64,000 nt of DNA, from NCBI RefSeq assembly GCF_001613105.1, contig NZ_BDBS01000005.1, positions 248,001-312,000 on the forward strand, written 5' to 3'. This DNA is from Nocardia pseudobrasiliensis NBRC 108224. Its GTDB lineage: Bacteria; Actinomycetota; Actinomycetes; Mycobacteriales; Mycobacteriaceae. Within the stretch, counting starts at the first letter, position 1. The number at the start of each line of letters is the position of its first letter. The notes under the pieces are model-generated. The model was not told the origin of the DNA. It was given only the letters and a program-made list of their open reading frames with translations, and made no database searches. Below, piece by piece: positions 1 to 64,000 of this stretch. The position numbers were made by a program, and so were the translations under genes.

Positions 1-770
1 CCGATGCGGTTGCGCCGCAGGTGCATTCGGCTCAGCAGAAGAAGATTCCGGTCATCGCCTACGACCGGCTCATCTCCGGTGTCGGCTACGACTACTACGT
101 CTCCTTCGACAATGTGAAGGTCGGCCGGGTGCAGGGCGAGGCGCTGCTGGCCGAACTGGCCCGCCGCGGCACCCTCGACAAGGGTCAGATCCTCATGCTC
201 AACGGCGCGCCCACCGACCCCAGTGCGGGTGACTACAAGAAGGGCGCGCATCAGGCCCTCGACGGCAAGGTGCGGATCGGCCGCGAATTCGACACTCCCG
301 ACTGGAGTCCCGACAAGGCGCAGCAGGAGACCGAACAGACCATCACCGCCCTGGGTAAGGACGCCGTCGTCGGGGTGTACTCGGCCAATGACGGAATGGC
401 CAGCGGCGCGGTGGCCGCGCTACAGCGGGCGGGTTACTCGACCCTGCCGCCGCTGACCGGTCAGGACGGGGAATTGGCTGCGGTGCAACGGATTCTGACC
501 GGCCAGCAGACCATGACCATCTATCTGAACTACCGCGCGCAGGCGGAGAAGGCGGCCGAACTGGCCGTGGCCCTGGGGCGCGGCGACAAGCCCGCGGCGC
601 CGGCCACCACGAACAACGGCGCGGCGGATATCCCGTCCTATCTGCTCGACGCCATCGCGGTGAACAAGGACAATGTCGCGAGCACCATCGTCAAGGACGG
701 CCTCTACAAGGCGGCGGAGATCTGCACGCCGGATGTGGCGGCGGCCTGTGCCTCAGCGGGGGTGAAATGA
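1..770 (+). CDS. Sugar ABC transporter substrate-binding protein, 5' end outside window
   Basis: The reading frame is already open at base 3, so the signal peptide and N-terminal lobe lie upstream of the window; the visible part is about 255 residues. It resembles the periplasmic-binding-protein family 4 (xylose/ribose type): it has the YDRLI and YYVSFDN stretches, LMLNGAPTDPSA at the lobe hinge, and VYSANDGMASGAVAALQ, which in XylF/RbsB-type proteins contributes the sugar-contacting Asn/Asp. Role inferred: extracytoplasmic, membrane-anchored capture of a pentose or similar sugar for the transporter encoded next. Its stop codon overlaps the ATPase start (ATGA), so the three genes are translationally coupled. 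The exact substrate cannot be read from the sequence. Confidence 0.85.
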   Translation, partial: DAVAPQVHSAQQKKIPVIAYDRLISGVGYDYYVSFDNVKVGRVQGEALLAELARRGTLDKGQILMLNGAPTDPSAGDYKKGAHQALDGKVRIGREFDTPDWSPDKAQQETEQTITALGKDAVVGVYSANDGMASGAVAALQRAGYSTLPPLTGQDGELAAVQRILTGQQTMTIYLNYRAQAEKAAELAVALGRGDKPAAPATTNNGAADIPSYLLDAIAVNKDNVASTIVKDGLYKAAEICTPDVAAACASAGVK

Positions 771-1504
771 GTTCCTCCGCAACGGTTCTCGAGGCGCGCG
801 ATATCACCAAACGGTTCGGCGGGGTGCAGGCGCTGGCGGGTGCGGATCTCGAGGTGCGTGCCGGGGAGGTGGTCGCGCTGGTCGGCGACAACGGCGCGGG
901 GAAATCGACTCTGGTGAAGGCGATTTCGGGCGCGGTGGCCGCCGACTCCGGCGAGATCCGGTTCGCGGGCGCGCCGGTGCGCATCGCCCGGCCCCAGGAC
1001 GCGCAGGCCCTCGGCATCACCACGGTCTTCCAGGATCTGGCCCTGTGCGACAACCTCGACGTGGTCGCCAATCTTCATCTCGGTTCGGAGACGAGGAGTC
1101 TCGGCGTGCTCGATGAGATCCGGATGGAGCGGGCCGCCCGCGATCTGCTGACCTCGCTGGATGTCAAGATTCCCGATGTGCGCACGCCGGTGCGCGCGCT
1201 GTCGGGTGGTCAGCGGCAATCGGTGGCGATCGCGCGGGCGCTGCTGGGTGAGCCGCGCATGGTGATCCTCGACGAGCCGACCGCGGCCCTCGGTGTGGAA
1301 CAGACCGCGCAGGTGCTGGCGCTGGTGCGGCGGCTGCGCGAACGCGGGCTGGCGGTACTGCTCATCAGCCACAACATGGTCGATGTGCGGGCGGTCAGTG
1401 ACCGGGTGGTGGTGCTGCGATTGGGCCGCAACGCGGGGGAGTTCGAGACCGCGACGAGTACCCAGGAGGCCATAGTCGCGGCGATCACGGGAGCGGCGCA
1501 ATGA
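767..1504 (+). CDS. Sugar ABC transporter ATP-binding protein (XylG-like, single cassette)
   Basis: ATPase of 245 residues that energises sugar import. It shows a Walker A (GDNGAGKSTL, about residues 42–51), an ABC signature LSGGQRQS, a Walker B ending in VILDEPTAAL and an H-loop LLISHNM. E. coli XylG/RbsA carry two fused cassettes of about 500 residues; this gene has only one, which is common among actinobacterial members of the carbohydrate uptake CUT2 family and would act as a homodimer. It overlaps both neighbours by 4 bases (ATGA junctions at 767 and 1501), which fixes the start. Confidence 0.92.
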   Translation: MSSSATVLEARDITKRFGGVQALAGADLEVRAGEVVALVGDNGAGKSTLVKAISGAVAADSGEIRFAGAPVRIARPQDAQALGITTVFQDLALCDNLDVVANLHLGSETRSLGVLDEIRMERAARDLLTSLDVKIPDVRTPVRALSGGQRQSVAIARALLGEPRMVILDEPTAALGVEQTAQVLALVRRLRERGLAVLLISHNMVDVRAVSDRVVVLRLGRNAGEFETATSTQEAIVAAITGAAQ

Positions 1505-2679
1505 ACCGACTGAGGGGTCCGGCGGATGCGGTGACCGACCGCATCCGCCGGGGGGAGGTCGGTTCGGCGCCGGTCGTGATCGGGCTGGTCGTCATCGCGA
1601 TCGTCTTCGATCGGCTCAACGCGCACTTCCTGTCCCCGGAGAATCTGACCAATCTCGCGCTGCAGATGGCGGCCACCGGCACCATCGCACTGGGCATCGT
1701 GCTCGTGCTGCTGCTGGGGGAGATCGATCTGTCGGCGGGTTCGGTGAGCGGGCTGACGGCCGTGGTGATGACCCTGCTGTATGTGCGCCACGGCTGGAAC
1801 TGGGTTTTCGCGGTGCTGGCCGCGCTGGTCGTGGCGGCGGCGATCGGGGCGCTGCACGGCGTCATGCTGACTCGATTGAATATGCCGTCGTTCGTGGTGA
1901 CGCTCGCCGGGCTGATCGGCTGGCAGGGGTTGATGCTGTATCTGCTCGGTAAGCAGGGCACCGTCAATCTGCCGTTCGATCGCGGGATCGCGGTGATCAG
2001 CGATACCTGGCTGGCGCCCGGCGTGGCGTGGGCGCTGGTGGTGCTGCTCGCGGGCGGGCAACTCACGGCGAGCCTGCGCACGCGCCGGTTGCGCTCGCGG
2101 GCCGGGGTGGCCGTCGCCTCGCCCGCCTGGCTCGCGGCCCGTTCGGGGGCGCTGGCCCTCGCGCTCGCGGTGACCGCGCTGGTGCTGAACTCCGATCGCG
2201 GCGTCCCGCTGACGCTGGTGATCTTCGGCGGCCTGGTCGTCGCCGTGGATCTGGTGTTGCAGCGCACCGTATTCGGCCGTCGCATCTATGCCGTGGGCGG
2301 TAATGCCGAGGCGGCCCGGCGGGCGGGGATCAATGTCACCCGGGTGCGGATCGCGGCCTTCGTCGGCTGTTCGGTGCTGGCGGCGGTCGGCGGCATTCTC
2401 GCCGCCTCGCGGTTGGTCGCGGTGAATCAGAGTTCCGGAGGCAGCGATATTCTGCTCAATGCCATCGCCGCCGCCGTCATCGGCGGCACCAGCCTGTTCG
2501 GCGGGCGCGGGCGCGCCTATGCCGCGCTGCTGGGAATCCTTGTCATCCAATCGATCACCAATGGCATGCTGCTGCTCAATGTCGACTCTTCGGTGCGGTT
2601 CATGGTGACCGCGGTCGTGCTGGCGGTGTCGGTGGCGATCGATTCGGTGGCGCGGCGGGGCGCGGAGGGCGCGCGATAG
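1501..2679 (+). CDS. Sugar ABC transporter permease (XylH-like)
   Basis: Integral membrane permease of 392 residues in the branched-chain/ribose permease (BPD_transp_2) family. About ten hydrophobic segments are visible. The family's conserved region GEIDLSAGSVSGL lies about 80 residues in, and the cytoplasmic EAA-like loop region around AVGGNAEAARRAGI is present, as is the C-terminal IGGTSLFGGRG motif typical of CUT2 permeases. The start codon overlaps the ATPase stop. It forms the translocation pore for the binding protein and single-cassette ATPase upstream. It is the last gene of the operon and converges on the methyltransferase gene 3 bases downstream. Confidence 0.92.
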   Translation: MNRLRGPADAVTDRIRRGEVGSAPVVIGLVVIAIVFDRLNAHFLSPENLTNLALQMAATGTIALGIVLVLLLGEIDLSAGSVSGLTAVVMTLLYVRHGWNWVFAVLAALVVAAAIGALHGVMLTRLNMPSFVVTLAGLIGWQGLMLYLLGKQGTVNLPFDRGIAVISDTWLAPGVAWALVVLLAGGQLTASLRTRRLRSRAGVAVASPAWLAARSGALALALAVTALVLNSDRGVPLTLVIFGGLVVAVDLVLQRTVFGRRIYAVGGNAEAARRAGINVTRVRIAAFVGCSVLAAVGGILAASRLVAVNQSSGGSDILLNAIAAAVIGGTSLFGGRGRAYAALLGILVIQSITNGMLLLNVDSSVRFMVTAVVLAVSVAIDSVARRGAEGAR

Positions 2680-2682
2680 CGG

Positions 2683-3339
2683 TCAGCCCAGGCGGCGGAT
2701 GGCGATGATGTTGTCGAGCAGGACGGCGGATTCGCCATCCGGGCCGACGGCGGGACGCTCGCGAGTATCCAGAACCTCGGCGCGCCAAACGTTTTCGTCC
2801 AGGCCCAGCTCCTCGTACACCTCGTTCGGGGAGGGGAAGTGGACGTGGTTCTCCGGGTGGCGCGACCACGGCGGCATGGCCCCGTGATCGATGATCAGCA
2901 GCAGCCCGCCGGGGACCAGCGCCCGCGCGGCCCGGCGCAGCACCTGCGCGCGCGGGAACTCCACCGGCGACTGCAGGAACTGCGCGTTGACCAGATCGAA
3001 TGCGCCGTCGGGGAATTCGGCCACCAGATCCCGCCGCTCGGTCCGAATCCGTTCACCCACACCACGTTCGGCGGCCGCGGCCCGCAAGCGGCCCAGCGCG
3101 ATCTCGGTGATGTCGACCGCGGTGACCTGCCACCCGCGCTCGGCCAGCCACACCGCGTCCCCACCCTCGCCACACCCCAGATCCAGCGCCCGCCCCGGCG
3201 TCAGTTCGGCCCCGAACGCCACCAGCCAGTGGTTGGGATTCCCACTCCAGATCCGCTCTCGCTCTCCGTAGAGCCCGTCCCAGAACTCCTGCGCCGATGC
3301 CGCCGGTTCGGGACTGTGATGATGCGTCGTCTCGGTCAT
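2683..3339 (-). CDS. Class I SAM-dependent methyltransferase
   Basis: Protein of 218 residues with a Rossmann methyltransferase fold. Motif I is ALDLGCGEGGDAVWLAERG, followed by the acidic motif II residue in VTAVDITEIAL and a post-motif region AFDLVNAQFLQSP. The TehB/YcgJ-like group is the closest match by pattern, and the methyl acceptor is unknown. An upstream in-frame start at 3396 would add 19 basic residues with no family similarity, so the ATG at 3339 (MTETTHHH) is preferred. No partner genes suggest a pathway; it sits alone between a sugar transporter and a DNA-repair gene. Confidence 0.8.
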   Translation of the reverse strand: MTETTHHHSPEPAASAQEFWDGLYGERERIWSGNPNHWLVAFGAELTPGRALDLGCGEGGDAVWLAERGWQVTAVDITEIALGRLRAAAAERGVGERIRTERRDLVAEFPDGAFDLVNAQFLQSPVEFPRAQVLRRAARALVPGGLLLIIDHGAMPPWSRHPENHVHFPSPNEVYEELGLDENVWRAEVLDTRERPAVGPDGESAVLLDNIIAIRRLG

Positions 3340-3397
3340 ATCTCCACCATGGCGACACCTGCCCCGGACTGACAAACTTCTTTGCCGATCCGGCAAG

Positions 3398-4354
3398 TCA
3401 GGAGCTCTCCCGCTTGGCTCGCGCCCGGCGCTTTCCCTCGTGCATGGCCTGGACCCGGGCGATCGGGATGATATGACCCTCCTCGATGAGATCGATGGGC
3501 AGCGATTGCGGGGCGGGCATTTCCGTGGCCCAGGGGTCGCGGTTGCCGAGGGCCTCGGGGGCGGTGTGGATGGTGAAGTCGCGCGGGGCGATGTTGTCCA
3601 GATCGGACCAGGTGAGGGGGAAGGAGACCGTGACGCCGGGGCGGATGCGGGGGCTGTAGGCGGTGACCACGGTGCCGCCGCCGGAGCGGGTGGAGTCCAG
3701 GAAGACCTTGCCGCCGCGGTCCTCGCGGATGAAGGCGGTGGTGGCCAGGTCGGGGTCGAGGCGTTCGGCGCGGGCGGCTATCGCGCGCGTGGCCGCGGCG
3801 GTGTCCTCTATATCCAGGCCCGCTCGGACCGGAACGAAGATATGGACGCCCTTGGAACCGCTGGTCTTCACCGCACCCGCGAGGCCGTCGTCGGCCAGGG
3901 CCCGGCGGACCAGATGCGCGGCGTCGACGGCCTGCCGGAACGGCTGATCGGGGGCCGGATCGATATCGAGGACCAGATGTGTCGGACCCGCGGCGTGGTC
4001 GGTCAGCAGCAGCGTCGTGTGATATTCGATCGCGCGCTGATTGCCGAACCACAGCAGCGTGCGCAGATCCTCGCAGACGGCATAGGTGATCTCGCGCCGC
4101 GAACTCTCGGCCCACATGGTCACCCGCGGCACCCACTCCGGCGTGTACTTGGGCAGGTTCTTCTGCATGAACGGCTCCTGCCCGGGCCGCACGCGAACCA
4201 CCGACAGCGGCCGGTCCCGCAGATGTGCCACCATCCGGTCGCCGACCGCCTCGAAGTATTCGATGAGATCGCGCTTGGTCGCGTCCGCGCCGTCGAACAG
4301 CGGCTTGTCCAGATTGGTCAGTGAGACGCCCGCACGGACCTCGTCGCCGGTCAT
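3398..4354 (-). CDS. Stand-alone LigD-type polymerase domain (NHEJ primase-polymerase)
   Basis: Protein of 318 residues homologous to the polymerase (PolDom) domain of LigD, the archaeo-eukaryotic primase superfamily enzyme that adds (ribo)nucleotides during bacterial non-homologous end joining. The catalytic metal motif appears as LVLDIDP, and the nucleotide-binding motif as SGSKGVHIFVPV; a late Asp-containing segment follows. The ligase and phosphoesterase domains of full LigD are absent and no ku gene is near, so it is either one of the separate PolDom proteins common in actinobacteria (such as Rv3730c-like PrimPol) or an accessory copy. The start is the ATG of MTGDEVRAG; the frame stays open far upstream, but that part is antisense to the symporter gene. 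Confidence 0.85.
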   Translation of the reverse strand: MTGDEVRAGVSLTNLDKPLFDGADATKRDLIEYFEAVGDRMVAHLRDRPLSVVRVRPGQEPFMQKNLPKYTPEWVPRVTMWAESSRREITYAVCEDLRTLLWFGNQRAIEYHTTLLLTDHAAGPTHLVLDIDPAPDQPFRQAVDAAHLVRRALADDGLAGAVKTSGSKGVHIFVPVRAGLDIEDTAAATRAIAARAERLDPDLATTAFIREDRGGKVFLDSTRSGGGTVVTAYSPRIRPGVTVSFPLTWSDLDNIAPRDFTIHTAPEALGNRDPWATEMPAPQSLPIDLIEEGHIIPIARVQAMHEGKRRARAKRESS

Positions 4355-4386
4355 GAATCTCACCCTGCCCCGCGCCGACCGGGCGG

Positions 4387-5838
4387 TCAACCAGGCAGGG
4401 CGATATCCACCCGGATTGTCTTCGGCCGACGCGACGCCAGACTGATCACGCTCGCGACCAGGAGATTGAGGCCCAGCGCGATGAGCCCGCCGTTCACCCC
4501 GAACAGCGGATCGCGCCCCACCGCGTGCAGTCCGAATACCACGACGCTGCCGACGATCAGCCCGGCCGCGACGCCGAACGCGGTCAGCCGCCGCCAATAC
4601 AGTCCGAGCAGCACCGCGGGCAGCAGCTGCGCGATGCCCTCGTAGGACAGCACCGACAGATTCACCAGGGCCTTGGGATACAGCACCGCCCCGGCCAGCG
4701 CGATCGCGCCGACCACCACGCACACCAGCTGCGACCAGCCGCGCTGTCGCGCCTGCCCGCCGGTCCCGCCGCCGAGAACGGTTCGGCCCCACAGCGTTCC
4801 GATGGCCACCAGGAATACGCTCATCGGCACGATCGCCGACAGCGCCCCGGCGATCCCGATCACCGCCACCAGCGGCGCGGGCAGTGAATCGGTCACCAGC
4901 TCGTACAGCGCCAGATCCGAATTGCCCAGCGCCGGAAAGACGAACAGCGCCGCCGCGCCGATGAGGATCGGAACAACCAGCAGCAGCTGATACCACGGCA
5001 GCAGCATCGAATTGCGCCGCAGCGCCGTCGGTCCGGACGCCGACAGATACCCCGCGACCGTGGTGGGGAAGATGCAGATGGTGGCCACATTCAGCAGGAT
5101 CGTCGACACGTACCAGGTCGCGCCGAAGGAGCCGCCGCCCGCGCCGGGAAAGGTCAGCCACTGCGGCCGCTCCGCGACCAGCCGGTCCAGCAGCTCGCCC
5201 GGACCGCGAAAGTAGTGCCAGGGCACCCAGATCGCGAGGAATACCACCGACAGCACCGCGAGCCCGTCCTTGAGCACGCTCACCCACGCCGATCCGCGCA
5301 GTCCGGAGGTCAGGATGAACGTCTCCGCCACCACGAACGACACCGCCGCCGCCACCCGCAGATCCACCGAGCCGTAGGACATCGCGTGCACCACCACGCC
5401 CATGCCCTGAATCTGCAGCTGTATATAAGGAACGAGGAACACCGTGCACAGCACCGCCACGGTCACGCCGAGCGGCCGTGAGCCGAACCGGTGTTCGGCG
5501 ATATCGGCGATCGACAGCAGTCCGTGCCGGGCGCAGTAGGTCCACAGCAGCGGCGCGACGAAGTAGGCCACCACCAGTCCGGTGCTCAGATAGGCGATCA
5601 GATAGAAGATCGGCACCCCGTACCGGTAGGACCATCCGGCCGCGCCGAGAAACGAGAAGCTGGTGTAGGACTCGCCCGCCATCAGCAGCAGCACGAACAG
5701 GGTGCCCAGTCCACGCCCCGAGATCGACCATTCCGCCAGGGATTTCGCCCGGCCGCGCCCGGACAGCACGCCGATGACGACCGTCACGACCATCGCCACC
5801 GCGAACAGGGATACGGCCACCGCCGCGCGACCGGTCAC
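4387..5838 (-). CDS. Sodium:solute symporter family transporter (monocarboxylate/pantothenate type)
   Basis: Protein of 483 residues with about 13 hydrophobic segments, matching the sodium:solute symporter (SSS) family. Recognisable stretches include GRGLGTLFVLLLMAGESYTS, which lies at the first re-entrant helix that carries the sodium site, and an LGGGTGGQARQR cytoplasmic loop. Pairing with a small DUF3311 protein is typical of MctP/PanF-like members that import short carboxylates. The start is a GTG overlapping the DUF3311 stop (GTGA junction at 5835–5838); that overlap and the DUF3311 partner decide the start. The substrate is not determinable here. Confidence 0.88.
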   Translation of the reverse strand: MTGRAAVAVSLFAVAMVVTVVIGVLSGRGRAKSLAEWSISGRGLGTLFVLLLMAGESYTSFSFLGAAGWSYRYGVPIFYLIAYLSTGLVVAYFVAPLLWTYCARHGLLSIADIAEHRFGSRPLGVTVAVLCTVFLVPYIQLQIQGMGVVVHAMSYGSVDLRVAAAVSFVVAETFILTSGLRGSAWVSVLKDGLAVLSVVFLAIWVPWHYFRGPGELLDRLVAERPQWLTFPGAGGGSFGATWYVSTILLNVATICIFPTTVAGYLSASGPTALRRNSMLLPWYQLLLVVPILIGAAALFVFPALGNSDLALYELVTDSLPAPLVAVIGIAGALSAIVPMSVFLVAIGTLWGRTVLGGGTGGQARQRGWSQLVCVVVGAIALAGAVLYPKALVNLSVLSYEGIAQLLPAVLLGLYWRRLTAFGVAAGLIVGSVVVFGLHAVGRDPLFGVNGGLIALGLNLLVASVISLASRRPKTIRVDIALPG

Positions 5839-6101
5839 GACCGCTCCCGCTCGATGTCGTCGTCGACCGGGACGAATTCCGGTGCGCCGCTTCGATAGGC
5901 CGGATCGAAGCGGGCCACCAGGGCCACCAGCGGACCGGTCAGCGCCGTGACCGCCAGCAGATAGCAGACCAGGAACGGGATTCCGAACACCCGCGGCTCG
6001 ATTCGATCGGCGACCACCGGCGCCAGGCAGTACAGCAGTCCGGGCAGGATCAGCAACCACAGGACCGGGCCGCGACGGCGCAGCGGTGTGGGGTCGGACA
6101 T
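5835..6101 (-). CDS. DUF3311 small membrane protein, symporter partner
   Basis: Protein of 88 residues with two transmembrane helices (roughly residues 13–32 and 42–64), a basic N-terminus and an acidic C-terminal tail. DUF3311 proteins regularly precede SSS-family symporter genes, as DUF485 (YjcH) precedes ActP, and probably assist stability or function of the transporter. The stop codon overlaps the symporter start by 4 bases, consistent with stoichiometric co-translation. It is the first gene of a leftward operon whose promoter must lie in the 6102–6570 spacer, shared divergently with the ATP-synthase genes. Confidence 0.8.
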   Translation of the reverse strand: MSDPTPLRRRGPVLWLLILPGLLYCLAPVVADRIEPRVFGIPFLVCYLLAVTALTGPLVALVARFDPAYRSGAPEFVPVDDDIERERS

Positions 6102-6571
6102 CGTTGCCTCTCGGTGGGTTCCGGCGATCGGTCCCAGCCACCTTTGCCGATGCGGGCGGCGGTGGCCAGCGCGACAGGGGTGTGTCGCGCACTGGTTGTC
6201 TCATTCGTCCGGATTGCTGTCCGGGAACCGTTGTGCTAGGGGGTTATTCGGTCGATCGGATGTAACCTCCCGTTCAGCGAGCCGTCAGCTTCCGAGAAGA
6301 TGTCCGATTTGTCTGTTTAGTCGAATTCGGAAATGAGTTCGACGTGCAGATTTCCGATTTATTACGAATGTCCCCATGTCGCTTTGGATTTGCCCCCGGG
6401 GGATCGGATCTCGGTAGCTAAATAGTACCTGATGCCGTTTCGGATCCGCATTTCAAGATCATGTAAACGAAGATCAAAAGAGTTGCCACACAAGCCTGTT
6501 GGTATGTGTAAGCTGACGGTCAATCACGAACCCACTACGCGGTGGGTTGAATCGGCGAGGGCGGTGTCGTA
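6102..6571 (+). promoter_or_regulatory. Divergent intergenic region with hairpin upstream of the F0 operon
   Basis: This 470-base gene-free stretch is less GC-rich than its surroundings and separates the leftward DUF3311/symporter genes from the rightward atp genes. A perfect 7-bp stem (AACCCAC/GTGGGTT, 6529–6535 with 6542–6548, 6-base loop) sits about 23 bases before the GTG of the atpI-like gene and could act on its translation or on elongation. A TTGCCA…TATGTG pair near 6483–6508 is promoter-like, but its 14-base spacing is poor, so I do not assign a promoter with confidence. Confidence 0.4.
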
Positions 6572-6952
6572 GTGACTGTCGACAGACTCCGAATGCGCCG
6601 CGTAGCGGTTATTGTGGCCGCTCTCGGCGTATTGGCTTTGATGATTACCGGTGCACTGGATCGGGTGCTGCTGGGCGTATTCGTCTGCGCCGGACTCGGA
6701 CTGGGCTGGCTCAATGCGCAACTCACCTGGAAGTCGGTCACACACGTCATTCGGTCGGAAACCGCGAGCAAGCAGGGTTTGGTGCTGTCCACGGCGGTAC
6801 GCCTGCTCGCCACGACGGTGCTCGCGATCCTGGTGGCTTTCCTGGCCCGTCCCAATGGAATCGGCATCTTCTTCGGGCTGGCCGTCTTCCAAATCGTCGT
6901 AGTCCTGCACACCGTGGTCCCCGAATGGAAAGGGCTGCGCCAAACGCCATGA
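6572..6952 (+). CDS. AtpI-like small membrane protein heading the F0 operon
   Basis: Protein of 126 residues with four hydrophobic helices, in the position and of the size of the AtpI-like protein that precedes atpB in actinobacteria (the Rv1303-like family). AtpI proteins assist c-ring assembly or cation supply; sequence conservation in this group is low, so the assignment rests on the membrane topology and the ATGA overlap with atpB. The start is the GTG at 6572 ([10 protein letters not shown]); a basic stretch follows immediately and orients the first helix. No RBS stronger than a GAGGGCG stretch near 6556 is visible. Confidence 0.7.
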
Positions 6953-7704
6953 ACATCGTGCATCTCCTGGCTCAGGAGGAATCCGAGCCGAAGATCAAGG
7001 TCGGCCATCACGCCGTCGCGCACCTGTGGGGTATGGATTTCAATGTCGACACGATCGTGTCGACCGTGGTCGCCGCGGTGATCGTGATCGGATTGGCCGT
7101 ATTCGTCCGGATCAAGGTCACCTCCGGGGTGCCCAACGGCCCGCAGTTGTTCTTCGAGGCCGTGACGATTCAGATGCGCAATCAGGTCGAATCGGCCATC
7201 GGTATGAAGGTCGCGCCGTTCGCATTGCCGCTGGCGGTCACGCTGTTCACCTTCATCCTGCTGTCGAACTGGTTGTCGGTGCTGCCGGTGCAATACGGCG
7301 ACGGTGAATTGATCGCCCCGCCCGCGGCCGACGTCAATTTCGTTTACGCGCTGTCGCTTTTCGTGTTCGTCTTCTACCAGGGCGCTGGTATCGCGCGCCG
7401 CGGTCCGGTCAACCACGCGAAGCAATTGCTCAAGGGACATGCCGGCTGGTCGATGGTGTTCATCAACGTCATCGAGGAGATCGCCAAGCCGCTGTCGTTG
7501 TCGCTGCGATTGTTTGGCAATATGTTCGCTGGCGGCGTCATGATCTCGGTGATCGCGTTGTTCCCGTTCTGGATCAGCTGGGGGCCCAACGTCGTCTGGA
7601 AGCTGTTCGATGTGTTCGTCGGCGCGATTCAGGCGTTCATCTTCTCGCTACTGACCGTGCTCTACTTCAGCCAGTCCATGGCCCTGGAGCACGAAAACCA
7701 CTGA
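6949..7704 (+). CDS. atpB: ATP synthase F0 subunit a
   Basis: Protein of 251 residues forming the proton half-channels against the c-ring. The essential arginine is present in [14 protein letters not shown] (Arg187), as are the [12 protein letters not shown] helix and the [12 protein letters not shown] stretch shared with mycobacterial AtpB. Length is normal for the family (about 250). The start ATG overlaps the stop of the atpI-like gene by 4 bases. Nothing suggests decay, so this copy looks capable of function, which makes the absence of F1 genes in this operon the more notable. Confidence 0.95.
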
Positions 7705-7747
7705 CCGACTCTTCGCCGAAGAGAAAACGTTCGAGAACAGGAAGTGA

Positions 7748-8002
<255 letters not shown>

Positions 8003-8007
8003 CCCCC

Positions 8008-8517
8008 ATGGCCGCGCGAACGGATGTCACGGCCGCGGGGAACTTCCTCATCCCCAACGGCACCTTCTTCGTCGAACTGTTGATCTTCCTGATCGTGCTC
8101 GGAGTTATCTGGTTCTTCGTCGTTCCGCCGATCCGAAAGGTGTTGGCCGAACGCGAGGCTCGGGTCGATGAGACCACGGCGAACTTCAAGGAAGCGAAGG
8201 AGACGTTCGCCGAGGCCGAAGCTCGTTATCAGTCGGGACTCGAGAAGGCCCGCGCCGAAGCCGCCGAAATTCGCAATACCGCGCGCGCCGAGGGCCGGGC
8301 CATTCTCGAACAACTTCGCTCCGAGGCCCAGGAGGAGGCCGACCGGATCGTCGCCGACTCCGCCGCGCAGTTGCGGTCGGAGGCGGATCAGGTGGCCGCG
8401 GAGTTGCGCGCGGAGGTCGAACCTCTGGCGGAATCGCTGGCCGAGCGAGTTTCCGGCGTCAACGGCCAGCGGGCCGGCAGCAGCGCCGGACGGCAGAGGG
8501 GACAGGCGTCGTCATGA
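8008..8517 (+). CDS. atpF: ATP synthase F0 subunit b
   Basis: Protein of 169 residues: a single N-terminal transmembrane helix (about residues 19–40, PNGTFFVELLIFLIVLG) followed by a long charged, alanine/glutamate-rich coiled coil that should form the peripheral stalk. Topology and length match mycobacterial AtpF. The C-terminal 20 residues (GSSAGRQRG) are polar and probably disordered. The stop overlaps the start of the truncated atpH by 4 bases. Confidence 0.93.
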   Translation: MAARTDVTAAGNFLIPNGTFFVELLIFLIVLGVIWFFVVPPIRKVLAEREARVDETTANFKEAKETFAEAEARYQSGLEKARAEAAEIRNTARAEGRAILEQLRSEAQEEADRIVADSAAQLRSEADQVAAELRAEVEPLAESLAERVSGVNGQRAGSSAGRQRGQASS

Positions 8518-9089
8518 ATCACACCAGCGGCATCCTCGCCGCGGGGCCGTACCACATCGTCTTCGAATGGCCGGTCTTCTTCAGTCAGCTGTTCGCCTTC
8601 GGCGTGATCGTGTTCGTCTTCGTCAAATGGATTCAACCGCCGCTGAAGTCGCTGATGGCGCGCAATCAGGAGGCCGTTCGCAAACAGCTCGAGGAGAGCA
8701 CCGAGGCGGCGGATCGGCTGACCAAGGCCAAGCAGGCCTACGACAACGCGATGGCCGAGGCTCAGAAAGAGCTGGAGCGCATGCGGGTCGACGCGCAGGA
8801 CGACGCCGAGCACATCATCGCCCAGATGCGCGAGGCCGCCGCCGCCGAGGTCGAACGGGTCCGCAAACAGGGCCGCGAACAGATTCTGCAACTGCGCCGC
8901 CAACTCATTCGCGACCTGCAGACCGATCTCACCGCGGCCATGCTCGACCGCACCGAGGAGAAGGTCCGCATCCGGATCACCTCGCCCCAGGCCCAATCCG
9001 AGAGCATCGAACGCTTCCTCGAGGAGCTCGAGGTTTTGGCCAATGGTGAGCACGCCGTTCGCAGGCAGGCGCAATCCCGCTGGAACTGA
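8514..9089 (+). CDS. atpH: ATP synthase b'-delta protein truncated to its b' half
   Basis: In Mycobacterium and Nocardia AtpH is a fusion of a b-like stalk subunit and the delta (OSCP) subunit, about 445 residues. This gene encodes only 191: a short N-terminal tail, one transmembrane helix (about residues 19–37), a coiled coil, and then the segment SIERFLEELEVLANG that in mycobacterial AtpH precedes the delta domain. Eleven residues later the frame stops, with no delta sequence in any frame downstream. A hairpin follows 14 bases after the stop, then an unrelated convergent gene; atpA, atpG, atpD and atpC are absent. I see a clean loss of delta and F1 rather than a frameshift. The stalk could still pair with AtpF but cannot hold F1 by itself. 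Confidence 0.85.
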   Translation: MNHTSGILAAGPYHIVFEWPVFFSQLFAFGVIVFVFVKWIQPPLKSLMARNQEAVRKQLEESTEAADRLTKAKQAYDNAMAEAQKELERMRVDAQDDAEHIIAQMREAAAAEVERVRKQGREQILQLRRQLIRDLQTDLTAAMLDRTEEKVRIRITSPQAQSESIERFLEELEVLANGEHAVRRQAQSRWN

Positions 9090-9102
9090 ATCTATTTCGG
9101 GA

Positions 9103-9138
9103 CGAGTGCCGCGAGTCCGGAAGGGCTTGCGGCACTCG
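9103..9138. terminator. Hairpin terminator after truncated atpH
   Basis: A perfect 10-bp stem (CGAGTGCCGC at 9103–9112 with its complement at 9129–9138) and a 16-base loop. It lies 14 bases after the atpH stop and 20 bases before the stop of the convergent secreted-protein gene, so it probably serves both directions. It has no long T tract, as is usual in actinobacteria. Confidence 0.7.
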
Positions 9139-9157
9139 CCGTTTCACCGGATGACGA

Positions 9158-9637
9158 CTATTCCTTCTCTTCCGGTGCCTTCTCCAGGGCCTTGGTCTCC
9201 GTCTTGCTCATCGCGAGATCCTGGGTCAGTTCGGCCCGGACCTTGTAGGACTCACCCTCGGTGAATTGGCCTCCGCTGGTCTTGGGGATCCCTGCCCTGA
9301 CGTCGGCGGTCCCCTTGCCCTCCTCACAGCTACCCGAGCCGGTGCCCTCGGCGTAGACCAGCTTGCTCAGGTCCTCTTTCTTGTTGCCGTCTTTGTCCTT
9401 GCCGGTGTCGCGCACTGTCACCGTGATGGTGTAGTCGGCGTCGGAATTCTCCGGGCAGGTGAAGGAGACCGCCACCGAGGCCTCGTTCTCGCTGACGGCG
9501 GTGAGCTTGTCCACCGTCACCGTCGACTCTTCCTTCGTCGTTCCCTCGTCCTCGGCGTGGGCGGGGATCACCCCGCACAGTCCCACGAGGGCACCACACG
9601 CCATCACACCCGCAACCTTGTTGAGCACGTAACTCAA
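9158..9637 (-). CDS. Secreted protein of unknown function
   Basis: Protein of up to 159 residues with a clear Sec signal peptide (hydrophobic VAGVMACGALVGLCGVI, cleavage after AHA near residue 28). The mature part is acidic, beta-strand-like (VTVDKLTAVSENEASVAVSF, then YTITVTVRD) and contains two cysteines that could form one disulphide, as in small immunoglobulin-like exported domains. The first possible start is TTG at 9637; a GTG at 9628 has a better-placed AAGGA RBS. I do not recognise a family. It converges on the F0 operon. Confidence 0.6.
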   Translation of the reverse strand: MSYVLNKVAGVMACGALVGLCGVIPAHAEDEGTTKEESTVTVDKLTAVSENEASVAVSFTCPENSDADYTITVTVRDTGKDKDGNKKEDLSKLVYAEGTGSGSCEEGKGTADVRAGIPKTSGGQFTEGESYKVRAELTQDLAMSKTETKALEKAPEEKE

Positions 9638-9710
9638 TCCTTTCCTGCCGGATGGAAATTCGATACCGAGTGTTCTTCGCTACCGAACCGGCTCGAGATT
9701 GGTCAGCGGA

Positions 9711-11138
9711 TCAGTCGGTGACCATCGCTCCGGTGTGCAGGGCCAGACCGGCGCGCGGCGCGAGATCCGCGTGCAGCCAGCCGGATTCGTCGATTTCGAC
9801 GATGGGCCCGGTGCAGGTCCCCGCACTCGGCAGGCCGTGCATGACATCGCAATAGCGGCCCGGCGGAAGCGAAGTCCGGTACGAGCGGGTAGCCGGGGAG
9901 TCCGAACCGTTGAGGACGATATATCCGGCCGAACCGCGACCGAAGGCGATGAGATCGCCCGAATCGTCGGTCCAGTCGACCACCGGTTCGTCTCGGACCC
10001 GCTGATGGAACCCGACCATACCGCCGATGCCGGGCCACGCGTGCTCGCACAGCCAGTGTCCGTCGCCGCAGACCGCATCGGTGGTGCGGCCCAGCGGATC
10101 CGAGGGCGAGGGTTCGTCGTAGGCGTCGAAGGCGTAGTCGCTGAGGACCTTCGGATGGCCGTAGGTCCAGGCGAGCAGGAAGGCGTTGGCGAGGGTGTAG
10201 CGCTCCGGATCGGCGTAGGTGAGGGTGGAGCCGTTGCGTTCGGTGTCGTGATTGGCGACGAAGACCACCGAACCCGCCGACGGCAGCGCCGAGCCGAAAT
10301 CGCGCAGCTGGGCCAGATGTCCGTGGCGGAAGATCGCGCTCAGCGTGCCCGCGTAGCGCAGATCCATGACGTCGCCGGTGGCCAGATACTCCTCGGGCCG
10401 CACCTGCTCGTTCCAGCTGTAGACGACCTCCTGATATACGTAGGCGGGCCGGGACAGCCGGGCCTCGATGGCCGAAAGATCCTCGGGGGCGATGTATTTC
10501 GCCGAGTCGACGCGGAAGCCGTCGATACCCAGCGACAGCAGATCGTTCAGATAGCCCGCGATTCGGTCGCGCACGCGATCGTTCTCGGTCGCCAGATCCG
10601 AGGCGTTGAGGGTCTGGCAGTGGTGCGTCTGATAGCGGTCGGAGTAGTTCTCGATGGCGTCGTTCGGCGTGCCGCAGTGATGGAAGTCGTCGGGACCGTA
10701 GGGTACGGCCGGATACTCGTAATGGCAGTAAGGCGTTGCGCCACTACCGATTCCGCACCCCTGGATCGCCGACATATTGTTGATGATCGTGTCCACGTAC
10801 ACCCGCACCCCCGCGGCATGGCAGTCGCGGACCATACCCGCCAGCTCCGCGCGCGTCCCGTACCGGCTGGTCAACCCGTAGGACACCGCCGAATAACTCT
10901 GCCACCACGGAAAACCCAGCTCCGGTAGCAGCGAATGCTCCTCCGGCGGCGAGGTCTGCACGGCCCCGTAACCCAGCGGACCCAGCGTGCGGCCGCACTC
11001 CCGGCCGATCGAGCGCCAGTTCCAGCCGAACATCTGCGCGATGACATCCCGCTCCGGCGCCGGTTCGGCGGCGACCGGAGCGGTCAGTCCCACGACGACG
11101 GTCAGCGTGCCGAGCAGCAGCGCCCAGGACCGAAGCAT
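9711..11138 (-). CDS. Secreted alpha-amylase, glycoside hydrolase family 13
   Basis: Protein of 475 residues with a signal peptide (cleavage near AAEPAP, about residue 24). The GH13 catalytic barrel motifs are in order: region I VYVDTIINN, region II GFRVDSAKY with the nucleophile Asp211 and its Arg209, region III YQEVV with acid/base Glu237, and region IV FVANHDTER with Asp298. A C-terminal all-beta domain (from about residue 380) follows, but no starch-binding CBM20 is visible. It should hydrolyse alpha-1,4-glucans outside the cell. The ATG at 11138 gives a standard signal peptide; 5–13 extra residues are possible from upstream starts. Confidence 0.92.
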   Translation of the reverse strand: MLRSWALLLGTLTVVVGLTAPVAAEPAPERDVIAQMFGWNWRSIGRECGRTLGPLGYGAVQTSPPEEHSLLPELGFPWWQSYSAVSYGLTSRYGTRAELAGMVRDCHAAGVRVYVDTIINNMSAIQGCGIGSGATPYCHYEYPAVPYGPDDFHHCGTPNDAIENYSDRYQTHHCQTLNASDLATENDRVRDRIAGYLNDLLSLGIDGFRVDSAKYIAPEDLSAIEARLSRPAYVYQEVVYSWNEQVRPEEYLATGDVMDLRYAGTLSAIFRHGHLAQLRDFGSALPSAGSVVFVANHDTERNGSTLTYADPERYTLANAFLLAWTYGHPKVLSDYAFDAYDEPSPSDPLGRTTDAVCGDGHWLCEHAWPGIGGMVGFHQRVRDEPVVDWTDDSGDLIAFGRGSAGYIVLNGSDSPATRSYRTSLPPGRYCDVMHGLPSAGTCTGPIVEIDESGWLHADLAPRAGLALHTGAMVTD

Positions 11139-11226
11139 GTCCGGCCTAGCCGATTCGGGCATTGCTCGGCGCCGCAACGAGACCGCACAGTCCGCGAATG
11201 CTCATGGAGGCTCATGGTAGCGGTGA

Positions 11227-13480
<2,254 letters not shown>

Positions 13481-13483
13481 GCG

Positions 13484-14074
13484 TCACATCGGCCGCAGAT
13501 AGGTGAGGGCCGCCTCCAGGATGGTGTCGGCGTAGGTCGAGGTGAGGCCGTCCAATCCCAATGACCAGCGGTATTGCAGTGGGCCGAGCAGTAGATCGAT
13601 GGCGATCTCGGTGTCCAGATCATGGCGCAGCTGACCCGTGGCGACCGCCGAGTTCAGGCGTTCGGTCAGGGCCGCGCGCTGCGGGAGCAGTAGCCGTTCG
13701 CGGTAGTAGCGGCCGATCTCCGGATCGTGCTGGATCTCGATGTACATCGCGCGCAGGAAGCCGTCCTTGGCCGGATCGGTGAGTTCGGCGGCCGCGCCGC
13801 GCAGCAGCAGGCGCAGATCGGCGCGGATATCGCCGGTATCGGGCAGGCTCAAACCTTCGGGGCTGGAATAGCTTTCGAGCATCGCGTCCAGTACCACCGC
13901 ACCCTTGGACGGCCACCAGCGATAGATCGTCTGCTTGCCGACCCCCGCCCGGGCGGCGATCGCCTCGATGCCCAGTTTGGGATAGGGCACCTCGCCGATC
14001 AGTTCGGCCGCGGCGGTGAGGATGGCGGCCCGGGCGCGCTCGCTGCGCCGGGTGGCGCTCGGCTTGTCGGTCAT
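13484..14074 (-). CDS. TetR-family regulator divergent from an SDR gene
   Basis: Protein of 196 residues. HTH segment IEAIAARAGVGKQTIYRWWPSK (about residues 37–58) is followed by a C-terminal domain of the TetR_C_11/AcrR-like kind (LLLRGAAAELTDPAKDG). The gene is divergent from an SDR gene, and the shared spacer holds two copies of a GAGACG-N3-CGTCTC palindrome, one touching its own start region. I infer autoregulation and repression of the SDR. Confidence 0.88.
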   Translation of the reverse strand: MTDKPSATRRSERARAAILTAAAELIGEVPYPKLGIEAIAARAGVGKQTIYRWWPSKGAVVLDAMLESYSSPEGLSLPDTGDIRADLRLLLRGAAAELTDPAKDGFLRAMYIEIQHDPEIGRYYRERLLLPQRAALTERLNSAVATGQLRHDLDTEIAIDLLLGPLQYRWSLGLDGLTSTYADTILEAALTYLRPM

Positions 14075-14096
14075 GGCGTGGAGTTTAGCGCGAAAT

Positions 14097-14171
14097 GAGA
14101 CGATACGTCTCGTCTTGACATGACGTGGGAAGGGATGGGATGCTGCTGCGGCACGAGACGGACCGTCTCGT
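14097..14171. promoter_or_regulatory. Two palindromic operators and a promoter in the TetR/SDR spacer
   Basis: Site 1 is GAGACG-ATA-CGTCTC at 14097–14111. Site 2 is ACGAGACG-GAC-CGTCTCGT at 14153–14171, a perfect 8-bp dyad about the same 3-base centre. A TTGACA at 14115–14120 lies right after site 1 and would be the -35 of the rightward SDR promoter, placing site 2 just downstream of the expected transcription start. One operator upstream and one downstream of the promoter is a standard TetR repression layout. The two dyad centres are 58 bases apart. Confidence 0.7.
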
Positions 14172-14187
14172 TACGAGAGGAGTTACC

Positions 14188-15030
14188 TTGACCAGAACTT
14201 GGTTCATCACCGGAGCCAACCGCGGCCTGGGCCGGGCCTTCACGGTGGCGGCGCTGGCGCAGGGTGACCGCGTCGTCGCGACCGCTCGTGATCCGCGGAC
14301 CATGGCCGACCTCGCCCAGGATCGGCTGACCGTGCTGCCGTTGGATGTTCGCGACCGCGAGCGCGTATTCGCCACGGTCGAGCGGGCGTTCGAGGTCGCC
14401 GGATCGATCGATGTCATCGTGAACAACGCGGGCTACGGCCTGGTCGGCGCGGTGGAGGAACTCGACGAGCGGCAGATCCGCGAACAGATGGACACCAATT
14501 TCTATGGCGCGGTGTGGGTTACGCAGGCCGCGATCCCGCATCTGCGCGAGCAGGGGTCGGGCCATATCGTGCAGATCTCGACCGTCGGCGCGGTCGGATC
14601 GCTGCCGCTGTTCAGCATGTACAACGCCAGCAAGTGGGCGCTGGAGGGTTTCAGCGCCTCGCTCGCGGATGAGCTGCGCCCCTTCGGCATCTCGGTGACG
14701 CTGGCCCAGATGGGCGGCTTCGACACCGATTGGGCGAAGTCGAGTATGCGCTTCGCACAACGCAATCCGGCCTACGACGAGATCCGCGCGGGCATTCTCG
14801 GCATGGCGGAGTATCCGGATCCCGCGAATCCGCCCGCCGCGGCCGAGAATCCGGAGTGGGCGGAGCCCGCGCCGGAGGTGGCCGCGGCCGAACTGCTCGA
14901 CCTGGTGGCCATGTCGAATCCGCCGCTGCGCCGGATCATCGGACCGGGCGCCCACGAGATGGTGACGATGGCCCTGGATCAGCGTCGGCTCGACTACATC
15001 TCCGATCCGAAGTTCACCTGGCCGAGCTGA
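14188..15030 (+). CDS. Short-chain dehydrogenase/reductase (classical SDR)
   Basis: Protein of 280 residues. The N-terminal nucleotide motif is WFITGANRGLGRAF, the NNAG motif is in DVIVNNAGYGLVG, and the catalytic triad shows as Ser in VQISTVGAV and YNASK. The sequence resembles oxidoreductases of the YkvO/NmrA-neighbour SDR group whose substrates are unassigned. A strong GAGAGGAG RBS (14174–14182) ahead of the TTG at 14188 decides the start. Expression is probably controlled by the divergent TetR through the two operators in the spacer. Confidence 0.9.
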   Translation: MTRTWFITGANRGLGRAFTVAALAQGDRVVATARDPRTMADLAQDRLTVLPLDVRDRERVFATVERAFEVAGSIDVIVNNAGYGLVGAVEELDERQIREQMDTNFYGAVWVTQAAIPHLREQGSGHIVQISTVGAVGSLPLFSMYNASKWALEGFSASLADELRPFGISVTLAQMGGFDTDWAKSSMRFAQRNPAYDEIRAGILGMAEYPDPANPPAAAENPEWAEPAPEVAAAELLDLVAMSNPPLRRIIGPGAHEMVTMALDQRRLDYISDPKFTWPS

Positions 15031-15079
15031 GCCGCCGTTCGCCGCGCCACGGAACCGATCGGTCGGATACCGTGCACGG

Positions 15080-16570
15080 GTGTTGTTCCGGCTGGTGGTT
15101 GTTATCGCTTCGGTCTGTGCGGTGTTGTCGTTGAGCGGGGCCGATCCGGACCCGAGCGGATTGGCCCGCTTCTACGGTCAGCGGCTGAGCTGGCAGCCCT
15201 GCGGTATCGATGAGATGGACGCCGCCGGAGCCGAATGCGCCGAGGTGCGCGTGCCGCTGGACTACTCCCGGCCGCGCGATCGCGCCATCACCGTGGCGAT
15301 CTCGCGCATCCGGGCGGGCAATGGGGAGCAGCGGCGCGGGGTGCTGCTCGCCAATCCCGGCGGTCCCGGCGCGGAGGGCTTGGACACCGTGGGACTGCTC
15401 GGCGATGTACTCGATCCGGAGGTTCTCGCCCGCTACGACCTGATCGGTATGGATCCGCGCGGTATCGGACGGTCCACCGCCGCGCCGCTGTGCGGCTGGC
15501 CGGTGGGGGAGATGATTCGCTCGGCCGGGCTGTCGGACAAGGGGTTTCGCCACGACACGGTGGAAGCGGCCGGTATGGCGGCCACCTGTCTGGCCCGCGA
15601 CTCCGCCACGCGGCGGCAGTTCACCACCCGCAATACCGCCCGGGACATGGACGTGATCCGGGCGGCGCTCGGCGCACCCGCGCTCGCCTACTACGGCGTC
15701 TCCTACGGCACCTATCTGGGCGCGGTCTACACACAGATGTTCCCCAGCCACAGCGATCGCATGGTGTTCGACAGCGCCATCGACCCCGCTCGGTATTGGG
15801 AAGGGATGGTGCGGGATTGGGGGCCGTCGGATGAGATCGCGCTGGACGAATGGGCGCGCTGGGCGGCCGCGCGCGATGAGAGTTATCGCCTCGGTGATAC
15901 TCCGGACAAGGTGCGTGCCACCGTCGAGGAGCTGCTCCGCGCGGTCGGGCGGCAGCCGGTCATCCTGGACGGATTCGCCATCGATGACCACTGGCTGCCG
16001 TTTCTACTGCACAATCTGGTGGTCAGCTTTCGATCCAATGGCGTACTGGCGGAAACGATTCGGGAGATAACGGATGCGGTGGGCCAGCCGCCCGCGGCGG
16101 CGCGGACCCCGCGGTTGCAGGGTCTGCTCGAGGCGATACGGGACGGGGAGAATTCCGCGCTAACCGAGATCGCCTGCGCCGATGCCGGTGCGCCGACCGA
16201 AATCGCCTGGTACCGGCGCAATATCGAGGCGACCCGGGTCACCCAGCCGGTATTCGGCGCGATGGCCAACAATATTCAACCGTGCGCGTTCTGGCCGCGA
16301 CCGGTGGAACCGGCCACGGCCGTGCGCAATGCGGTGCCCGCGCTGATCGTGCAGGCCGCCGACGATCCGCGCACGCCCTATGCGGGAGCCCTGCAGCTGC
16401 ATGCCGTCATGGCCGAATCCCGGCTGATCACCCTGCGCGACACCAGAATTCACATGACCTTCCGGCCCGGACTGAGCGCCTGCGTTCGGTTCTCCGTCAA
16501 CGCCTACCTGGCCACCGGGTTCCGCCCCGCGGCCGATGCGATCTGCGATCCGGACGAGCCCACGCGCTAG
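15080..16570 (+). CDS. Secreted alpha/beta-hydrolase, tripeptidyl-aminopeptidase (TAP) type
   Basis: Protein of 496 residues with an N-terminal hydrophobic signal (VVVIASVCAVLSLSG). The alpha/beta-hydrolase fold shows the oxyanion segment ANPGGPGAEG, DLIGMDPRGIGRS, and the nucleophile Ser208 in YYGVSYGTYLG. A TAP-like C-terminal domain follows (VPALIVQAADDPRTPYAGA with the catalytic Asp; His in THMTFRPG-like IHMTFRPG). Family members cleave N-terminal peptides or esters outside the cell. The GTG at 15080 is used; a GTG 8 bases upstream is out of frame. It runs in the same direction as the SDR 50 bases upstream. Confidence 0.88.
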   Translation: MLFRLVVVIASVCAVLSLSGADPDPSGLARFYGQRLSWQPCGIDEMDAAGAECAEVRVPLDYSRPRDRAITVAISRIRAGNGEQRRGVLLANPGGPGAEGLDTVGLLGDVLDPEVLARYDLIGMDPRGIGRSTAAPLCGWPVGEMIRSAGLSDKGFRHDTVEAAGMAATCLARDSATRRQFTTRNTARDMDVIRAALGAPALAYYGVSYGTYLGAVYTQMFPSHSDRMVFDSAIDPARYWEGMVRDWGPSDEIALDEWARWAAARDESYRLGDTPDKVRATVEELLRAVGRQPVILDGFAIDDHWLPFLLHNLVVSFRSNGVLAETIREITDAVGQPPAAARTPRLQGLLEAIRDGENSALTEIACADAGAPTEIAWYRRNIEATRVTQPVFGAMANNIQPCAFWPRPVEPATAVRNAVPALIVQAADDPRTPYAGALQLHAVMAESRLITLRDTRIHMTFRPGLSACVRFSVNAYLATGFRPAADAICDPDEPTR

Positions 16571-16573
16571 GCG

Positions 16574-17494
16574 TCAGGGCACGATCACCAATTTGCCCCG
16601 GGTGTGGCCGGTGCGGCTGGCGTCGAAGGCCGCGCCGACCTCGTCGAGGCCGAAGGTCCGCGCGACCTCCACCGTGAGCGCGCCGCGGTCGGCCAGCGCC
16701 GCCAGTTCGGTGAGTTTCGCGCCGTCCGGCCGGACCCAGATCACATGTCCGCCATGCTTTTCCACCTCGCCGTCGGCGATCGAGGCGTGTCGGCCGCCGG
16801 TCGCGAGGATGGCCAGGGTGGTGTCGAGCTGACCTCCGACGAAATCGGCCACCGCGGTGACGCCGTCCGGGGCGAGCGCGCGGATCCGCTCGACCTCGCC
16901 GTCGCCGTAGGCCACCGGTTCGCCGCCCAGCTCGCGCACGAAGTCGTGATTGCGTTCGGAGGCCGTCGCGATCACCCGGGCGCCGCGGTCGCGGCCGATC
17001 TGTACCGCGAAGCTGCCGACGCCCCCCGAGGCGTTGTAGACCACCAGGGTGTCGCCGGGGCCGACCTCCAGCCGATCGAGAGTGCGCTGGGCGGTCATCC
17101 CCGCGAGCGGCAGGCCACCGGCCTGTGCCCAGTTCAGCGCCGCGGGTTTGCGGGCGAGGTACTCGGCCGGGACGGCCACCAGTTCGGCGAAGGTGCCCGC
17201 GTGCACGACCTGCTTGCGGGCATAGGCCATCACCTCGTCGCCGACCGCGAATTCGGGGGCGTCCGGTCCGAGGGCGACCACCTCGCCCGCCACATCCCAG
17301 CCCGGGATCACCGGGAACACGCCCTCGATCATCGGATCCAGATATCCGGCCAGGACCTTCCAATCGACCGGGTTCACCCCCGCCGCGCGCACCCGGACCA
17401 GCACCTCACCCGGCCCGAGCCGCGGTTCGGGCAGTTCACCGACCCGCAGCGTGGAATTGTCGTGGGCGTAGGCGTCGTAGCTGACGGCACGCAT
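16574..17494 (-). CDS. NADPH:quinone reductase-like MDR oxidoreductase
   Basis: Protein of 306 residues in the zinc-independent medium-chain dehydrogenase/reductase family. GroES-like N-terminal domain (VRVRAAGVNPVDWKVLAGY), then a Rossmann domain with VYNASGGVGSFAVQIG for NADPH. No structural zinc cysteines are present. C-terminal FDASRTGHTRGKLVI is the family ending. It converges with the secreted hydrolase, with 3 bases between the stops. It lies 95 bases beyond the end of the PKS cluster on the same strand and could be a tailoring enzyme, but nothing else links it. Confidence 0.88.
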   Translation of the reverse strand: MRAVSYDAYAHDNSTLRVGELPEPRLGPGEVLVRVRAAGVNPVDWKVLAGYLDPMIEGVFPVIPGWDVAGEVVALGPDAPEFAVGDEVMAYARKQVVHAGTFAELVAVPAEYLARKPAALNWAQAGGLPLAGMTAQRTLDRLEVGPGDTLVVYNASGGVGSFAVQIGRDRGARVIATASERNHDFVRELGGEPVAYGDGEVERIRALAPDGVTAVADFVGGQLDTTLAILATGGRHASIADGEVEKHGGHVIWVRPDGAKLTELAALADRGALTVEVARTFGLDEVGAAFDASRTGHTRGKLVIVP

Positions 17495-17589
17495 CGAATC
17501 AGGCCTCCTCGGTTCGGGGTTCCTGCTCGTTCAAGTGCTACCCACGTCCATGGTATTTCCCCGCCGCGAATTCGGTGGGAACCGTCACG

Positions 17590-18606
17590 TCAGGCTGGCA
17601 ACCCCATGCCCTCGGCCAGCAGCGGCCACGAATCGTGCAGCGCTTCCTCCCAGTACGGCCAGTAGTGGGTGCCGACCGGGGTGAACTTGTAGGTGGCCGG
17701 GATACTCAGCGAGTCGAGCCGGTTCTTCAGATTGGCCGTGCAGCCGTTGACGGCCGCCTCGATGATCATGCCCAGCGCGAGGTTCACCCCGCCCGTCGGT
17801 CCCGGGGCGTTGGAGGTGTAGTACTTCACATCCTCCATCACCGGAATACCGCTCCCGCTCGAGACGTAGAGCAGCGTCCCGCGCAGCTTCTCGGCATTGA
17901 TCACCGGATCGTTCTGCGACCACAGCGGGCTGTCGGAGGGCCCGTACATGTTCTGGGTGTTGCCGCCCGCCCAGGTCTCGGTGGCGAGCTTGACGAACTG
18001 CTGTCCCATCGGATCGGCGATCTGCGCGCAACCGCTGTAGGCGGCCACCGACTTCCACAGCCCCGGCTTGGCCTCGGCCAGCTGCAGCACCGACGTGCCG
18101 GAGGTCGACAGACCGGCCAGGGCGTTGAGCCCGGTGGAGTTCAGCGTCGAATCCAGCAGCGGCGGCAGTTCCTCGGTGAAGAACGTCTTCCACTTGTTCA
18201 CGCCGAGAACGGGATCCGGCTTCTGCCAGTCGGTGTAGTAGCTCCCGCGCCCGCCGATCGGCTCGATGACGTTGACCTGCTTGTCGGCCAGCCACTCGAG
18301 CGCCTTGGTCTGCGCCTGCCAACTCGCGGTGCCCTCACCACCGTCGAGCCCGTTGAGCATCCACAGATTCGGCGCGGACCGGGACTCGTCCACCGGCCGC
18401 TGCACATCCACAGCGACCTCGGTATCCATCGCCGCCGAATACACCTTCAAATGCCAAGTCCGCCCGTCCTTCTTGACGGAGGTGACCGCCGACGCCTTCC
18501 CCGGCTCCGCCGAGGCGGTCTGCCCGACCAGCCCCACGGCCAGCATCGCGGCGAGCGCCACGGCACACGCCCGGGCGGTGGCGTTACGTAGTAGAGAGAA
18601 TCCCAC
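17590..18606 (-). CDS. Antigen 85-like mycolyltransferase / secreted esterase
   Basis: Protein of 338 residues with a signal peptide (cleavage ASA|EP near residue 33). It matches the corynebacterial/mycobacterial antigen-85 esterase family: VDVQRPVDES, LWMLNGLDGGEGTASW (normally LLDGL), a tryptophan-containing KWKTFFTEELPPLL and the nucleophile elbow AGLSTSGTSVLQLA (Ser169); late GTHYWPYWEEAL supplies the catalytic His. Ag85 enzymes transfer mycolates to trehalose or arabinogalactan, so this implies a mycolic-acid envelope. It is 56 bases downstream of the thioesterase gene and on the same strand, so it may be co-transcribed with the PKS operon. The start is GTG. Confidence 0.88.
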   Translation of the reverse strand: MGFSLLRNATARACAVALAAMLAVGLVGQTASAEPGKASAVTSVKKDGRTWHLKVYSAAMDTEVAVDVQRPVDESRSAPNLWMLNGLDGGEGTASWQAQTKALEWLADKQVNVIEPIGGRGSYYTDWQKPDPVLGVNKWKTFFTEELPPLLDSTLNSTGLNALAGLSTSGTSVLQLAEAKPGLWKSVAAYSGCAQIADPMGQQFVKLATETWAGGNTQNMYGPSDSPLWSQNDPVINAEKLRGTLLYVSSGSGIPVMEDVKYYTSNAPGPTGGVNLALGMIIEAAVNGCTANLKNRLDSLSIPATYKFTPVGTHYWPYWEEALHDSWPLLAEGMGLPA

Positions 18607-18662
18607 GATTCGATAAGTCTGTTGCGGGTGCGATTCCGTTACGGGTCAATCCTGTTCGTCGG

Positions 18663-19139
18663 CTACGACTTCGACAGCTGCATCACCTGCAGTGAGGAGA
18701 TGGCCGTCGCCACCAGTTTGTTCTTGCTGTTGTAGGCCTCCGCGCCGACGAACATCGCGCTCGAGCCCGGTTTGCGGACCGTGGCGGTGAGGGTGAGGCG
18801 TTCGCCGACGAAGACCGGGCGCAGGAAGTGGGTTGTCAGGTCCAGGCTCGTCGTCGGGTTCTTGGCGGTGATGTAGCTCAGGGGGGCCATCAGGTCGTCG
18901 AACATGGCGGCGAGGAAGCCGCCCAGCAGCAGGCCCATCACATTGCCGTACTTCTCGGGGATCTCGACCGAGGCCGTGATCGAGTGACCCGGGGTGAACT
19001 CCTCGAAGTGCAGGCCCAGGGTCGTCGTCGCGGGCGGGGGGAGTTTCAGTTCGACGCCGGGCGGGGTCATCTGATCGACCGCCGCCATGGCGTACTTGAA
19101 GATCTCCTCGTGTCCCTTGATCGTGGTGTCATCGGCCAT
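18663..19139 (-). CDS. Hotdog-fold acyl-CoA thioesterase (PaaI/4HBT-like)
   Basis: Protein of 158 residues with the hotdog signature: GNVMGLLLGGFLAAMFDDLMA in the central helix position, then TTSLDLTTHFLRPVFVGERL as the strand pair. The family hydrolyses acyl-CoA or acyl-ACP. The start overlaps the end of the acyl-CoA synthetase gene by 11 bases, so they are coupled. In the cluster it could edit stalled or aberrant acyl groups. Confidence 0.85.
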   Translation of the reverse strand: MADDTTIKGHEEIFKYAMAAVDQMTPPGVELKLPPPATTTLGLHFEEFTPGHSITASVEIPEKYGNVMGLLLGGFLAAMFDDLMAPLSYITAKNPTTSLDLTTHFLRPVFVGERLTLTATVRKPGSSAMFVGAEAYNSKNKLVATAISSLQVMQLSKS

Positions 19140-20892
19140 GATCGGTACCTCCCTCGCCTCGGATAATTGCCTCGTAGCGCTCCGGCGTCAGTTCCCGATA
19201 GCCGTGCTCGACGCCGTCACGGATGTAGATGGATTCCCCTGCTCGCGGCGCGAAGCCCTCACGCTGCAACGTCAACTTCGAAAGTTTCAGTGTCGCTGTC
19301 GTTTCCAGCGCCGAGCGTACCCGAATGAACAGCGGCTGTGCGTAGGTTGGCAAGGCCGCATCGAGGTGGGCGGCCAGCGCCTTGCCGTCGAACCGGACGC
19401 CGTCGCCGAGTACGACGGCCGCCATACCCGCGCGACCCTCGCTGCCGGGCACCGTCACGCCGTACACGCTGGCCGCCGCGATACCGGGCCACCGCGTGAG
19501 CTGCTCGGCCACCTCGATGGTCGAGACGTTCTCGCCCTTGTAGCGGAAGGTGTCACCCAGCCGGTCCACGAAGAACAGATTGTTCCCCTCGCCCAGGCGA
19601 AAGGCATCGCCGGTATTGAACAACGCGTCTCCGTCACGGAAGGCATTGGTGACGACCTTCGTGCGGGTGGCCTCGGCATCGCGATAACCCGTGAACGGGG
19701 TCTTCTTCCGAATCGGACCGAGCAGCACGCCGGTCTCGCCCGGTGCGCACTCCACCAGCCGCCCGTTCTCGCGGACGAAATCCTCGCGTTCGAAATCCCA
19801 TTTCGCGAGCTTGCCGCCCAGCCGCAGCTTCCCGACCGATCCGACCGTTCCGGACAGGTTGAGGGTGGCGATATTCCCCTCGGTGGACGCGTACATCTCC
19901 ACGATCCGCGGTATCGCGAACCGGTCCCGCAGTCGCTCCCAGATATCGGCCTGCAACCCCTGCCCGACGATCACCCGCAGCCGATGCCGATCGTCGTACT
20001 CACCCGGCGGGGTATTGACCAGATACCGGCACATCTCGCCGATGTAGTTGAAACCCGTTGCCTCGAAACGATGAATGTCGCGCCAGAATCCGCCCGCGGA
20101 GAACCGCCGCCCGAGCGCCAGCGTGGATCCGTGGGTGAGCACACTGGCCAGCGGGATCACCAGCGCGTGGGTGTGGAACAGGGGAAGGCAGTTGTAGACG
20201 ACGTCCCCGGGTTCGAAACGCCAGGCCAGCGCCCCGAGCACCCGACCGACGCTGGTCAACCGCTGGTAGCTCATAACGGCGGCCTTGGGCAGGCCGGTCG
20301 TGCCGCTGGTGAAAACGTAAGCGCCCGTATCCCCGAGGGTGTGCCGTGCCGTCTCGGGCGGGTCGGTAACCGTCGCGCTCGGCGCGAACCGCGCCAGACC
20401 CGATGTCTCGCAGTCTATTTCGCTCTCTTCCACATCCACCAGACTGTGTTCGACCAACTCCTTCGGCAGCCGGTCGCGAATGGCCAGGAACGCGGGCAGA
20501 CATTCCGAACCCACGACCACATGTCCGGCCCCGCACACCTCGAGCGCGTGGGCGAGACCGTCCCCGCGAGCCTGCGTATTGGCCAGTGCCACAACGACAC
20601 CGAGCTTGCCCGCCGCCAGATAGTGCCAGAGGAATTCCGGCCGGTTCTCCATGACCAGGGCCAGGGCATCGCCCTTGCCCATCCCCGCGGCCCGATAGGC
20701 GTGTGCGATGCCGTTGACGATCCGATTGGCCTGCGCGTAGTCGAATCGCCGATCCTCGAACAGCAGCAGCGGCTCGGCCGCCTGGGTTCTGCTCCGCCGC
20801 TCGAGCTCGAGGGCCAGCGTCCGATTGGAGCCGGAACCCTCGAGCAGACCGCGGGTCAGGGTCGCGTACGACCGGATGCGGTGGATCGGCAC
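19129..20892 (-). CDS. Long/very-long-chain acyl-CoA synthetase (FadD6-like)
   Basis: Protein of 587 residues in the ANL adenylating superfamily. The AMP-binding motif is YVFTSGTTGLPKAAV; EMYASTEGN (A5), FNTGDAFRLG and the FVDRLGDTFRYKGENVST hinge (A7–A8) are present. The FATP/very-long-chain subgroup, including mycobacterial FadD6, shows this pattern. It would activate a fatty acid to an acyl-adenylate and then to acyl-CoA, possibly as the PKS starter. The start is GTG, 1 base after the upstream SDR stop. The divergence of function between FadD and FadD-like AMP-ligases (FAAL) is not obvious; no FAAL insertion is seen. Confidence 0.88.
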   Translation of the reverse strand: MPIHRIRSYATLTRGLLEGSGSNRTLALELERRSRTQAAEPLLLFEDRRFDYAQANRIVNGIAHAYRAAGMGKGDALALVMENRPEFLWHYLAAGKLGVVVALANTQARGDGLAHALEVCGAGHVVVGSECLPAFLAIRDRLPKELVEHSLVDVEESEIDCETSGLARFAPSATVTDPPETARHTLGDTGAYVFTSGTTGLPKAAVMSYQRLTSVGRVLGALAWRFEPGDVVYNCLPLFHTHALVIPLASVLTHGSTLALGRRFSAGGFWRDIHRFEATGFNYIGEMCRYLVNTPPGEYDDRHRLRVIVGQGLQADIWERLRDRFAIPRIVEMYASTEGNIATLNLSGTVGSVGKLRLGGKLAKWDFEREDFVRENGRLVECAPGETGVLLGPIRKKTPFTGYRDAEATRTKVVTNAFRDGDALFNTGDAFRLGEGNNLFFVDRLGDTFRYKGENVSTIEVAEQLTRWPGIAAASVYGVTVPGSEGRAGMAAVVLGDGVRFDGKALAAHLDAALPTYAQPLFIRVRSALETTATLKLSKLTLQREGFAPRAGESIYIRDGVEHGYRELTPERYEAIIRGEGGTDHGR

Positions 20893-20893
20893 G

Positions 20894-21790
20894 CTAGGCC
20901 TTAGAGCTGTCCGCCGCCGCCATGGCGGCGAAGTACATCTGCTGTGCGACCTCGGCGACGAGATCCCAACGCTCCCAGGTCATCGGCGTCGGCTCCTTGT
21001 CGGGGACGAACCGATACCGCGACAGATCCTCGACCCCTTTGAGGCTCGAAAGGATCTCGTCGTCGATCAGGGCGTTGCCGGTGTACTTCGCCGGATCCTG
21101 TTCCAGCACGGCCATGATGGCGTCGACGACGATGTCCTCGGTGCGCCAGTCCTCGGGACTGCCGATGCCGAGATTCTGCGTCGCCAGCGTCCCGATCAGC
21201 GTGCGGGTCCAGACCGTGTTGCACGCGATCCCGTCCGCGGCAACCTCTTTGCCCAATCCGAGGGTCAGCAGCGTCGCGTTCAACTTGGAGGACATGTACG
21301 CCACCTTGCCGCCCATATGCTGAATCCCCTCGGGATCCAGCGGCGGACTCAGGTTGACGATATGACCCCAGCCGCCCCGGCGCATATGCGGAATGCAGTG
21401 GTGCGCAAGCAGGAACGGGGCCCGGGCATTGATGGCCATCACCAGGTCGTAGCGCTTGTGCGGCGTACCCTCGACCGACTGTAACCACATCGCACCGGCA
21501 TTGTTGACCAGAATGTCGATGCGGCCGAAGCGCTCCACGGTCCGATCGACCAGGTTCTGCAGATCCGCTTCCTTGCGCACATCGCAGTACAGCCCGAGCG
21601 CCTGCGCGCCGCGCTCCTCGATCTCGCGGACGGTATCGGGCACGCTGCCCGGCAGCCGGCCCCCGGCCTCCATCGTCTTCGCGCCGATGACGATGTTCGC
21701 GCCCTGTTCGGCCAGGGCGAGGGCCAGCGCCTTGCCGATGCCGCGGCTACCGCCGGTGATGATCGCCACGCGACCTTCGAACTGGGTCAC
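20894..21790 (-). CDS. SDR oxidoreductase, HSDL2-like
   Basis: Protein of 298 residues. Glycine-rich motif IITGGSRGIGKALA, NNAGAMW, and a Ser/Tyr/Lys triad partly altered: the usual catalytic Ser region reads VNLSPPLDPEG, then YMSSKLNA. The SPPL segment and C-terminal extension are typical of the hydroxysteroid dehydrogenase-like 2 group. A GAGGAG RBS 6–11 bases upstream favours the GTG at 21790 over the ATG at 21808. It sits between the halogenase-type gene and the acyl-CoA synthetase in the PKS operon, so a role in beta-keto/hydroxy processing of the product is plausible. Confidence 0.88.
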   Translation of the reverse strand: MTQFEGRVAIITGGSRGIGKALALALAEQGANIVIGAKTMEAGGRLPGSVPDTVREIEERGAQALGLYCDVRKEADLQNLVDRTVERFGRIDILVNNAGAMWLQSVEGTPHKRYDLVMAINARAPFLLAHHCIPHMRRGGWGHIVNLSPPLDPEGIQHMGGKVAYMSSKLNATLLTLGLGKEVAADGIACNTVWTRTLIGTLATQNLGIGSPEDWRTEDIVVDAIMAVLEQDPAKYTGNALIDDEILSSLKGVEDLSRYRFVPDKEPTPMTWERWDLVAEVAQQMYFAAMAAADSSKA

Positions 21791-21818
21791 ATTCAGCTCC
21801 TCTCGCATTCCACAGCGG

Positions 21819-23390
21819 TCACTCGCCGACGGCCGCGACCGGTTCCCGCTCGGGAAGGTCGTAGCGCTTGGCGACTTCCTGCTCGAACGATTCCGCCCAC
21901 GACTCCAACCGGTCGACATTGCGCCGCATATCGCGGAAGGTCTGGTCGGGGGTCTTGTCGGTGAGCAGGTCCAAGTGCAGCTGAGCGCAGATCGGCACCT
22001 TGCTGTACTCCACGAACAGATACTTGTCCGGCTGCGCGGCCTGTGCGCCGAAAGCGCGCAGATTGGCCTGCATCCGCGACTGGATACCCTTGAATCGCGT
22101 TGCGATGGGATGGAATTCGGCCGCCGCCTCCTCATTGCCGATCAGATCCCGGAACAGCAGCTGCGAGGGCAGCGCCCAGTAGAACGACGTATCCCACATC
22201 ACCTTGGTGAACATGGCCGGGGCGCTGCCGAAGATGCCGTAGTTCTGGTGGTACATCCCCAGATAGTTCGGCCACATATCGTCGAGCATCAGGCGGTTGT
22301 AGGTCTGGGAGACCTCGGGGGTCAGCTTGCCCTTGCGGTCGAGCTCGATCAGCCGCGCGGTGATGGTGTTGGTGTAGGCGATGTAGTCCGAACCCGGGCT
22401 GTAGAAGGCGTCGAGGAAGACGCCCGCCTCACCGACACAGGCCCACCGATCGTGCGAGAAGATCTGCTCCGACGCGTAACTGGCGTTGCGCACCTGGAGG
22501 AAGTCGAGCACCTCGCCGCCCTCGATGAACTTCGCCAGCGACGGCTCGTACTCCGAAATCCACTGGCGGGCTTTCTTTTCCGTGCCGTAGGTGCGGAACG
22601 GGTGGATGTTCTCGTCGGTCACGATGCCGATGCTGGTGTTACCCGACGACAGCGGGATCATCCATACCCAATAGCCGGAGCCCATCAGGTGATTGGTCGA
22701 GAACCACCGGCGTTCCTGGGTGGGCGGTCGCCACGTCGGATTGGTGGTGTCGGTCATCTTCTCCACGTCGTACTCACCGCGGAACCGCCACCACGCCGCA
22801 TTGATCTTGTGCGGGCTCGGCGCGCTCAGGCCGAGCTTGCGCTGAATCAGCCGCTGGCGGCCCGACGCGTCGACCACGAACCGCGCCCGCACGGTCTGCT
22901 CGGCGCTGTCCCCGGTGACCTCGTAGTGCACGATATGGTCGTCGCCGGTGCTCGACAACTCGATGTCGAGCACCTTCGCCTGCTCCACCAGATCGATGCC
23001 GAGTTCGCCGGCCCGCTCGCGCAGATCGCGTTCGAAGCGGCCGCGGTCGATCTGATAGGAGGTCACCCGCGGGAACCGCCGGGCCCCCAGTTCGGGCCGC
23101 GCCTCGAGCGGCCCGTGGGAATCGCCGAAGAACATCCGCAGTCCGAGCTTGTGCAGATGCCGCCGGTTGAAATAGCCGGTGAGGCCGAGTTTTTCGCTGA
23201 AGTAGTGCGCACCGCCCTCGACGGTGGCCTCACCCACCTTGTAGGCGCCGTCGGGGATGTCGCCCCCGCTGCGCTCGAGGACCAGCACCGTGAGATCGGG
23301 CATGGCGATCTTCAGCTGTCTCGACAGCGTCAGCCCCGCCAGGCCGCCACCGCAGATCACGACGTCGTATCTTTGCGCCGCTTTCATCAT
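21819..23390 (-). CDS. Flavin-dependent halogenase-family enzyme of the PKS cluster
   Basis: Protein of 523 residues. FAD-binding GGGLAGLTLSRQL starts near residue 14, VGEATVEGG matches the FAD-contact segment of halogenases, and Lys81 (HLHKLGLRMFF) aligns by position with the catalytic lysine of flavin-dependent halogenases. The family signature WxWxIP is present at 241–246, and a late FYSPGSDYIA resembles the FxxPxxSxG element of halogenases that act on phenolic or acyl substrates. An FADH2-dependent chlorinase/brominase acting on the PKS product is the best reading; a flavin hydroxylase cannot be excluded. Two adjacent ATGs (23390, 23387) follow a GGAGA RBS. It is 39 bases after the PKS stop. 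Confidence 0.75.
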   Translation of the reverse strand: MMKAAQRYDVVICGGGLAGLTLSRQLKIAMPDLTVLVLERSGGDIPDGAYKVGEATVEGGAHYFSEKLGLTGYFNRRHLHKLGLRMFFGDSHGPLEARPELGARRFPRVTSYQIDRGRFERDLRERAGELGIDLVEQAKVLDIELSSTGDDHIVHYEVTGDSAEQTVRARFVVDASGRQRLIQRKLGLSAPSPHKINAAWWRFRGEYDVEKMTDTTNPTWRPPTQERRWFSTNHLMGSGYWVWMIPLSSGNTSIGIVTDENIHPFRTYGTEKKARQWISEYEPSLAKFIEGGEVLDFLQVRNASYASEQIFSHDRWACVGEAGVFLDAFYSPGSDYIAYTNTITARLIELDRKGKLTPEVSQTYNRLMLDDMWPNYLGMYHQNYGIFGSAPAMFTKVMWDTSFYWALPSQLLFRDLIGNEEAAAEFHPIATRFKGIQSRMQANLRAFGAQAAQPDKYLFVEYSKVPICAQLHLDLLTDKTPDQTFRDMRRNVDRLESWAESFEQEVAKRYDLPEREPVAAVGE

Positions 23391-23429
23391 AGTTCTCCGT
23401 TCAGGCTGTTCAACTGCGCTGGAGTGGCC

Positions 23430-26400
23430 TCAGTGCCCGTCCACCAGACTCGTGAAACTCGGGTAGGCGTCCTCGGCGGACAGCTCCTGAGCGATCGTCC
23501 GCATCACCTGCGCGTCCGCGTTCTGGATGAACAGGTGGCCACCGGGAACGGTGGTGAGCGAGAATCCGCCGCTGGTCAACTTGCCCCAGCCCTGCAGCTG
23601 ATCCGTTTCGAACACCGGATCGTCCGCGCCGCGCAGCACCGAGATCGGGGCGCGCAGCGTGTAGCCGTTCTCGTAGCGGTACTCGCCCAACATCTTCAGA
23701 TCCGCCCGGATCGCCGGCAGCCAGTGCATGATCGCGCCCTCGTCCTCGACGGGGATGTCGAGCAGCTTGTTGTCGCGCAGCACCGCCAGCACCCGGCTGT
23801 CGGACTCGACTGCCAGGTCGAACCCGTCGCGGATGTGATTCAGATTCCGCACGTAATTCTCGACCAGCGCCGGTGCGGGCCAGCCGCCGATGATCAGTTT
23901 CATCGGCACCTCGTTGTAATGCTGTTCGAGGTATTTGGTGAGCTCGTAGGCGAGTAGTCCACCCATGCTGTGCCCGTAGACCACGAAGGTGCGATCCAGA
24001 TGCGGCAGCATGGCCTCGGCCAGTTCCGCGACGAATTCCGGCATCGAGTCGATCGGCAGATCGTCGAGCCGATCCTCGCGGCCCGGGAACTGGAGGCCCA
24101 CCACCTCGACGGTGTCGGGCAGGTAGTTCGGCCACGGATTGAACACCGAGGCCCCGCCGCCGACGAAGGGCAGTGCGAACAACCGGATCGAGGCGGTGTT
24201 CGAGCGGCCGATCACCGTGCGGATCCAGCGTTCGGGTCCGGTGGCCTGTGTCGGGGATGTCGTTGCGGCGCCGGTGGTTTCACCGGAGACCTGAGCCAGC
24301 ACCTCACCGGCGAGTTCGATGATCGACGGGCCGCGCATCAGACCCATGGTCGGGAAGTCGATCTCGAGATGTTTGGCCAGCATATTGCGGATCTGGCCCG
24401 CCATCAGCGAATCCATTCCCAGATCGGTCAGGCCGACGTCCTGGGCGAGGCGTTCGACCGGCATATCGAAGATCCGCGAGATCTGTTGCGTCAGTGCGGT
24501 TACCAGCCGCGGCTGCCGCTCGTCCTCGGGAAGTTCGAACAGCTCGGCGCGCAGCCCCTCGGTGCCGAACCCCGCGGACGTACCCGCGGTGTCCTGCGCG
24601 GCGAGATGTGCGAGCCGGGGCGAACTGCGCACGATCGGCATGACCTGATTCATCTTCGCCCAGTTCACGCCGAATACGCTGGCGCGGCTGACGCCCTGGA
24701 CCAGGCAGCGGCCGATGAAATCGAGCGCGTGATCGGGTGAGATCGGCGTCCAACCCAGCCACGACAGGGTGTCGAGCTTGTTGCGGGCGACGAAGCCGAC
24801 CTCCGCGATGGCGCCCCAGTTGACCGTCAGCGCGGGCAGGCCGAGCTGATGGCGATGTACCGCCAGCGCCTCCAGGAACCCGTTGGCCGCAGCGTAATTC
24901 GACTGACCCGGCGTGCCGACGTTCCAGCTCATCGAGGAGAACATCACGAAGGCGTCCAGCTCGAGTTCGCGGGTGTGGTTGTGCAGATGCCAGGCGCCGT
25001 CGACCTTCGGCCGCACCGCCCGCAGGAACTCCTCCTCGGTCATCGTGGCCAGCGGACCGTCCGCGATGACCATGGCCGCGTGGTAGATCCCGCGCAGCGG
25101 AGGCAGGGTCGCGATCCGTTCGAGCAGTCCGACCACCTCGGCCTCCACCGAGACGTCGGCGCGTTCGAGCACCACCTCGACGCCCTTGGCGCGCAATGCC
25201 TCGATCGGCTGCTCGTTCTCGGCGTCGACCTGTGCCCGGCGGCCGACCAGCACAATGGTCCGGGCGCCCTTACCGGCCAGCCACTGCGCGGTGCGCAGGC
25301 CGAATCCCGTGTAGCCGCCGGTGATCAGGTAGGTGCCCTCGGGATCGAACACCTCGTCACCGGTCGCGGTCGGATAGACCAGCACCTGCGCGTCGGAATC
25401 GAATTCGACGACGACCTTGCCGATCTGCTTGGCATTGGCCATGTATCGGAAGGCCGACTCGACCTCCGCGGCCTCGAAATCGGTATGCGGCAGCGGGGGC
25501 AGGGTGCCCGCACCCACATGCTCGAGGACCTTGTCCATGGCCTCGCGGCACCGGGCCGGAACCTCCAGCAGCATGCGGTCGATATCGACGGCCGAGTAGC
25601 TCAGGTTGTTGCCGAACGGCTTGAGCCCCAGCTTGTAGTTGTCGTAGATGTCCTTCTTGCCGATCTCGACGAACCGGCCGTGCGGACGCAGCAACTCCAG
25701 ACTCTTCGGAATGGTCTCGCCCTGCAGGGAATTCAGCACGATGTCGACACCGTCGAAGCGCTGGCGGATCTCGTCGGCGAAGCTCAGTGAGCGGGAGTCG
25801 AAGACCTCCTCCACGCCCAGCGAGCGCAGGTAGTCCCGCTTCTCCGGGCTGCCCGCGGTCGCGAGAACCGTTGCGCCCAAACGATGTGCGATATGCACCG
25901 CGGCGAGTCCGACGCCACCGGCGGCCGCGTGCACCAGCACCCGCTCGCCCGGCCGCACCCGGCCCACGTCCACCAATGCGTACCACGCGGTCAGATAGGC
26001 CATCGGCAGCGTCGCGGCCTCGACGGCCGACAGATTGCCCGGCGCCGGGTAGACGTGCTGGGCATCGGTGACCACCGAGGACCCGAAACACCCACGGGCG
26101 AAGGCGATCACGGCGTCACCGGGAGCGAGCCCCTCGACCTCGGAACCGACCGCGGTGACGACACCGGCGCATTCCACGCCGAGGTTGCGCTCGTAGAACC
26201 CGCCGAGGGTCGCACCCTCCGACAGCACGCCGAGGGTCAGCATGATGTCGCGGAAGTTCAGACCGGTCGCGGTCGGCCGCAGCGCGACGTCGTTCGGGCC
26301 GAGGGCGGGCCGGATCTGCTTCTCGTAACGCAGCTCATCGATGCCGGGTTCGGCGGGAACGCTGAGCGCGAACGGGATCTCGTCCGACATCCGGGCGGGC

Positions 26401-29400
26401 GTCGCGACCGAGGATTCGAACTCCGCGAGCGAGATGTGCTCGAAGCGATCGACGAAGCGGGTGTCGCCGCGGTAGGCGACCTCCTCCTCGTCGGTCCGCA
26501 CATGCAGCAGTTCGTCGAACAGCTGGGCCGCGCGCAGGGCCGCCCCGGCCGCCGGATCGAAGTCGATGATCTTGGCCCGCAGGCTGCTGTGCTCGCTGAG
26601 CAGCACCCGCAGGATGCCCCAGCTCGGCACCTGCGACGGGGTGACCAGATCGGCCCGCTCCACCTGCGGCCCGCCGGAGGTCGCCACCCAGAATCGCGGC
26701 GCCACCGGCCATTCCAGATTCTCGACCGCCTGCGCCAGCGCGATCACGCTGTAGGCGCCGTGGCTTTCCACGCGCGAGAGCAGTTCGGTGGTGAGTTCGG
26801 CGGCGGCGAAGTCCAGATTCCACAGGTGCAGAACACCGGCCACGGAACCCGCGCTCTCGCGCACCTGCTCGAGCACCCGCCGCAGATCGGCGTTGCTGGT
26901 CGGATCCACCTGGAAGGCGCGCTCACCGGTCTGCTCGAAAGCCGTTCCGCGTGTGACGGTCACGCTGCCCGCGGCGGCCTCGCCGAGCAGATCGAGATAG
27001 CTCTCGGCCACCCCGTCGGCATCGGCCAGCACCACCCACGCACCCGACTCGATCCGCGGCTGATGCGGTGCGAGGTCGACTTCGCCTGTGCGCGCGGCGA
27101 TCACCGAACAGCCGGTCTGCTCCGCGCTGGTCATATCCGAGAAGATCCGGACCTGTTCGAAGCCCGCCGACGGCAGGAACTCGCGCCAGGTGTCCTCCGA
27201 CATCAGCGGATAGTGCGGCCGCAGATCGTGATCGGCGAAGCGCCACCAGCCGTCGGTCATGCCGAAGGTCAGATCGACCCAGTGCGGCGGATTGGTCTCC
27301 TCCACGATCAGCATCAGTCCGCGCGAGGTGAGCAGCTGTTCGACATTGCCGAGGGTGACGCGCAGATTCTCGGTGGCGTGCAGGACATTCGCCGCGACCA
27401 CGATGTCGAAGTAGTGCGGATCGAAGCCCTGCTCGGCGATGTCGTGTTCGACATCGAGGATCCGGTAGTCGACGAAGTCGTATTCGGCGAACCGCTGTCG
27501 CGCCTTGTTCAGGAACAGCTGGCCGATATCGGTGAAGACGTACTCCGCCCGATCGGCCGGGAGTTCGGCGAGGATCCAGCCGGTCGTACCCGCGGTGCCC
27601 GCACCGATTTCCAGGACCCGGATGGGCCGATCGGTCGGCAGCGCCCGCACGGCCTCGGCGACCACCTTGGCGACCGTGCGGTTGCAGCGCTCGAAGGAGA
27701 ACGAGGTCTCGTAGAGATCGACGACCGACTGGAACTCGCTCTCGGGGAAGATGAGTTCGATCGGGTTGACGTCGTCACGCAGTACCGCGGCCTGTTCGGT
27801 GCCGCAGCGTTCCAGAATCGCGTACTCGGACTCGCATTCGGGATGTTGTTCGCGCAGTCGGGCCAACGCCGCGGCGGTGTCGACCCGGGCGGGAACGGTC
27901 AGCAACTGCCAATCGTCGCCGCCCCTACCGGTGATCCCGTGCCGCGACAGCAGTTCCAGCAGGCGAGCCAGATAGTCGCGATGCTTGTCGTGCACGCCCA
28001 GTTCGCGGGAGATCTCGTCGAGGGTGAAGGTGCGGCCCTGTGTGAAATCCATGCCCAGCCGGTAGAAGGCCTCGGTCACATACGCGATGCACAGGCGGTT
28101 CATCTCCGCCTCGGTCACCGCGTAGTACTCGCGATTGAGCGACCAGTCGCGCACTTCCTCGATGATCGGATCGACGGCGGCCTGCAGGGCCTCGGCATCC
28201 GGTACGAAGTCGGCGGGCAGCAGCGTCCTGGTGCGCACCGGCGCCGCGCGCCACTGGTACTCGTAGAGCCACTGCATCAGCGCGTCGCGATCCTCGGTGG
28301 GCTGGGTGATCGACTTGCCCTTGAAGCCCTCGAATTCGGCCACCAGCGTGCCGTCCTCGTTGAGCAGCCACAGATTGCCTTCACAATAGGCCGGATCGTC
28401 GAGGATGTTCGCCTCGCCGTAGCAGTACACGCGCTTACCCGCTTTCGCGTGGAAGCTGAACCGCTTGACGTCGTAGGGAATGTAGAGCGTCTTGTCGTCG
28501 GTGTTCGGATCGTTGCCCATCGCGATGGACAGCGACTGGAAGCACGCGTCGAGCAGCGCCGGATGGATCAGATGCCGGGAGGCCTCGTCCGCGATGGCAT
28601 CGGGGGTGTCGATGCGGCCGAGCGAGCGCAGTTCGCCGTACTTCAGCTTGGTGATCGCCCGGAAGATCGGACCGAGCATCAGGCCGTTGTTGCGGAACTT
28701 CGCGAAGACCTTCGCCGGATCGAATTCCAGGGGGCAGTGCGCGTCCAGCTCCGAGAACGGTACGGGCACTTCGGTTTCGGGCGCGCCGCGGCGCAGCGTG
28801 CCCTCCGAGTGCAGCACCCAGTCCTTGTCACCGTCCTGCAGGCTGTAGATCCCGAAGTGCATCGACTGGGACAGCACCACCTGCACCAGCGGGGCGGGCC
28901 GATCGTCGAACACGAACAGCGGGCGACGGAACTCGACATTCTCGACCGAGTAGCGATCCGCGCCGAAAGCGTCTGTGGCGCAACCGACCACGAGGTCCAG
29001 ATGACCCGCGCCGGGGAACACGATCGGACCCTGGACGCGATGGTCCTCGAGCCACGGGAACACGGCCGTATCCATGACCAGTTCCCAGACGTACTTGTCC
29101 GGCTCGTCGGCGACGGGTTTGCGGGTCCCCACGAGGGGATGGCCCAGCGACGGGAAGCGCGCCTCGCGCGAGGTCGGCGTCTCCAGCCAATAGGTTTCGC
29201 GCTGCCACGGGTAGAAGGGCAGCTGCACGCGCTCGGAGTCGCCGTCGAATACGGTCTCCCACGCCGGGTCGAATCCGGCCGTGTACAGCGAGCCGAGCGA
29301 GGCCAGCAGGGTGGCGCGATCGCTCTGCTTGCGATGCAGCGACGGTACCGCGACACCCTGGGCCTGCCGCTTGGTGAGCAGTTCGCCGATGGCGGTCGAA

Positions 29401-31868
29401 TGGATCGGATGCGGACCCAGTTCCACGAAGGTCAGATGCCGATCCTCGATGAGGCGGTCGATGGTGGGCGCGAACCGGACGGGTTCGCGGATATTGCGCC
29501 ACCAGTACTGCGCGTCGAGTCCGCCGGTCGGCACGACATTGCCGGTGACCGTCGAATACATCGGAACCGTGGCCGGACCCGAGGTGATACCCGAGAGCGA
29601 TTCGAGCAGTTCGTCGTGCAGCGGATCCATGTGATGGCTGTGGAAGGCCACCGCGACCTGCAGCATGCGGCAGAAGATCCGATCCCGATCCAGTTCGGCC
29701 CGGATCTCCTCGAGCGCATCGGGATCGCCTGCGAGCGCGGTGGATTCGGGCCCGTTGAGCGCGGCGACCTCGACCCGGCCGCGGTAGTCGGTGATGCGCT
29801 GCTCGGCCTCGTGATACGGCAGGCCGACCGCGAGCATCTTGCCCTTGCCGGAGGCCTGCTGCTGAACGCGGCTGCGGTGGAAGATGACTCGAACCGCGTC
29901 CTCGAACGACAGCGCGCCGGAAACATACGCCGCGGCGACCTCGCCGATGCTGTGTCCGATGACGGCCGCGGGGGTGATGCCCCAGCTCTGCCACAGCGCC
30001 GCGAGTCCGACCTGCACCGCGAACACCGCGGGCTGGGCGATGAAGGTCTCGCCGATGCGGCTGTCGGCCTCGTCGCGACCGAGTTCCTCGAGCACGCTCC
30101 AGTCGGCGTGCTTGCGCAGTTCGGCGTCCACGCGCTCGACGGTCTGCCGGAAAATCGGGTTCTCGGAAAGCAATTCGCGGGCCATACCCCACCACTGCGG
30201 ACCCTGACCGGAGAAGACGAAGGCCACATTCGACAGGCCGGGGGTCTTCACCCCGGTGCGCAATGCCTCGGGCTCCGAACCGCGGGCCAGATCGCGCAGG
30301 GCGTCGCGCAGCTGCTCGGTGGAGGAGGCCACCATGGCCAGGCGCTGGTCGTAATGCGAGCGCGTGCGGGCCTGCGCGGCGGCGACCGCGGGCAGTGCGG
30401 TCTTCGGATCGCCCAGGAAATCGGCGTAGGTGTCGGCGTAGGCCAGCAGCGCGTCCTTGGTCTTCGCGCTGAGGGTGAACAGTACGGGCTCGTCGGCCTC
30501 GACCTCGTCGGTCGAATCCGCTTGCGGTGCGGCGGCGGGCGGACCCTCCAGGATGACGTGGGCGTTGGAGCCGCCGAAACCGAAGGAGTTCACACCCGCC
30601 AAGCGCGGGCCGTCGCCGGGCCAGGGCTGCCGCGACTGCGCGAGCGCCAGGCCGAGGTCCTCGAACGGGATCGTCGGATTCGGTTCCTCCGCATGCAGAT
30701 TCGCGGGGATCTCACCATTGCCGACGACCAGGCAGGCCTTGATGATGCCGACCATGCCGGCCGCGGACTCGAGGTGGCCGACATTCGACTTCACCGCGCC
30801 GACGATGCAGGGGCCCTGGCCGTTTCGTCCCGCGCCGAGCACCTTACCCAGTGCGCGCGCCTCGATCGGGTCGCCGACCGAGGTGCCCGTGCCGTGCGCC
30901 TCGATATAGCCGATATCGGTGGGCGTGACGCCCGCGTCGCGGCAGGCGTCCCTGATCATCTCGGCCTGCGCGTCCTCGCTCGGCACCGAGATGCCGTTGG
31001 TGCGGCCGTCCTGATTGGTCGCGCTGCCGCGGATGACCGCGTAGATGTGATCGCCGTCGGCGACGGCCGCCGACAGCGGTTTCAGCACGATCGTGCCCGA
31101 ACCCTCGCTGCGGATGTAGCCGTCACCGGATTTGCTGAACGACTGGCAGCGGCCCTCGGGGGACAGGAAGGTGCCCTGGCTGAAGCCGATGGTCGCCTCC
31201 GGCAGCAGCAGGGTGCTGACGCCGCCGACCAGCGCCATGGTCGCCTCGCCCGAGCGAATGCTGCGGATCGCCAGGTGAATCGCGACCAGCGAGGACGAAC
31301 AGGCCGTATCCACGGTCATACTCGGGCCGCGCAGATCCAGCAGATACGAAACGCGGTTGGCCACAATGCAGTTGGTGACGCCGGTCATCGTATGACCGCC
31401 GATCTGATAGCGGTTCTCCGGATTGAGCTGGATGATGCCGTAGTCGTGGCCGGAGACGCCGGCGTAGACGGCCACCTTCTCGCCCGCGATGCTCTCGGGG
31501 ACGATGCCCGCATCCTGGAGGGCCTCCCAGGTGGTCTCCAGGAACAGCCGCTGCTGGGGATCGATGCGCGCGGCCTCGGTCGGGGTGATCCCGAAGAAGT
31601 GCGCGTCGAACGACGACACGTCGTCGAGATAGCCGCCGGTGCGGGTGCGCATATGTCCGGGGCGGCCCGCGTCGCGGTCGTAGAAAGCGGTTGCGCTCCA
31701 GCGGTCCTCGGGAACCTCGCGAACCGCGTCACGCTCCTCGATCAGAAGTCGCCAGAAGTCGTCGACATTGCGAACCTGTCCTGGGAACCGACATCCGATC
31801 CCCACGACTGCAATGCCATCGGATACGGCCGGCGCGGTCTCATTCGGGGAGCTGTGAACAGAATTCAT
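23430..31868 (-). CDS. Single-chain highly reducing type I polyketide synthase, KS-AT-DH-cMT-ER-KR-ACP-TE
   Basis: Protein of 2812 residues. KS 18–442 (DTACSSS Cys190, His325, His365). AT about 549–845 (GHSIGEV Ser640; VAFH at 740–743, nearer the malonyl HAFH than the methylmalonyl YASH pattern). DH about 905–1190 (His943 in DHRVQGPIVFPG, Asp1107). C-methyltransferase about 1390–1590 (VLEIGAGTAGTTG). ER about 1845–2155 (HAAAGGVGLA). KR about 2178–2360 (TGGYTGFG, Tyr2325, Asn2329). ACP about 2455–2525 (LGMDSL Ser2487). TE about 2560–2800 (GHSMGG Ser2634, Asp2749 or Asp2750, His2778). All catalytic residues are intact. One full module with cMT and ER suggests iterative synthesis of a saturated, methyl-branched chain released by the TE, a layout best known from fungi. 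CGAGG RBS 7 bases before the ATG. Confidence 0.95.
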   Translation of the reverse strand: MNSVHSSPNETAPAVSDGIAVVGIGCRFPGQVRNVDDFWRLLIEERDAVREVPEDRWSATAFYDRDAGRPGHMRTRTGGYLDDVSSFDAHFFGITPTEAARIDPQQRLFLETTWEALQDAGIVPESIAGEKVAVYAGVSGHDYGIIQLNPENRYQIGGHTMTGVTNCIVANRVSYLLDLRGPSMTVDTACSSSLVAIHLAIRSIRSGEATMALVGGVSTLLLPEATIGFSQGTFLSPEGRCQSFSKSGDGYIRSEGSGTIVLKPLSAAVADGDHIYAVIRGSATNQDGRTNGISVPSEDAQAEMIRDACRDAGVTPTDIGYIEAHGTGTSVGDPIEARALGKVLGAGRNGQGPCIVGAVKSNVGHLESAAGMVGIIKACLVVGNGEIPANLHAEEPNPTIPFEDLGLALAQSRQPWPGDGPRLAGVNSFGFGGSNAHVILEGPPAAAPQADSTDEVEADEPVLFTLSAKTKDALLAYADTYADFLGDPKTALPAVAAAQARTRSHYDQRLAMVASSTEQLRDALRDLARGSEPEALRTGVKTPGLSNVAFVFSGQGPQWWGMARELLSENPIFRQTVERVDAELRKHADWSVLEELGRDEADSRIGETFIAQPAVFAVQVGLAALWQSWGITPAAVIGHSIGEVAAAYVSGALSFEDAVRVIFHRSRVQQQASGKGKMLAVGLPYHEAEQRITDYRGRVEVAALNGPESTALAGDPDALEEIRAELDRDRIFCRMLQVAVAFHSHHMDPLHDELLESLSGITSGPATVPMYSTVTGNVVPTGGLDAQYWWRNIREPVRFAPTIDRLIEDRHLTFVELGPHPIHSTAIGELLTKRQAQGVAVPSLHRKQSDRATLLASLGSLYTAGFDPAWETVFDGDSERVQLPFYPWQRETYWLETPTSREARFPSLGHPLVGTRKPVADEPDKYVWELVMDTAVFPWLEDHRVQGPIVFPGAGHLDLVVGCATDAFGADRYSVENVEFRRPLFVFDDRPAPLVQVVLSQSMHFGIYSLQDGDKDWVLHSEGTLRRGAPETEVPVPFSELDAHCPLEFDPAKVFAKFRNNGLMLGPIFRAITKLKYGELRSLGRIDTPDAIADEASRHLIHPALLDACFQSLSIAMGNDPNTDDKTLYIPYDVKRFSFHAKAGKRVYCYGEANILDDPAYCEGNLWLLNEDGTLVAEFEGFKGKSITQPTEDRDALMQWLYEYQWRAAPVRTRTLLPADFVPDAEALQAAVDPIIEEVRDWSLNREYYAVTEAEMNRLCIAYVTEAFYRLGMDFTQGRTFTLDEISRELGVHDKHRDYLARLLELLSRHGITGRGGDDWQLLTVPARVDTAAALARLREQHPECESEYAILERCGTEQAAVLRDDVNPIELIFPESEFQSVVDLYETSFSFERCNRTVAKVVAEAVRALPTDRPIRVLEIGAGTAGTTGWILAELPADRAEYVFTDIGQLFLNKARQRFAEYDFVDYRILDVEHDIAEQGFDPHYFDIVVAANVLHATENLRVTLGNVEQLLTSRGLMLIVEETNPPHWVDLTFGMTDGWWRFADHDLRPHYPLMSEDTWREFLPSAGFEQVRIFSDMTSAEQTGCSVIAARTGEVDLAPHQPRIESGAWVVLADADGVAESYLDLLGEAAAGSVTVTRGTAFEQTGERAFQVDPTSNADLRRVLEQVRESAGSVAGVLHLWNLDFAAAELTTELLSRVESHGAYSVIALAQAVENLEWPVAPRFWVATSGGPQVERADLVTPSQVPSWGILRVLLSEHSSLRAKIIDFDPAAGAALRAAQLFDELLHVRTDEEEVAYRGDTRFVDRFEHISLAEFESSVATPARMSDEIPFALSVPAEPGIDELRYEKQIRPALGPNDVALRPTATGLNFRDIMLTLGVLSEGATLGGFYERNLGVECAGVVTAVGSEVEGLAPGDAVIAFARGCFGSSVVTDAQHVYPAPGNLSAVEAATLPMAYLTAWYALVDVGRVRPGERVLVHAAAGGVGLAAVHIAHRLGATVLATAGSPEKRDYLRSLGVEEVFDSRSLSFADEIRQRFDGVDIVLNSLQGETIPKSLELLRPHGRFVEIGKKDIYDNYKLGLKPFGNNLSYSAVDIDRMLLEVPARCREAMDKVLEHVGAGTLPPLPHTDFEAAEVESAFRYMANAKQIGKVVVEFDSDAQVLVYPTATGDEVFDPEGTYLITGGYTGFGLRTAQWLAGKGARTIVLVGRRAQVDAENEQPIEALRAKGVEVVLERADVSVEAEVVGLLERIATLPPLRGIYHAAMVIADGPLATMTEEEFLRAVRPKVDGAWHLHNHTRELELDAFVMFSSMSWNVGTPGQSNYAAANGFLEALAVHRHQLGLPALTVNWGAIAEVGFVARNKLDTLSWLGWTPISPDHALDFIGRCLVQGVSRASVFGVNWAKMNQVMPIVRSSPRLAHLAAQDTAGTSAGFGTEGLRAELFELPEDERQPRLVTALTQQISRIFDMPVERLAQDVGLTDLGMDSLMAGQIRNMLAKHLEIDFPTMGLMRGPSIIELAGEVLAQVSGETTGAATTSPTQATGPERWIRTVIGRSNTASIRLFALPFVGGGASVFNPWPNYLPDTVEVVGLQFPGREDRLDDLPIDSMPEFVAELAEAMLPHLDRTFVVYGHSMGGLLAYELTKYLEQHYNEVPMKLIIGGWPAPALVENYVRNLNHIRDGFDLAVESDSRVLAVLRDNKLLDIPVEDEGAIMHWLPAIRADLKMLGEYRYENGYTLRAPISVLRGADDPVFETDQLQGWGKLTSGGFSLTTVPGGHLFIQNADAQVMRTIAQELSAEDAYPSFTSLVDGH

Positions 31869-32009
31869 CGCATAACCTCGTTTTGTAACAACACATCGAT
31901 CGACGCGAACAAAATTTCATTTGTTGGCGACGGCAATGTGTCTCCCGGGACGCACATCGGGGACTTCGGCTTCCCCCTGGACAGCCTTCCGCCCCGCAAG
32001 CCGATAGAT

Positions 32010-32079
32010 GATCACGACTTGCTTCCGATGAAAATCATAAGTGAACAGTGATGGACGCACATCCCCCCGATCGGGTGGG
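32010..32079 (-). promoter_or_regulatory. Shared promoter element A upstream of the PKS
   Basis: Lies in the 320-base spacer between the P450 and PKS genes, 140–210 bases upstream of the PKS start. Read leftward it has a CCCGATCGGG palindrome (32066–32075), 26 bases, then TATGAT (32039–32034) as a -10 box, then a conserved GCAAGTCGTGATC. The same arrangement with identical 26-base spacing occurs upstream of the P450 (33605–33673). The palindrome sits where an activator or repressor would bind next to RNA polymerase. The rest of the spacer, including a leader of about 160 bases, shows no gene. Confidence 0.6.
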
Positions 32080-32188
32080 CTTTTCCAGTTTTCTCGTGTA
32101 AACCGCAGCAAAAGTTTCGACCGGGTTTCCTGCGAAAGAATTGTTCGCGATTTATACCGGGTAGTTCGATGGCTTTCCGCGACTCGAT

Positions 32189-33493
32189 TCAACCGATGGC
32201 GGAGTGGGTCGGGCGGGCGCTCGGCCCGAGTTCGGCCGGAACGTGCGCGTAACCGCGGAAGGTGAGTTGTGGACGCAGTTGTGGCGGCGCCGCGGCCCGC
32301 ATCTTCGGAAAGCGTTCGAACAGCGCGCGCAGGGCGTAGCCGGCTTCCATCCGCGCCAGGTTGGCGCCGAAGCAGGCGTGCACGCCGCTGCTGAACGACA
32401 GGTGCTCATTGGCATTCGAGCGGGCGACGTCGAATCGGTGCGGATCGGCAAATACCCCGGGGTCTCGATTCGCGCCGGCCACCGACAGCATGATCATGGT
32501 GCCCTGCGGCAGTGGGATGCCCTCGAGTTCCACATCGGTCAGGGGCACCCGGGCGGTGAGGAATACCGGCGGCTCGCAGCGCAGCGCCTCCTCCACGGCA
32601 TTGGGCCACAGCTCCGGTTCCGCGCGCAGCCGGTCGATCTGGTCCGGATTGCTGAGCAGCAGGTGGATCGCGTGGCTGATCAGATTGGCGGTGGTTTCGA
32701 AGCCCGCGCCGATGATGATGCTGGTGTTGGCCTTGAGGGCGTAGTCGTCCAGCTCGCCGCTGGCGATCATATTGCTGAGGACGTCCTCGCCCGGTTCCCG
32801 CCGCAGCCGCTCGATATGGCGGTCGAGGTAGTCGTTGAGCTCCTGTGCCGCCCGCATGCCCCGGTTGTAGGCCCGCCACGGGATGCCGATGTCGAGCATG
32901 GGCGTCATCTGCTCGCCCCAGATCAGGAATTTCTCCTGGTCTTCCCTTGGCATGCCGAGCATTTCGAAGATGATCGCGATGGGCACGCGGGTGGCGAACG
33001 CCTCGACCAAATCGACCGTGCCGTCGGCGGGCATGGCGTCGAGCAGTTCCTCGGTGACGGTCTCGACCCGATCGCGCAGCTTCTTGACCGCGCGCGGGGT
33101 GAATGCCGAGACCACCGGTTTGCGCATCTTGGTGTGCTCCGGCGGATTCAGCCGCAGCATCGCGGGCGGATCGGCCGGATTGGCCGGCGGCGGCACCCGG
33201 TTCGCGAACTTCTGCAGTACCTTGGGGATTTCGATCCGGGCCGAGCTGCGCACGCCGAAGCGATTGTCCCGCAGCATCATTCGCACCAGCGCGTAGTCGG
33301 CGGTCGCCCAGGGCAGCGGCGTCTTCACCAACTTGCCCTGGGCGCGGATCTGTTCGATGAACCGGTGCGGATCCTCGATACCCTCCGGTCCGACCATCTT
33401 GGCGAAGTTGTCACCCCGCATCGTCTGGACTCGCAGTACCGCTCGCGGTACACCCTGTAATGTCAACCAGCGCAACCAAAACTGCAAATTCAT
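32189..33493 (-). CDS. Cytochrome P450 of the PKS cluster
   Basis: Protein of about 434 residues. The haem-binding loop is FSSGVHACFGANLARME with the axial Cys; the I-helix oxygen-activation motif is GAGFETTAN (usual A/G-G-x-D/E-T-T); the K-helix ExxR is EALR. Class I bacterial P450s of this type need a separate ferredoxin and reductase, and none is encoded nearby. The ATG at 33493 is preferred; a TTG at 33508 is possible, and a GGAGA RBS sits too close to one and rather far from the other. It is separated from the PKS by 320 bases but preceded by the same promoter element, so it is probably co-regulated and hydroxylates the polyketide. Confidence 0.9.
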   Translation of the reverse strand: MNLQFWLRWLTLQGVPRAVLRVQTMRGDNFAKMVGPEGIEDPHRFIEQIRAQGKLVKTPLPWATADYALVRMMLRDNRFGVRSSARIEIPKVLQKFANRVPPPANPADPPAMLRLNPPEHTKMRKPVVSAFTPRAVKKLRDRVETVTEELLDAMPADGTVDLVEAFATRVPIAIIFEMLGMPREDQEKFLIWGEQMTPMLDIGIPWRAYNRGMRAAQELNDYLDRHIERLRREPGEDVLSNMIASGELDDYALKANTSIIIGAGFETTANLISHAIHLLLSNPDQIDRLRAEPELWPNAVEEALRCEPPVFLTARVPLTDVELEGIPLPQGTMIMLSVAGANRDPGVFADPHRFDVARSNANEHLSFSSGVHACFGANLARMEAGYALRALFERFPKMRAAAPPQLRPQLTFRGYAHVPAELGPSARPTHSAIG

Positions 33494-33604
33494 CGGATGA
33501 GCAACCAATCTCCGCGACGGCGTGAAATTCGTCCATTAACTGCCGAAAAACTGCAGCGGAGAACCCAGGCCCCCTGCGGCTCCTCGCCTCGCGGATCGAT
33601 CGAA

Positions 33605-33673
33605 GATCACGACCTGCTTTCGAAGGAATCGTAAGCGAATGGGTTTGGTGGAACATCCCCCCGATCGGGTGGA
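33605..33673 (-). promoter_or_regulatory. Shared promoter element B upstream of the P450
   Basis: Second copy of the element found ahead of the PKS: CCCGATCGGG at 33660–33669, 26 bases, TACGAT (33633–33628) as -10 box, and a conserved GCAGGTCGTGATC further down. It lies about 110–180 bases upstream of the P450 start. The remainder of the roughly 400-base gap between the P450 and cupin genes (33494–33910) holds no gene I can support. Confidence 0.6.
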
Positions 33674-33910
33674 GCCGGACATCCATGTAATTGCATGCTG
33701 TGTCAAGCAATATGCCGTCGCTGATCCGAGCGTCGCGGCGCATCAAGGGGGCTATCGTCTTGCCCCCAAAACTACGGGGCCCTGGTATTGGCGGCTTGCG
33801 AGGGGTTGCTCCCATTCACATTTCGCCGATACCACTGTATTCGGAATTACCAGTCGGATGTAATCGGTTGATTCGGCATCATGGCCCGCGGGCATTGCCC
33901 GTTCCCGAGG

Positions 33911-34459
33911 CTATGCGGGCAGGACGCGGTCCGCACCGACGGCGACGCCGACGATCGTGCAGTTTTCGGTGCCGTGGTTGCGCCAGGTGTGTCGGGTGCC
34001 GTTCTGGATGACCACGTCGCCCGCCCGCAACACCGTCTGCTCGCCGTCGTCCAGGTCCAGTGTCACCTCGCCCGAGACGACCAGGACGTAGTCGATGCTG
34101 TCGGTGGTGTGCATCCCGCCGGTGCCGGGTTCGGCGACGGCCATCGCGCCCGGCATCTGTCGTTCCAAATCGTCCAGGGCCGTGGCGGTGTCGAGTTCCG
34201 GGGGCGGGACCGGCTCGCCCGGCGGGATCGTATTGATCATGAAACGGGACCCGTTCGGAGGCGGGTACCACGCCTCGGCGGGGCGCGGCGAGCCGTCGTC
34301 CGGGAATGCGGGCCGTTCGTCGCGACCCCACAACCGGTAGGCGGCGAAGCCGGGCATCAGTGGGGTGGTGACGGGTTCGATCGCACTGTCGTCGACCACG
34401 CGCGCCTTGCCCTCGGAATCGTGTCCGGTCACCACCCGCCGAATCTTCGTATGCTTCAT
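33911..34459 (-). CDS. Cupin-domain protein
   Basis: Protein of 182 residues with a C-terminal cupin barrel: motif 1 remnant HTTDSIDYVLVVSGEVTL and motif 2 DVVIQNGTRHTWRNHG, with the His residues for a possible metal site. Similar single-cupin proteins include small-molecule dioxygenases, isomerases and non-enzymatic sensors; the reaction is unknown. Divergent from a TetR gene; the leftward promoter (TATTGA at 34475–34470) overlaps a palindrome, so repression by that TetR is likely. Confidence 0.75.
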   Translation of the reverse strand: MKHTKIRRVVTGHDSEGKARVVDDSAIEPVTTPLMPGFAAYRLWGRDERPAFPDDGSPRPAEAWYPPPNGSRFMINTIPPGEPVPPPELDTATALDDLERQMPGAMAVAEPGTGGMHTTDSIDYVLVVSGEVTLDLDDGEQTVLRAGDVVIQNGTRHTWRNHGTENCTIVGVAVGADRVLPA

Positions 34460-34469
34460 TCGACCACTC

Positions 34470-34512
34470 TCAATACCGTCGCGTATGGATACGGTTGCGT
34501 ATGGATACGCAA
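34470..34512. promoter_or_regulatory. Tandem palindromic operators between cupin and TetR genes
   Basis: Site 1 is CGTAT-GG-ATACG at 34482–34493; site 2 is TTGCGTAT-GG-ATACGCAA at 34495–34512, a perfect 8-bp dyad. Their centres are 16 bases apart. Site 1 falls between the -10 (TATTGA, 34475–34470) and -35 regions of the leftward cupin promoter. A further half-site (CGTATC) recurs at 34514–34519 and 34551–34556 near the TetR start. The layout suits binding by the divergently encoded TetR. Confidence 0.7.
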
Positions 34513-34564
34513 TCGTATCTTTCCCTGGTGGGGGCCGTCAATACTCCGGCGTATCCTCTTGATC

Positions 34565-35122
34565 GTGGCAAAGGAGACGACCCGGCTGTCCGCCCGGGAC
34601 TGGGCGCGGGCGGCACTCGAGGCGATCGCCGCCGGCGGGCTGTCCGCGGTCGCGGTCGAACCGCTGGCACGCACCCTCGGCGTGACCAAGGGCAGCTTCT
34701 ACGCGCACTACCGCAACCGGGACGAACTGATCGACGCGGCGCTCACGGAATGGGTGCGGGGTCACGGCGAAGCAGCGCTGGCCGAATTCGCCGCGGTCGC
34801 CGATCCCGAACAACGCCTGCGCGATCTACTCACCACGGTCGTGCGGGCCGTCCAGCCGCTAGCCCCCTCGGTACACCTCAGCCTGCTCGGCGACCGCACC
34901 GACCCCCGGGTCGCAGACGCGGTCGCCCGAGTAAACCGCGCCCGACTCGACCTCCTGACCCGCACCTACCGCGAACTCGGCCTACCACCGGACCGCGCCG
35001 CACATCGAGCGCGAATCGCCTACGCCGCCATCCTCGGCCTGATGCACCTGGCTCAAACCGACGACTTCCTCCCTCCGGCAATGCTTTCCGAGGAAGCGAC
35101 CGAGGTCTTCCTGCCGTCCTGA
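34565..35122 (+). CDS. TetR-family regulator divergent from the cupin gene
   Basis: Protein of 185 residues. HTH segment VEPLARTLGVTKGSFYAHYRNR (about residues 27–48) is strong; the C-terminal domain (HLSLLGDRTDPRVADAV) is of a common actinobacterial TetR group. The GTG at 34565 has no RBS but is exactly 7 bases after a TATCCT -10 box (34552–34557), so the transcript is probably leaderless. It likely controls itself and the cupin gene through the tandem palindromes. Confidence 0.85.
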   Translation: MAKETTRLSARDWARAALEAIAAGGLSAVAVEPLARTLGVTKGSFYAHYRNRDELIDAALTEWVRGHGEAALAEFAAVADPEQRLRDLLTTVVRAVQPLAPSVHLSLLGDRTDPRVADAVARVNRARLDLLTRTYRELGLPPDRAAHRARIAYAAILGLMHLAQTDDFLPPAMLSEEATEVFLPS

Positions 35123-35185
35123 CCAGCCAGGCCCAGATCGGTCACTGATCCTGGACGGCCTGACCCATCGCATCGCGTGCGTCAC

Positions 35186-35563
35186 TCAAGCGATCTGAAC
35201 CGTGTCGTAAAGCTTCCCCTTGTGATATTTGTAAAGCCAGGCCGCATGGAGAAGATTGGGCGCGCAATGAATCAGAGATTTGCGCTTGTCGCCCATCCAC
35301 CGAGTCGGCCCCTGCTCGTGATACAACTGACTCGGACTCGTCCGAGTCAAACAATCCCCGAGCGTCTGATACGTGTAATCGGGCCCATTCCCATCGCACC
35401 ACCCCTGAGCGGTCTGATCATTATGAGCGATATAACACTTACCCGCCCATCCCCCCGCCGCCGAATCGGGCTCCGCCCCAGCAACCGAGCTGGTCAGGGC
35501 GATACCCGCGAACGCGGCAACCGCAGTAGCCACCCGCCCGACCCCGACATGCCTGAACCTCAT
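35186..35563 (-). CDS. Small secreted cysteine-containing protein, unknown function
   Basis: Protein of 125 residues with a Sec signal peptide (TAVAAFAGIALTSSVAGA, cleavage near residue 30). The mature part of about 95 residues has four cysteines (in GKCYIAH, GWCDGN, DCLTRT and HCAPN), giving potentially two disulphides, and is rich in aromatic residues. I do not recognise the family; small secreted proteins of this kind are frequent in Nocardia. It lies between a TetR gene and the tRNA-linked element and is of normal base composition. Confidence 0.6.
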   Translation of the reverse strand: MRFRHVGVGRVATAVAAFAGIALTSSVAGAEPDSAAGGWAGKCYIAHNDQTAQGWCDGNGPDYTYQTLGDCLTRTSPSQLYHEQGPTRWMGDKRKSLIHCAPNLLHAAWLYKYHKGKLYDTVQIA

Positions 35564-35765
35564 TACAATCCCTCCCTATAAATATCGCGATCCGATGATC
35601 GACCGCGTTCCCTGCACGTTCGAACATACGGATTCGCAGCGCCCAGAACATCTCGCAGAAGTTTATTTCCCCCGAAACTGTCGAGATAGCAAGATCACGA
35701 AGGTCAACTCCGGCTGTACACCGTCGGCGGGATGCAGCGCAGCGCGGTCATCCGGAACAAACGAA

Positions 35766-35799
35766 ACCGCCGCCCGACCCGGATGGGTCGAGCGGCGGT
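35766..35799 (-). terminator. Terminator at the original tRNA-Ala 3' flank
   Basis: An inverted repeat ACCGCCGC-C-CGACCC / GGGTCG-A-GCGGCGGT with a 4-base GGAT loop; one C/A mismatch interrupts a 14-bp stem. It stands 6 bases from the left att repeat, where the 3' end of the leftward tRNA gene would have been before integration, so it was presumably the tRNA's own terminator. Confidence 0.65.
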
Positions 35800-35804
35800 C
35801 TGTG

Positions 35805-35854
35805 GTGGAGCTAAGGGGAATCGAACCCCTGACCTTCTCGATGCGAACGAGACG
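35805..35854 (-). repeat. Left attachment repeat: 3' part of tRNA-Ala
   Basis: 50 bases identical to 39655–39704. It equals the anticodon arm, variable loop, T arm and 3' acceptor strand of the tRNA-Ala gene at the other end. The 5' half of a tRNA is absent here. This is the hallmark of a site-specific integration that rebuilt the tRNA at the far end and left a truncated copy here. Confidence 0.9.
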
Positions 35855-35935
35855 GGGAGCTGCTGGCCAGTATCGAAAGTAGCTGTCTACCTGCGAAATC
35901 GCATCACTGTGATTCACGCTGAATCGTGCTGATTC

Positions 35936-35963
35936 GTGGGCAATTGTGGGCAGCGCATGGGCA
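35936..35963 (+). repeat. Left arm-type GTGGGCA repeats
   Basis: GTGGGCA at 35936–35942 and 35946–35952, exactly 10 bases apart, then ATGGGCA at 35957–35963. The first 20 bases match 18 of 20 with a segment near the right repeat. Spacing of one helical turn and the position about 80 bases inside the att core suggest integrase or excisionase binding sites. Confidence 0.55.
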
Positions 35964-36021
35964 GACGAATGCCCCGCCAAGGGGCACCGAGGCGGGGCGT
36001 TCGATGACGTATCCGAGCCGA

Positions 36022-36276
36022 TTACCGTCCGGCGTTCGACTCCCCGGCGCTGTCACCTCCTCTCCGGCGTTCCGGATGCGATGCCCAGTAGCGGGCGACC
36101 ACTCCGTCGATCTCGGTTTGGAGGCGAGGCTGCTCGGTCTGCTCGCGTAGTTCGGCGGCCACGCGCGACAGAGTCTCTAGATCCGCGCGGCTGGCTTCTC
36201 GCAAGATCGCTTCGGCTTCCGCGAGCTGCTGGGCGTTGAGCTTGCCGCGCCGAGGAAGCCACCTCGCGTCACTCAT
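36022..36276 (-). CDS. Small charged protein in the element operon
   Basis: Protein of 84 residues, largely helical and charged (KLNAQQLAEAEAILREA, LETLSRVAAELREQT). No family recognised. The ATG at 36276 overlaps the stop of the 83-residue gene upstream by 4 bases, which decides the start over a longer in-frame alternative. Third gene of a coupled leftward operon inside the element. Confidence 0.6.
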   Translation of the reverse strand: MSDARWLPRRGKLNAQQLAEAEAILREASRADLETLSRVAAELREQTEQPRLQTEIDGVVARYWASHPERRRGGDSAGESNAGR

Positions 36277-36524
36277 GAGGCGGTTACCGATCGAGTTGCG
36301 CGATGCAGACGACCCGCCGCCTCCAAGGTGCTCAGCGCCGCGTGTTTCTGCTTGCACTGAACCGAGTCGTTGTGCAGGTGGATCTGCAACAACCGGTGCG
36401 CCTGTTCTGGCGTGAGTGGACCCGGATCGAAAGCGCAGTGGTCGTAATACGGATAGTCGTTCGGATCGTCCGAGCCATTCTCGAAATGGATCGACACCCG
36501 CACGGTGTCGTAGTCAATGTTCAT
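36273..36524 (-). CDS. Small acidic protein in the element operon
   Basis: Protein of 83 residues. The N-terminal half is acidic and beta-like (VRVSIHFENGSDDPNDYPYY), the C-terminal half helical and basic (QAHRLLQIHLHNDS). No family recognised. It overlaps the preceding oxygenase gene and the following 84-residue gene by 4 bases each, so the three products are made together. Confidence 0.6.
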   Translation of the reverse strand: MNIDYDTVRVSIHFENGSDDPNDYPYYDHCAFDPGPLTPEQAHRLLQIHLHNDSVQCKQKHAALSTLEAAGRLHRATRSVTAS

Positions 36525-37261
36525 GGCTTCACCCCGACTGCGTTCGATGCCTCGAAACCCGATGGGATGGCAAACTCCTCGTGTGGATTCAGGCTGAGCC
36601 GGTACATGACTCGGTCGCCGCTGAATCGAGTACGACCGTGCAGCCAGCGGTGGTTGTGCAACACGTATCCCTGCCCAGGTTCCAAGCCGAACTGGATCAT
36701 GTGGCGTTCCACAGCGTCACTCAACGCGGGCAGCCATCGGACGATCCCCGGGGCGAACATCGCCAGTTCGTCTCGCCGGTACCGAATCCGAACTCGCCCG
36801 TCCGTCGTGCGCTCGAATATCGAACTCAGGTAGCCCGCCGCCCCACCGAACAAGACCGTGTTGGGCTGTGAAAGTGCCTGTGCTGCTTGCGTGTTGCTTG
36901 CGGCAAGGTCGAGGAACATGCTCCGACCATCGATTGCGATGGTGTCACCGCCTCGGCCCTTCCGACCGCAAACCACCATCAACAGCGCAGGCGGTTCCGG
37001 TATGCCCGATCGGTCCGTGTGCGGAGCGAGTGCGCCGTTACCGAACCCCTCGAAACCGGCACGGCTGCCGAGCTTTCCGCGATGCATCAACGTTGTCACG
37101 CCATCCGGTCCGCTATCCCGGTGCGGGACAACACGACCCAAAGACGCCCCCAGGGCGACCAATTGTGCTCGAGTCCGAATGCCTTCGAATCGAGCCAAGC
37201 CATCCGCAGCCAGCTTTGCGGCTACCCCTGCTGCCCACTCATGCTGTAAGTCCACGAACAT
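36521..37261 (-). CDS. TauD/TfdA-like Fe(II)/2-oxoglutarate oxygenase candidate
   Basis: Protein of 246 residues. The iron facial triad can be placed: HTD in ALAPHTDRSG and a distal His in LHNHRWLHGRTRF, with the Arg that would hold 2-oxoglutarate 9–12 residues later (GDRVMYR). These match the TauD/TfdA and clavaminate-synthase-like pattern, including the HNxxxLHGR signature. Substrate unknown. It is the first gene of the three-gene element operon, divergent from the NUDIX gene; the roughly 98-base spacer must hold both promoters. Confidence 0.75.
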   Translation of the reverse strand: MFVDLQHEWAAGVAAKLAADGLARFEGIRTRAQLVALGASLGRVVPHRDSGPDGVTTLMHRGKLGSRAGFEGFGNGALAPHTDRSGIPEPPALLMVVCGRKGRGGDTIAIDGRSMFLDLAASNTQAAQALSQPNTVLFGGAAGYLSSIFERTTDGRVRIRYRRDELAMFAPGIVRWLPALSDAVERHMIQFGLEPGQGYVLHNHRWLHGRTRFSGDRVMYRLSLNPHEEFAIPSGFEASNAVGVKP

Positions 37262-37359
37262 GGATCAACCGTGCGTCCGGTTCTACCGGCCCGTCCACTG
37301 ACAAACTGTCACCGCGCAACCTGCGGGCCCGCCCCTGCGCCGGTGCTAGCGTCGCGGCT

Positions 37360-37788
37360 ATGACTGCCTCCGGATACGTACCGCACATGTACTCGATCTC
37401 GATCAAAGGCGTTGTCGTTCGTGACGGTCGGGTGCTGCTGCTGAAGAACGAGCGCGAGGAGTGGGAGCTGCCGGGCGGCCGGATCGAGCCGGACGAGACA
37501 CCCGAGGAATGCGTGGCCCGCGAGATCACCGAGGAGACGCAGTGGCCGGTCACCACTGGGCCGATTCTCGACTCATGGATCTACTACATCAACGAGGCCG
37601 AGAAGCACGTCTTCATCGTCACGTATGGCTGCTATCCGGATACCGACGCCGAACCGGTCCTGTCGCACGAGCACAAGGAAGTCGGGTTGTTCGGAGAGGA
37701 CGAAATCGCCGGATTGAACATGCCCGACGGTTACAAGCGGTCCATCATGACGTGGTTCGCTCAGCTCCGAGCTGCGGAGAACGTCTAA
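37360..37788 (+). CDS. NUDIX hydrolase
   Basis: Protein of 142 residues. The NUDIX box GX5EX7REUXEEXGU is present from Gly40 (GGRIEPDETPEECVAREITEE), so it hydrolyses a nucleoside diphosphate linked to another moiety. The ATG at 37360 lies exactly 7 bases after a TAGCGT -10 box and has no RBS, so the transcript is probably leaderless. Ten bases separate it from the HTH regulator gene; the pair is likely one transcription unit. It belongs to the element cargo. Confidence 0.88.
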   Translation: MTASGYVPHMYSISIKGVVVRDGRVLLLKNEREEWELPGGRIEPDETPEECVAREITEETQWPVTTGPILDSWIYYINEAEKHVFIVTYGCYPDTDAEPVLSHEHKEVGLFGEDEIAGLNMPDGYKRSIMTWFAQLRAAENV

Positions 37789-37798
37789 GGGGGACGCT

Positions 37799-39061
37799 GT
37801 GGACGGCAGCAGGTGTCAGGCTTGCGGCGTCGCGATAAGCCGCTACGCAACCGAAGCTGTATGCCCCACCTGCGCCGTGGGCCAAAGCCCCACCAAAGCT
37901 CTGGTCCGCGCTACGCCGATCGTCTCCGCCATTTGGCTGTGGGCTGCTCCGGAAGCAGCGACGGCGATAGCAACCCGTGACCTGCCGACAATCCTGCGGA
38001 CCTACCGCCGGATCAACGGCCTGAACCAAATAGCGCTGGCCGAACTACTCGGCTACGACAAGTCCTACGTGTCGATGCTCGAGACCGGCCGTCGGGCGAT
38101 TGCCGATGTCGCATCGCGCCGTCATATCGCCAGTCGACTGGGCCTACCCGCACATGTCCTCGGGGTCACCGGTGTTGATGACGCCGAATACCGCGCGATG
38201 CTCCAATTCGGAGACAGCACAGTTCGTCTCGCCGAAATCGCGCGCCAGTCCGGACATGCTGTCGAGGCCGTCAACGAACTCTGGCCACTCGTGGCGCGAC
38301 TGGAGGCCAGGGCAGCCGAAGGCCGCATGGAGCGAGACAGCCTCATTCTGCTCGCCCAAGCTCGAGTAGCGCTCGGCGTCTCGCTGGGCACGGTGCTACC
38401 CGAGGAACGTTTGGCCTCGGCCGCGCGCTGGACCGGACAAGCGGTCAAGATAGCCGCCAAGCTCAACAACCCGGTTTTCCACGCTCATACACTCCGGATG
38501 CACGGCAACGAGCTGCGCAAGGCCGGACATGTCGGCGCGGGGGTAGCGAGACTGGAACAGTCACTTGCCCTTTCGACCGATCCAGCTGACCGCGGTGCGA
38601 CCCTCGCGTTCCTGTGCCGTGCGACAGGCGAACTCGGTGACGGCGAACACTTCGACCATGCTCTACGGCAGTACCGGCACCTACTGGAGCGAAATACGCA
38701 CAGCGGCTTGCTATTCCAGCCGTTCACCCTGCACGAAATTGAGATAAGAGGCTTGCTCGGCACCGGCCGGACCGCGGAAGCAGGCCGACTCGTAGGCACT
38801 CCTGTCGGCACACCTTCCGCTCCGCAGTGGCGCATCATCGAACGCGTCACGACGGGCGAAGTGCTCGCAGCGATCAACGATCCCGACGCCGCCACAGAGG
38901 CATTCATCGACGCCATGCGATCGGCCGAACACCATCGGCTGCCACACCAGATTCAGCGAGTCATCCGCGCAACCATCAAGACCGGAATGGGAGAGCTGAC
39001 CAGCGAAGCGCAAGCGACTCTGCGTCGCATTCGTTCGTCGCTGGTGTTGCACTCGAAATAA
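37799..39061 (+). CDS. Zinc-ribbon/XRE-type HTH regulator with TPR-like C-terminus
   Basis: Protein of 420 residues. N-terminal CxxC pairs (Cys6, Cys9, Cys22, Cys25) form a zinc ribbon. An XRE/Cro HTH follows at about residues 62–118 (LNQIALAELLGYDKSYVSMLETGRR). The remaining 300 residues are helical repeats of TPR type (AAKLNNPVFHAHTLRMHGN, GARLEQSLAL-like). Large HTH-TPR proteins in actinobacteria often regulate development, secretion or mobile-element genes in response to peptides or nucleotides. The GTG at 37799 has an AAGGGGGA RBS just upstream. Partnered with the NUDIX gene. Confidence 0.82.
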   Translation: MDGSRCQACGVAISRYATEAVCPTCAVGQSPTKALVRATPIVSAIWLWAAPEAATAIATRDLPTILRTYRRINGLNQIALAELLGYDKSYVSMLETGRRAIADVASRRHIASRLGLPAHVLGVTGVDDAEYRAMLQFGDSTVRLAEIARQSGHAVEAVNELWPLVARLEARAAEGRMERDSLILLAQARVALGVSLGTVLPEERLASAARWTGQAVKIAAKLNNPVFHAHTLRMHGNELRKAGHVGAGVARLEQSLALSTDPADRGATLAFLCRATGELGDGEHFDHALRQYRHLLERNTHSGLLFQPFTLHEIEIRGLLGTGRTAEAGRLVGTPVGTPSAPQWRIIERVTTGEVLAAINDPDAATEAFIDAMRSAEHHRLPHQIQRVIRATIKTGMGELTSEAQATLRRIRSSLVLHSK

Positions 39062-39562
39062 GAACTGCCGCCGGCGAGTCAGGGCCGAGAGAGGGGGTAG
39101 CGATTTTTGCATGAATTGCCCACTGGCCTAATAGTACCAACCGATAGTAATTAAACAGCTGCAGTATCCCAGAAACAAAGGGCTCCGTGCTTGCTCCTAC
39201 GTTTATGGCCCGACCTTACTGCAAAATTCCCCGGCGAGAACGGCGCGGTACTGCGAGTGGGCAACTACCGGCCGCGCGTGTTCGCGATGGCTGTGGCCCG
39301 ATGCAAGGGCGCGGCGCTTCGTCAGCGGACAAAGGAAGCCCAGCGCGGGAAGCTGAAGACTCCGGAGTTCCCGACGATCACGCCGCACGATTTGCAGCAT
39401 ACGGCCGCGTCACTCTCGATCGGCGCCGGGGCGAATGTGAAGGCGGTTCAGACCATGCTCGGCCACAAGCCGGCAGCGATGACGCTCGACACCTACGCCG
39501 ATCTGTTCCCCGATGATCTGGAAGCCGTTTCGGCCGCTCTGGACAGGGCAGCGCGCGCGAGT

Positions 39563-39582
39563 GTGGGCAAAAGTGGGCAGCG
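39563..39582 (+). repeat. Right arm-type GTGGGCA repeats
   Basis: GTGGGCA at 39563–39569 and 39573–39579, again 10 bases apart; the 20-base unit matches the left-arm copy in 18 of 20 positions and in the same orientation. It lies in the 3' end of the integrase remnant, 72 bases before the right att core. Confidence 0.55.
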
Positions 39583-39605
39583 GGCTAGCCGTGCTTACGC
39601 CCTAA

Positions 39606-39649
39606 CGAAAACACCGCCCGACCTTTTCCCAGGTCGGGCGGTGTTTTCG
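39606..39649. terminator. Bidirectional terminator between integrase remnant and tRNA
   Basis: A perfect 19-bp stem (39606–39624 with 39631–39649; core ACCGCCCGACCT) and a TTTCCC loop. Read leftward, AAAA/TTTT tracts at the stem base give a classical intrinsic terminator for the tRNA-Ala transcript, replacing the one left behind at 35766–35799. Confidence 0.85.
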
Positions 39650-39654
39650 CAACT

Positions 39655-39704
39655 GTGGAGCTAAGGGGAATCGAACCCCTGACCTTCTCGATGCGAACGA
39701 GACG
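39655..39704 (-). repeat. Right attachment repeat within tRNA-Ala
   Basis: 50 bases identical to 35805–35854. It lies inside the intact tRNA gene (anticodon stem to 3' end). Integration therefore preserved tRNA function by supplying this part from the element. Confidence 0.9.
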
Positions 39705-39728
39705 CGCTACCAACTGCGCTATAGCCCC
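39656..39728 (-). tRNA. tRNA-Ala (anticodon CGC)
   Basis: 73 bases on the minus strand, no encoded CCA. The acceptor stem pairs GGGGCTA with TAGCTCC (one G-U pair), discriminator A. The anticodon stem TCTCG/CGAGA encloses the loop TTCGCAT, giving anticodon CGC for the alanine codon GCG. The T arm AGGGG-TTCGAAT-CCCCT is canonical, and GCGCAGTTGGTAGCGCG is a normal D arm. The 3' part doubles as the right att site. Confidence 0.95.
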
Positions 39729-39888
39729 GTGTGGAACGTTGCCGAACCACGCTGAGGAACTTTAGCAGGTGGGGGTGAGGGTTGCCGAATCGGCTGGTGA
39801 GGGGTGGTTTGGGGGTGAGGGGTGGTCGTGGTGGGGGTTTGCGGATACAGTAATGTATCGAAAAGTCGGGAGCGGGCTGGAGGTCCTG

Positions 39889-41616
39889 GTGGCCGGGTAC
39901 GAGATCGTGATTCGCGGGGGTGACGTCTACGACGGGACGGGGGCCGCGCCGGTTCGGGCGGATGTGGGGATTGCCGGTGGGCGGGTGTGTGCCATCGGGA
40001 TCGATCTGCCCGAGGGGGTGCGCACGATCGATGCGACCGGTAAGTGGGTGGTGCCGGGGTTGATCGATGTGCATACGCATTACGACGCCGAGGTGTTGTT
40101 CGCGCCGGGGCTGGGGGAGTCGGCGCGGCACGGGGTGACCTCGGTGGTGATCGGGAACTGTTCGCTGTCGACGGTCTATACCGAGGCCGAGGACTGTGCG
40201 GATATGTTCGCCCGGGTGGAGGCGCTGCCGTGGGACGTGGTGCACGGCGCGGTCAAGGAGCATCGGGACTGGACCGATCCGAAAGGCTATGTGGCGGCGT
40301 TGGAAGCGAAGCCGCTGGGGGTGAATGTCGCCGCGTTCGTGGGACATTCGGATATTCGGGTGGCGGCCATGGGGCTGGCGCGGGCCTCGGATCGGCGGGC
40401 GCGGCCGACCCGCGAGGAGCTGCGGCAGATGGTCCGCATGCTCACCGACGCACTGGACGCCGGATTCGTCGGGCTGTCCACGATCCGCAGTTCGTTCTCC
40501 AAACTCGAGGGCAAGCGCTATCCGGGCCGCCAGCTGCCGTCGACCTATGCGCCGTGGTCGGAGTATCGGGAGCTCAATGATGTACTGCGGCAACGGGATC
40601 GGATCCACCAGAGCACCCCGAATCTGACCAGCCGGGCCGAGATGGGGCATTTCTTCCTGCAGAGCGCCGCACGGCGGCACGGCAGACCGCTGAAGACCAC
40701 CCTGATCTCCGCCGCCGATATCAAGGCCGATCGGACCGTGGTGCGACTGGCGACAACGGTTGCGGCGCTGGCGAATCGGGTGCTCGGCGCCGAATTCCGC
40801 TGGCAGCATCTGCCGGTGCCGTTCGAGGTGTACGCCGACGGTATCGATCTGGTGGTGTTCGAGGAGTTCGGCTCCGGTGTCGCGGCGCTGAACATCCGAG
40901 ATCTGCTGCGCCGCCACGAATTTCTGAACGACCCCGAGTTCCGGCGGGCGTTCCGCAAGGATATGGCCAAGAAGTTCGGCTCGCGGGTATGGCATCGGGA
41001 TCTCGACGACGCCGAGATCGTGGCCTGTCCGGACGCCTCGGTCGTGGGCCGCTCCTTCGGCGCGATCGCCGCCGAGCGCGGCATTCTCGCTCCCGACGCC
41101 CTGTTGGATCTGGTCGTCGAGCACGGTTCGGCCCTGCGCTGGCGGACCACGATCGCCAACGACCGTGACGCCGAACTGAACCGGCTGGCCCGCTCGCCGC
41201 AGGTGCAGATCGGCTTCGCCGACTCCGGCGCGCACCTGCGCAATATGGCCTTCTACAACATGGGGATTCGCTTCCTCGAGCGTGTGCACCGCGACGGCTT
41301 CATGTCCGTCGAGCGGGCCGTGCACCGGCTGACCGGTGAACTCGCGCAGTGGTACGGCCTGGACACCGGCCGCATCGCCCCGGGCGCGCGGGCCGATCTC
41401 GCGATCATCGATCCGGCGGGCCTCGACGGGTCCGGCGCGCGGTATCACGAGGCGCCCATGCCGGGAGCCCCCGGCGTGCAGCGCATGGTCAATCGCAACG
41501 ATCGGGCTGTCGCGGCGACCGTCGTCAACGGCACGCTGGTCTACGAGAACGGCGCGTTCGCCGACGGTTTCGGGACCTCGCTGCGCGCGGGCGCGTTCCT
41601 GCGCGCGGCGGACTGA
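39889..41616 (+). CDS. D-aminoacylase / N-acyl-amino-acid amidohydrolase family
   Basis: Protein of 575 residues in the amidohydrolase_3 family. The metal-binding HxHxD appears as GLIDVHTHYD, after the usual N-terminal strand VIRGGDVYDGTG; a Cys likely bridging metal lies in VIGNCSLS; FADSGAHLRNM supplies the late catalytic Asp, and DLAIIDP ends the composite domain. Members hydrolyse N-acyl-D-amino acids; mycobacterial homologues are uncharacterised. A GGAGG RBS 5 bases before the GTG at 39889 supports that start; an ATG at 39853 directly follows a -10-like TACAGT and is less likely. Confidence 0.85.
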   Translation: MAGYEIVIRGGDVYDGTGAAPVRADVGIAGGRVCAIGIDLPEGVRTIDATGKWVVPGLIDVHTHYDAEVLFAPGLGESARHGVTSVVIGNCSLSTVYTEAEDCADMFARVEALPWDVVHGAVKEHRDWTDPKGYVAALEAKPLGVNVAAFVGHSDIRVAAMGLARASDRRARPTREELRQMVRMLTDALDAGFVGLSTIRSSFSKLEGKRYPGRQLPSTYAPWSEYRELNDVLRQRDRIHQSTPNLTSRAEMGHFFLQSAARRHGRPLKTTLISAADIKADRTVVRLATTVAALANRVLGAEFRWQHLPVPFEVYADGIDLVVFEEFGSGVAALNIRDLLRRHEFLNDPEFRRAFRKDMAKKFGSRVWHRDLDDAEIVACPDASVVGRSFGAIAAERGILAPDALLDLVVEHGSALRWRTTIANDRDAELNRLARSPQVQIGFADSGAHLRNMAFYNMGIRFLERVHRDGFMSVERAVHRLTGELAQWYGLDTGRIAPGARADLAIIDPAGLDGSGARYHEAPMPGAPGVQRMVNRNDRAVAATVVNGTLVYENGAFADGFGTSLRAGAFLRAAD

Positions 41617-41619
41617 GAC

Positions 41620-42360
41620 CTACAGTCCCGCAGCGGATTTCGCCCGGGCGAGGACATCCTCGAGCATGGCCGGGGTCAGTCGCCCGGTGAAGGTGTTGTG
41701 TTGGCTGACGTGATAGCAGCCGAACACCTCGAGCGGCTCGCGGTCCGCGCGAGTGGGCGGAAGCGAAAGATGCACGCCGTGACCGAATTTCGGCCGTGGC
41801 CGCGGAACCTCCCAGCCCGCCTGGGACAGGATCGGCAGCAGCGTCTGCCAGCCGAAGGCGCCCAGGGTGAGCACCGCGCGCACGGTCGGGGCGAGCAATC
41901 CGAGTTCGGTGATCAGCCAGTGCCTGCAGGTATCGCGTTCGCCGGGCGTGGGTTTGTTCTCCGGCGGCGCGCAGTGCACCGGCGCGGTGACGCGGACTCC
42001 GAGCAGTCGCAGACCGTCGTCGCTGTCGATCGCGTACGGCTGATTGGTCAGCCCGACCGCGTACATCGCCTTGAACAGGAAGTCGCCGCTCTGGTCGCCG
42101 GTGAACATGCGCCCGGTCCGATTGCCGCCGTGGGCGGCCGGGGCCAGCCCGACCAACAGCAGTTTGGCGTCGGCCGGTCCGAGGCCGGGTACCGGTCGGG
42201 CCCAATAGTCCTGGTCACGAAAGGCCGCGCGCTTGTCGCGGCCGACCTGCTCGCGCCAGGCGACCAGGCGCGGACACGCCCGGCAGTCGACGAGGTCGGC
42301 GTCCATCTCGGCGAGGGTGCGATAGCCGCCGGGTGAGGTCGGGTCCGGATGTGCGGTCAT
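41620..42360 (-). CDS. Family-5 uracil-DNA glycosylase (UdgB)
   Basis: Protein of 246 residues. Motif A GLAPAAHGGNRTGRMF and motif B HVSQHNTFTGRLT are typical of UDGb, which removes uracil and other deaminated bases from DNA and lacks the catalytic Asp/Asn of family 1. Four cysteines (CRAC near residue 26, VHCAP, DTCRHW) can hold the [4Fe-4S] cluster of families 4 and 5. Length fits. It converges with the amidohydrolase, 3 bases between stops. Confidence 0.92.
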   Translation of the reverse strand: MTAHPDPTSPGGYRTLAEMDADLVDCRACPRLVAWREQVGRDKRAAFRDQDYWARPVPGLGPADAKLLLVGLAPAAHGGNRTGRMFTGDQSGDFLFKAMYAVGLTNQPYAIDSDDGLRLLGVRVTAPVHCAPPENKPTPGERDTCRHWLITELGLLAPTVRAVLTLGAFGWQTLLPILSQAGWEVPRPRPKFGHGVHLSLPPTRADREPLEVFGCYHVSQHNTFTGRLTPAMLEDVLARAKSAAGL

Positions 42361-42565
42361 ACGACTCCTTCCGATCGATAGCCCACGCGCATCGATAGCC
42401 CGATATTTGCAATCTTGCGTTCGCAGGACTGCCGGATGGTTCGAGTGAAGCCGGTCATAGTACGCCCTCGCGAGGCGGCCATGTCACCGATCTCTCACAG
42501 AGTGGGTTGATAGCATGACGTTCCTGGCAGGCCGGTACGGGGTCGATTTCGAGAGAGTTTCTTCC

Positions 42566-43009
42566 ATGCAGTTTGAGATCGTCGAGCGGGACGAGACGTG
42601 GGTGGCCGGTTTGCCGGTCCGAAGCCCGAAACGCGCGCTCGGGGAACTGCGCGATCACGACCTGGAGGCCGCCTGGGCCTCGGTCTTGCATCAGGAGCTC
42701 GGCGGCCCGCTGGCCTCGGCCTATACCGACTATTCGCCGGAGCTCAACACGTTCAACACCCAGATCGTCGGCTACGAGTGCCGCGCCTTCGACGAGGTCA
42801 CCCGCGGCCATATCGTCGCGCGGCTGCCCAAGGGCACCTACGCCCGGTTCTCCTCGGTGGGCAACTTCCCGCAGATCATGACCGACCTGTGGACCCAGAT
42901 CGCCTACGCCGAGGAACACAACCACATAAAACGCACGCACACCGGCGATTTCGAATGCTATCCACACGCATACAAGATCGATCTGTACCTGGCGGTCGAT
43001 CCGCGATGA
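42566..43009 (+). CDS. GyrI-like effector-binding domain protein 1
   Basis: Protein of 147 residues in the GyrI/AraC effector-binding superfamily: an N-terminal strand-turn FEIVERDETWVAGLPVRSP and the second half-repeat VARLPKGTYARFSSVG…IMTDLWTQI. Such stand-alone domains bind small lipophilic molecules or hydrolyse cyclopropanoid compounds. The ATG at 42566 (GAGAGAG RBS) gives the normal domain; an ATG at 42515 would add 17 residues. It overlaps the next gene, a paralogue, by 4 bases. Confidence 0.8.
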   Translation: MQFEIVERDETWVAGLPVRSPKRALGELRDHDLEAAWASVLHQELGGPLASAYTDYSPELNTFNTQIVGYECRAFDEVTRGHIVARLPKGTYARFSSVGNFPQIMTDLWTQIAYAEEHNHIKRTHTGDFECYPHAYKIDLYLAVDPR

Positions 43010-43440
43010 CCTACTCGATCGTGGTCCGCGACGAGGCGCTCTACGGCGGCCTGGTGGTGCCGCGGATGCGCCCCAGTTTCAAGGTCAGCAACAGCGAGCT
43101 GATCGAATTCCTGCGCGACCGGCTGCGCGATCGCGACGGCGCCGAGCGTGCGCTGTACACGGTGTACGTGCCCGATCCGGCCGGAAATTACAACGTACTG
43201 GTGAGCTACGACTATCCGGCCGTGGACGCGGTACCGCTCGGCGACGTTCTGATTCGGGTGCCCAAGGGTGTCTACGCGCGTTTCGAACCCAACGGTGATT
43301 ATCACGATCCGGTCGAGGATGTCTGGGCTCAGGTCGACGACGCCACCGCCTCCGCGGAGATCACCCGCGCCTACCGCGAAGAGATCGAAATCTGGCGCGG
43401 AACCGACCGAGTGGAGCTGTACATCTCGATCCTCGTCTAG
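43006..43440 (+). CDS. GyrI-like effector-binding domain protein 2
   Basis: Protein of 144 residues, paralogous to the preceding protein: VRDEALYGGLVVPRM at the N-terminus and IRVPKGVYARFEPNG…DVWAQV in the second half. The ATG overlaps the upstream stop (ATGA). Two divergent copies in one operon could form a heterodimer or serve two ligands. The earlier AT-rich downstream bases include an AACCGG-TCTT-CCGGTT hairpin (43469–43484) that may end the transcript. Confidence 0.78.
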   Translation: MTYSIVVRDEALYGGLVVPRMRPSFKVSNSELIEFLRDRLRDRDGAERALYTVYVPDPAGNYNVLVSYDYPAVDAVPLGDVLIRVPKGVYARFEPNGDYHDPVEDVWAQVDDATASAEITRAYREEIEIWRGTDRVELYISILV

Positions 43441-43693
43441 ATAGCTATTGGATAACCAAGCAAGTACCAACCGGTCTTCCGGTTATTGCGGCTCGCCGAC
43501 ATGATGGGCCTGACCTGGGGAGATTTCGAACCCCACGTCCAGGTTTCGGGAGATTTGCCGGACGTCTGGTCAATTCCGGCAGGATGACGGATACTGCCCT
43601 AGGCGACCACATCCGGACACGGCCGCAGCCCGTCCGGTCCGGACGGGTCGGCGTTAGTCGCGCGATGCCGCGCAGCAACGGAGTAGGAACTGT
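43441..43693. other. Gene-poor spacer with hairpin and possible integrase shard
   Basis: 253 bases without a supported gene. A 6-bp hairpin at 43469–43484 follows the GyrI-like genes. A short open frame (43459–43587, no start codon) reads LRLADMMGLTWGDFE, which weakly recalls the first catalytic-Arg region of tyrosine recombinases; it may be chance. The promoter of the following four-gene operon should lie in the last 100 bases. Confidence 0.4.
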
Positions 43694-44467
43694 ATGACTG
43701 TCGAAGCGGTCGCGGTCGGTCCGTCAGTGTCTCCCGTGGCAGGGACACTGCGCTTCCGAGATGCGCAATCCGCCTGCACCTTCTGGCTGAGCACCCCCGA
43801 GACGCGACCGGATCTGTGGGACCGGTACCTCGACGGGGCGTTGCGGGTGTACCGCCACTACGGCGTGGAGGGCGTCCTCGACTACGAGAACACACATGAT
43901 GGTCGGTCGACTTCCATGTTCTTCAGCGCGGTGAACGAGGTCGGCGAGGTGGTAGCCGGGGTTCGGGTGCAGGGGCCGTACGCCGGCGTGGACGATATCG
44001 CCGCCCTGCACGAATGGTGTGGTCGCCCGGGTGAATTCGCGCTTCGCGAGCTCGTAGCCAGAAGACTGGAGTTCGGCATGGTGGAAGTCCGCGGCGGCTG
44101 GGTGGACCGGGCGGCCGATCATCGCCGGGCGCTGGGCGCGGCCGTGGCGCGGTGTCTCGCCTATGCGCCGATATTATTCGGTGTGCGTTTCGGATTCGGC
44201 ACGGCCGCCTCGTTCACCGCCGCACGTTATCGCTCGACGGGTGGGGTGATTTCGCCCGGAGTTCCGGGAATCCCCTTTCCCGACACGCGATATTCGACTG
44301 TGCCGGTCTGGTGGGACTCCTGGCGATACCGTGACCTGGTCGACGAATCTCGATACTCGCTCATGTCGGCCGAACTGAGGGAACTGGATGTAGCCGAGAG
44401 CAAGGGCGGGCGCAGCCGCCATGGAACCGGGCGCGGATGGGAGGTCCTGCGCACATATGGTCGATGA
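43694..44467 (+). CDS. FeeM/LuxI-like acyltransferase candidate, first gene of signalling operon
   Basis: Protein of 257 residues. The stretch DGRSTSMFFSAVNEVGEVVAG followed by VRVQGPY resembles the strand pair of GNAT-type N-acyl amino acid synthases (FeeM) and autoinducer synthases: an aromatic/charged loop, a strand, then an Arg. A later FALRELVARRLEFGMVEVRGGWVD fits the next helix and strand. Function is inferred from this fold-level resemblance and from being co-encoded with a ThiF–nitroreductase and a GGDEF–EAL protein. The ATG at 43694 has a GGAGTAGG RBS. Its 3' end overlaps the next gene. Confidence 0.6.
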   Translation: MTVEAVAVGPSVSPVAGTLRFRDAQSACTFWLSTPETRPDLWDRYLDGALRVYRHYGVEGVLDYENTHDGRSTSMFFSAVNEVGEVVAGVRVQGPYAGVDDIAALHEWCGRPGEFALRELVARRLEFGMVEVRGGWVDRAADHRRALGAAVARCLAYAPILFGVRFGFGTAASFTAARYRSTGGVISPGVPGIPFPDTRYSTVPVWWDSWRYRDLVDESRYSLMSAELRELDVAESKGGRSRHGTGRGWEVLRTYGR

Positions 44468-46586
44468 CTACGGTCCGAGTGCAGAATACAGACCGCTGAT
44501 ACTCGATCGGTCGGATCCGGCGGATTCTCGGATTCTCGATACGTTGCGAAGCGATCCGACCATCGAATTCCTCGACTTGCGTGAGCAGATTCGTGCGGAG
44601 TACACCGCCATCGCCGGTGAGAGCGCCGATGTCGCCGGGGAGCGCTGGGTGTACTACGGATGGCGGCGCACCGTCGTCGCGATACCCGGTGAACCGATTT
44701 TCCGAAGGGTGCGGCTGGATCGAAATCGCAATAAGCTGACCGCCGCCGAGCAGGAGCGATTGGCCGGTCTGACGATCGGCGTCATCGGTCAGAGCGTCGG
44801 GCACGCAGTGGCATTCGATCTCGCGCTGGAAGGGATATGCGGCTGTCTGCGGCTGGCCGACTTCGACGCGATCGAACTGTCCAATCTGAATCGGATCTCG
44901 GCCGGGCTGCTCGATATCGGGATCAACAAGGCGGTCGTCGCGGCCCGCCGGATCGCCGAACTCGATCCGTATCTGGAGGTCGAGGTCTTCGACGCGGGCG
45001 TCGACGAATGGTCCGTCGAGCGGTTCGTGGACGGGCTGTCGCTGCTGGTCGAGGAGTGCGATTCCCTCGACGTCAAAATCGTTGTGCGCGAGGCCGCGCG
45101 GGAAGCCGGGATTCCGGTCCTGATGCACACCAGCGATCGAGGTCTGCTCGATGTGGAGCGTTTCGATCTGGAGCCCGAACGGCCCCTGTTCCATGGTCTG
45201 CTGGGCGGATTGAAGGCGGGCGACCTGCGTGGACTCACCGTGCGTGAGAAATCGCCCTATGTCGTTCGATTACTCGGCGTTCGTGAAGTATCCGCCCGCA
45301 TGGCCGCCAGCATGATCGAGGTCGGCGAAACCCTCGCGGGCTGGCCGCAATTGGGCAGTGACGTGATGATCGGCGGGGCGAGTGTGGCCGCGGCGGTGCG
45401 GCGCATCGGACTCGGAGTCCCGCTGCAGTCCGGCCGGACCCGCATCGATCCGGATGCGAGCCTGGACGAATTGATCCAGCCCGATCTGGGTGTGGATTTC
45501 CTCGGATCCGGCGACGATGTGCGGATCGGCCGGGCGAGCAGTCCGATCGGCAGGATCATGCACTGTGCCGCGCGGGCGCCCTCCGGCGGCAACGTACAGC
45601 CCTGGTCGATGCTGCGCGGACCCGGCCGACTGCGTATCGCACTCGCGCCGGAATTCCAGTCACCGCTGGATATCGGGCATCGCGGCAGCGCGGTAGCCGT
45701 CGGGGCGGCACTGTACAACGCGCGGGCGGCCGCCGCGGCGCACGGTCTACTCGGCGAATATCGGTTCGTCGAGGATCCCGGCAGTCCGCTGTGCGTCGTA
45801 CTGGATATGGGCACAGGCGCGGACGCGGCGATCGCCGCGGACTATCCCATGGCCTTGCTGCGCGAGACCAACCGTCATCGCGGCAGCGGCGAACCGCTGC
45901 CCGGGTCGGTGATCGAGGCGCTCACCGCGGCCGCGGCGGCCGAGGGCGCGAGGGTGCGCCTGGTGACCGAACCGGGAGATATCGCGGAGGCGGCCCGATT
46001 ACTGGGGGAGTCCGACCGGGTGCGGTACCTGACCCCGCATCTGCACGACTCCATGTTCGCTGAATTGCGCTGGCCCGAAGACGACGATCCGGTCACCGGG
46101 ATCGATGTCGAGAGCCTGGAATTAGCCCCCGACGAGCAGGCCGCGCTGGAGGTCGGGCGTCGCGAGGACGTAATGGCCCACCTGCGCGAATGGTCGGCCG
46201 GATCCGCGCTCGGAAAATACACTCGCGACCGGGTTCGATCGAGTTCCGGGTTGGTGGCGGTGACCTTCCCGATACACGACGACGACCTGCGCGGATACGC
46301 GTCGGCGGGTATGGCGGTGGAACGGGTTTGGCTGCAGGCCCAGCGGTTCGGATTGGCCGTACAGCCCACCTCGCCGGTGTTCCTGTACGCCCGACGCTCC
46401 GAAGATTTCGTCGGGCTTTCCCCAATGTTCGCCGATACACTAGCGTCACTTCAGGACCGTTTCCTGGACCTCCTGGGAGTGCCTGAGCATGAGACCATTG
46501 CGTTGGTGCTTCGCCTGAGCTACGCGGCAGCAGCTTCAGTCCGTAGCAGGCGGCGTCCGCATACGGACGCGGCGCCCCGTAGTTAG
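44457..46586 (+). CDS. ThiF/E1-like adenylyltransferase fused to a nitroreductase domain (Rv1355c-like)
   Basis: Protein of 709 residues. N-terminal E1-like domain: IGVIGQSVGHAVAF for the nucleotide, DFDAIELSNLNRI and the Lys of INKAVVAARR as in ThiF/MoeB. No zinc CxxC pairs or obvious sulfur-transfer Cys is seen. The C-terminal half from about residue 350 is a nitroreductase-like flavin domain (ARAPSGGNVQPWSML). The same fusion is annotated as MoeY (Rv1355c) in M. tuberculosis, beside Rv1354c. The reaction is unknown; carboxylate adenylation plus flavin chemistry is an inference. The ATG at 44457 is preferred (GGGAGG upstream); 44421 adds 12 residues. Confidence 0.82.
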   Translation: MVDDYGPSAEYRPLILDRSDPADSRILDTLRSDPTIEFLDLREQIRAEYTAIAGESADVAGERWVYYGWRRTVVAIPGEPIFRRVRLDRNRNKLTAAEQERLAGLTIGVIGQSVGHAVAFDLALEGICGCLRLADFDAIELSNLNRISAGLLDIGINKAVVAARRIAELDPYLEVEVFDAGVDEWSVERFVDGLSLLVEECDSLDVKIVVREAAREAGIPVLMHTSDRGLLDVERFDLEPERPLFHGLLGGLKAGDLRGLTVREKSPYVVRLLGVREVSARMAASMIEVGETLAGWPQLGSDVMIGGASVAAAVRRIGLGVPLQSGRTRIDPDASLDELIQPDLGVDFLGSGDDVRIGRASSPIGRIMHCAARAPSGGNVQPWSMLRGPGRLRIALAPEFQSPLDIGHRGSAVAVGAALYNARAAAAAHGLLGEYRFVEDPGSPLCVVLDMGTGADAAIAADYPMALLRETNRHRGSGEPLPGSVIEALTAAAAAEGARVRLVTEPGDIAEAARLLGESDRVRYLTPHLHDSMFAELRWPEDDDPVTGIDVESLELAPDEQAALEVGRREDVMAHLREWSAGSALGKYTRDRVRSSSGLVAVTFPIHDDDLRGYASAGMAVERVWLQAQRFGLAVQPTSPVFLYARRSEDFVGLSPMFADTLASLQDRFLDLLGVPEHETIALVLRLSYAAAASVRSRRRPHTDAAPRS

Positions 46587-46587
46587 C

Positions 46588-48462
46588 GTGATCGGAGACA
46601 AGGTGCCTCGGCGGACGCTCGATTCACTGGTGACTCAGGTCGCCGCAGAGCTCATGGGTGTCGATGCCACGACCATGGTCGGGGCGACCGAACGCGTATT
46701 GGCCCTGCTCGTCGAGTATTTCGATGTCGATTTCAGCTATCTGCGGCATACCGATCGCGACCGTCGCGCGACGGTCCTGATCGCCGAGTGGCCGCACCGG
46801 CCCGACGTGCCCGATCCCGATCCCTTGGCCGTGGTGTACTTCGAGAAGGCCGATTCGGTCTTCCGCGCCCTGGAACACGCGACCGAGCCGTTCCTGGTCA
46901 CCAGCGCGGACGTGGACTATCAGGAGACCATCCGCAAGGCCTCGGGTCTGCCGCGCGTCACCTCCGCCGCGGTACCGCTGCTCTCGCGCGGGAAGTCGAC
47001 CGGGCTACTCGGCTTCATCAAGGTCGGCGAGCGCGACTGGAGTACGCGAGAGCTGAATGTCCTCAAGGCGATCGCCTCGCTGTTCGCGCAGCTGCAGGCC
47101 CGGGTGGAGGCCGAGGAGCGGCTGCGCTACATCGCGATGCACGACGATCTGACCGGCTTGGCCAACCGCCGGGCGCTGCTCGAACATATGGAAGAGCGGC
47201 TGCGGCCGGGGCATTCCGGTCCCGTCGCGACGTTCTTCCTGGATCTGGACCGGTTGAAGGCGCTCAACGACTTCCTCGGCCACACCGCGGGCGACAACTT
47301 CATCCAGGCCCTGTCCGCGCGGCTGCGCGAACATCTGGACCCCGCGGATATGATCGCCCGGCTCGGCGGGGACGAATTCGTCATCGTTCCGGCCAAGCCG
47401 ATGGACGCGGTCGCGGCCGAACTCGAGGCCACCCGGCTGCAGCAGGTCATCTCCCGCCGGGTCACGGTGGGCGGCGAGACCGTCAGTCGCGGGGCGAGCG
47501 TCGGTGTGGCGCTTGGCATTCCGGGTGAGACCACGGTCGCCGACGTGCTGCGCCGGGCCGATCACGCACTGCTGTCGGCGAAGTCCGGCGGCGGCAACGG
47601 CGTCGCGGTGTTCACCGATGCCATGCGCGCGCAGTTCGAGCTGCAGGACGATGTCGAGCTCAATCTGCGCAGCGCGGTATCGGACGGCTCGCTGATCCTG
47701 CACTATCAGCCCGAGGTGGATCTGCGCACCGGACGGATCGTCGCCCTCGAGGCACTGGTCCGATGGCAGCACCCGACCCGCGGACTGTTGCCGCCGGGCG
47801 CGTTCGTCGGGGTGGCGGAGGCGACCAACCTCGCGGGCGAACTGGGCCGCTGGGTGCTGCGCAACGCCTGTAAGCAGTTCGCCCAGTGGCGCAGCCACGG
47901 ACTGGCGTCGAATGTCGTCATCCGGATCAATGTCTCGCCGGTGCAGCTGGTCAGTCTCGACTTCGTCGAGTCGGTGGAGGATGTGCTGCGCGAGTACGGA
48001 ATCGACGGCAGTTCGGTCTGCCTGGAGATCACCGAACATGTGGTCGTGCAGGATTTGACCCGCACGCAGGTGACATTGCGCGGTCTCAAGCGCATGGGCT
48101 TGCAGATCGCTATCGACGACTTCGGCACCGGCTACAGCTCGCTGTCACATCTCAAGGCGCTGCCGGTGGATGCGGTCAAGATCGATCGCGGTTTCGTGCA
48201 GCGGCTCGGCGTCAGCACCGACGATCTGGCCATTGTGAAATCCATTGTCGGACTTGCGGGCTCGTTCGGATTGGGTGTGGTGGGCGAAGGAGTGGAAACC
48301 GCCGTGGCGGCTCGCACCCTGGTGGGTCTGGGGTGCTATCGGGCGCAGGGCTTCCTGATCGCCCGACCCATACCCGCCGAGGAGGTCGAAGTGCATCTTG
48401 CCGCTGGTCGCATTCCGTTGGACCTGGAGCTACCCCGGGTATCGCGAGTGCCGAAGGCGTAG
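46588..48462 (+). CDS. GAF-GGDEF-EAL cyclic-di-GMP enzyme (Rv1354c-like)
   Basis: Protein of up to 624 residues. GAF sensor about 15–172; GGDEF about 180–345 with an intact GGDEF at 260–264, so diguanylate cyclase activity is expected; EAL from about 355 with EALVRW (388–393) and IAIDDFGTGYSS, so c-di-GMP phosphodiesterase activity is also expected. The inhibitory I-site RxxD is DPAD (251–254), missing its Arg. It is homologous to Rv1354c/MSDGC-1, a bifunctional enzyme. The GTG at 46588 is 2 bases after the preceding stop; a GTG at 46603 has a better RBS (GGAG). Confidence 0.93.
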   Translation: MIGDKVPRRTLDSLVTQVAAELMGVDATTMVGATERVLALLVEYFDVDFSYLRHTDRDRRATVLIAEWPHRPDVPDPDPLAVVYFEKADSVFRALEHATEPFLVTSADVDYQETIRKASGLPRVTSAAVPLLSRGKSTGLLGFIKVGERDWSTRELNVLKAIASLFAQLQARVEAEERLRYIAMHDDLTGLANRRALLEHMEERLRPGHSGPVATFFLDLDRLKALNDFLGHTAGDNFIQALSARLREHLDPADMIARLGGDEFVIVPAKPMDAVAAELEATRLQQVISRRVTVGGETVSRGASVGVALGIPGETTVADVLRRADHALLSAKSGGGNGVAVFTDAMRAQFELQDDVELNLRSAVSDGSLILHYQPEVDLRTGRIVALEALVRWQHPTRGLLPPGAFVGVAEATNLAGELGRWVLRNACKQFAQWRSHGLASNVVIRINVSPVQLVSLDFVESVEDVLREYGIDGSSVCLEITEHVVVQDLTRTQVTLRGLKRMGLQIAIDDFGTGYSSLSHLKALPVDAVKIDRGFVQRLGVSTDDLAIVKSIVGLAGSFGLGVVGEGVETAVAARTLVGLGCYRAQGFLIARPIPAEEVEVHLAAGRIPLDLELPRVSRVPKA

Positions 48463-48464
48463 TC

Positions 48465-49448
48465 GTGTCCGGTGGCGACTGGCTTCTGGTCGAAGCGCTC
48501 GGTCCCGAATCGGAGCCCACCATGGTGGCCGACGGCTGTCAGCTCAAGGAGTGGGCGAGTCTGGTCCGCGTCCGGCGAAATCTCGGGCCGACCGCGTTCC
48601 GGTTGATGCGCGAGGCGATGGATCGAAGTCGAGAGGGCGGGCCTGTGGGCCTGTGCGACGGGGGACTTCGTGCCGTGGCGATGCCGGTGCGCTGCGCGTT
48701 CGGCGCGACGCACGGTTTTCAGGTGTGGGTGGGTGGAAACGAGGAGCGTGTACCGCCCCCGCGTGCGGTCGGCGCCTGGGACTGGCTGTCGAAAACCGAA
48801 CTGGCGCACCATGGTCCGGGGCTGGAAGAACTGATCTTCGCCCGTGCCCCCGGGGACGTGCGTGTGGTGCGGACACCGCCCGAGGTGTTCGGTCGCATGG
48901 CGCGATTCGACGGGAGACTGGAGTATTCGGCCGTGCTCACCGGAACCGATCCGGCCGGTCGATGGCAGGGCGAGGTGTATCTGCTCGGCGACGACGACCG
49001 GGTGCGTTGCTTCCAGATGACCGTCCGAGTACACGACGACGGCGGGATCGTGACCCGCGCGCTCATGCACGAGATCACCGATGCTCGCCCGCCGCGGCCC
49101 ACGCCGGAGTTGGCGATGACCCGGGCCGTGTCGCAAGCCGACGACGCCGGGGTCGGATTCATCGAATTGGGTATGGGCGTGATCTACGAATGGATCAATG
49201 AGCCGCAACCGCCGCTGGATCCCTGGACGACCGAGCGGCCGGAATTTCATCCCGATGATGTCGAAGGCTATCGCGCGGCCTACCGGGAGGTGTCGACGCT
49301 CGGCCCGGACCGCCGAGCGCGGCGTGAACTGCAGGTCAGACTGCGATTCGCCGAGACGGATTGGATCGCGGTGCGGATCGAGATCTCCTATCTGTCCGGT
49401 GATTCGCCCCACGGACTCATTCGCGTCACCCCCGCCCCTGCCGGTTAG
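48465..49448 (+). CDS. Sensor-like protein (probable DUF5593/PAS-GAF type) in c-di-GMP operon
   Basis: Protein of 327 residues starting at a GTG 2 bases after the GGDEF–EAL stop, so translationally coupled. The N-terminal VEALGPESEPTMVADG…WASLVRVRR segment resembles the DUF5593/GAF-like domain of mycobacterial and nocardial proteins; the centre (FQVWVGGNEERVP, AWDWLSKTE) and the PAS-like C-terminal half (GVIYEWINEPQ, VRLRFAETDWIAVRIEIS) look like ligand-sensing modules. No DNA-binding or catalytic motif is seen. I infer a sensor or adaptor for the signalling operon. Confidence 0.65.
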   Translation: MSGGDWLLVEALGPESEPTMVADGCQLKEWASLVRVRRNLGPTAFRLMREAMDRSREGGPVGLCDGGLRAVAMPVRCAFGATHGFQVWVGGNEERVPPPRAVGAWDWLSKTELAHHGPGLEELIFARAPGDVRVVRTPPEVFGRMARFDGRLEYSAVLTGTDPAGRWQGEVYLLGDDDRVRCFQMTVRVHDDGGIVTRALMHEITDARPPRPTPELAMTRAVSQADDAGVGFIELGMGVIYEWINEPQPPLDPWTTERPEFHPDDVEGYRAAYREVSTLGPDRRARRELQVRLRFAETDWIAVRIEISYLSGDSPHGLIRVTPAPAG

Positions 49449-49515
49449 CCGACACTTCCGCGCCTGTTCACGCCGCGTTGTCCCGGGTGGTCTGGTGGGC
49501 GGGAACGATCGGCGA

Positions 49516-50643
49516 GTGCGCATCGTTCAGCTGGCGAACTTCTATGGTCCGCGGTCTGGGGGACTTCGCACCGCGCTGCATCATCTGGGGTCGGGCTATG
49601 TGGCGGCGGGGCACGAAGTGGTGTTGATCGTGCCCGGGGCGCGGCGGTCGGAAGAGGCGCTTGCGAGCGGGGTGGTGCGAATTACCGTGCCCGCCTTGGC
49701 TATTCCGTGGACGGGGGGTTATCGGGCGGCGGACCCGCGGCGGGTGGCCGATGTGCTGGCGGGGTTGCGGCCCGATGCGCTCGAGGTGTCGGATCGGCTG
49801 ACGCTGCGCGGATTCGGGCGGTGGGCGCGGCGGCGCGATATCGCGGGGGTGATGATCTCGCACGAACGGCTGGATCGGCTGATCGGGCAGGTGCTACCGG
49901 GGCCGATGGCGCGGCGCGCGGCCGACGCGGCCAATCGGCGCACCGCGGCGGATTACGACATCGTGGTCTGCACAACCGAATTCGCGCAGCAGGAGTTCCA
50001 GCGCATCGAGGCGCCGAATGTGGCGCTGGTGCCGCTGGGGGTGGATCTGGAGATGTTCAGCCCGCGCCGCCACGACGGGCGGCTGCGCGCCGAACTCGGC
50101 GGGGAGTATCCGCTGCTCGTGCACTGCGGGCGGCTGTCGGTGGAGAAGCGGGTCGATCGCAGTATCGCGGCGGTGCACGCGCTGCGGCGCACCGGACGCG
50201 ATTCCCGGCTGATCGTGGTCGGCGACGGGCCGCGGCGCGAATCGCTGGAACGGTTGGCGCGCGGACTGCGGCCGCTGAGCGACGGGCGGGCGGCGGTGCA
50301 CTTCACCGGATTCGTCGACGACCGAACCAAGCTCGCGACCCTGCTGGCCAGTGCCGACGTCTCGCTCGCGCCGGGGCCGCACGAGACGTTCGGACTGGCC
50401 GCGCTGGAGGCGCTGGCGGCGGGCACGCCCGTGGTGGCCAGCCGGTCCTCGGCGCTGGCCGATATCGTGACCGCCGACTGCGGTGCGGTCGCCGCGGACC
50501 ATCCGACCGCCTTCGCCCGAGCCGTCAACGAGGTGCTCGCACTGCCCGCCGGTGAACGCCGGACCGCGGCGCGCAGCCGCGCCGAGCAATTTCCGTGGCG
50601 GGCCGCGGTGACCCGGATGCTGCGGGTTTTCTCCGGTCGCTGA
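49516..50643 (+). CDS. GT4-family glycosyltransferase
   Basis: Protein of 375 residues, GT-B fold. N-terminal VQLANFYGPRSGGLRTALHHLG is the acceptor-side glycine-rich loop; the donor domain shows VPLGVDLEMFSP, LLVHCGRLSVEKRVDR, VVGDGP and the EX7E-type motif SLAPGPHETFGLAALEALA. Members transfer mannose or glucose from GDP/UDP donors to lipids or sugars of the envelope. The GTG at 49516 (VRIVQLA) is the only start placing the fold correctly. Unlinked to its neighbours by overlap; 67 bases after the sensor-like gene. Confidence 0.88.
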   Translation: MRIVQLANFYGPRSGGLRTALHHLGSGYVAAGHEVVLIVPGARRSEEALASGVVRITVPALAIPWTGGYRAADPRRVADVLAGLRPDALEVSDRLTLRGFGRWARRRDIAGVMISHERLDRLIGQVLPGPMARRAADAANRRTAADYDIVVCTTEFAQQEFQRIEAPNVALVPLGVDLEMFSPRRHDGRLRAELGGEYPLLVHCGRLSVEKRVDRSIAAVHALRRTGRDSRLIVVGDGPRRESLERLARGLRPLSDGRAAVHFTGFVDDRTKLATLLASADVSLAPGPHETFGLAALEALAAGTPVVASRSSALADIVTADCGAVAADHPTAFARAVNEVLALPAGERRTAARSRAEQFPWRAAVTRMLRVFSGR

Positions 50644-50731
50644 GCACCGCTTTCGAACCCCGCGCGCCCCGAGCCCGTATGCTCCTCGGCAGCACAGGAA
50701 TACGTCCGGTCAACAGCATTCGAGGAACGGC

Positions 50732-51580
50732 GTGCGCGATCGCTTGAAGTCCGTCAGTGGTAAGAAGACCCTGATCACCGGTGCGGCCAGCGGAATCGGG
50801 CGGGCGACCGCCCTCGCCGCGGCGCGCGCCGGGGCCGAGCTGGTGCTCACCGATATCGATGCCGAGGGCCTGGCCGATACGGTCGAGACCATCGGCCGCG
50901 AGGGCGGCAAGGTGCTGGTGTCGCGGGCGCTGGACATCAGCGACTACGAGGCGGTCCGGGAGTTCGCCGAGGAGGTGCACTCGCGGCACGGCAGCCTCGA
51001 TGTGGTCATGAATATCGCCGGGGTGTCGGCCTGGGGCACCGTGGAGAATCTCGAACATCGGCACTGGCGGCGGCTGGTCGACGTCAATCTCATGGGCCCG
51101 ATCCACATCATCGAGACCTTCGTGCCGCCGATGGTGCGCGCGGGGCGCGGCGGGGCGCTGGTGAACGTGTCCTCGGCGGCCGGACTGCTGGCCTTCCCGT
51201 GGCATGCCGCCTACAGCGCCAGCAAATACGGGCTGCGCGGCGCGTCGGAGGTGCTGCGCTTCGATCTCGAGCGGCACGGCATCACGGTGCATCTGGTGGT
51301 GCCCGGCGCGGTGAACACCGGTCTGGTCGACACCGTCGAGATCGCCGGGGTCGATCGCGACGATCCGCGAATCCAGCGCTACACCAAGCGATTCCAGCAG
51401 CACGCGGCCCCGCCGGAGAAGGTGGCCGGACAGATCCTGCGCGGTATCGAGAAGAACCGCTTCATGATCCACACCTCCTTCGAGGTGCGCTTCGGCTACT
51501 GGTGGGCCCGCAAATTCGCCTGGCCCTACGAATTCGCCATGCGCCGCGCCAACGACCTGTTCAACTCGTTTTTGCGCTGA
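50732..51580 (+). CDS. SDR-family oxidoreductase
   Basis: Protein of 282 residues. LITGAASGIGRATAL, MNIAGVSAWG (NNAG variant NIAG), Ser in LVNVSSAAG and YSASK form the classical SDR set. The C-terminal half (WARKFAWPYEFAMRRAND) is basic and aromatic and probably membrane-associated, as in lipid-metabolising SDRs. The start is GTG. It converges with soxR with no bases between the stops. Confidence 0.9.
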   Translation: MRDRLKSVSGKKTLITGAASGIGRATALAAARAGAELVLTDIDAEGLADTVETIGREGGKVLVSRALDISDYEAVREFAEEVHSRHGSLDVVMNIAGVSAWGTVENLEHRHWRRLVDVNLMGPIHIIETFVPPMVRAGRGGALVNVSSAAGLLAFPWHAAYSASKYGLRGASEVLRFDLERHGITVHLVVPGAVNTGLVDTVEIAGVDRDDPRIQRYTKRFQQHAAPPEKVAGQILRGIEKNRFMIHTSFEVRFGYWWARKFAWPYEFAMRRANDLFNSFLR

Positions 51581-52078
51581 TCACGCGGGTTCGGCGCAGC
51601 CGTCGACCTCCTTGGCGCAGTTGAGGTTCACATCCAGGACGCGGGCTCCGGGGCCCTCCTCGCCGAGTTTGTCGTGCCAGTTGGCGATGCGGCAGCTGGC
51701 CAGCGACAGGCAGCCACAGCCGATGCAGCCGGTGAGGCTGTCGCGCAGGCGGACCAGCTGCTCGATGCGCTGATCGAGGTCGACCCGCCAGATCGTGGAC
51801 AGTCGTTCCCAGTCCTTGCGATTGGGGGTGCGGCCCTCGGGCAGGGTGTCCAGGGCCTTGCGAATCTCGCTGAGCGGAATGCCGACCCGCTGCGAGATGC
51901 GGATGAAGGCGACGCGGCGCAGGGTCTCGCGGTGGTAGCGGCGCTGATTGCCGCTGGTGCGACGGCTGGTGATCAGCCCCTCGCGCTCGTAGAAATGCAG
52001 CGCGGACACCGCGACTCCGCTTCGCTCGGACAACTGTCCGGGGGTGAGCTCCTTGGCCTGCCACGTCGTATGCTGCAT
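51581..52078 (-). CDS. soxR: Redox-sensitive MerR-family regulator SoxR
   Basis: Protein of 165 residues. The MerR winged HTH ([19 protein letters not shown]) is at the N-terminus, a dimerisation helix follows, and the [2Fe-2S] cluster cysteines are Cys118, Cys121, Cys123 and Cys129 in [12 protein letters not shown], exactly the SoxR arrangement. Oxidation of the cluster by redox-cycling compounds activates target promoters. Two additional C-terminal cysteines (154, 161) are present. A SoxR-box dyad lies 3 bases upstream of the start codon, consistent with autoregulation. No classical actinobacterial SoxR target (oxygenase, exporter) is adjacent; the divergent gene is arcA. Confidence 0.93.
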
Positions 52079-52080
52079 AT

Positions 52081-52098
52081 CCTAAACAATACTTGAGG
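52081..52098. promoter_or_regulatory. SoxR-box-like dyad at the soxR start
   Basis: CCTAAAC-AATA-CTTGAGG. The pattern CCTnAAn-N4-nTTnAGG agrees with the known SoxR operator (CCTCAAG-N4-CTTGAGG) except in three positions. Read leftward it contains TATTGT (52091–52086), 7 bases before the soxR ATG, so soxR may be transcribed without a leader from within its own operator. Confidence 0.6.
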
Positions 52099-52194
52099 TT
52101 AGGTGATGTTTACGCCCGATCGGAAGAACTGGGGGACGCGGAGCCGCCAGCGAATTCCGTGCCAATGCGGCCCCGGACTATTACGGTCGAAGCC

Positions 52195-53424
52195 ATGGAA
52201 GCAGAGGCTGTGCCGTCGGCGCGACCGTTTTCCGTGACAAGCGAGGTCGGCACGCTGAACACGGTGCTGTTACACCGACCCGGCGACGAATTGCGTCGGC
52301 TCACCCCGCGCAACAACGATCAACTGCTGTTCGACGGCATCCCCTGGGTGGAACGCGCCCAGCAGGAGCACGATGTGTTCGCCGATGTGCTGCGCGGCCG
52401 CGGCGTGGAGGTGCTGCTGCTGCGCGATCTGCTGGTGGAGACGCTCGCGGTGAGCCGTCCGGGCCGCAGTATGGGCATCACCGCCGCGGTCGACGCACGC
52501 CGCATCGGCCATGGGCTGGCCGAGGATCTCAAGGCGTATCTGCGCGGGGTGCCGCCGGAGGATCTGGCCCGCGTGCTGATGGCCGGGATGACCTTCGACG
52601 AACTGCCGTTCGGCACCGATGCCACCTCCCTGGTCCGGCGCATGCACCACGGCACCGACTTCGTCATCGATCCGCTGCCGAATCTGCTGTTCACCCGCGA
52701 TTCGTCGTTCTGGGTGGGCCCGAAGGTCGCGATCACCTCGCTGGCGCTGCCCGCCCGGGCCCGCGAGACCTCGCTGACCGACCTCATCTACGCCTTCCAT
52801 CCGCGATTCCTGGGTGTGCGACGGGCCTACGAATCGCATACCGCGCCGATGGAGGGCGGCGATGTGCTGCTGCTCGCCTCGGGGGTGGTCGCGATCGGCG
52901 TGGGCGAGCGGACCTCGCCCGCGGGTGCGGAGGCCCTGGCCCGCAGCCTGTTCGAGGACAATCTGGCCCATACCGTGCTCGTCGTGCCGATCGCGCAGAA
53001 CCGTGCCACCATGCATCTGGATACCGTGTGCACGATGGTCGATCGCGACGCGGTGGTGATGTATCCGGCCGTACAGGATTCGCTGTGCGCCTTCACCATC
53101 CGCAAGGAGACCGACGGCACGGTGAGTATGAGCGGTCCGGATCCGTTCCTGCCCGCCGCGGCCGAGGCGATGGGCATCGATAAGCTGCGGATCATCGATA
53201 CCGGTCTCGACGGCGTGACCGCCGAACGGGAACAGTGGGACGACGGCAACAACACCCTCGCGCTCGCGCCGGGCGTGGTCGTCGCCTATGAACGCAACGA
53301 GAATACGAACGCGCGGTTGGCGGACGCGGGCATCGAGGTGCTCACCATCCCGGGCTCGGAACTGGGCTCGGGTCGCGGCGGACCCCGCTGCCTGTCCTGC
53401 CCGCTCGCGCGCGACGAGATGTGA
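52195..53424 (+). CDS. arcA: Arginine deiminase
   Basis: Protein of 409 residues converting arginine to citrulline and ammonium. The guanidino-modifying superfamily residues are present: the FTRDSS segment (usually FTRDPS), [16 protein letters not shown] with the catalytic His, and the nucleophile Cys399 in [13 protein letters not shown]. Length is as in the family. No arcB, arcC or arcD is adjacent, so this is not a fermentative arc operon. The ATG at 52195 (MEAEAVP) fits family length; a start at 52093 would add 34 residues. It is followed 7 bases later by a GntR gene. Confidence 0.93.
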
Positions 53425-53431
53425 GACGGTC

Positions 53432-53791
53432 ATGCTCGAGATTCCGGTCGACCACCATTCGACGGTTCCGCCGTACGAGCAGTTGCGGCAGGGCATCATT
53501 GCCCGGGTTCGTTCCGGCGAGCTGACGGCCGGAACGAAGATACCCACGGTCCGGGCGCTCGCGGCCCAGCTGAGCCTGGCGCCCAATACGGTCGCGCGCG
53601 CCTATCGGGAACTCGAGCAGGACGGGGTGCTCGAAACCCGCGGCCGGCTGGGCTCGTTCATCGCCTCCTCGGGCGATCCGACCCGGGACGCCGCCGGGCG
53701 GGCGGCCACCGATTACGTGACCGTCATCCGCCGACTCGGCCTCGACGACGAGTCGGCGCTGCGCTACGTGCGGGCCGCGCTCAACGAATAA
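53432..53791 (+). CDS. Small GntR-family regulator (YtrA type)
   Basis: Protein of 119 residues: a winged HTH (PPYEQLRQGIIARVRSGEL, then VRALAAQLSLAPNTVARAYREL, about 18–70) and a short C-terminal helical tail instead of a ligand domain, as in the YtrA subfamily that often controls transporters. It begins 7 bases after arcA, suggesting joint transcription. It converges with pmt. Confidence 0.88.
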   Translation: MLEIPVDHHSTVPPYEQLRQGIIARVRSGELTAGTKIPTVRALAAQLSLAPNTVARAYRELEQDGVLETRGRLGSFIASSGDPTRDAAGRAATDYVTVIRRLGLDDESALRYVRAALNE

Positions 53792-53794
53792 CGT

Positions 53795-55396
53795 TCAGCG
53801 CCAGCTCGGCAGCCACAGATGGTCGTGCCAATCACCGGTGGTGATCGGCAGCGCGGTGAGAATCGGCCACAACCAGATGAAATTGGCGACCACGAGCGCG
53901 AGATACAGGCAGACCAGCAGCAGATTGAGATTGCGGCGTTCGGTGGTGATCGGCCAGCGATGTCCGCCGGGTCCGCGCGCGAACGGCGCGGGGCCGAGAA
54001 TATCGCCGAGTACCAGCGCGATTCCCATCACGAGGAACGGTGCCATCGGCAGCGCGTAGAAGTAGTACATCTGACGGTCCAGCACCGCGAACCAGGGCAG
54101 CAGGCCCGCGCCGTAACCGACCAGCACCGCGGCGTAGCGCCAGTCGCGCCGGGTCGCGGTGCGCCAGATCGCCCACGCCAGCATGGGCAGCGACAGCCAC
54201 CAGATGGCGGGTGTGCCGATCAGCATCACCGCCTTCACACAGACCGATTGGCCGCAGCCGGTGACCCCGTTGTCGGCGTAGTAGTAGAGCATCGGCCGCA
54301 GCGACATCGGCCAGGACCAGGGCTTGGATTCCCACGGATGATGATTGCCCGCCGAATTGGTCAGGCCCTCATGGAAGTTCAGCGATTCGCCGTGGTTGTG
54401 CCACAGCGACCGCAGGGCATCGGGCACCCAGGACCAGAAGCCGCCGTAACCGATCGGATCCTTCCCGGCGTAGGGATTGCCCACCGAATAGCGGTCGTAG
54501 CCGTCCTCGCTGGCCAGCCAGAGCGAATAGCTGCCGAGATAGACCAGCACCGGAATGAGCACCAGCGCGTACAGCGCGGGGCCGATATCGCGGATCGCGG
54601 TGCCCGCCCAGGGCCGCGGCACCCGGTAGGCCCGCCGGGCCGCGAGATCGAAACCCACCGAGAGCAGCCCGAACGCCGCGATGAAGTAGAGCCCCGACCA
54701 CTTCGTGCCGGTGGCCAATCCGAGTAGCAGCCCCGCCCCGAAACGCCACCAGCGCACGCCCAGACGAGGCCCGAAGGCGCTCAACGCGATTCGGCCCTGC
54801 GCGTCGGCGCGGGCCATCCGCTCGCGGATCTGATCGCGATCGACGATCAGGCAGCCGAAGGCCGCGGTGACGAACAGCGCCTGGAAGATGTCGAGCATGC
54901 CGATACGCGATCCGACGAATGTGGTTCCGTCGCAGATCAAAAGCAGTCCGGCGAAGGCCCCGATCAGGGTCGAGCGCGACAGCCGCCGGGCGATGCGGAT
55001 GACCAGCAGCACCAGAATCGACCCGGCCACCGCGGCACTGAACCGCCACCCCCACGGGCTGTAACCGAAGATCATCTCGCCCAGCGCGATCATCTGCTTG
55101 CCCACCGGCGGATGCACGATAACCCCGTAGGCCGGATTGTCCTCGACCCCGCTCCCGGTCAGCATCTGCCAGGCCTGCGCCGGGTAGTACTTCTCGTCGA
55201 AGACCGGCGTACCCGCATCGGTGGGATATCCGAGTTCCAAGAACCGGGTGACCACGGCGACCGTGGTCAGAAACAGCGTGACCACCCACCCGCGCGCCCA
55301 GTCGGTAGGTCCGAAATCGGGGGAGGGGCGTAGCGGCGCCGGACTGGACAAGGCCGGGCCTGCGCCGATCGCCGGTCGCACGTCGGTCTGAGTCAC
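53795..55396 (-). CDS. pmt: Protein O-mannosyltransferase (PMT family, Rv1002c-like)
   Basis: Protein of 533 residues with about 11 transmembrane helices. The first extracytoplasmic loop holds the catalytic DE motif in TPVFDEKYYPAQ; VHPPVGKQMIALGE and the C-terminal QMYYFYALPMAPFLVMG are typical. It transfers mannose from polyprenyl-phospho-mannose to exported proteins. Divergent from rsmI as in Mycobacterium (Rv1002c/Rv1003), which confirms identity. The upstream spacer contains a very long inverted repeat. Confidence 0.93.
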   Translation of the reverse strand: MTQTDVRPAIGAGPALSSPAPLRPSPDFGPTDWARGWVVTLFLTTVAVVTRFLELGYPTDAGTPVFDEKYYPAQAWQMLTGSGVEDNPAYGVIVHPPVGKQMIALGEMIFGYSPWGWRFSAAVAGSILVLLVIRIARRLSRSTLIGAFAGLLLICDGTTFVGSRIGMLDIFQALFVTAAFGCLIVDRDQIRERMARADAQGRIALSAFGPRLGVRWWRFGAGLLLGLATGTKWSGLYFIAAFGLLSVGFDLAARRAYRVPRPWAGTAIRDIGPALYALVLIPVLVYLGSYSLWLASEDGYDRYSVGNPYAGKDPIGYGGFWSWVPDALRSLWHNHGESLNFHEGLTNSAGNHHPWESKPWSWPMSLRPMLYYYADNGVTGCGQSVCVKAVMLIGTPAIWWLSLPMLAWAIWRTATRRDWRYAAVLVGYGAGLLPWFAVLDRQMYYFYALPMAPFLVMGIALVLGDILGPAPFARGPGGHRWPITTERRNLNLLLVCLYLALVVANFIWLWPILTALPITTGDWHDHLWLPSWR

Positions 55397-55428
55397 GGTG
55401 TCTATCTTGCCTCCGCTTCGCTCCGGCG

Positions 55429-55519
55429 GCTTCGCGGCCCTGAGTCTCGTCGTTGCGCGGTCGAGACTCGCGCTTCGCGCATGCGCTTCGACCGCGCAAC
55501 GACGAGACGGCCGCGAAGC
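55429..55519. repeat. Long inverted repeat in the pmt/rsmI spacer
   Basis: Left arm 55429–55464 pairs with right arm 55488–55519: 11 bp (GCTTCGCGGCC) and 21 bp (GTCTCGTCGTT… to …GGTCGA) of perfect complementarity, interrupted only by a 4-base CTGA bulge on the left. The loop is 23 bases and rich in GCGCTTCG. The 32-bp stem is far longer than a terminator and could be a repeat-family member or a small mobile hairpin. Confidence 0.85.
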
Positions 55520-55605
55520 TTGTAGCTGGGGCTGGTGTGCCCGGGGTGCTTTCGCTCGTCGGGTATGTGATGGGGTAGGGGTATCGAAACGAGACGGGAG
55601 TGGTG

Positions 55606-56454
55606 ATGACCGATCAGGCCGCCGGGCGGCTGGTGCTCGCGGCGACGCCTATGGGCGATGTCGGGGATGCCTCGATGCGGCTGCGGGTGGCGCTGGGGTC
55701 GGCCGAGATCGTGGCGGCGGAGGATACGCGGCGGACGAAGGCGCTGGCCAAGGCGTTGGAGGTGGAGATCACCGGGCGGGTGGTGAGTTTTTACGATCAC
55801 GTCGAGGCCGCGCGAATCCCGTTGTTGCTGGAGGAGATCGAGGCGGGGCGGACCGTGCTGCTGGTGACCGACGCGGGGATGCCGTCGGTCAGCGATCCCG
55901 GCTATCGGATGGTGGCCGCCTGCGTGGAGCGCGGGCTGGCCGTGACGTGTCTGCCGGGGCCGTCGGCCGTCACCACCGCGCTGGCACTGTCCGGATTGCC
56001 GATGGAACGGTTCTGCTTCGACGGTTTCGCCCCGCGCAAGGGCGGCCAGCGCAGGCAGTGGTTGCGCACCCTGGTGCGCGAAACGCGGGCCGTGGTCTTC
56101 TTCGAGGCGCCGCACCGCCTGGCCGACTGCCTGGCCGACGCCGTGGAAACGCTCGGGCCCGATCGCCGCGCCGCGGTCTGCCGGGAACTGACCAAGACCT
56201 ACGAGGAGGTCGTGCGCGGCACGCTGGCCGAACTCGCGGCCTGGGCGGTCGAAGGCGCGCGCGGTGAGATCACCGTGGTCGTCGAAGGGGCGCAACCGCT
56301 TTCGGCCGATCCCGCGGATCTGGTCGGCGAGGTCGAGGCGTTGGTCGCCGAGGGTGCGCGGCTCAAGGAGGCTTGTGCCGAGGTCGCCGCCGCCACGGGC
56401 GCCTCGCGCCGCGAACTCTACGACGCGGTGTTGGCGGCCCGCGCCGCCGAATGA
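55606..56454 (+). CDS. rsmI: 16S rRNA (cytidine-1402 2'-O)-methyltransferase
   Basis: Protein of 282 residues in the tetrapyrrole-methylase fold. It shows RLVLAATPMGDVGD, EDTRRTKALAKAL, LVTDAGMPSVSDPG and the GPSAVTTAL segment, all typical of RsmI, and the FYDHVE motif. It methylates the ribose of C1402 in 16S rRNA. A GGGAG RBS 6 bases upstream supports the ATG at 55606 over the GTG at 55600. Divergent from pmt as in mycobacteria. Confidence 0.95.
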   Translation: MTDQAAGRLVLAATPMGDVGDASMRLRVALGSAEIVAAEDTRRTKALAKALEVEITGRVVSFYDHVEAARIPLLLEEIEAGRTVLLVTDAGMPSVSDPGYRMVAACVERGLAVTCLPGPSAVTTALALSGLPMERFCFDGFAPRKGGQRRQWLRTLVRETRAVVFFEAPHRLADCLADAVETLGPDRRAAVCRELTKTYEEVVRGTLAELAAWAVEGARGEITVVVEGAQPLSADPADLVGEVEALVAEGARLKEACAEVAAATGASRRELYDAVLAARAAE

Positions 56455-56521
56455 AACCCCGATCGGCACCGTATTTTCGGGGGCAGGTTTGAAATGTAGT
56501 TGTTTCGTACTATCGAGGTGT

Positions 56522-56551
56522 AATGGTGCCGGTTCTGCGGGCGGCACCATT
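56522..56551. promoter_or_regulatory. Hairpin between rsmI and the CPBP gene
   Basis: Perfect 9-bp stem AATGGTGCC/GGCACCATT with a 12-base loop. It is 67 bases after rsmI and 60 bases before the CPBP-protease start, with no T tract. It may be a terminator for rsmI or a leader structure for the next gene; the sequence does not decide. Confidence 0.45.
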
Positions 56552-56611
56552 GCGATGTGAAAAGCCTTGGTGGGCTTGATTCTTCAAATGGTGACCGATC
56601 GGTAGGGTTCG

Positions 56612-57364
56612 ATGGTGGCAGCGGTCGGAATCTATGTCGTGCTGGCATTTCTCGCCTCGGGCGTACTGCTCGGCGCGCAATCGAATTCGGGCCTCGACCC
56701 GGCCGCATTGACCCTGCCGCAGTTCGGGCCCGCGATCTCGGCCGTGGTGACGGCGCTGATATTCCGTCGGCGGCTGCGCGATCGGTTCCCCGCGGCGGTG
56801 TCGTCGCGACGGGCCGGCCGGGATCTGCTGATCCTGCTGGCGGGCTGCGCGCTGCTGATCGCGGTCGTCCTCGGCCTGCTGTGGGGCGACGGGACGAGCG
56901 CGTACGGCCCGCAGGCCGTGGGCGGTATACCCTTCGCGCTGTTCGTGATTCTGCAACTGATCGGCGCGGCCGGTGAGGAGGCCGGCTGGCGCGGATTCCT
57001 GCAACCGGTGCTGGAGAACCGCTACGGCCGATTGCTCGCGGTGCCGATCACCGGAATCGTGTGGGCGCTGTGGCATGTGCAGGCGTTCACCCAGGGCCCG
57101 GCGGTGGCCGCGTCGTTCCTCGTCTCGACGGTGGCCTTCGCCTATCTGCTCGGCTGGTCGGCCAACGGCTCGGCGTGGCAGCGGATTTCGATCGCCTCGA
57201 TCGGCCACTGGATCGTCAATGTCGAGCTGTACCTGGCGGTCGGCGATGAGACCCAGGCTCGTCCGCAGGTGATCTACACCGCCGTCGGCGCGGTCGTCGC
57301 CGCGGTGGCCGCGGTCGGACTGCACGCCCTCGGGCGTAGGCCCGCGTACAGCCCGACCGGGTAG
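56612..57364 (+). CDS. CPBP-family intramembrane metalloprotease
   Basis: Protein of 250 residues with about seven transmembrane helices. The CAAX/Abi (CPBP) motifs are present: EExxxR in GEEAGWRGFL, FxxxH in WALWHVQAF, and the third motif in GHWIVNVEL, which together bind the catalytic metal. Bacterial members process bacteriocin-related or prenylated peptides, or act in immunity; the substrate is unknown. The ATG at 56612 is used; it lacks a good RBS. It converges with metG. Confidence 0.85.
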   Translation: MVAAVGIYVVLAFLASGVLLGAQSNSGLDPAALTLPQFGPAISAVVTALIFRRRLRDRFPAAVSSRRAGRDLLILLAGCALLIAVVLGLLWGDGTSAYGPQAVGGIPFALFVILQLIGAAGEEAGWRGFLQPVLENRYGRLLAVPITGIVWALWHVQAFTQGPAVAASFLVSTVAFAYLLGWSANGSAWQRISIASIGHWIVNVELYLAVGDETQARPQVIYTAVGAVVAAVAAVGLHALGRRPAYSPTG

Positions 57365-57365
57365 T

Positions 57366-58925
57366 TCAGTCCTTGGGCTCCACGTACTTCGGGAATACCG
57401 GTTCCGGCGCGGGCAGCGCCAGACCGGCCGCGATCGGGGTCGCCAGATCCGCGAACGTCCGCTCGGTCTGCCCGAGCTGATCGAGAATGCGCCCCGCCGA
57501 ACCGGGTATCACCGGCTGCACCAGAATCGAGACGATGCGCAGCACCTCGAGGGTCACGTAGAGCACCGTGGCCTCGCGGGCCACATCCTCCGGGGCGCCC
57601 GACTTGGCCAGCGCCCACGGCTGCTGCGCGGAGAAGTACTTGTTCGTCTCGCCCAGCGTCAGCCAGATCGCGTCCAACGCCAGATGCAGCTGCTGCTGGT
57701 CGAATTCGTCGCGGCAGCGCGCCAGCAGGCCGTTGGCCCGGTCCAGCAGCGCGCGATCCTCGGCGGTGAATTCGCCGGGAGTGGGTACCGCCGAACCGAA
57801 GTCGCGCGCGACCATCTTCAGGCTGCGCTGCACCAGATTGCCGTACTCGTTGGCCAGATCGGTATTGATCCGCCCCACAATGGCGTCGTGGCTGTAGGAG
57901 CCGTCCTGGCCGTAGGAGATCTCGCGCAGCAGGAAGAACCGCACGGCGTCGAGGCCGTAGTTCTCGACGAGCTCCAGCGGGTCGACCACATTGCCGACCG
58001 ACTTCGACATCTTCTCGCCCTTGTTGTACAGAAACCCGTGCACGAAAACGCGTTTGGGTAATTCCACGCCCGCCGACAGTAGGAACGCCGGCCAGTACAC
58101 GGTGTGGAAGCGGGTGATGTCCTTGCCGATGATGTGCAGATCCGCGGGCCAGAACTTGCGGAACGACTCGGATTCGGTGTTCGGGAAGCCCACGCCGGTG
58201 ATGTAGTTGGTGAGCGCGTCCACCCATACGTACATCACATGCGCCGGATCGCCCGGCACCGGTACACCCCAGTCGAAGGTGGTGCGGGAGATGGACAGAT
58301 CCTTCAGCCCGGCCTTCACATAGCTGACGATCTCGTTGCGCCGCGTCGCGGGCAGGATGAAATCGGGCCGCTGCTCGTACAGTTCGAGCAGCTTGTCCTG
58401 ATACTTCGACAACCGGAAGAAGTAGTTCGACTCCTCGGTCCACTCCACCGGTGTGCGGGTCTCGGTGGCCACCCGGACGCCGTCGTCGAGGACGGTCGTC
58501 TCCTCCTCGGTGTAGAACGCCTCGTCGCGCACCGAGTACCAGCCGGAGTAGGTGTCGAGATAGATATCGCCCGCGGCCTGCATCCGCTCCCAGATCGCGA
58601 TCGAGGAGGCCTGATGATCCTCGTCGGTGGTGCGGATGAACCGGTCGTAGGAGATGTCGAGGGTCTTGTCCATCGCCTCGAACACATCGGAGTTGCGCGC
58701 GGCGTATTCCTCGACGGGGACGCCCGCGGCCTTCGCCGCCTGCTGCACCTTCTGGCCGTGCTCATCGGTTCCGGTCATGAAGAACACATCGAAACCGTCC
58801 AGGCGCTTGAACCGCGCCAGGGTGTCCGACGAGATGTACTCGTAGGCATGCCCGATATGCGGCGCGCCGTTGGGATAGGCGATGGCCGTGGTGATGTAGA
58901 AGGCGGGGCGTCCGGTCGCAGTCAT
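57366..58925 (-). CDS. metG: Methionyl-tRNA synthetase
   Basis: Protein of 519 residues, class I synthetase. HIGH box as [12 protein letters not shown] (His23–His26), [20 protein letters not shown] and the KMSKS loop in [10 protein letters not shown] are intact. The short form without the C-terminal tRNA-binding extension is normal in this order. It charges tRNA-Met with methionine. The ATG at 58925 is chosen; the open frame upstream is antisense to tatD. The gene order metG–tatD–rpfB matches mycobacteria. Confidence 0.96.
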
Positions 58926-58984
58926 GGTGTCACTACTGTAGTCCGCGTGACCCTGATCGCTCGCGCCGATATCCCCGCCTGACC

Positions 58985-59812
58985 ATGGCCGGTAAGCGAC
59001 CCGCGCCCGAGGCCCCCGAACCGCTGTTCCCGCTGGTGGACGCGCATACCCATCTGGACGCCTGCGGCGCCTCCGACGCGGAATCGGTTGCCGCCGTGGT
59101 GAACCGGGCCGAGGCGGTGGGCGTCGGCCGGGTGGTGACCGTCGCCGACGATCTCGACGCCGCGCGCTTCGCGGTCCGCGCCGCGCACTGGGACGCGCGC
59201 GTCCACGCCGCGGTCGCCCTGCATCCGACCCGGGCCAACGCCCTCGACGATGCCGCCAAGGCCGAATTGGAGAAGCTGGCCGCCGATCCGCGCGTGGTCG
59301 CGGTGGGCGAGACCGGACTGGATTACTACTGGCCCGGCAAACTCGACGGCTGCGCCGAGATCGAGGAGCAGGTCGAGGGCTTCCGCTGGCATATCGATCT
59401 CGCCAAGCGGCTGGACAAACCGCTGATGATTCACAACCGCGAGGCCGATCACGATCTGCTGGCGGTGCTGTTGGACGAGGGCGCACCGGACACGGTGATC
59501 TTCCACTGCTTCTCCTCCGACGCGCATATGGCGATGGCCTGCGTCGACGCGGGTTACATCCTGAGCTTCTCGGGCACGGTCAGCTTCAAGAACGCGCACG
59601 AGCTGCGCGAGGCGGCCAAACTCGTTCCGGACGCGGCGATCCTGGTCGAAACCGATGCGCCGTTCCTTACCCCGCATCCGTTCCGCGGCGCTCCGAACGA
59701 GCCGTACTGCCTGCCCTACACATTGCGCGCCCTCGCGGAGCTGCGCGAACAGGATCCGATCGAGCTCGCGCAGATCACCACGGCCAATGCCGAACGGGTG
59801 TACGGCATCTGA
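58985..59812 (+). CDS. tatD: TatD-family metal-dependent deoxyribonuclease
   Basis: Protein of 275 residues. Metal-binding [16 protein letters not shown] with the bridging Glu, [15 protein letters not shown] and the C-terminal ETDAPFLTP are the canonical TatD motifs. It acts as a 3'-5' exonuclease in DNA repair or in turnover. It is divergent from metG by 59 bases and precedes rpfB, as in M. tuberculosis (Rv1007c–Rv1008–Rv1009). Confidence 0.95.
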
Positions 59813-59967
59813 ATTCCGGCAGTGTGCTGGATCACAGGGCGACCGTTCGGTGCGCGGGTTGTGGTTTTGCGCACTAACATTGCCGCGTCGTAATCCGTCG
59901 ACGGCTGCGTTATCCAGCCGTTATGTGGAAATCGCCTGGTCCACACCATGGTGTTGTCAGGCCCTGA

Positions 59968-61134
<1,167 letters not shown>

Positions 61135-61902
61135 TTACATCAGCGCCCCGCCGTCGACGCGGATCTCCGAACCGGTGATGTAGCGGCCGTCCTCGGAGGC
61201 GACCATCGCGACCGCGCCCGCGACATCCTCCGGATTGCCGAGCGCGCCGCCGTTGAGCCAGCCCATGAGCCGGGTGAACAGCTTCCAATCGGTGTCCGGG
61301 GGCACATCGAGATTCGAGGTGAGCCCGGTATTGATGCCGCCGGGCACGATATTCACCGCGCGCAGCCCCTTTTTGGCGTACTCGAGCGCGATGGCCCGGG
61401 TCATCGCGTTGACCCCGCCCTTGGAGGCGGAATATGCGGCCATATACGGATGCGCGCTGTGGGCCGCGGTGGAGGAGAAGTTGACCACCACCGGATCGCT
61501 GGATTCGAGCAGATGCGGGATGGCGGCCTGGATCATCAGGAACGTCCCGGTCAGATTGATCGCGATGACCTGATTCCACGACTCCAGCGACATGTCGTGG
61601 GTGTGTGCGGCGCGGTGGATTCCGGCGGCGTTCACCAGTACGTCCAGCCCGCCGAGGGATTCGACCCCGGCCGCGACGCCCGCGCGCACCGATTCCGCGT
61701 CGGAGACGTCGATCACCACGGTGTGCAGCCGGGCGCGGGCGTCGGCGTCGACGGATTCGGCGGTCTCCTTCAGGCCCGGCTCGGAGATGTCAGCGGCGAC
61801 CAGTGTCGCGCCCTCGGCCAGTAACCGGCGCGCGACGCCCCGGCCGATTCCCGAACCCGCTCCGGTGACGAGCACCCGTCGGCCGTCATATCTACGCTGC
61901 AT
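61135..61902 (-). CDS. SDR-family oxidoreductase, 3-oxoacyl reductase-like
   Basis: Protein of 255 residues. VLVTGAGSGIGRGVA, NAAGIHRAA, NFSSTAAHS and YSASKGG form the SDR motifs; C-terminal RVDGGALM is the usual ending. The substrate is unknown. It converges with rpfB directly (stop codons adjacent) and interrupts the expected rpfB–ksgA arrangement. The ATG at 61902 is well supported by motif spacing. Confidence 0.9.
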   Translation of the reverse strand: MQRRYDGRRVLVTGAGSGIGRGVARRLLAEGATLVAADISEPGLKETAESVDADARARLHTVVIDVSDAESVRAGVAAGVESLGGLDVLVNAAGIHRAAHTHDMSLESWNQVIAINLTGTFLMIQAAIPHLLESSDPVVVNFSSTAAHSAHPYMAAYSASKGGVNAMTRAIALEYAKKGLRAVNIVPGGINTGLTSNLDVPPDTDWKLFTRLMGWLNGGALGNPEDVAGAVAMVASEDGRYITGSEIRVDGGALM

Positions 61903-62043
61903 TGCGCTCGTCCTCACTCTCCGCGGACCAATTCGCGACACACCGAAATTAGAACGTGTATCAGTTGGCGTCAATGTGTACGATTCGTGCCGATCGGTCT
62001 GGTCTCGTCCCGGTTTGCTTGTCGCAACGGAAAGTGGTGCTGG

Positions 62044-63210
62044 ATGCGATTTTTCGGTTCCCGCAGGCGAATGGCGTTGGCAGCGGTGACGGCGGGGGTG
62101 GCCGTGATCGCGAGCGGAACCCAGGCCCAGGCCGCCGCGGCCGTCCCGGGTACGCCGATCGCCGTGGTCGCCCGGCCCGACGGCTGGCGCAATATGCCGG
62201 GAACCGGATCCGCGCTCGAGTACTGGACCACCGGATCGGACGGTTCGATCCTGCCGGCCACCGGTGCGGTATTCGTCCCGCCGGGGCCCGCGCCCGCGGG
62301 TGGCTGGCCGATCGTGGCCTTCGATCACGGCTCGCTCGGCCTCGGGCCGGAGTGCGGCGGGCAGTCCGATTTCGAACAGGGGCCGTGGACCGATCGCCGG
62401 GTGCACGAGGATGTATTCCTGCGGAGCTTCCTCACCAAGGGTTTCGCCCTGGTCGCCCCGGACTATCTGGGACTGGGCCGCTTCGACACCGGCACCCATC
62501 CGTATCTGGAATTGAAGACCGAGGCCGGTTCGACGATCGATATGGTCAAGGCCGCCCGGACCGCCCATCCCGAACTGGGCCGCAAATGGCTGGTGCTGGG
62601 TGGCTCCCAGGGTGGCCAGGCGGCGCTGGGCACGGCGTCCCTGCAACGAAAAATGGCCCCGGAGCTGGACTTTCGGGGCACGATCGCCATCGACCCCGAA
62701 TCCGAGGTGGAGAATCTGCTGCCGATGGCCGGTCCATGGGGTCCGGATCTGCCCAGTGTGATCGGTGACGCGCTCACCGCGTTCGTGGTCAGCGTGTTCG
62801 CCGGATTGCGGACCGCGCGGCCGGATGCGCGCATGGACAGCTACCTCACCCCCCGCGGCCGGTCGATTCTCGACGGCATCGGCAAGCTGTGCCTGGACGC
62901 CATCGCCGATCGCGTGACCGGCGTCGGAATCAGCGATCTGCTGGCGAAACCGCTCTCGGACGACCATTTCCGAGCCATTCTGGCCGACTATCTGGGCGTG
63001 CCCACCAGCGGCTACGACCGGCCGATTCTGCTGCTGCTCAATGCCCTCGACATTTCGGCGCCCTCGCCGCTGCATGCCGCGCTGGTGGCGCGGTTCGCGG
63101 CCAATCACGTCGATCACAAGGTGGTCGTCGGAATGGGGCGGCATATGCAGCTGAACAAGGAGATGACCGCGGCGATCGACGAATTCCTCACGCGCGTGCG
63201 CACATCCTGA
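62044..63210 (+). CDS. Secreted lipase (secretory lipase/LIP family) 1
   Basis: Protein of 388 residues with a signal peptide (ALAAVTAGVAVIASGTQAQA, cleavage near residue 30). The nucleophile elbow is VLGGSQGGQAA; PDYLGLGRFDTGTHPYL and a late VGMGRHMQLN with the catalytic His match the LIP-type secretory lipases of Nocardia and Candida. It would hydrolyse acylglycerols or esters outside the cell. The ATG at 62044 places the signal correctly; an upstream in-frame ATG at 61987 adds 19 residues. A paralogue follows. Confidence 0.88.
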   Translation: MRFFGSRRRMALAAVTAGVAVIASGTQAQAAAAVPGTPIAVVARPDGWRNMPGTGSALEYWTTGSDGSILPATGAVFVPPGPAPAGGWPIVAFDHGSLGLGPECGGQSDFEQGPWTDRRVHEDVFLRSFLTKGFALVAPDYLGLGRFDTGTHPYLELKTEAGSTIDMVKAARTAHPELGRKWLVLGGSQGGQAALGTASLQRKMAPELDFRGTIAIDPESEVENLLPMAGPWGPDLPSVIGDALTAFVVSVFAGLRTARPDARMDSYLTPRGRSILDGIGKLCLDAIADRVTGVGISDLLAKPLSDDHFRAILADYLGVPTSGYDRPILLLLNALDISAPSPLHAALVARFAANHVDHKVVVGMGRHMQLNKEMTAAIDEFLTRVRTS

Positions 63211-63283
63211 CTCTCATACTGCTCTCACAAACCGCCGGTACGCTCGCTGCGATTTTGCTGGTGTTGAGAGAAGTTCGGTGGTT

Positions 63284-64000
63284 ATGCGGGTGCGGGGTTG
63301 CTGGAGGCAGTGGGTCGTCGCGGCGGTTTCGGCGGGGGTGATGCTGGGCATCGCGGCCCCCGCGCAGGCGGCGGAGGCGGGCACGGCCATCTCGGTGATC
63401 GCCCAGCCCGACGGGTGGCGAGGCCAGTCCGGCGGCGCGGTCGTGGAGTACCGGACGCTCGGATCCGACGGTTCGGTGCGGCCCGCCAGCGGCGCGCTGT
63501 TCGTGCCCAGCGGTCCGGCGCCCGCGGGTGGCTGGCCGATCATGGCCTACGACCACGGCACCTCCGGGCTGGGGCCCGGGTGCGGCGGACAGTCCGATCC
63601 GGCGAGCGCGCCCTATCCCGAGACCAGGGCCAAGGAAGATCGCACGCTGAAGTACTTCCTGGACAAGGGTTTCGCGGTCGTCGCGCCGGACTATCTCGGA
63701 CTGGGCCGCTTCGATACCGGCACGCATCCGTATCTGGAACGCGATACCGAGGCCACCGCGACGATCGATCTGGTGCGGGCCGCGCGCGCGACCCATCCCG
63801 AACTGTCGCGCACCTGGGCGGTATTCGGCGCCTCGCAGGGCGGTCAGGCCGCGCTGGGCACCGGACATCTGCAGCACACCTATGCGTCGGATCTCGATTT
63901 CCGCGGGACGATCGCACTGGATCCGGCCTCGGATGTGGAGAAGGTGCTGCCGCTGGCCGGTCCGTGGGTGCCCGAGATTCCGGGGATCAGCGGTAACGGC
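63284..64000 (+). CDS. Secreted lipase 2, 3' end outside window
   Basis: The frame is open from an ATG at 63284 to the last base (239 codons visible, no stop). A signal peptide ends near AQAAEA (about residue 30). The elbow FGASQGGQAA, PDYLGLGRFDTGTHPYL and the N-terminal VIAQPDGWRGQSG match the preceding gene closely, so this is a tandem duplicate. Seventy-three bases separate the genes. Confidence 0.9.
   Translation, partial: MRVRGCWRQWVVAAVSAGVMLGIAAPAQAAEAGTAISVIAQPDGWRGQSGGAVVEYRTLGSDGSVRPASGALFVPSGPAPAGGWPIMAYDHGTSGLGPGCGGQSDPASAPYPETRAKEDRTLKYFLDKGFAVVAPDYLGLGRFDTGTHPYLERDTEATATIDLVRAARATHPELSRTWAVFGASQGGQAALGTGHLQHTYASDLDFRGTIALDPASDVEKVLPLAGPWVPEIPGISGNG

Follow-up and report, generated by a model that had tools for sequence, protein, structure and literature searches.

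A locus in the Nocardia pseudobrasiliensis NBRC 108224 genome raises the questions of which biosynthetic family its solitary type I polyketide synthase (PKS) belongs to, which neighbouring genes act with it and what they would make. We analysed a stretch of 64,000 nucleotides around it (contig NZ_BDBS01000005.1, positions 248,001 to 312,000), hereafter the window. Seven genes lie together on the minus strand: a cytochrome P450 (32189..33493; Pfam p450, motifs FSSGVHACFG (heme), AGFET and EALR), a 2812-residue PKS (23430..31868), a 523-residue halogenase-type flavoenzyme (21819..23390; Pfam Trp_halogenase and FAD_binding_3), a short-chain dehydrogenase (SDR) of the PRK08278 subfamily (20894..21808), a long-chain acyl-CoA ligase (19129..20892; PRK08279, FadD6-like), a hotdog thioesterase (TE; 18663..19139; 4HBT, PaaI-like) and a mycolyltransferase-like esterase (17590..18606). 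Domain and family matches, together with related loci, identified the SDR, ligase and hotdog TE, confirming the tailoring set that the initial annotation had placed beside the PKS. Its gaps of 1–56 bases hold for most junctions (esterase–TE, 56; ligase–SDR, 1; SDR–flavoenzyme, 10; flavoenzyme–PKS, 39), but the hotdog TE and ligase genes overlap by 11 bases, and the P450 said to precede the PKS, although on the same strand, is separated from it by 320 bases. Comparison with relatives refined the SDR start to 21808 and the P450 start to 33493, the latter being the ATG of query residue 6, from which five relatives align. The top NCBIfam match of the P450 is to an inactive glycosyltransferase activator (TIGR04515, 211 bits, below the cut-off of 343), a reading that its intact heme cysteine motif led us to reject.

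Pfam recovered every domain of the proposed KS-AT-DH-cMT-ER-KR-ACP-TE polypeptide, in that order, within the 2812-residue protein: KS (30690..31817; TACSSS, EAHGTGT, KSNVGH), AT (29268..30221; GHSIGE, AFHS), DH (28296..29141; DHRVQGPIVFP, LLDACFQS), the C-methyltransferase core (cMT, 27150..27668), ER (25404..26300; HAAAGGVGLA), KR (24804..25337; TGGYTGFG, NYAAAN), ACP (24306..24497; LGMDSL) and a fused, RifR-like TE (23490..24185; GHSMGG, GGHLFI). Motifs agreed with Pfam throughout, as did similarity to PDB entry 7tzl for the DH, comparison with solved methyltransferases for the cMT and the nearest thioesterases for the fused TE. The AT motif is of a kind that we take to be malonyl-type.

The structural entry 7tzl bears the title 'The DH dehydratase domain of AlnB'; its sequence matches the Streptomyces griseofuscus copy at 99.0% identity and the window DH at 86.0%, indicating that the window PKS is an ortholog of AlnB. 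Over its full length, this PKS shares 83% identity with its S. griseofuscus counterpart. A model of the DH domain (mean pLDDT 67) served only to find the title of this entry. By sequence comparison, the window cluster is an ortholog of the Streptomyces cluster whose PKS bears that name. In S. griseofuscus the gene preceding the PKS encodes the P450, which would fit an A-then-B lettering, and going by gene order the window P450 is perhaps the equivalent of AlnA. The earlier statement that the cluster matches no known product holds insofar as no aln product for a PKS of this type was found in the literature searched, where the PDB title was the sole description met, but a named ortholog does exist. 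Elsewhere in the literature the letters Aln carry other meanings: in PMC11705231, aln denotes alanosine, a different cluster. PMC8443760, on S. griseofuscus, names a few clusters as known and leaves 29 as unknown, and PMC13389473 concerns cyclopropane polyketides and has no bearing on the window cluster.

To delimit the cluster, we used 19 related loci (16 in Nocardia and 3 in Streptomyces) picked via the flavoenzyme, whose presence there is thus by construction. The PKS adjoins the flavoenzyme in 19/19 loci at 70–86% identity (four PKS copies are incomplete or fragmented), and a hotdog TE lies beside it in 19/19 at 50–73%; the SDR occurs in 11 (75–92%), the acyl-CoA ligase in 10 (74–83%, nearly full length) and the P450 in 7 (76–81%). 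That the PKS recurs at such identity, with matching neighbours, in other species and another genus excludes chance. This conservation shows a core unit of PKS, flavoenzyme and hotdog TE, the remaining cluster genes being optional, and upholds the view of a single-module, self-contained PKS that has all the reducing domains and is accompanied by tailoring enzymes. Flavoenzymes of at least 72% identity were present in 17 of 150 Nocardia genomes and in 2 of 392 genomes sampled around S. griseofuscus, a patchy distribution; a tblastn search of plasmid records returned 65 matches, all below 60% identity and four covering most of the query, the best being from Janthinobacterium and Gloeothece (38–39%).

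Built on what was observed or computed (gene content, domains, motifs, conservation and orthology), the best explanation of the whole, and one that we consider probable, is a compact secondary-metabolite operon in which an AlnB-type PKS is accompanied by tailoring genes. There is one module (KS, AT, DH, ER, KR and ACP) with no partner module nearby among the window's called genes, none of which otherwise falls in the PKS similarity group save an ER-like dehydrogenase at 16574. Judging from gene content and layout rather than from computation, the PKS is most likely used iteratively. For the pathway, what the enzymes act on, in which order, how the chain is released and each chemical step are inferred from the same genes: the AT would load malonyl units and the KS extend the chain, with the KR, DH, ER and possibly the cMT acting on some rounds, and the chain would leave as an acid via the RifR-like TE fused to the PKS, the separate hotdog TE or both. 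The closest relatives of the fused TE are RifR and other free-standing type II thioesterases, which weakens the proposal that the integral TE performs release. The halogenase-type flavoenzyme would halogenate or oxygenate the chain, either ahead of its release or afterwards, the SDR would adjust a carbonyl or alcohol, the P450 would hydroxylate, and the ligase, absent from the three Streptomyces copies, would probably re-activate the free acid or supply a starter.

A special case of this explanation, a serious but tentative possibility, is that the flavoenzyme truly halogenates and that the cluster yields a chlorinated polyketide. The best solved relatives of the flavoenzyme are PltA and CmlS, and its Lys81, invariant in 14/14 aligned family members, aligns with one lysine of each, presumably the catalytic one. 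Also invariant in all 14 are GxGxxG and WxWxIP, defined as motifs of flavin-dependent halogenases in the retrieved text of PMC4859513, but WxWxIP is present too in 3nix, named merely as a flavoprotein/dehydrogenase. The surroundings of more distant relatives (35–45% identity) lend further support: a small PKS adjoins in 4 of 10 regions (L070, L074, L075 and L076; KS-AT-DH-KR-ACP was verified for L074 and L075), preceded by a separate thioesterase-like gene in 3 of those 4, and a sodium/proton exchanger occurs in 4 of the 10. The chlorinated product might perhaps be an alpha-chlorinated beta-keto acid or, after decarboxylation, a chloroketone. Formation in this manner is described for neocarzilin, to which the window pathway may perhaps be linked. 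Weighing against halogenation is the FxxPxxSxG site, which we take to be the halide-region motif of flavin halogenases: it reads FLDAFYSPG in the window enzyme, with Ala for Pro in 14/14 family members, whereas 14 of 15 more distant relatives retain Pro, a count that excludes L035 18121 and L050 10363, which are flavoenzymes of a different type (FIDPLFSRG, no aligned lysine). Ser stands in place of the motif Phe in 4 of the 15 (L070 second, L073, L075 second and L076 third). The flavoenzyme also has a well-conserved C-terminal part (about residues 390–505) beyond the PDB-matched stretches; its fold model (mean pLDDT 48) and the resulting Foldseek matches (TM-scores ≤0.25) were discarded as too poor.

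A second motif change lies in the PKS itself. The catalytic motifs looked for are present, but the claim that all catalytic residues are intact needs qualifying at the cMT SAM loop, which reads GAGTAGTT and not GAGTGGTT, with Gly replaced by Ala and the His and Glu kept. The whole P450-bearing subgroup (8 of 8 members) shares this replacement, indicating that methylation may be lost or weak there, and the N. brasiliensis-type clusters (L029–L034 and L040) have the canonical loop. The predicted branched chain is thus not assured. Together, the two changes could be read as a halogenase-derived flavoenzyme with an altered halide site that now performs another oxidation on a reduced polyketide chain, a weakened cMT in the P450-bearing subgroup and a product neither halogenated nor richly methylated, a combination that we consider unlikely.

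More improbable still is a methyl-branched envelope lipid of the mycocerosic or phthioceranic kind, fixed to the cell wall by the FadD-like ligase and the esterase. MAS is the best whole-protein PDB match to the window PKS, the Pks2 model (1275 bits) ranks second in NCBIfam, and a ligase and an Ag85-like esterase adjoin the PKS. The Pks2 score, however, is far below the curated cut-off of 2400. MAS, which is not known to have a cMT or TE, uses methylmalonyl units, whereas the window PKS has both domains and a putatively malonyl-type AT motif. The esterase (17590..18606), counted as a cluster member in the initial annotation, occurs in 0/19 loci within the flanks examined; all 148 Nocardia genomes examined have homologs, and orthologs of 77–84% occur in genomes that lack the cluster or at a distance from it. 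We judge it to be an unrelated neighbour outside the cluster. Furthermore, the three Streptomyces loci have the cluster without a window-type ligase or esterase, and Streptomyces are not known to have mycolic acids. A misleading link to the cell wall is thereby removed for the window cluster.

Very improbable, finally, is that the PKS is a single module of a longer assembly line with other modules elsewhere: its KS most resembles those of modular synthases (PikA1, CurL and the two-KS chain 7zma among them), but neither the window nor the S. griseofuscus flanks (L045 and L046) show a PKS partner in their called genes, the PKS has its own TE, and no second cMT match was found in its own genome at E 0.001.

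The preferred reading, a compact AlnB-type operon, assigns this Nocardia cluster to a little-studied family with a synthase, AlnB, that is already named and for which one domain has a crystal structure. Nocardia and some Streptomyces share this cluster type. The motif changes in the flavoenzyme and cMT offer handles for testing what each enzyme does.

Within this family, the Streptomyces loci (L026–L028), whose PKS copies are nearly identical to AlnB, have the order P450–PKS–flavoenzyme–SDR–hotdog TE, as in the window, where the ligase is inserted between SDR and hotdog TE; unlike the window operon, they carry sodium/proton exchanger, TetR, MFS, alpha/beta hydrolase and SARP genes. The N. brasiliensis-type clusters differ more (PKS 75–77%, flavoenzyme 79–80%, hotdog TE 50–53% and ligase 74–77% identity to the window) and have no P450 of the window type in the flanks examined; one of them, L030, has extra genes for an alpha/beta hydrolase, an exchanger, LuxR, a PanC-like ligase and an S58 peptidase. 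Regulators and transporters beside orthologs include TetR, MFS, SARP, LuxR and the sodium/proton exchanger. No exporter or exchanger directly adjoins the window operon; an MFS gene (11227–12801) lies 5 kb past it, and the nearest exchanger relative in the same genome, 42% identical, is on another contig.

Beyond the family, CmlS and PltA share with the window flavoenzyme its sequence family, GxGxxG, WxWxIP and the aligned lysine, and differ from it at the Pro of FxxPxxSxG. The label 'fungal-style' is apt for the layout of the window PKS only, not for kinship: the domain order of LovB, KS-AT-DH-cMT-(ER)-KR-ACP, resembles that of the window PKS, but against solved chains the KS scores higher with bacterial PKSs (PikA1, 447 bits; Pks13, 444; CurL, 423; MAS, 410) than with LovB (327), as does the cMT (CurJ, 279; LovB, 106). 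CurJ and other curacin synthase domains provide the nearest solved cMT and, after AlnB, the nearest solved DH; CurJ is one module within an assembly line, whereas the window PKS is a module standing alone with a TE.

The biosynthetic cluster in the window is real and tidy. Seven genes lie on the minus strand, transcribed in the order P450 (33493-32189), PKS (31868-23430, 2,812 aa), halogenase-type flavoenzyme (23390-21819), SDR (21808-20894), acyl-CoA ligase (20892-19129), hotdog thioesterase (19139-18663) and mycolyltransferase-like esterase (18606-17590). Pfam orders the PKS domains as KS, AT, DH, methyltransferase (cMT), ER, KR, ACP and TE, and the motifs searched in KS, AT, DH, ER, KR, ACP and TE are intact; the AT carries GHSIGE and AFHS, which we take to be malonyl-type. 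The initial annotation had described all catalytic residues as intact, which agrees with the motifs searched in these seven domains; the SAM loop of the cMT is altered. This loop reads GAGTAGTT in 8 of 8 P450-bearing members (the window and loci L024-L028, L035 and L041) and GAGTGGTT in the remaining 12 loci, with the cMT His and Glu retained in every locus compared. Given the loop change, methylation in the P450-bearing subgroup is uncertain.

GxGxxG and WxWxIP, halogenase motifs according to PMC4859513, are kept together with Lys81 in 14/14 aligned members of the flavoenzyme family. The same 14 read FLDAFYSPG at the FxxPxxSxG position; the proline of that motif is present in 14 of 15 relatives at 35–45% identity from loci around distant flavoenzymes (L069-L078), L072 having alanine. 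Lys81 aligns with a lysine in CmlS and PltA that may be the catalytic one of flavin halogenases, where FxxPxxSxG is a motif of the halide region. Among the distant regions, two Nocardia loci (L075, 8716-18802; L076, 8959-19899) and one from the S. griseofuscus genus (L070, 8031-19001) share an arrangement in which two or three distant-type flavoenzymes precede a thioesterase-like gene and then a synthase of one module, the domains having been checked in L075 alone; L076 also carries an exchanger and a small opposite-strand gene between its first and second flavoenzymes.

To assess conservation, window proteins were compared by tblastn with 19 loci (16 Nocardia, 3 Streptomyces) retrieved by searching contigs of named genomes with the flavoenzyme, whose presence in 19/19 is therefore by construction. 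The PKS (70–86% identity) and hotdog thioesterase (50–73%) also occur in all 19, the PKS being incomplete in some (ended by the contig edge in L032; match starting at residue 488 in L042) and lying in two pieces or frames in the draft genomes of L039 and L040, through either sequencing error or a broken gene. The SDR is found in 11 loci (75–92%), with a mere 23–25% relative in 4 more, the ligase in 10 (74–83%; L041 retains just a 50-residue stretch) and the P450 in 7 (76–81%). Because flanks extended no more than 10 kb from the flavoenzyme, leaving just about 1.5 kb of sequence upstream of the PKS, a P450 farther off would escape this count; none was present in the 19 kb upstream in one complete N. 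brasiliensis-type genome (L049). The esterase, originally counted as part of the cluster, was detected in 0/19 loci at E 1e-10 within these flanks. Homologs at E 1e-70 or better occur in 148 of 148 Nocardia genomes, and orthologs (77–84% identity) occur, for example, in two genomes lacking a close flavoenzyme match (G012, G072) and in G104, on contig 45, with the PKS cluster on contig 64. Given its absence from the loci and its orthologs in cluster-less genomes or unlinked to the cluster, the esterase adjoins the cluster without belonging to it.

Of 150 Nocardia genomes (window's own counted), 17 encode a flavoenzyme of at least 72% identity, 4 of them in two copies. Among 392 genomes sampled in the S. 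griseofuscus genus (centre counted), one at 85% occurs in 2, and 12 others have 38–45% relatives. Among 396 genomes sampled across the phylum, only the window's own has a close match, and three of a sister genus have 36–37% relatives. In a phylogeny built from 20 members of the family plus 4 distant relatives, the window falls in a group with N. panacis and Nocardia sp. SYP-A9097 (support 95/93). The Streptomyces flavoenzymes, three in all, form a group of their own (98/100), as do the second copies carried by N. colli, N. ninae, N. suismassiliense and N. tenerifensis (100/100); deep forks within the family are unsettled. Four Nocardia species carry two paralogous cluster copies in separate clades (L029/L042, L033/L038, L034/L037, L032/L039). 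The window PKS shares 83% identity with the Streptomyces copies, against 75–77% with the N. brasiliensis type, suggesting that the cluster may have been transferred between Nocardia and Streptomyces.

The surroundings vary. In Streptomyces the loci also carry genes for a sodium/proton exchanger, TetR, MFS, alpha/beta hydrolase and SARP regulator (annotated on L026), and in the N. brasiliensis type for an alpha/beta hydrolase, exchanger, LuxR regulator, S58 peptidase and PanC-like ligase (annotated on L030 and L050). An exchanger is present, too, in 4 of the 10 regions centred on distant flavoenzymes. No called window gene groups with the exchangers of relatives; the window genome holds four exchanger relatives, the best 42% identical. 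Beside the PKS cluster in L030 (17784-20549) lie genes for an S58 peptidase, a PanC-like ligase and a 334-aa protein that matches no Pfam family, which may point to pantothenate chemistry or to a duplicate of a target enzyme; the ligase and the 334-aa protein occur in 8 of the 19 loci, as does the peptidase. A nine-gene block common to N. panacis and N. otitidiscaviarum adjoins the cluster on differing sides (L052, 5698-15921; L053, 7548-18147). In L052 it encodes methylaspartate mutase E- and S-like subunits, a short class II tRNA synthetase-like protein, two ATP-grasp proteins, an MFS protein, a luciferase-like monooxygenase, an FMN-dehydrogenase/glutamate synthase-like protein and one unknown, possibly a second, peptide-type pathway. 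Within the window, a 50-base exact direct repeat (39655-39704 and 35805-35854, 3.85 kb apart) duplicates the 3' part of a tRNA-Ala(CGC) gene and brackets a TauD-like dioxygenase (36521-37261) and a helix-turn-helix protein (37799-39061); the two repeats look like the termini of a small integrated element, or of what is left of one.

Gene content, domains, motifs, conservation and orthology were observed directly, and from them we infer iteration of the PKS, the sequence of its steps, how the chain is released and all reactions of the cluster. Because the fused TE is nearest, among solved chains, to RifR and other type II thioesterases, the release originally assigned to it is likely hydrolytic, with an editing role possible.

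The initial annotation matched the cluster to no known product, yet the PKS has a named ortholog: its DH domain is near-identical to 7tzl, titled 'The DH dehydratase domain of AlnB' in a structure comparison (99.0% identity in the S. griseofuscus locus, 97.3% in the S. hygroscopicus and S. murinus loci, 86.0% in the window). As the P450 stands before the PKS in Streptomyces loci, P450 = A and PKS = B lettering would fit this name. In the literature searched, mostly open-access papers, none named 7TZL or, under AlnB or aln cluster terms, described an aln PKS of this kind or its product. The cluster is a new member of a PKS family already named by others. Described as fungal-style, the PKS appears so in layout only, judging by scores against solved chains: LovB falls below bacterial enzymes for KS (PikA1 447 bits, Pks13 444, CurL 423, MAS 410, LovB 327; the 720 bits of 7zma sum two stretches), cMT (CurJ 279, DisA 137, AprA 129, citrinin synthase 129, LovB 106) and the whole protein (MAS first with 1,088, LovB 726).
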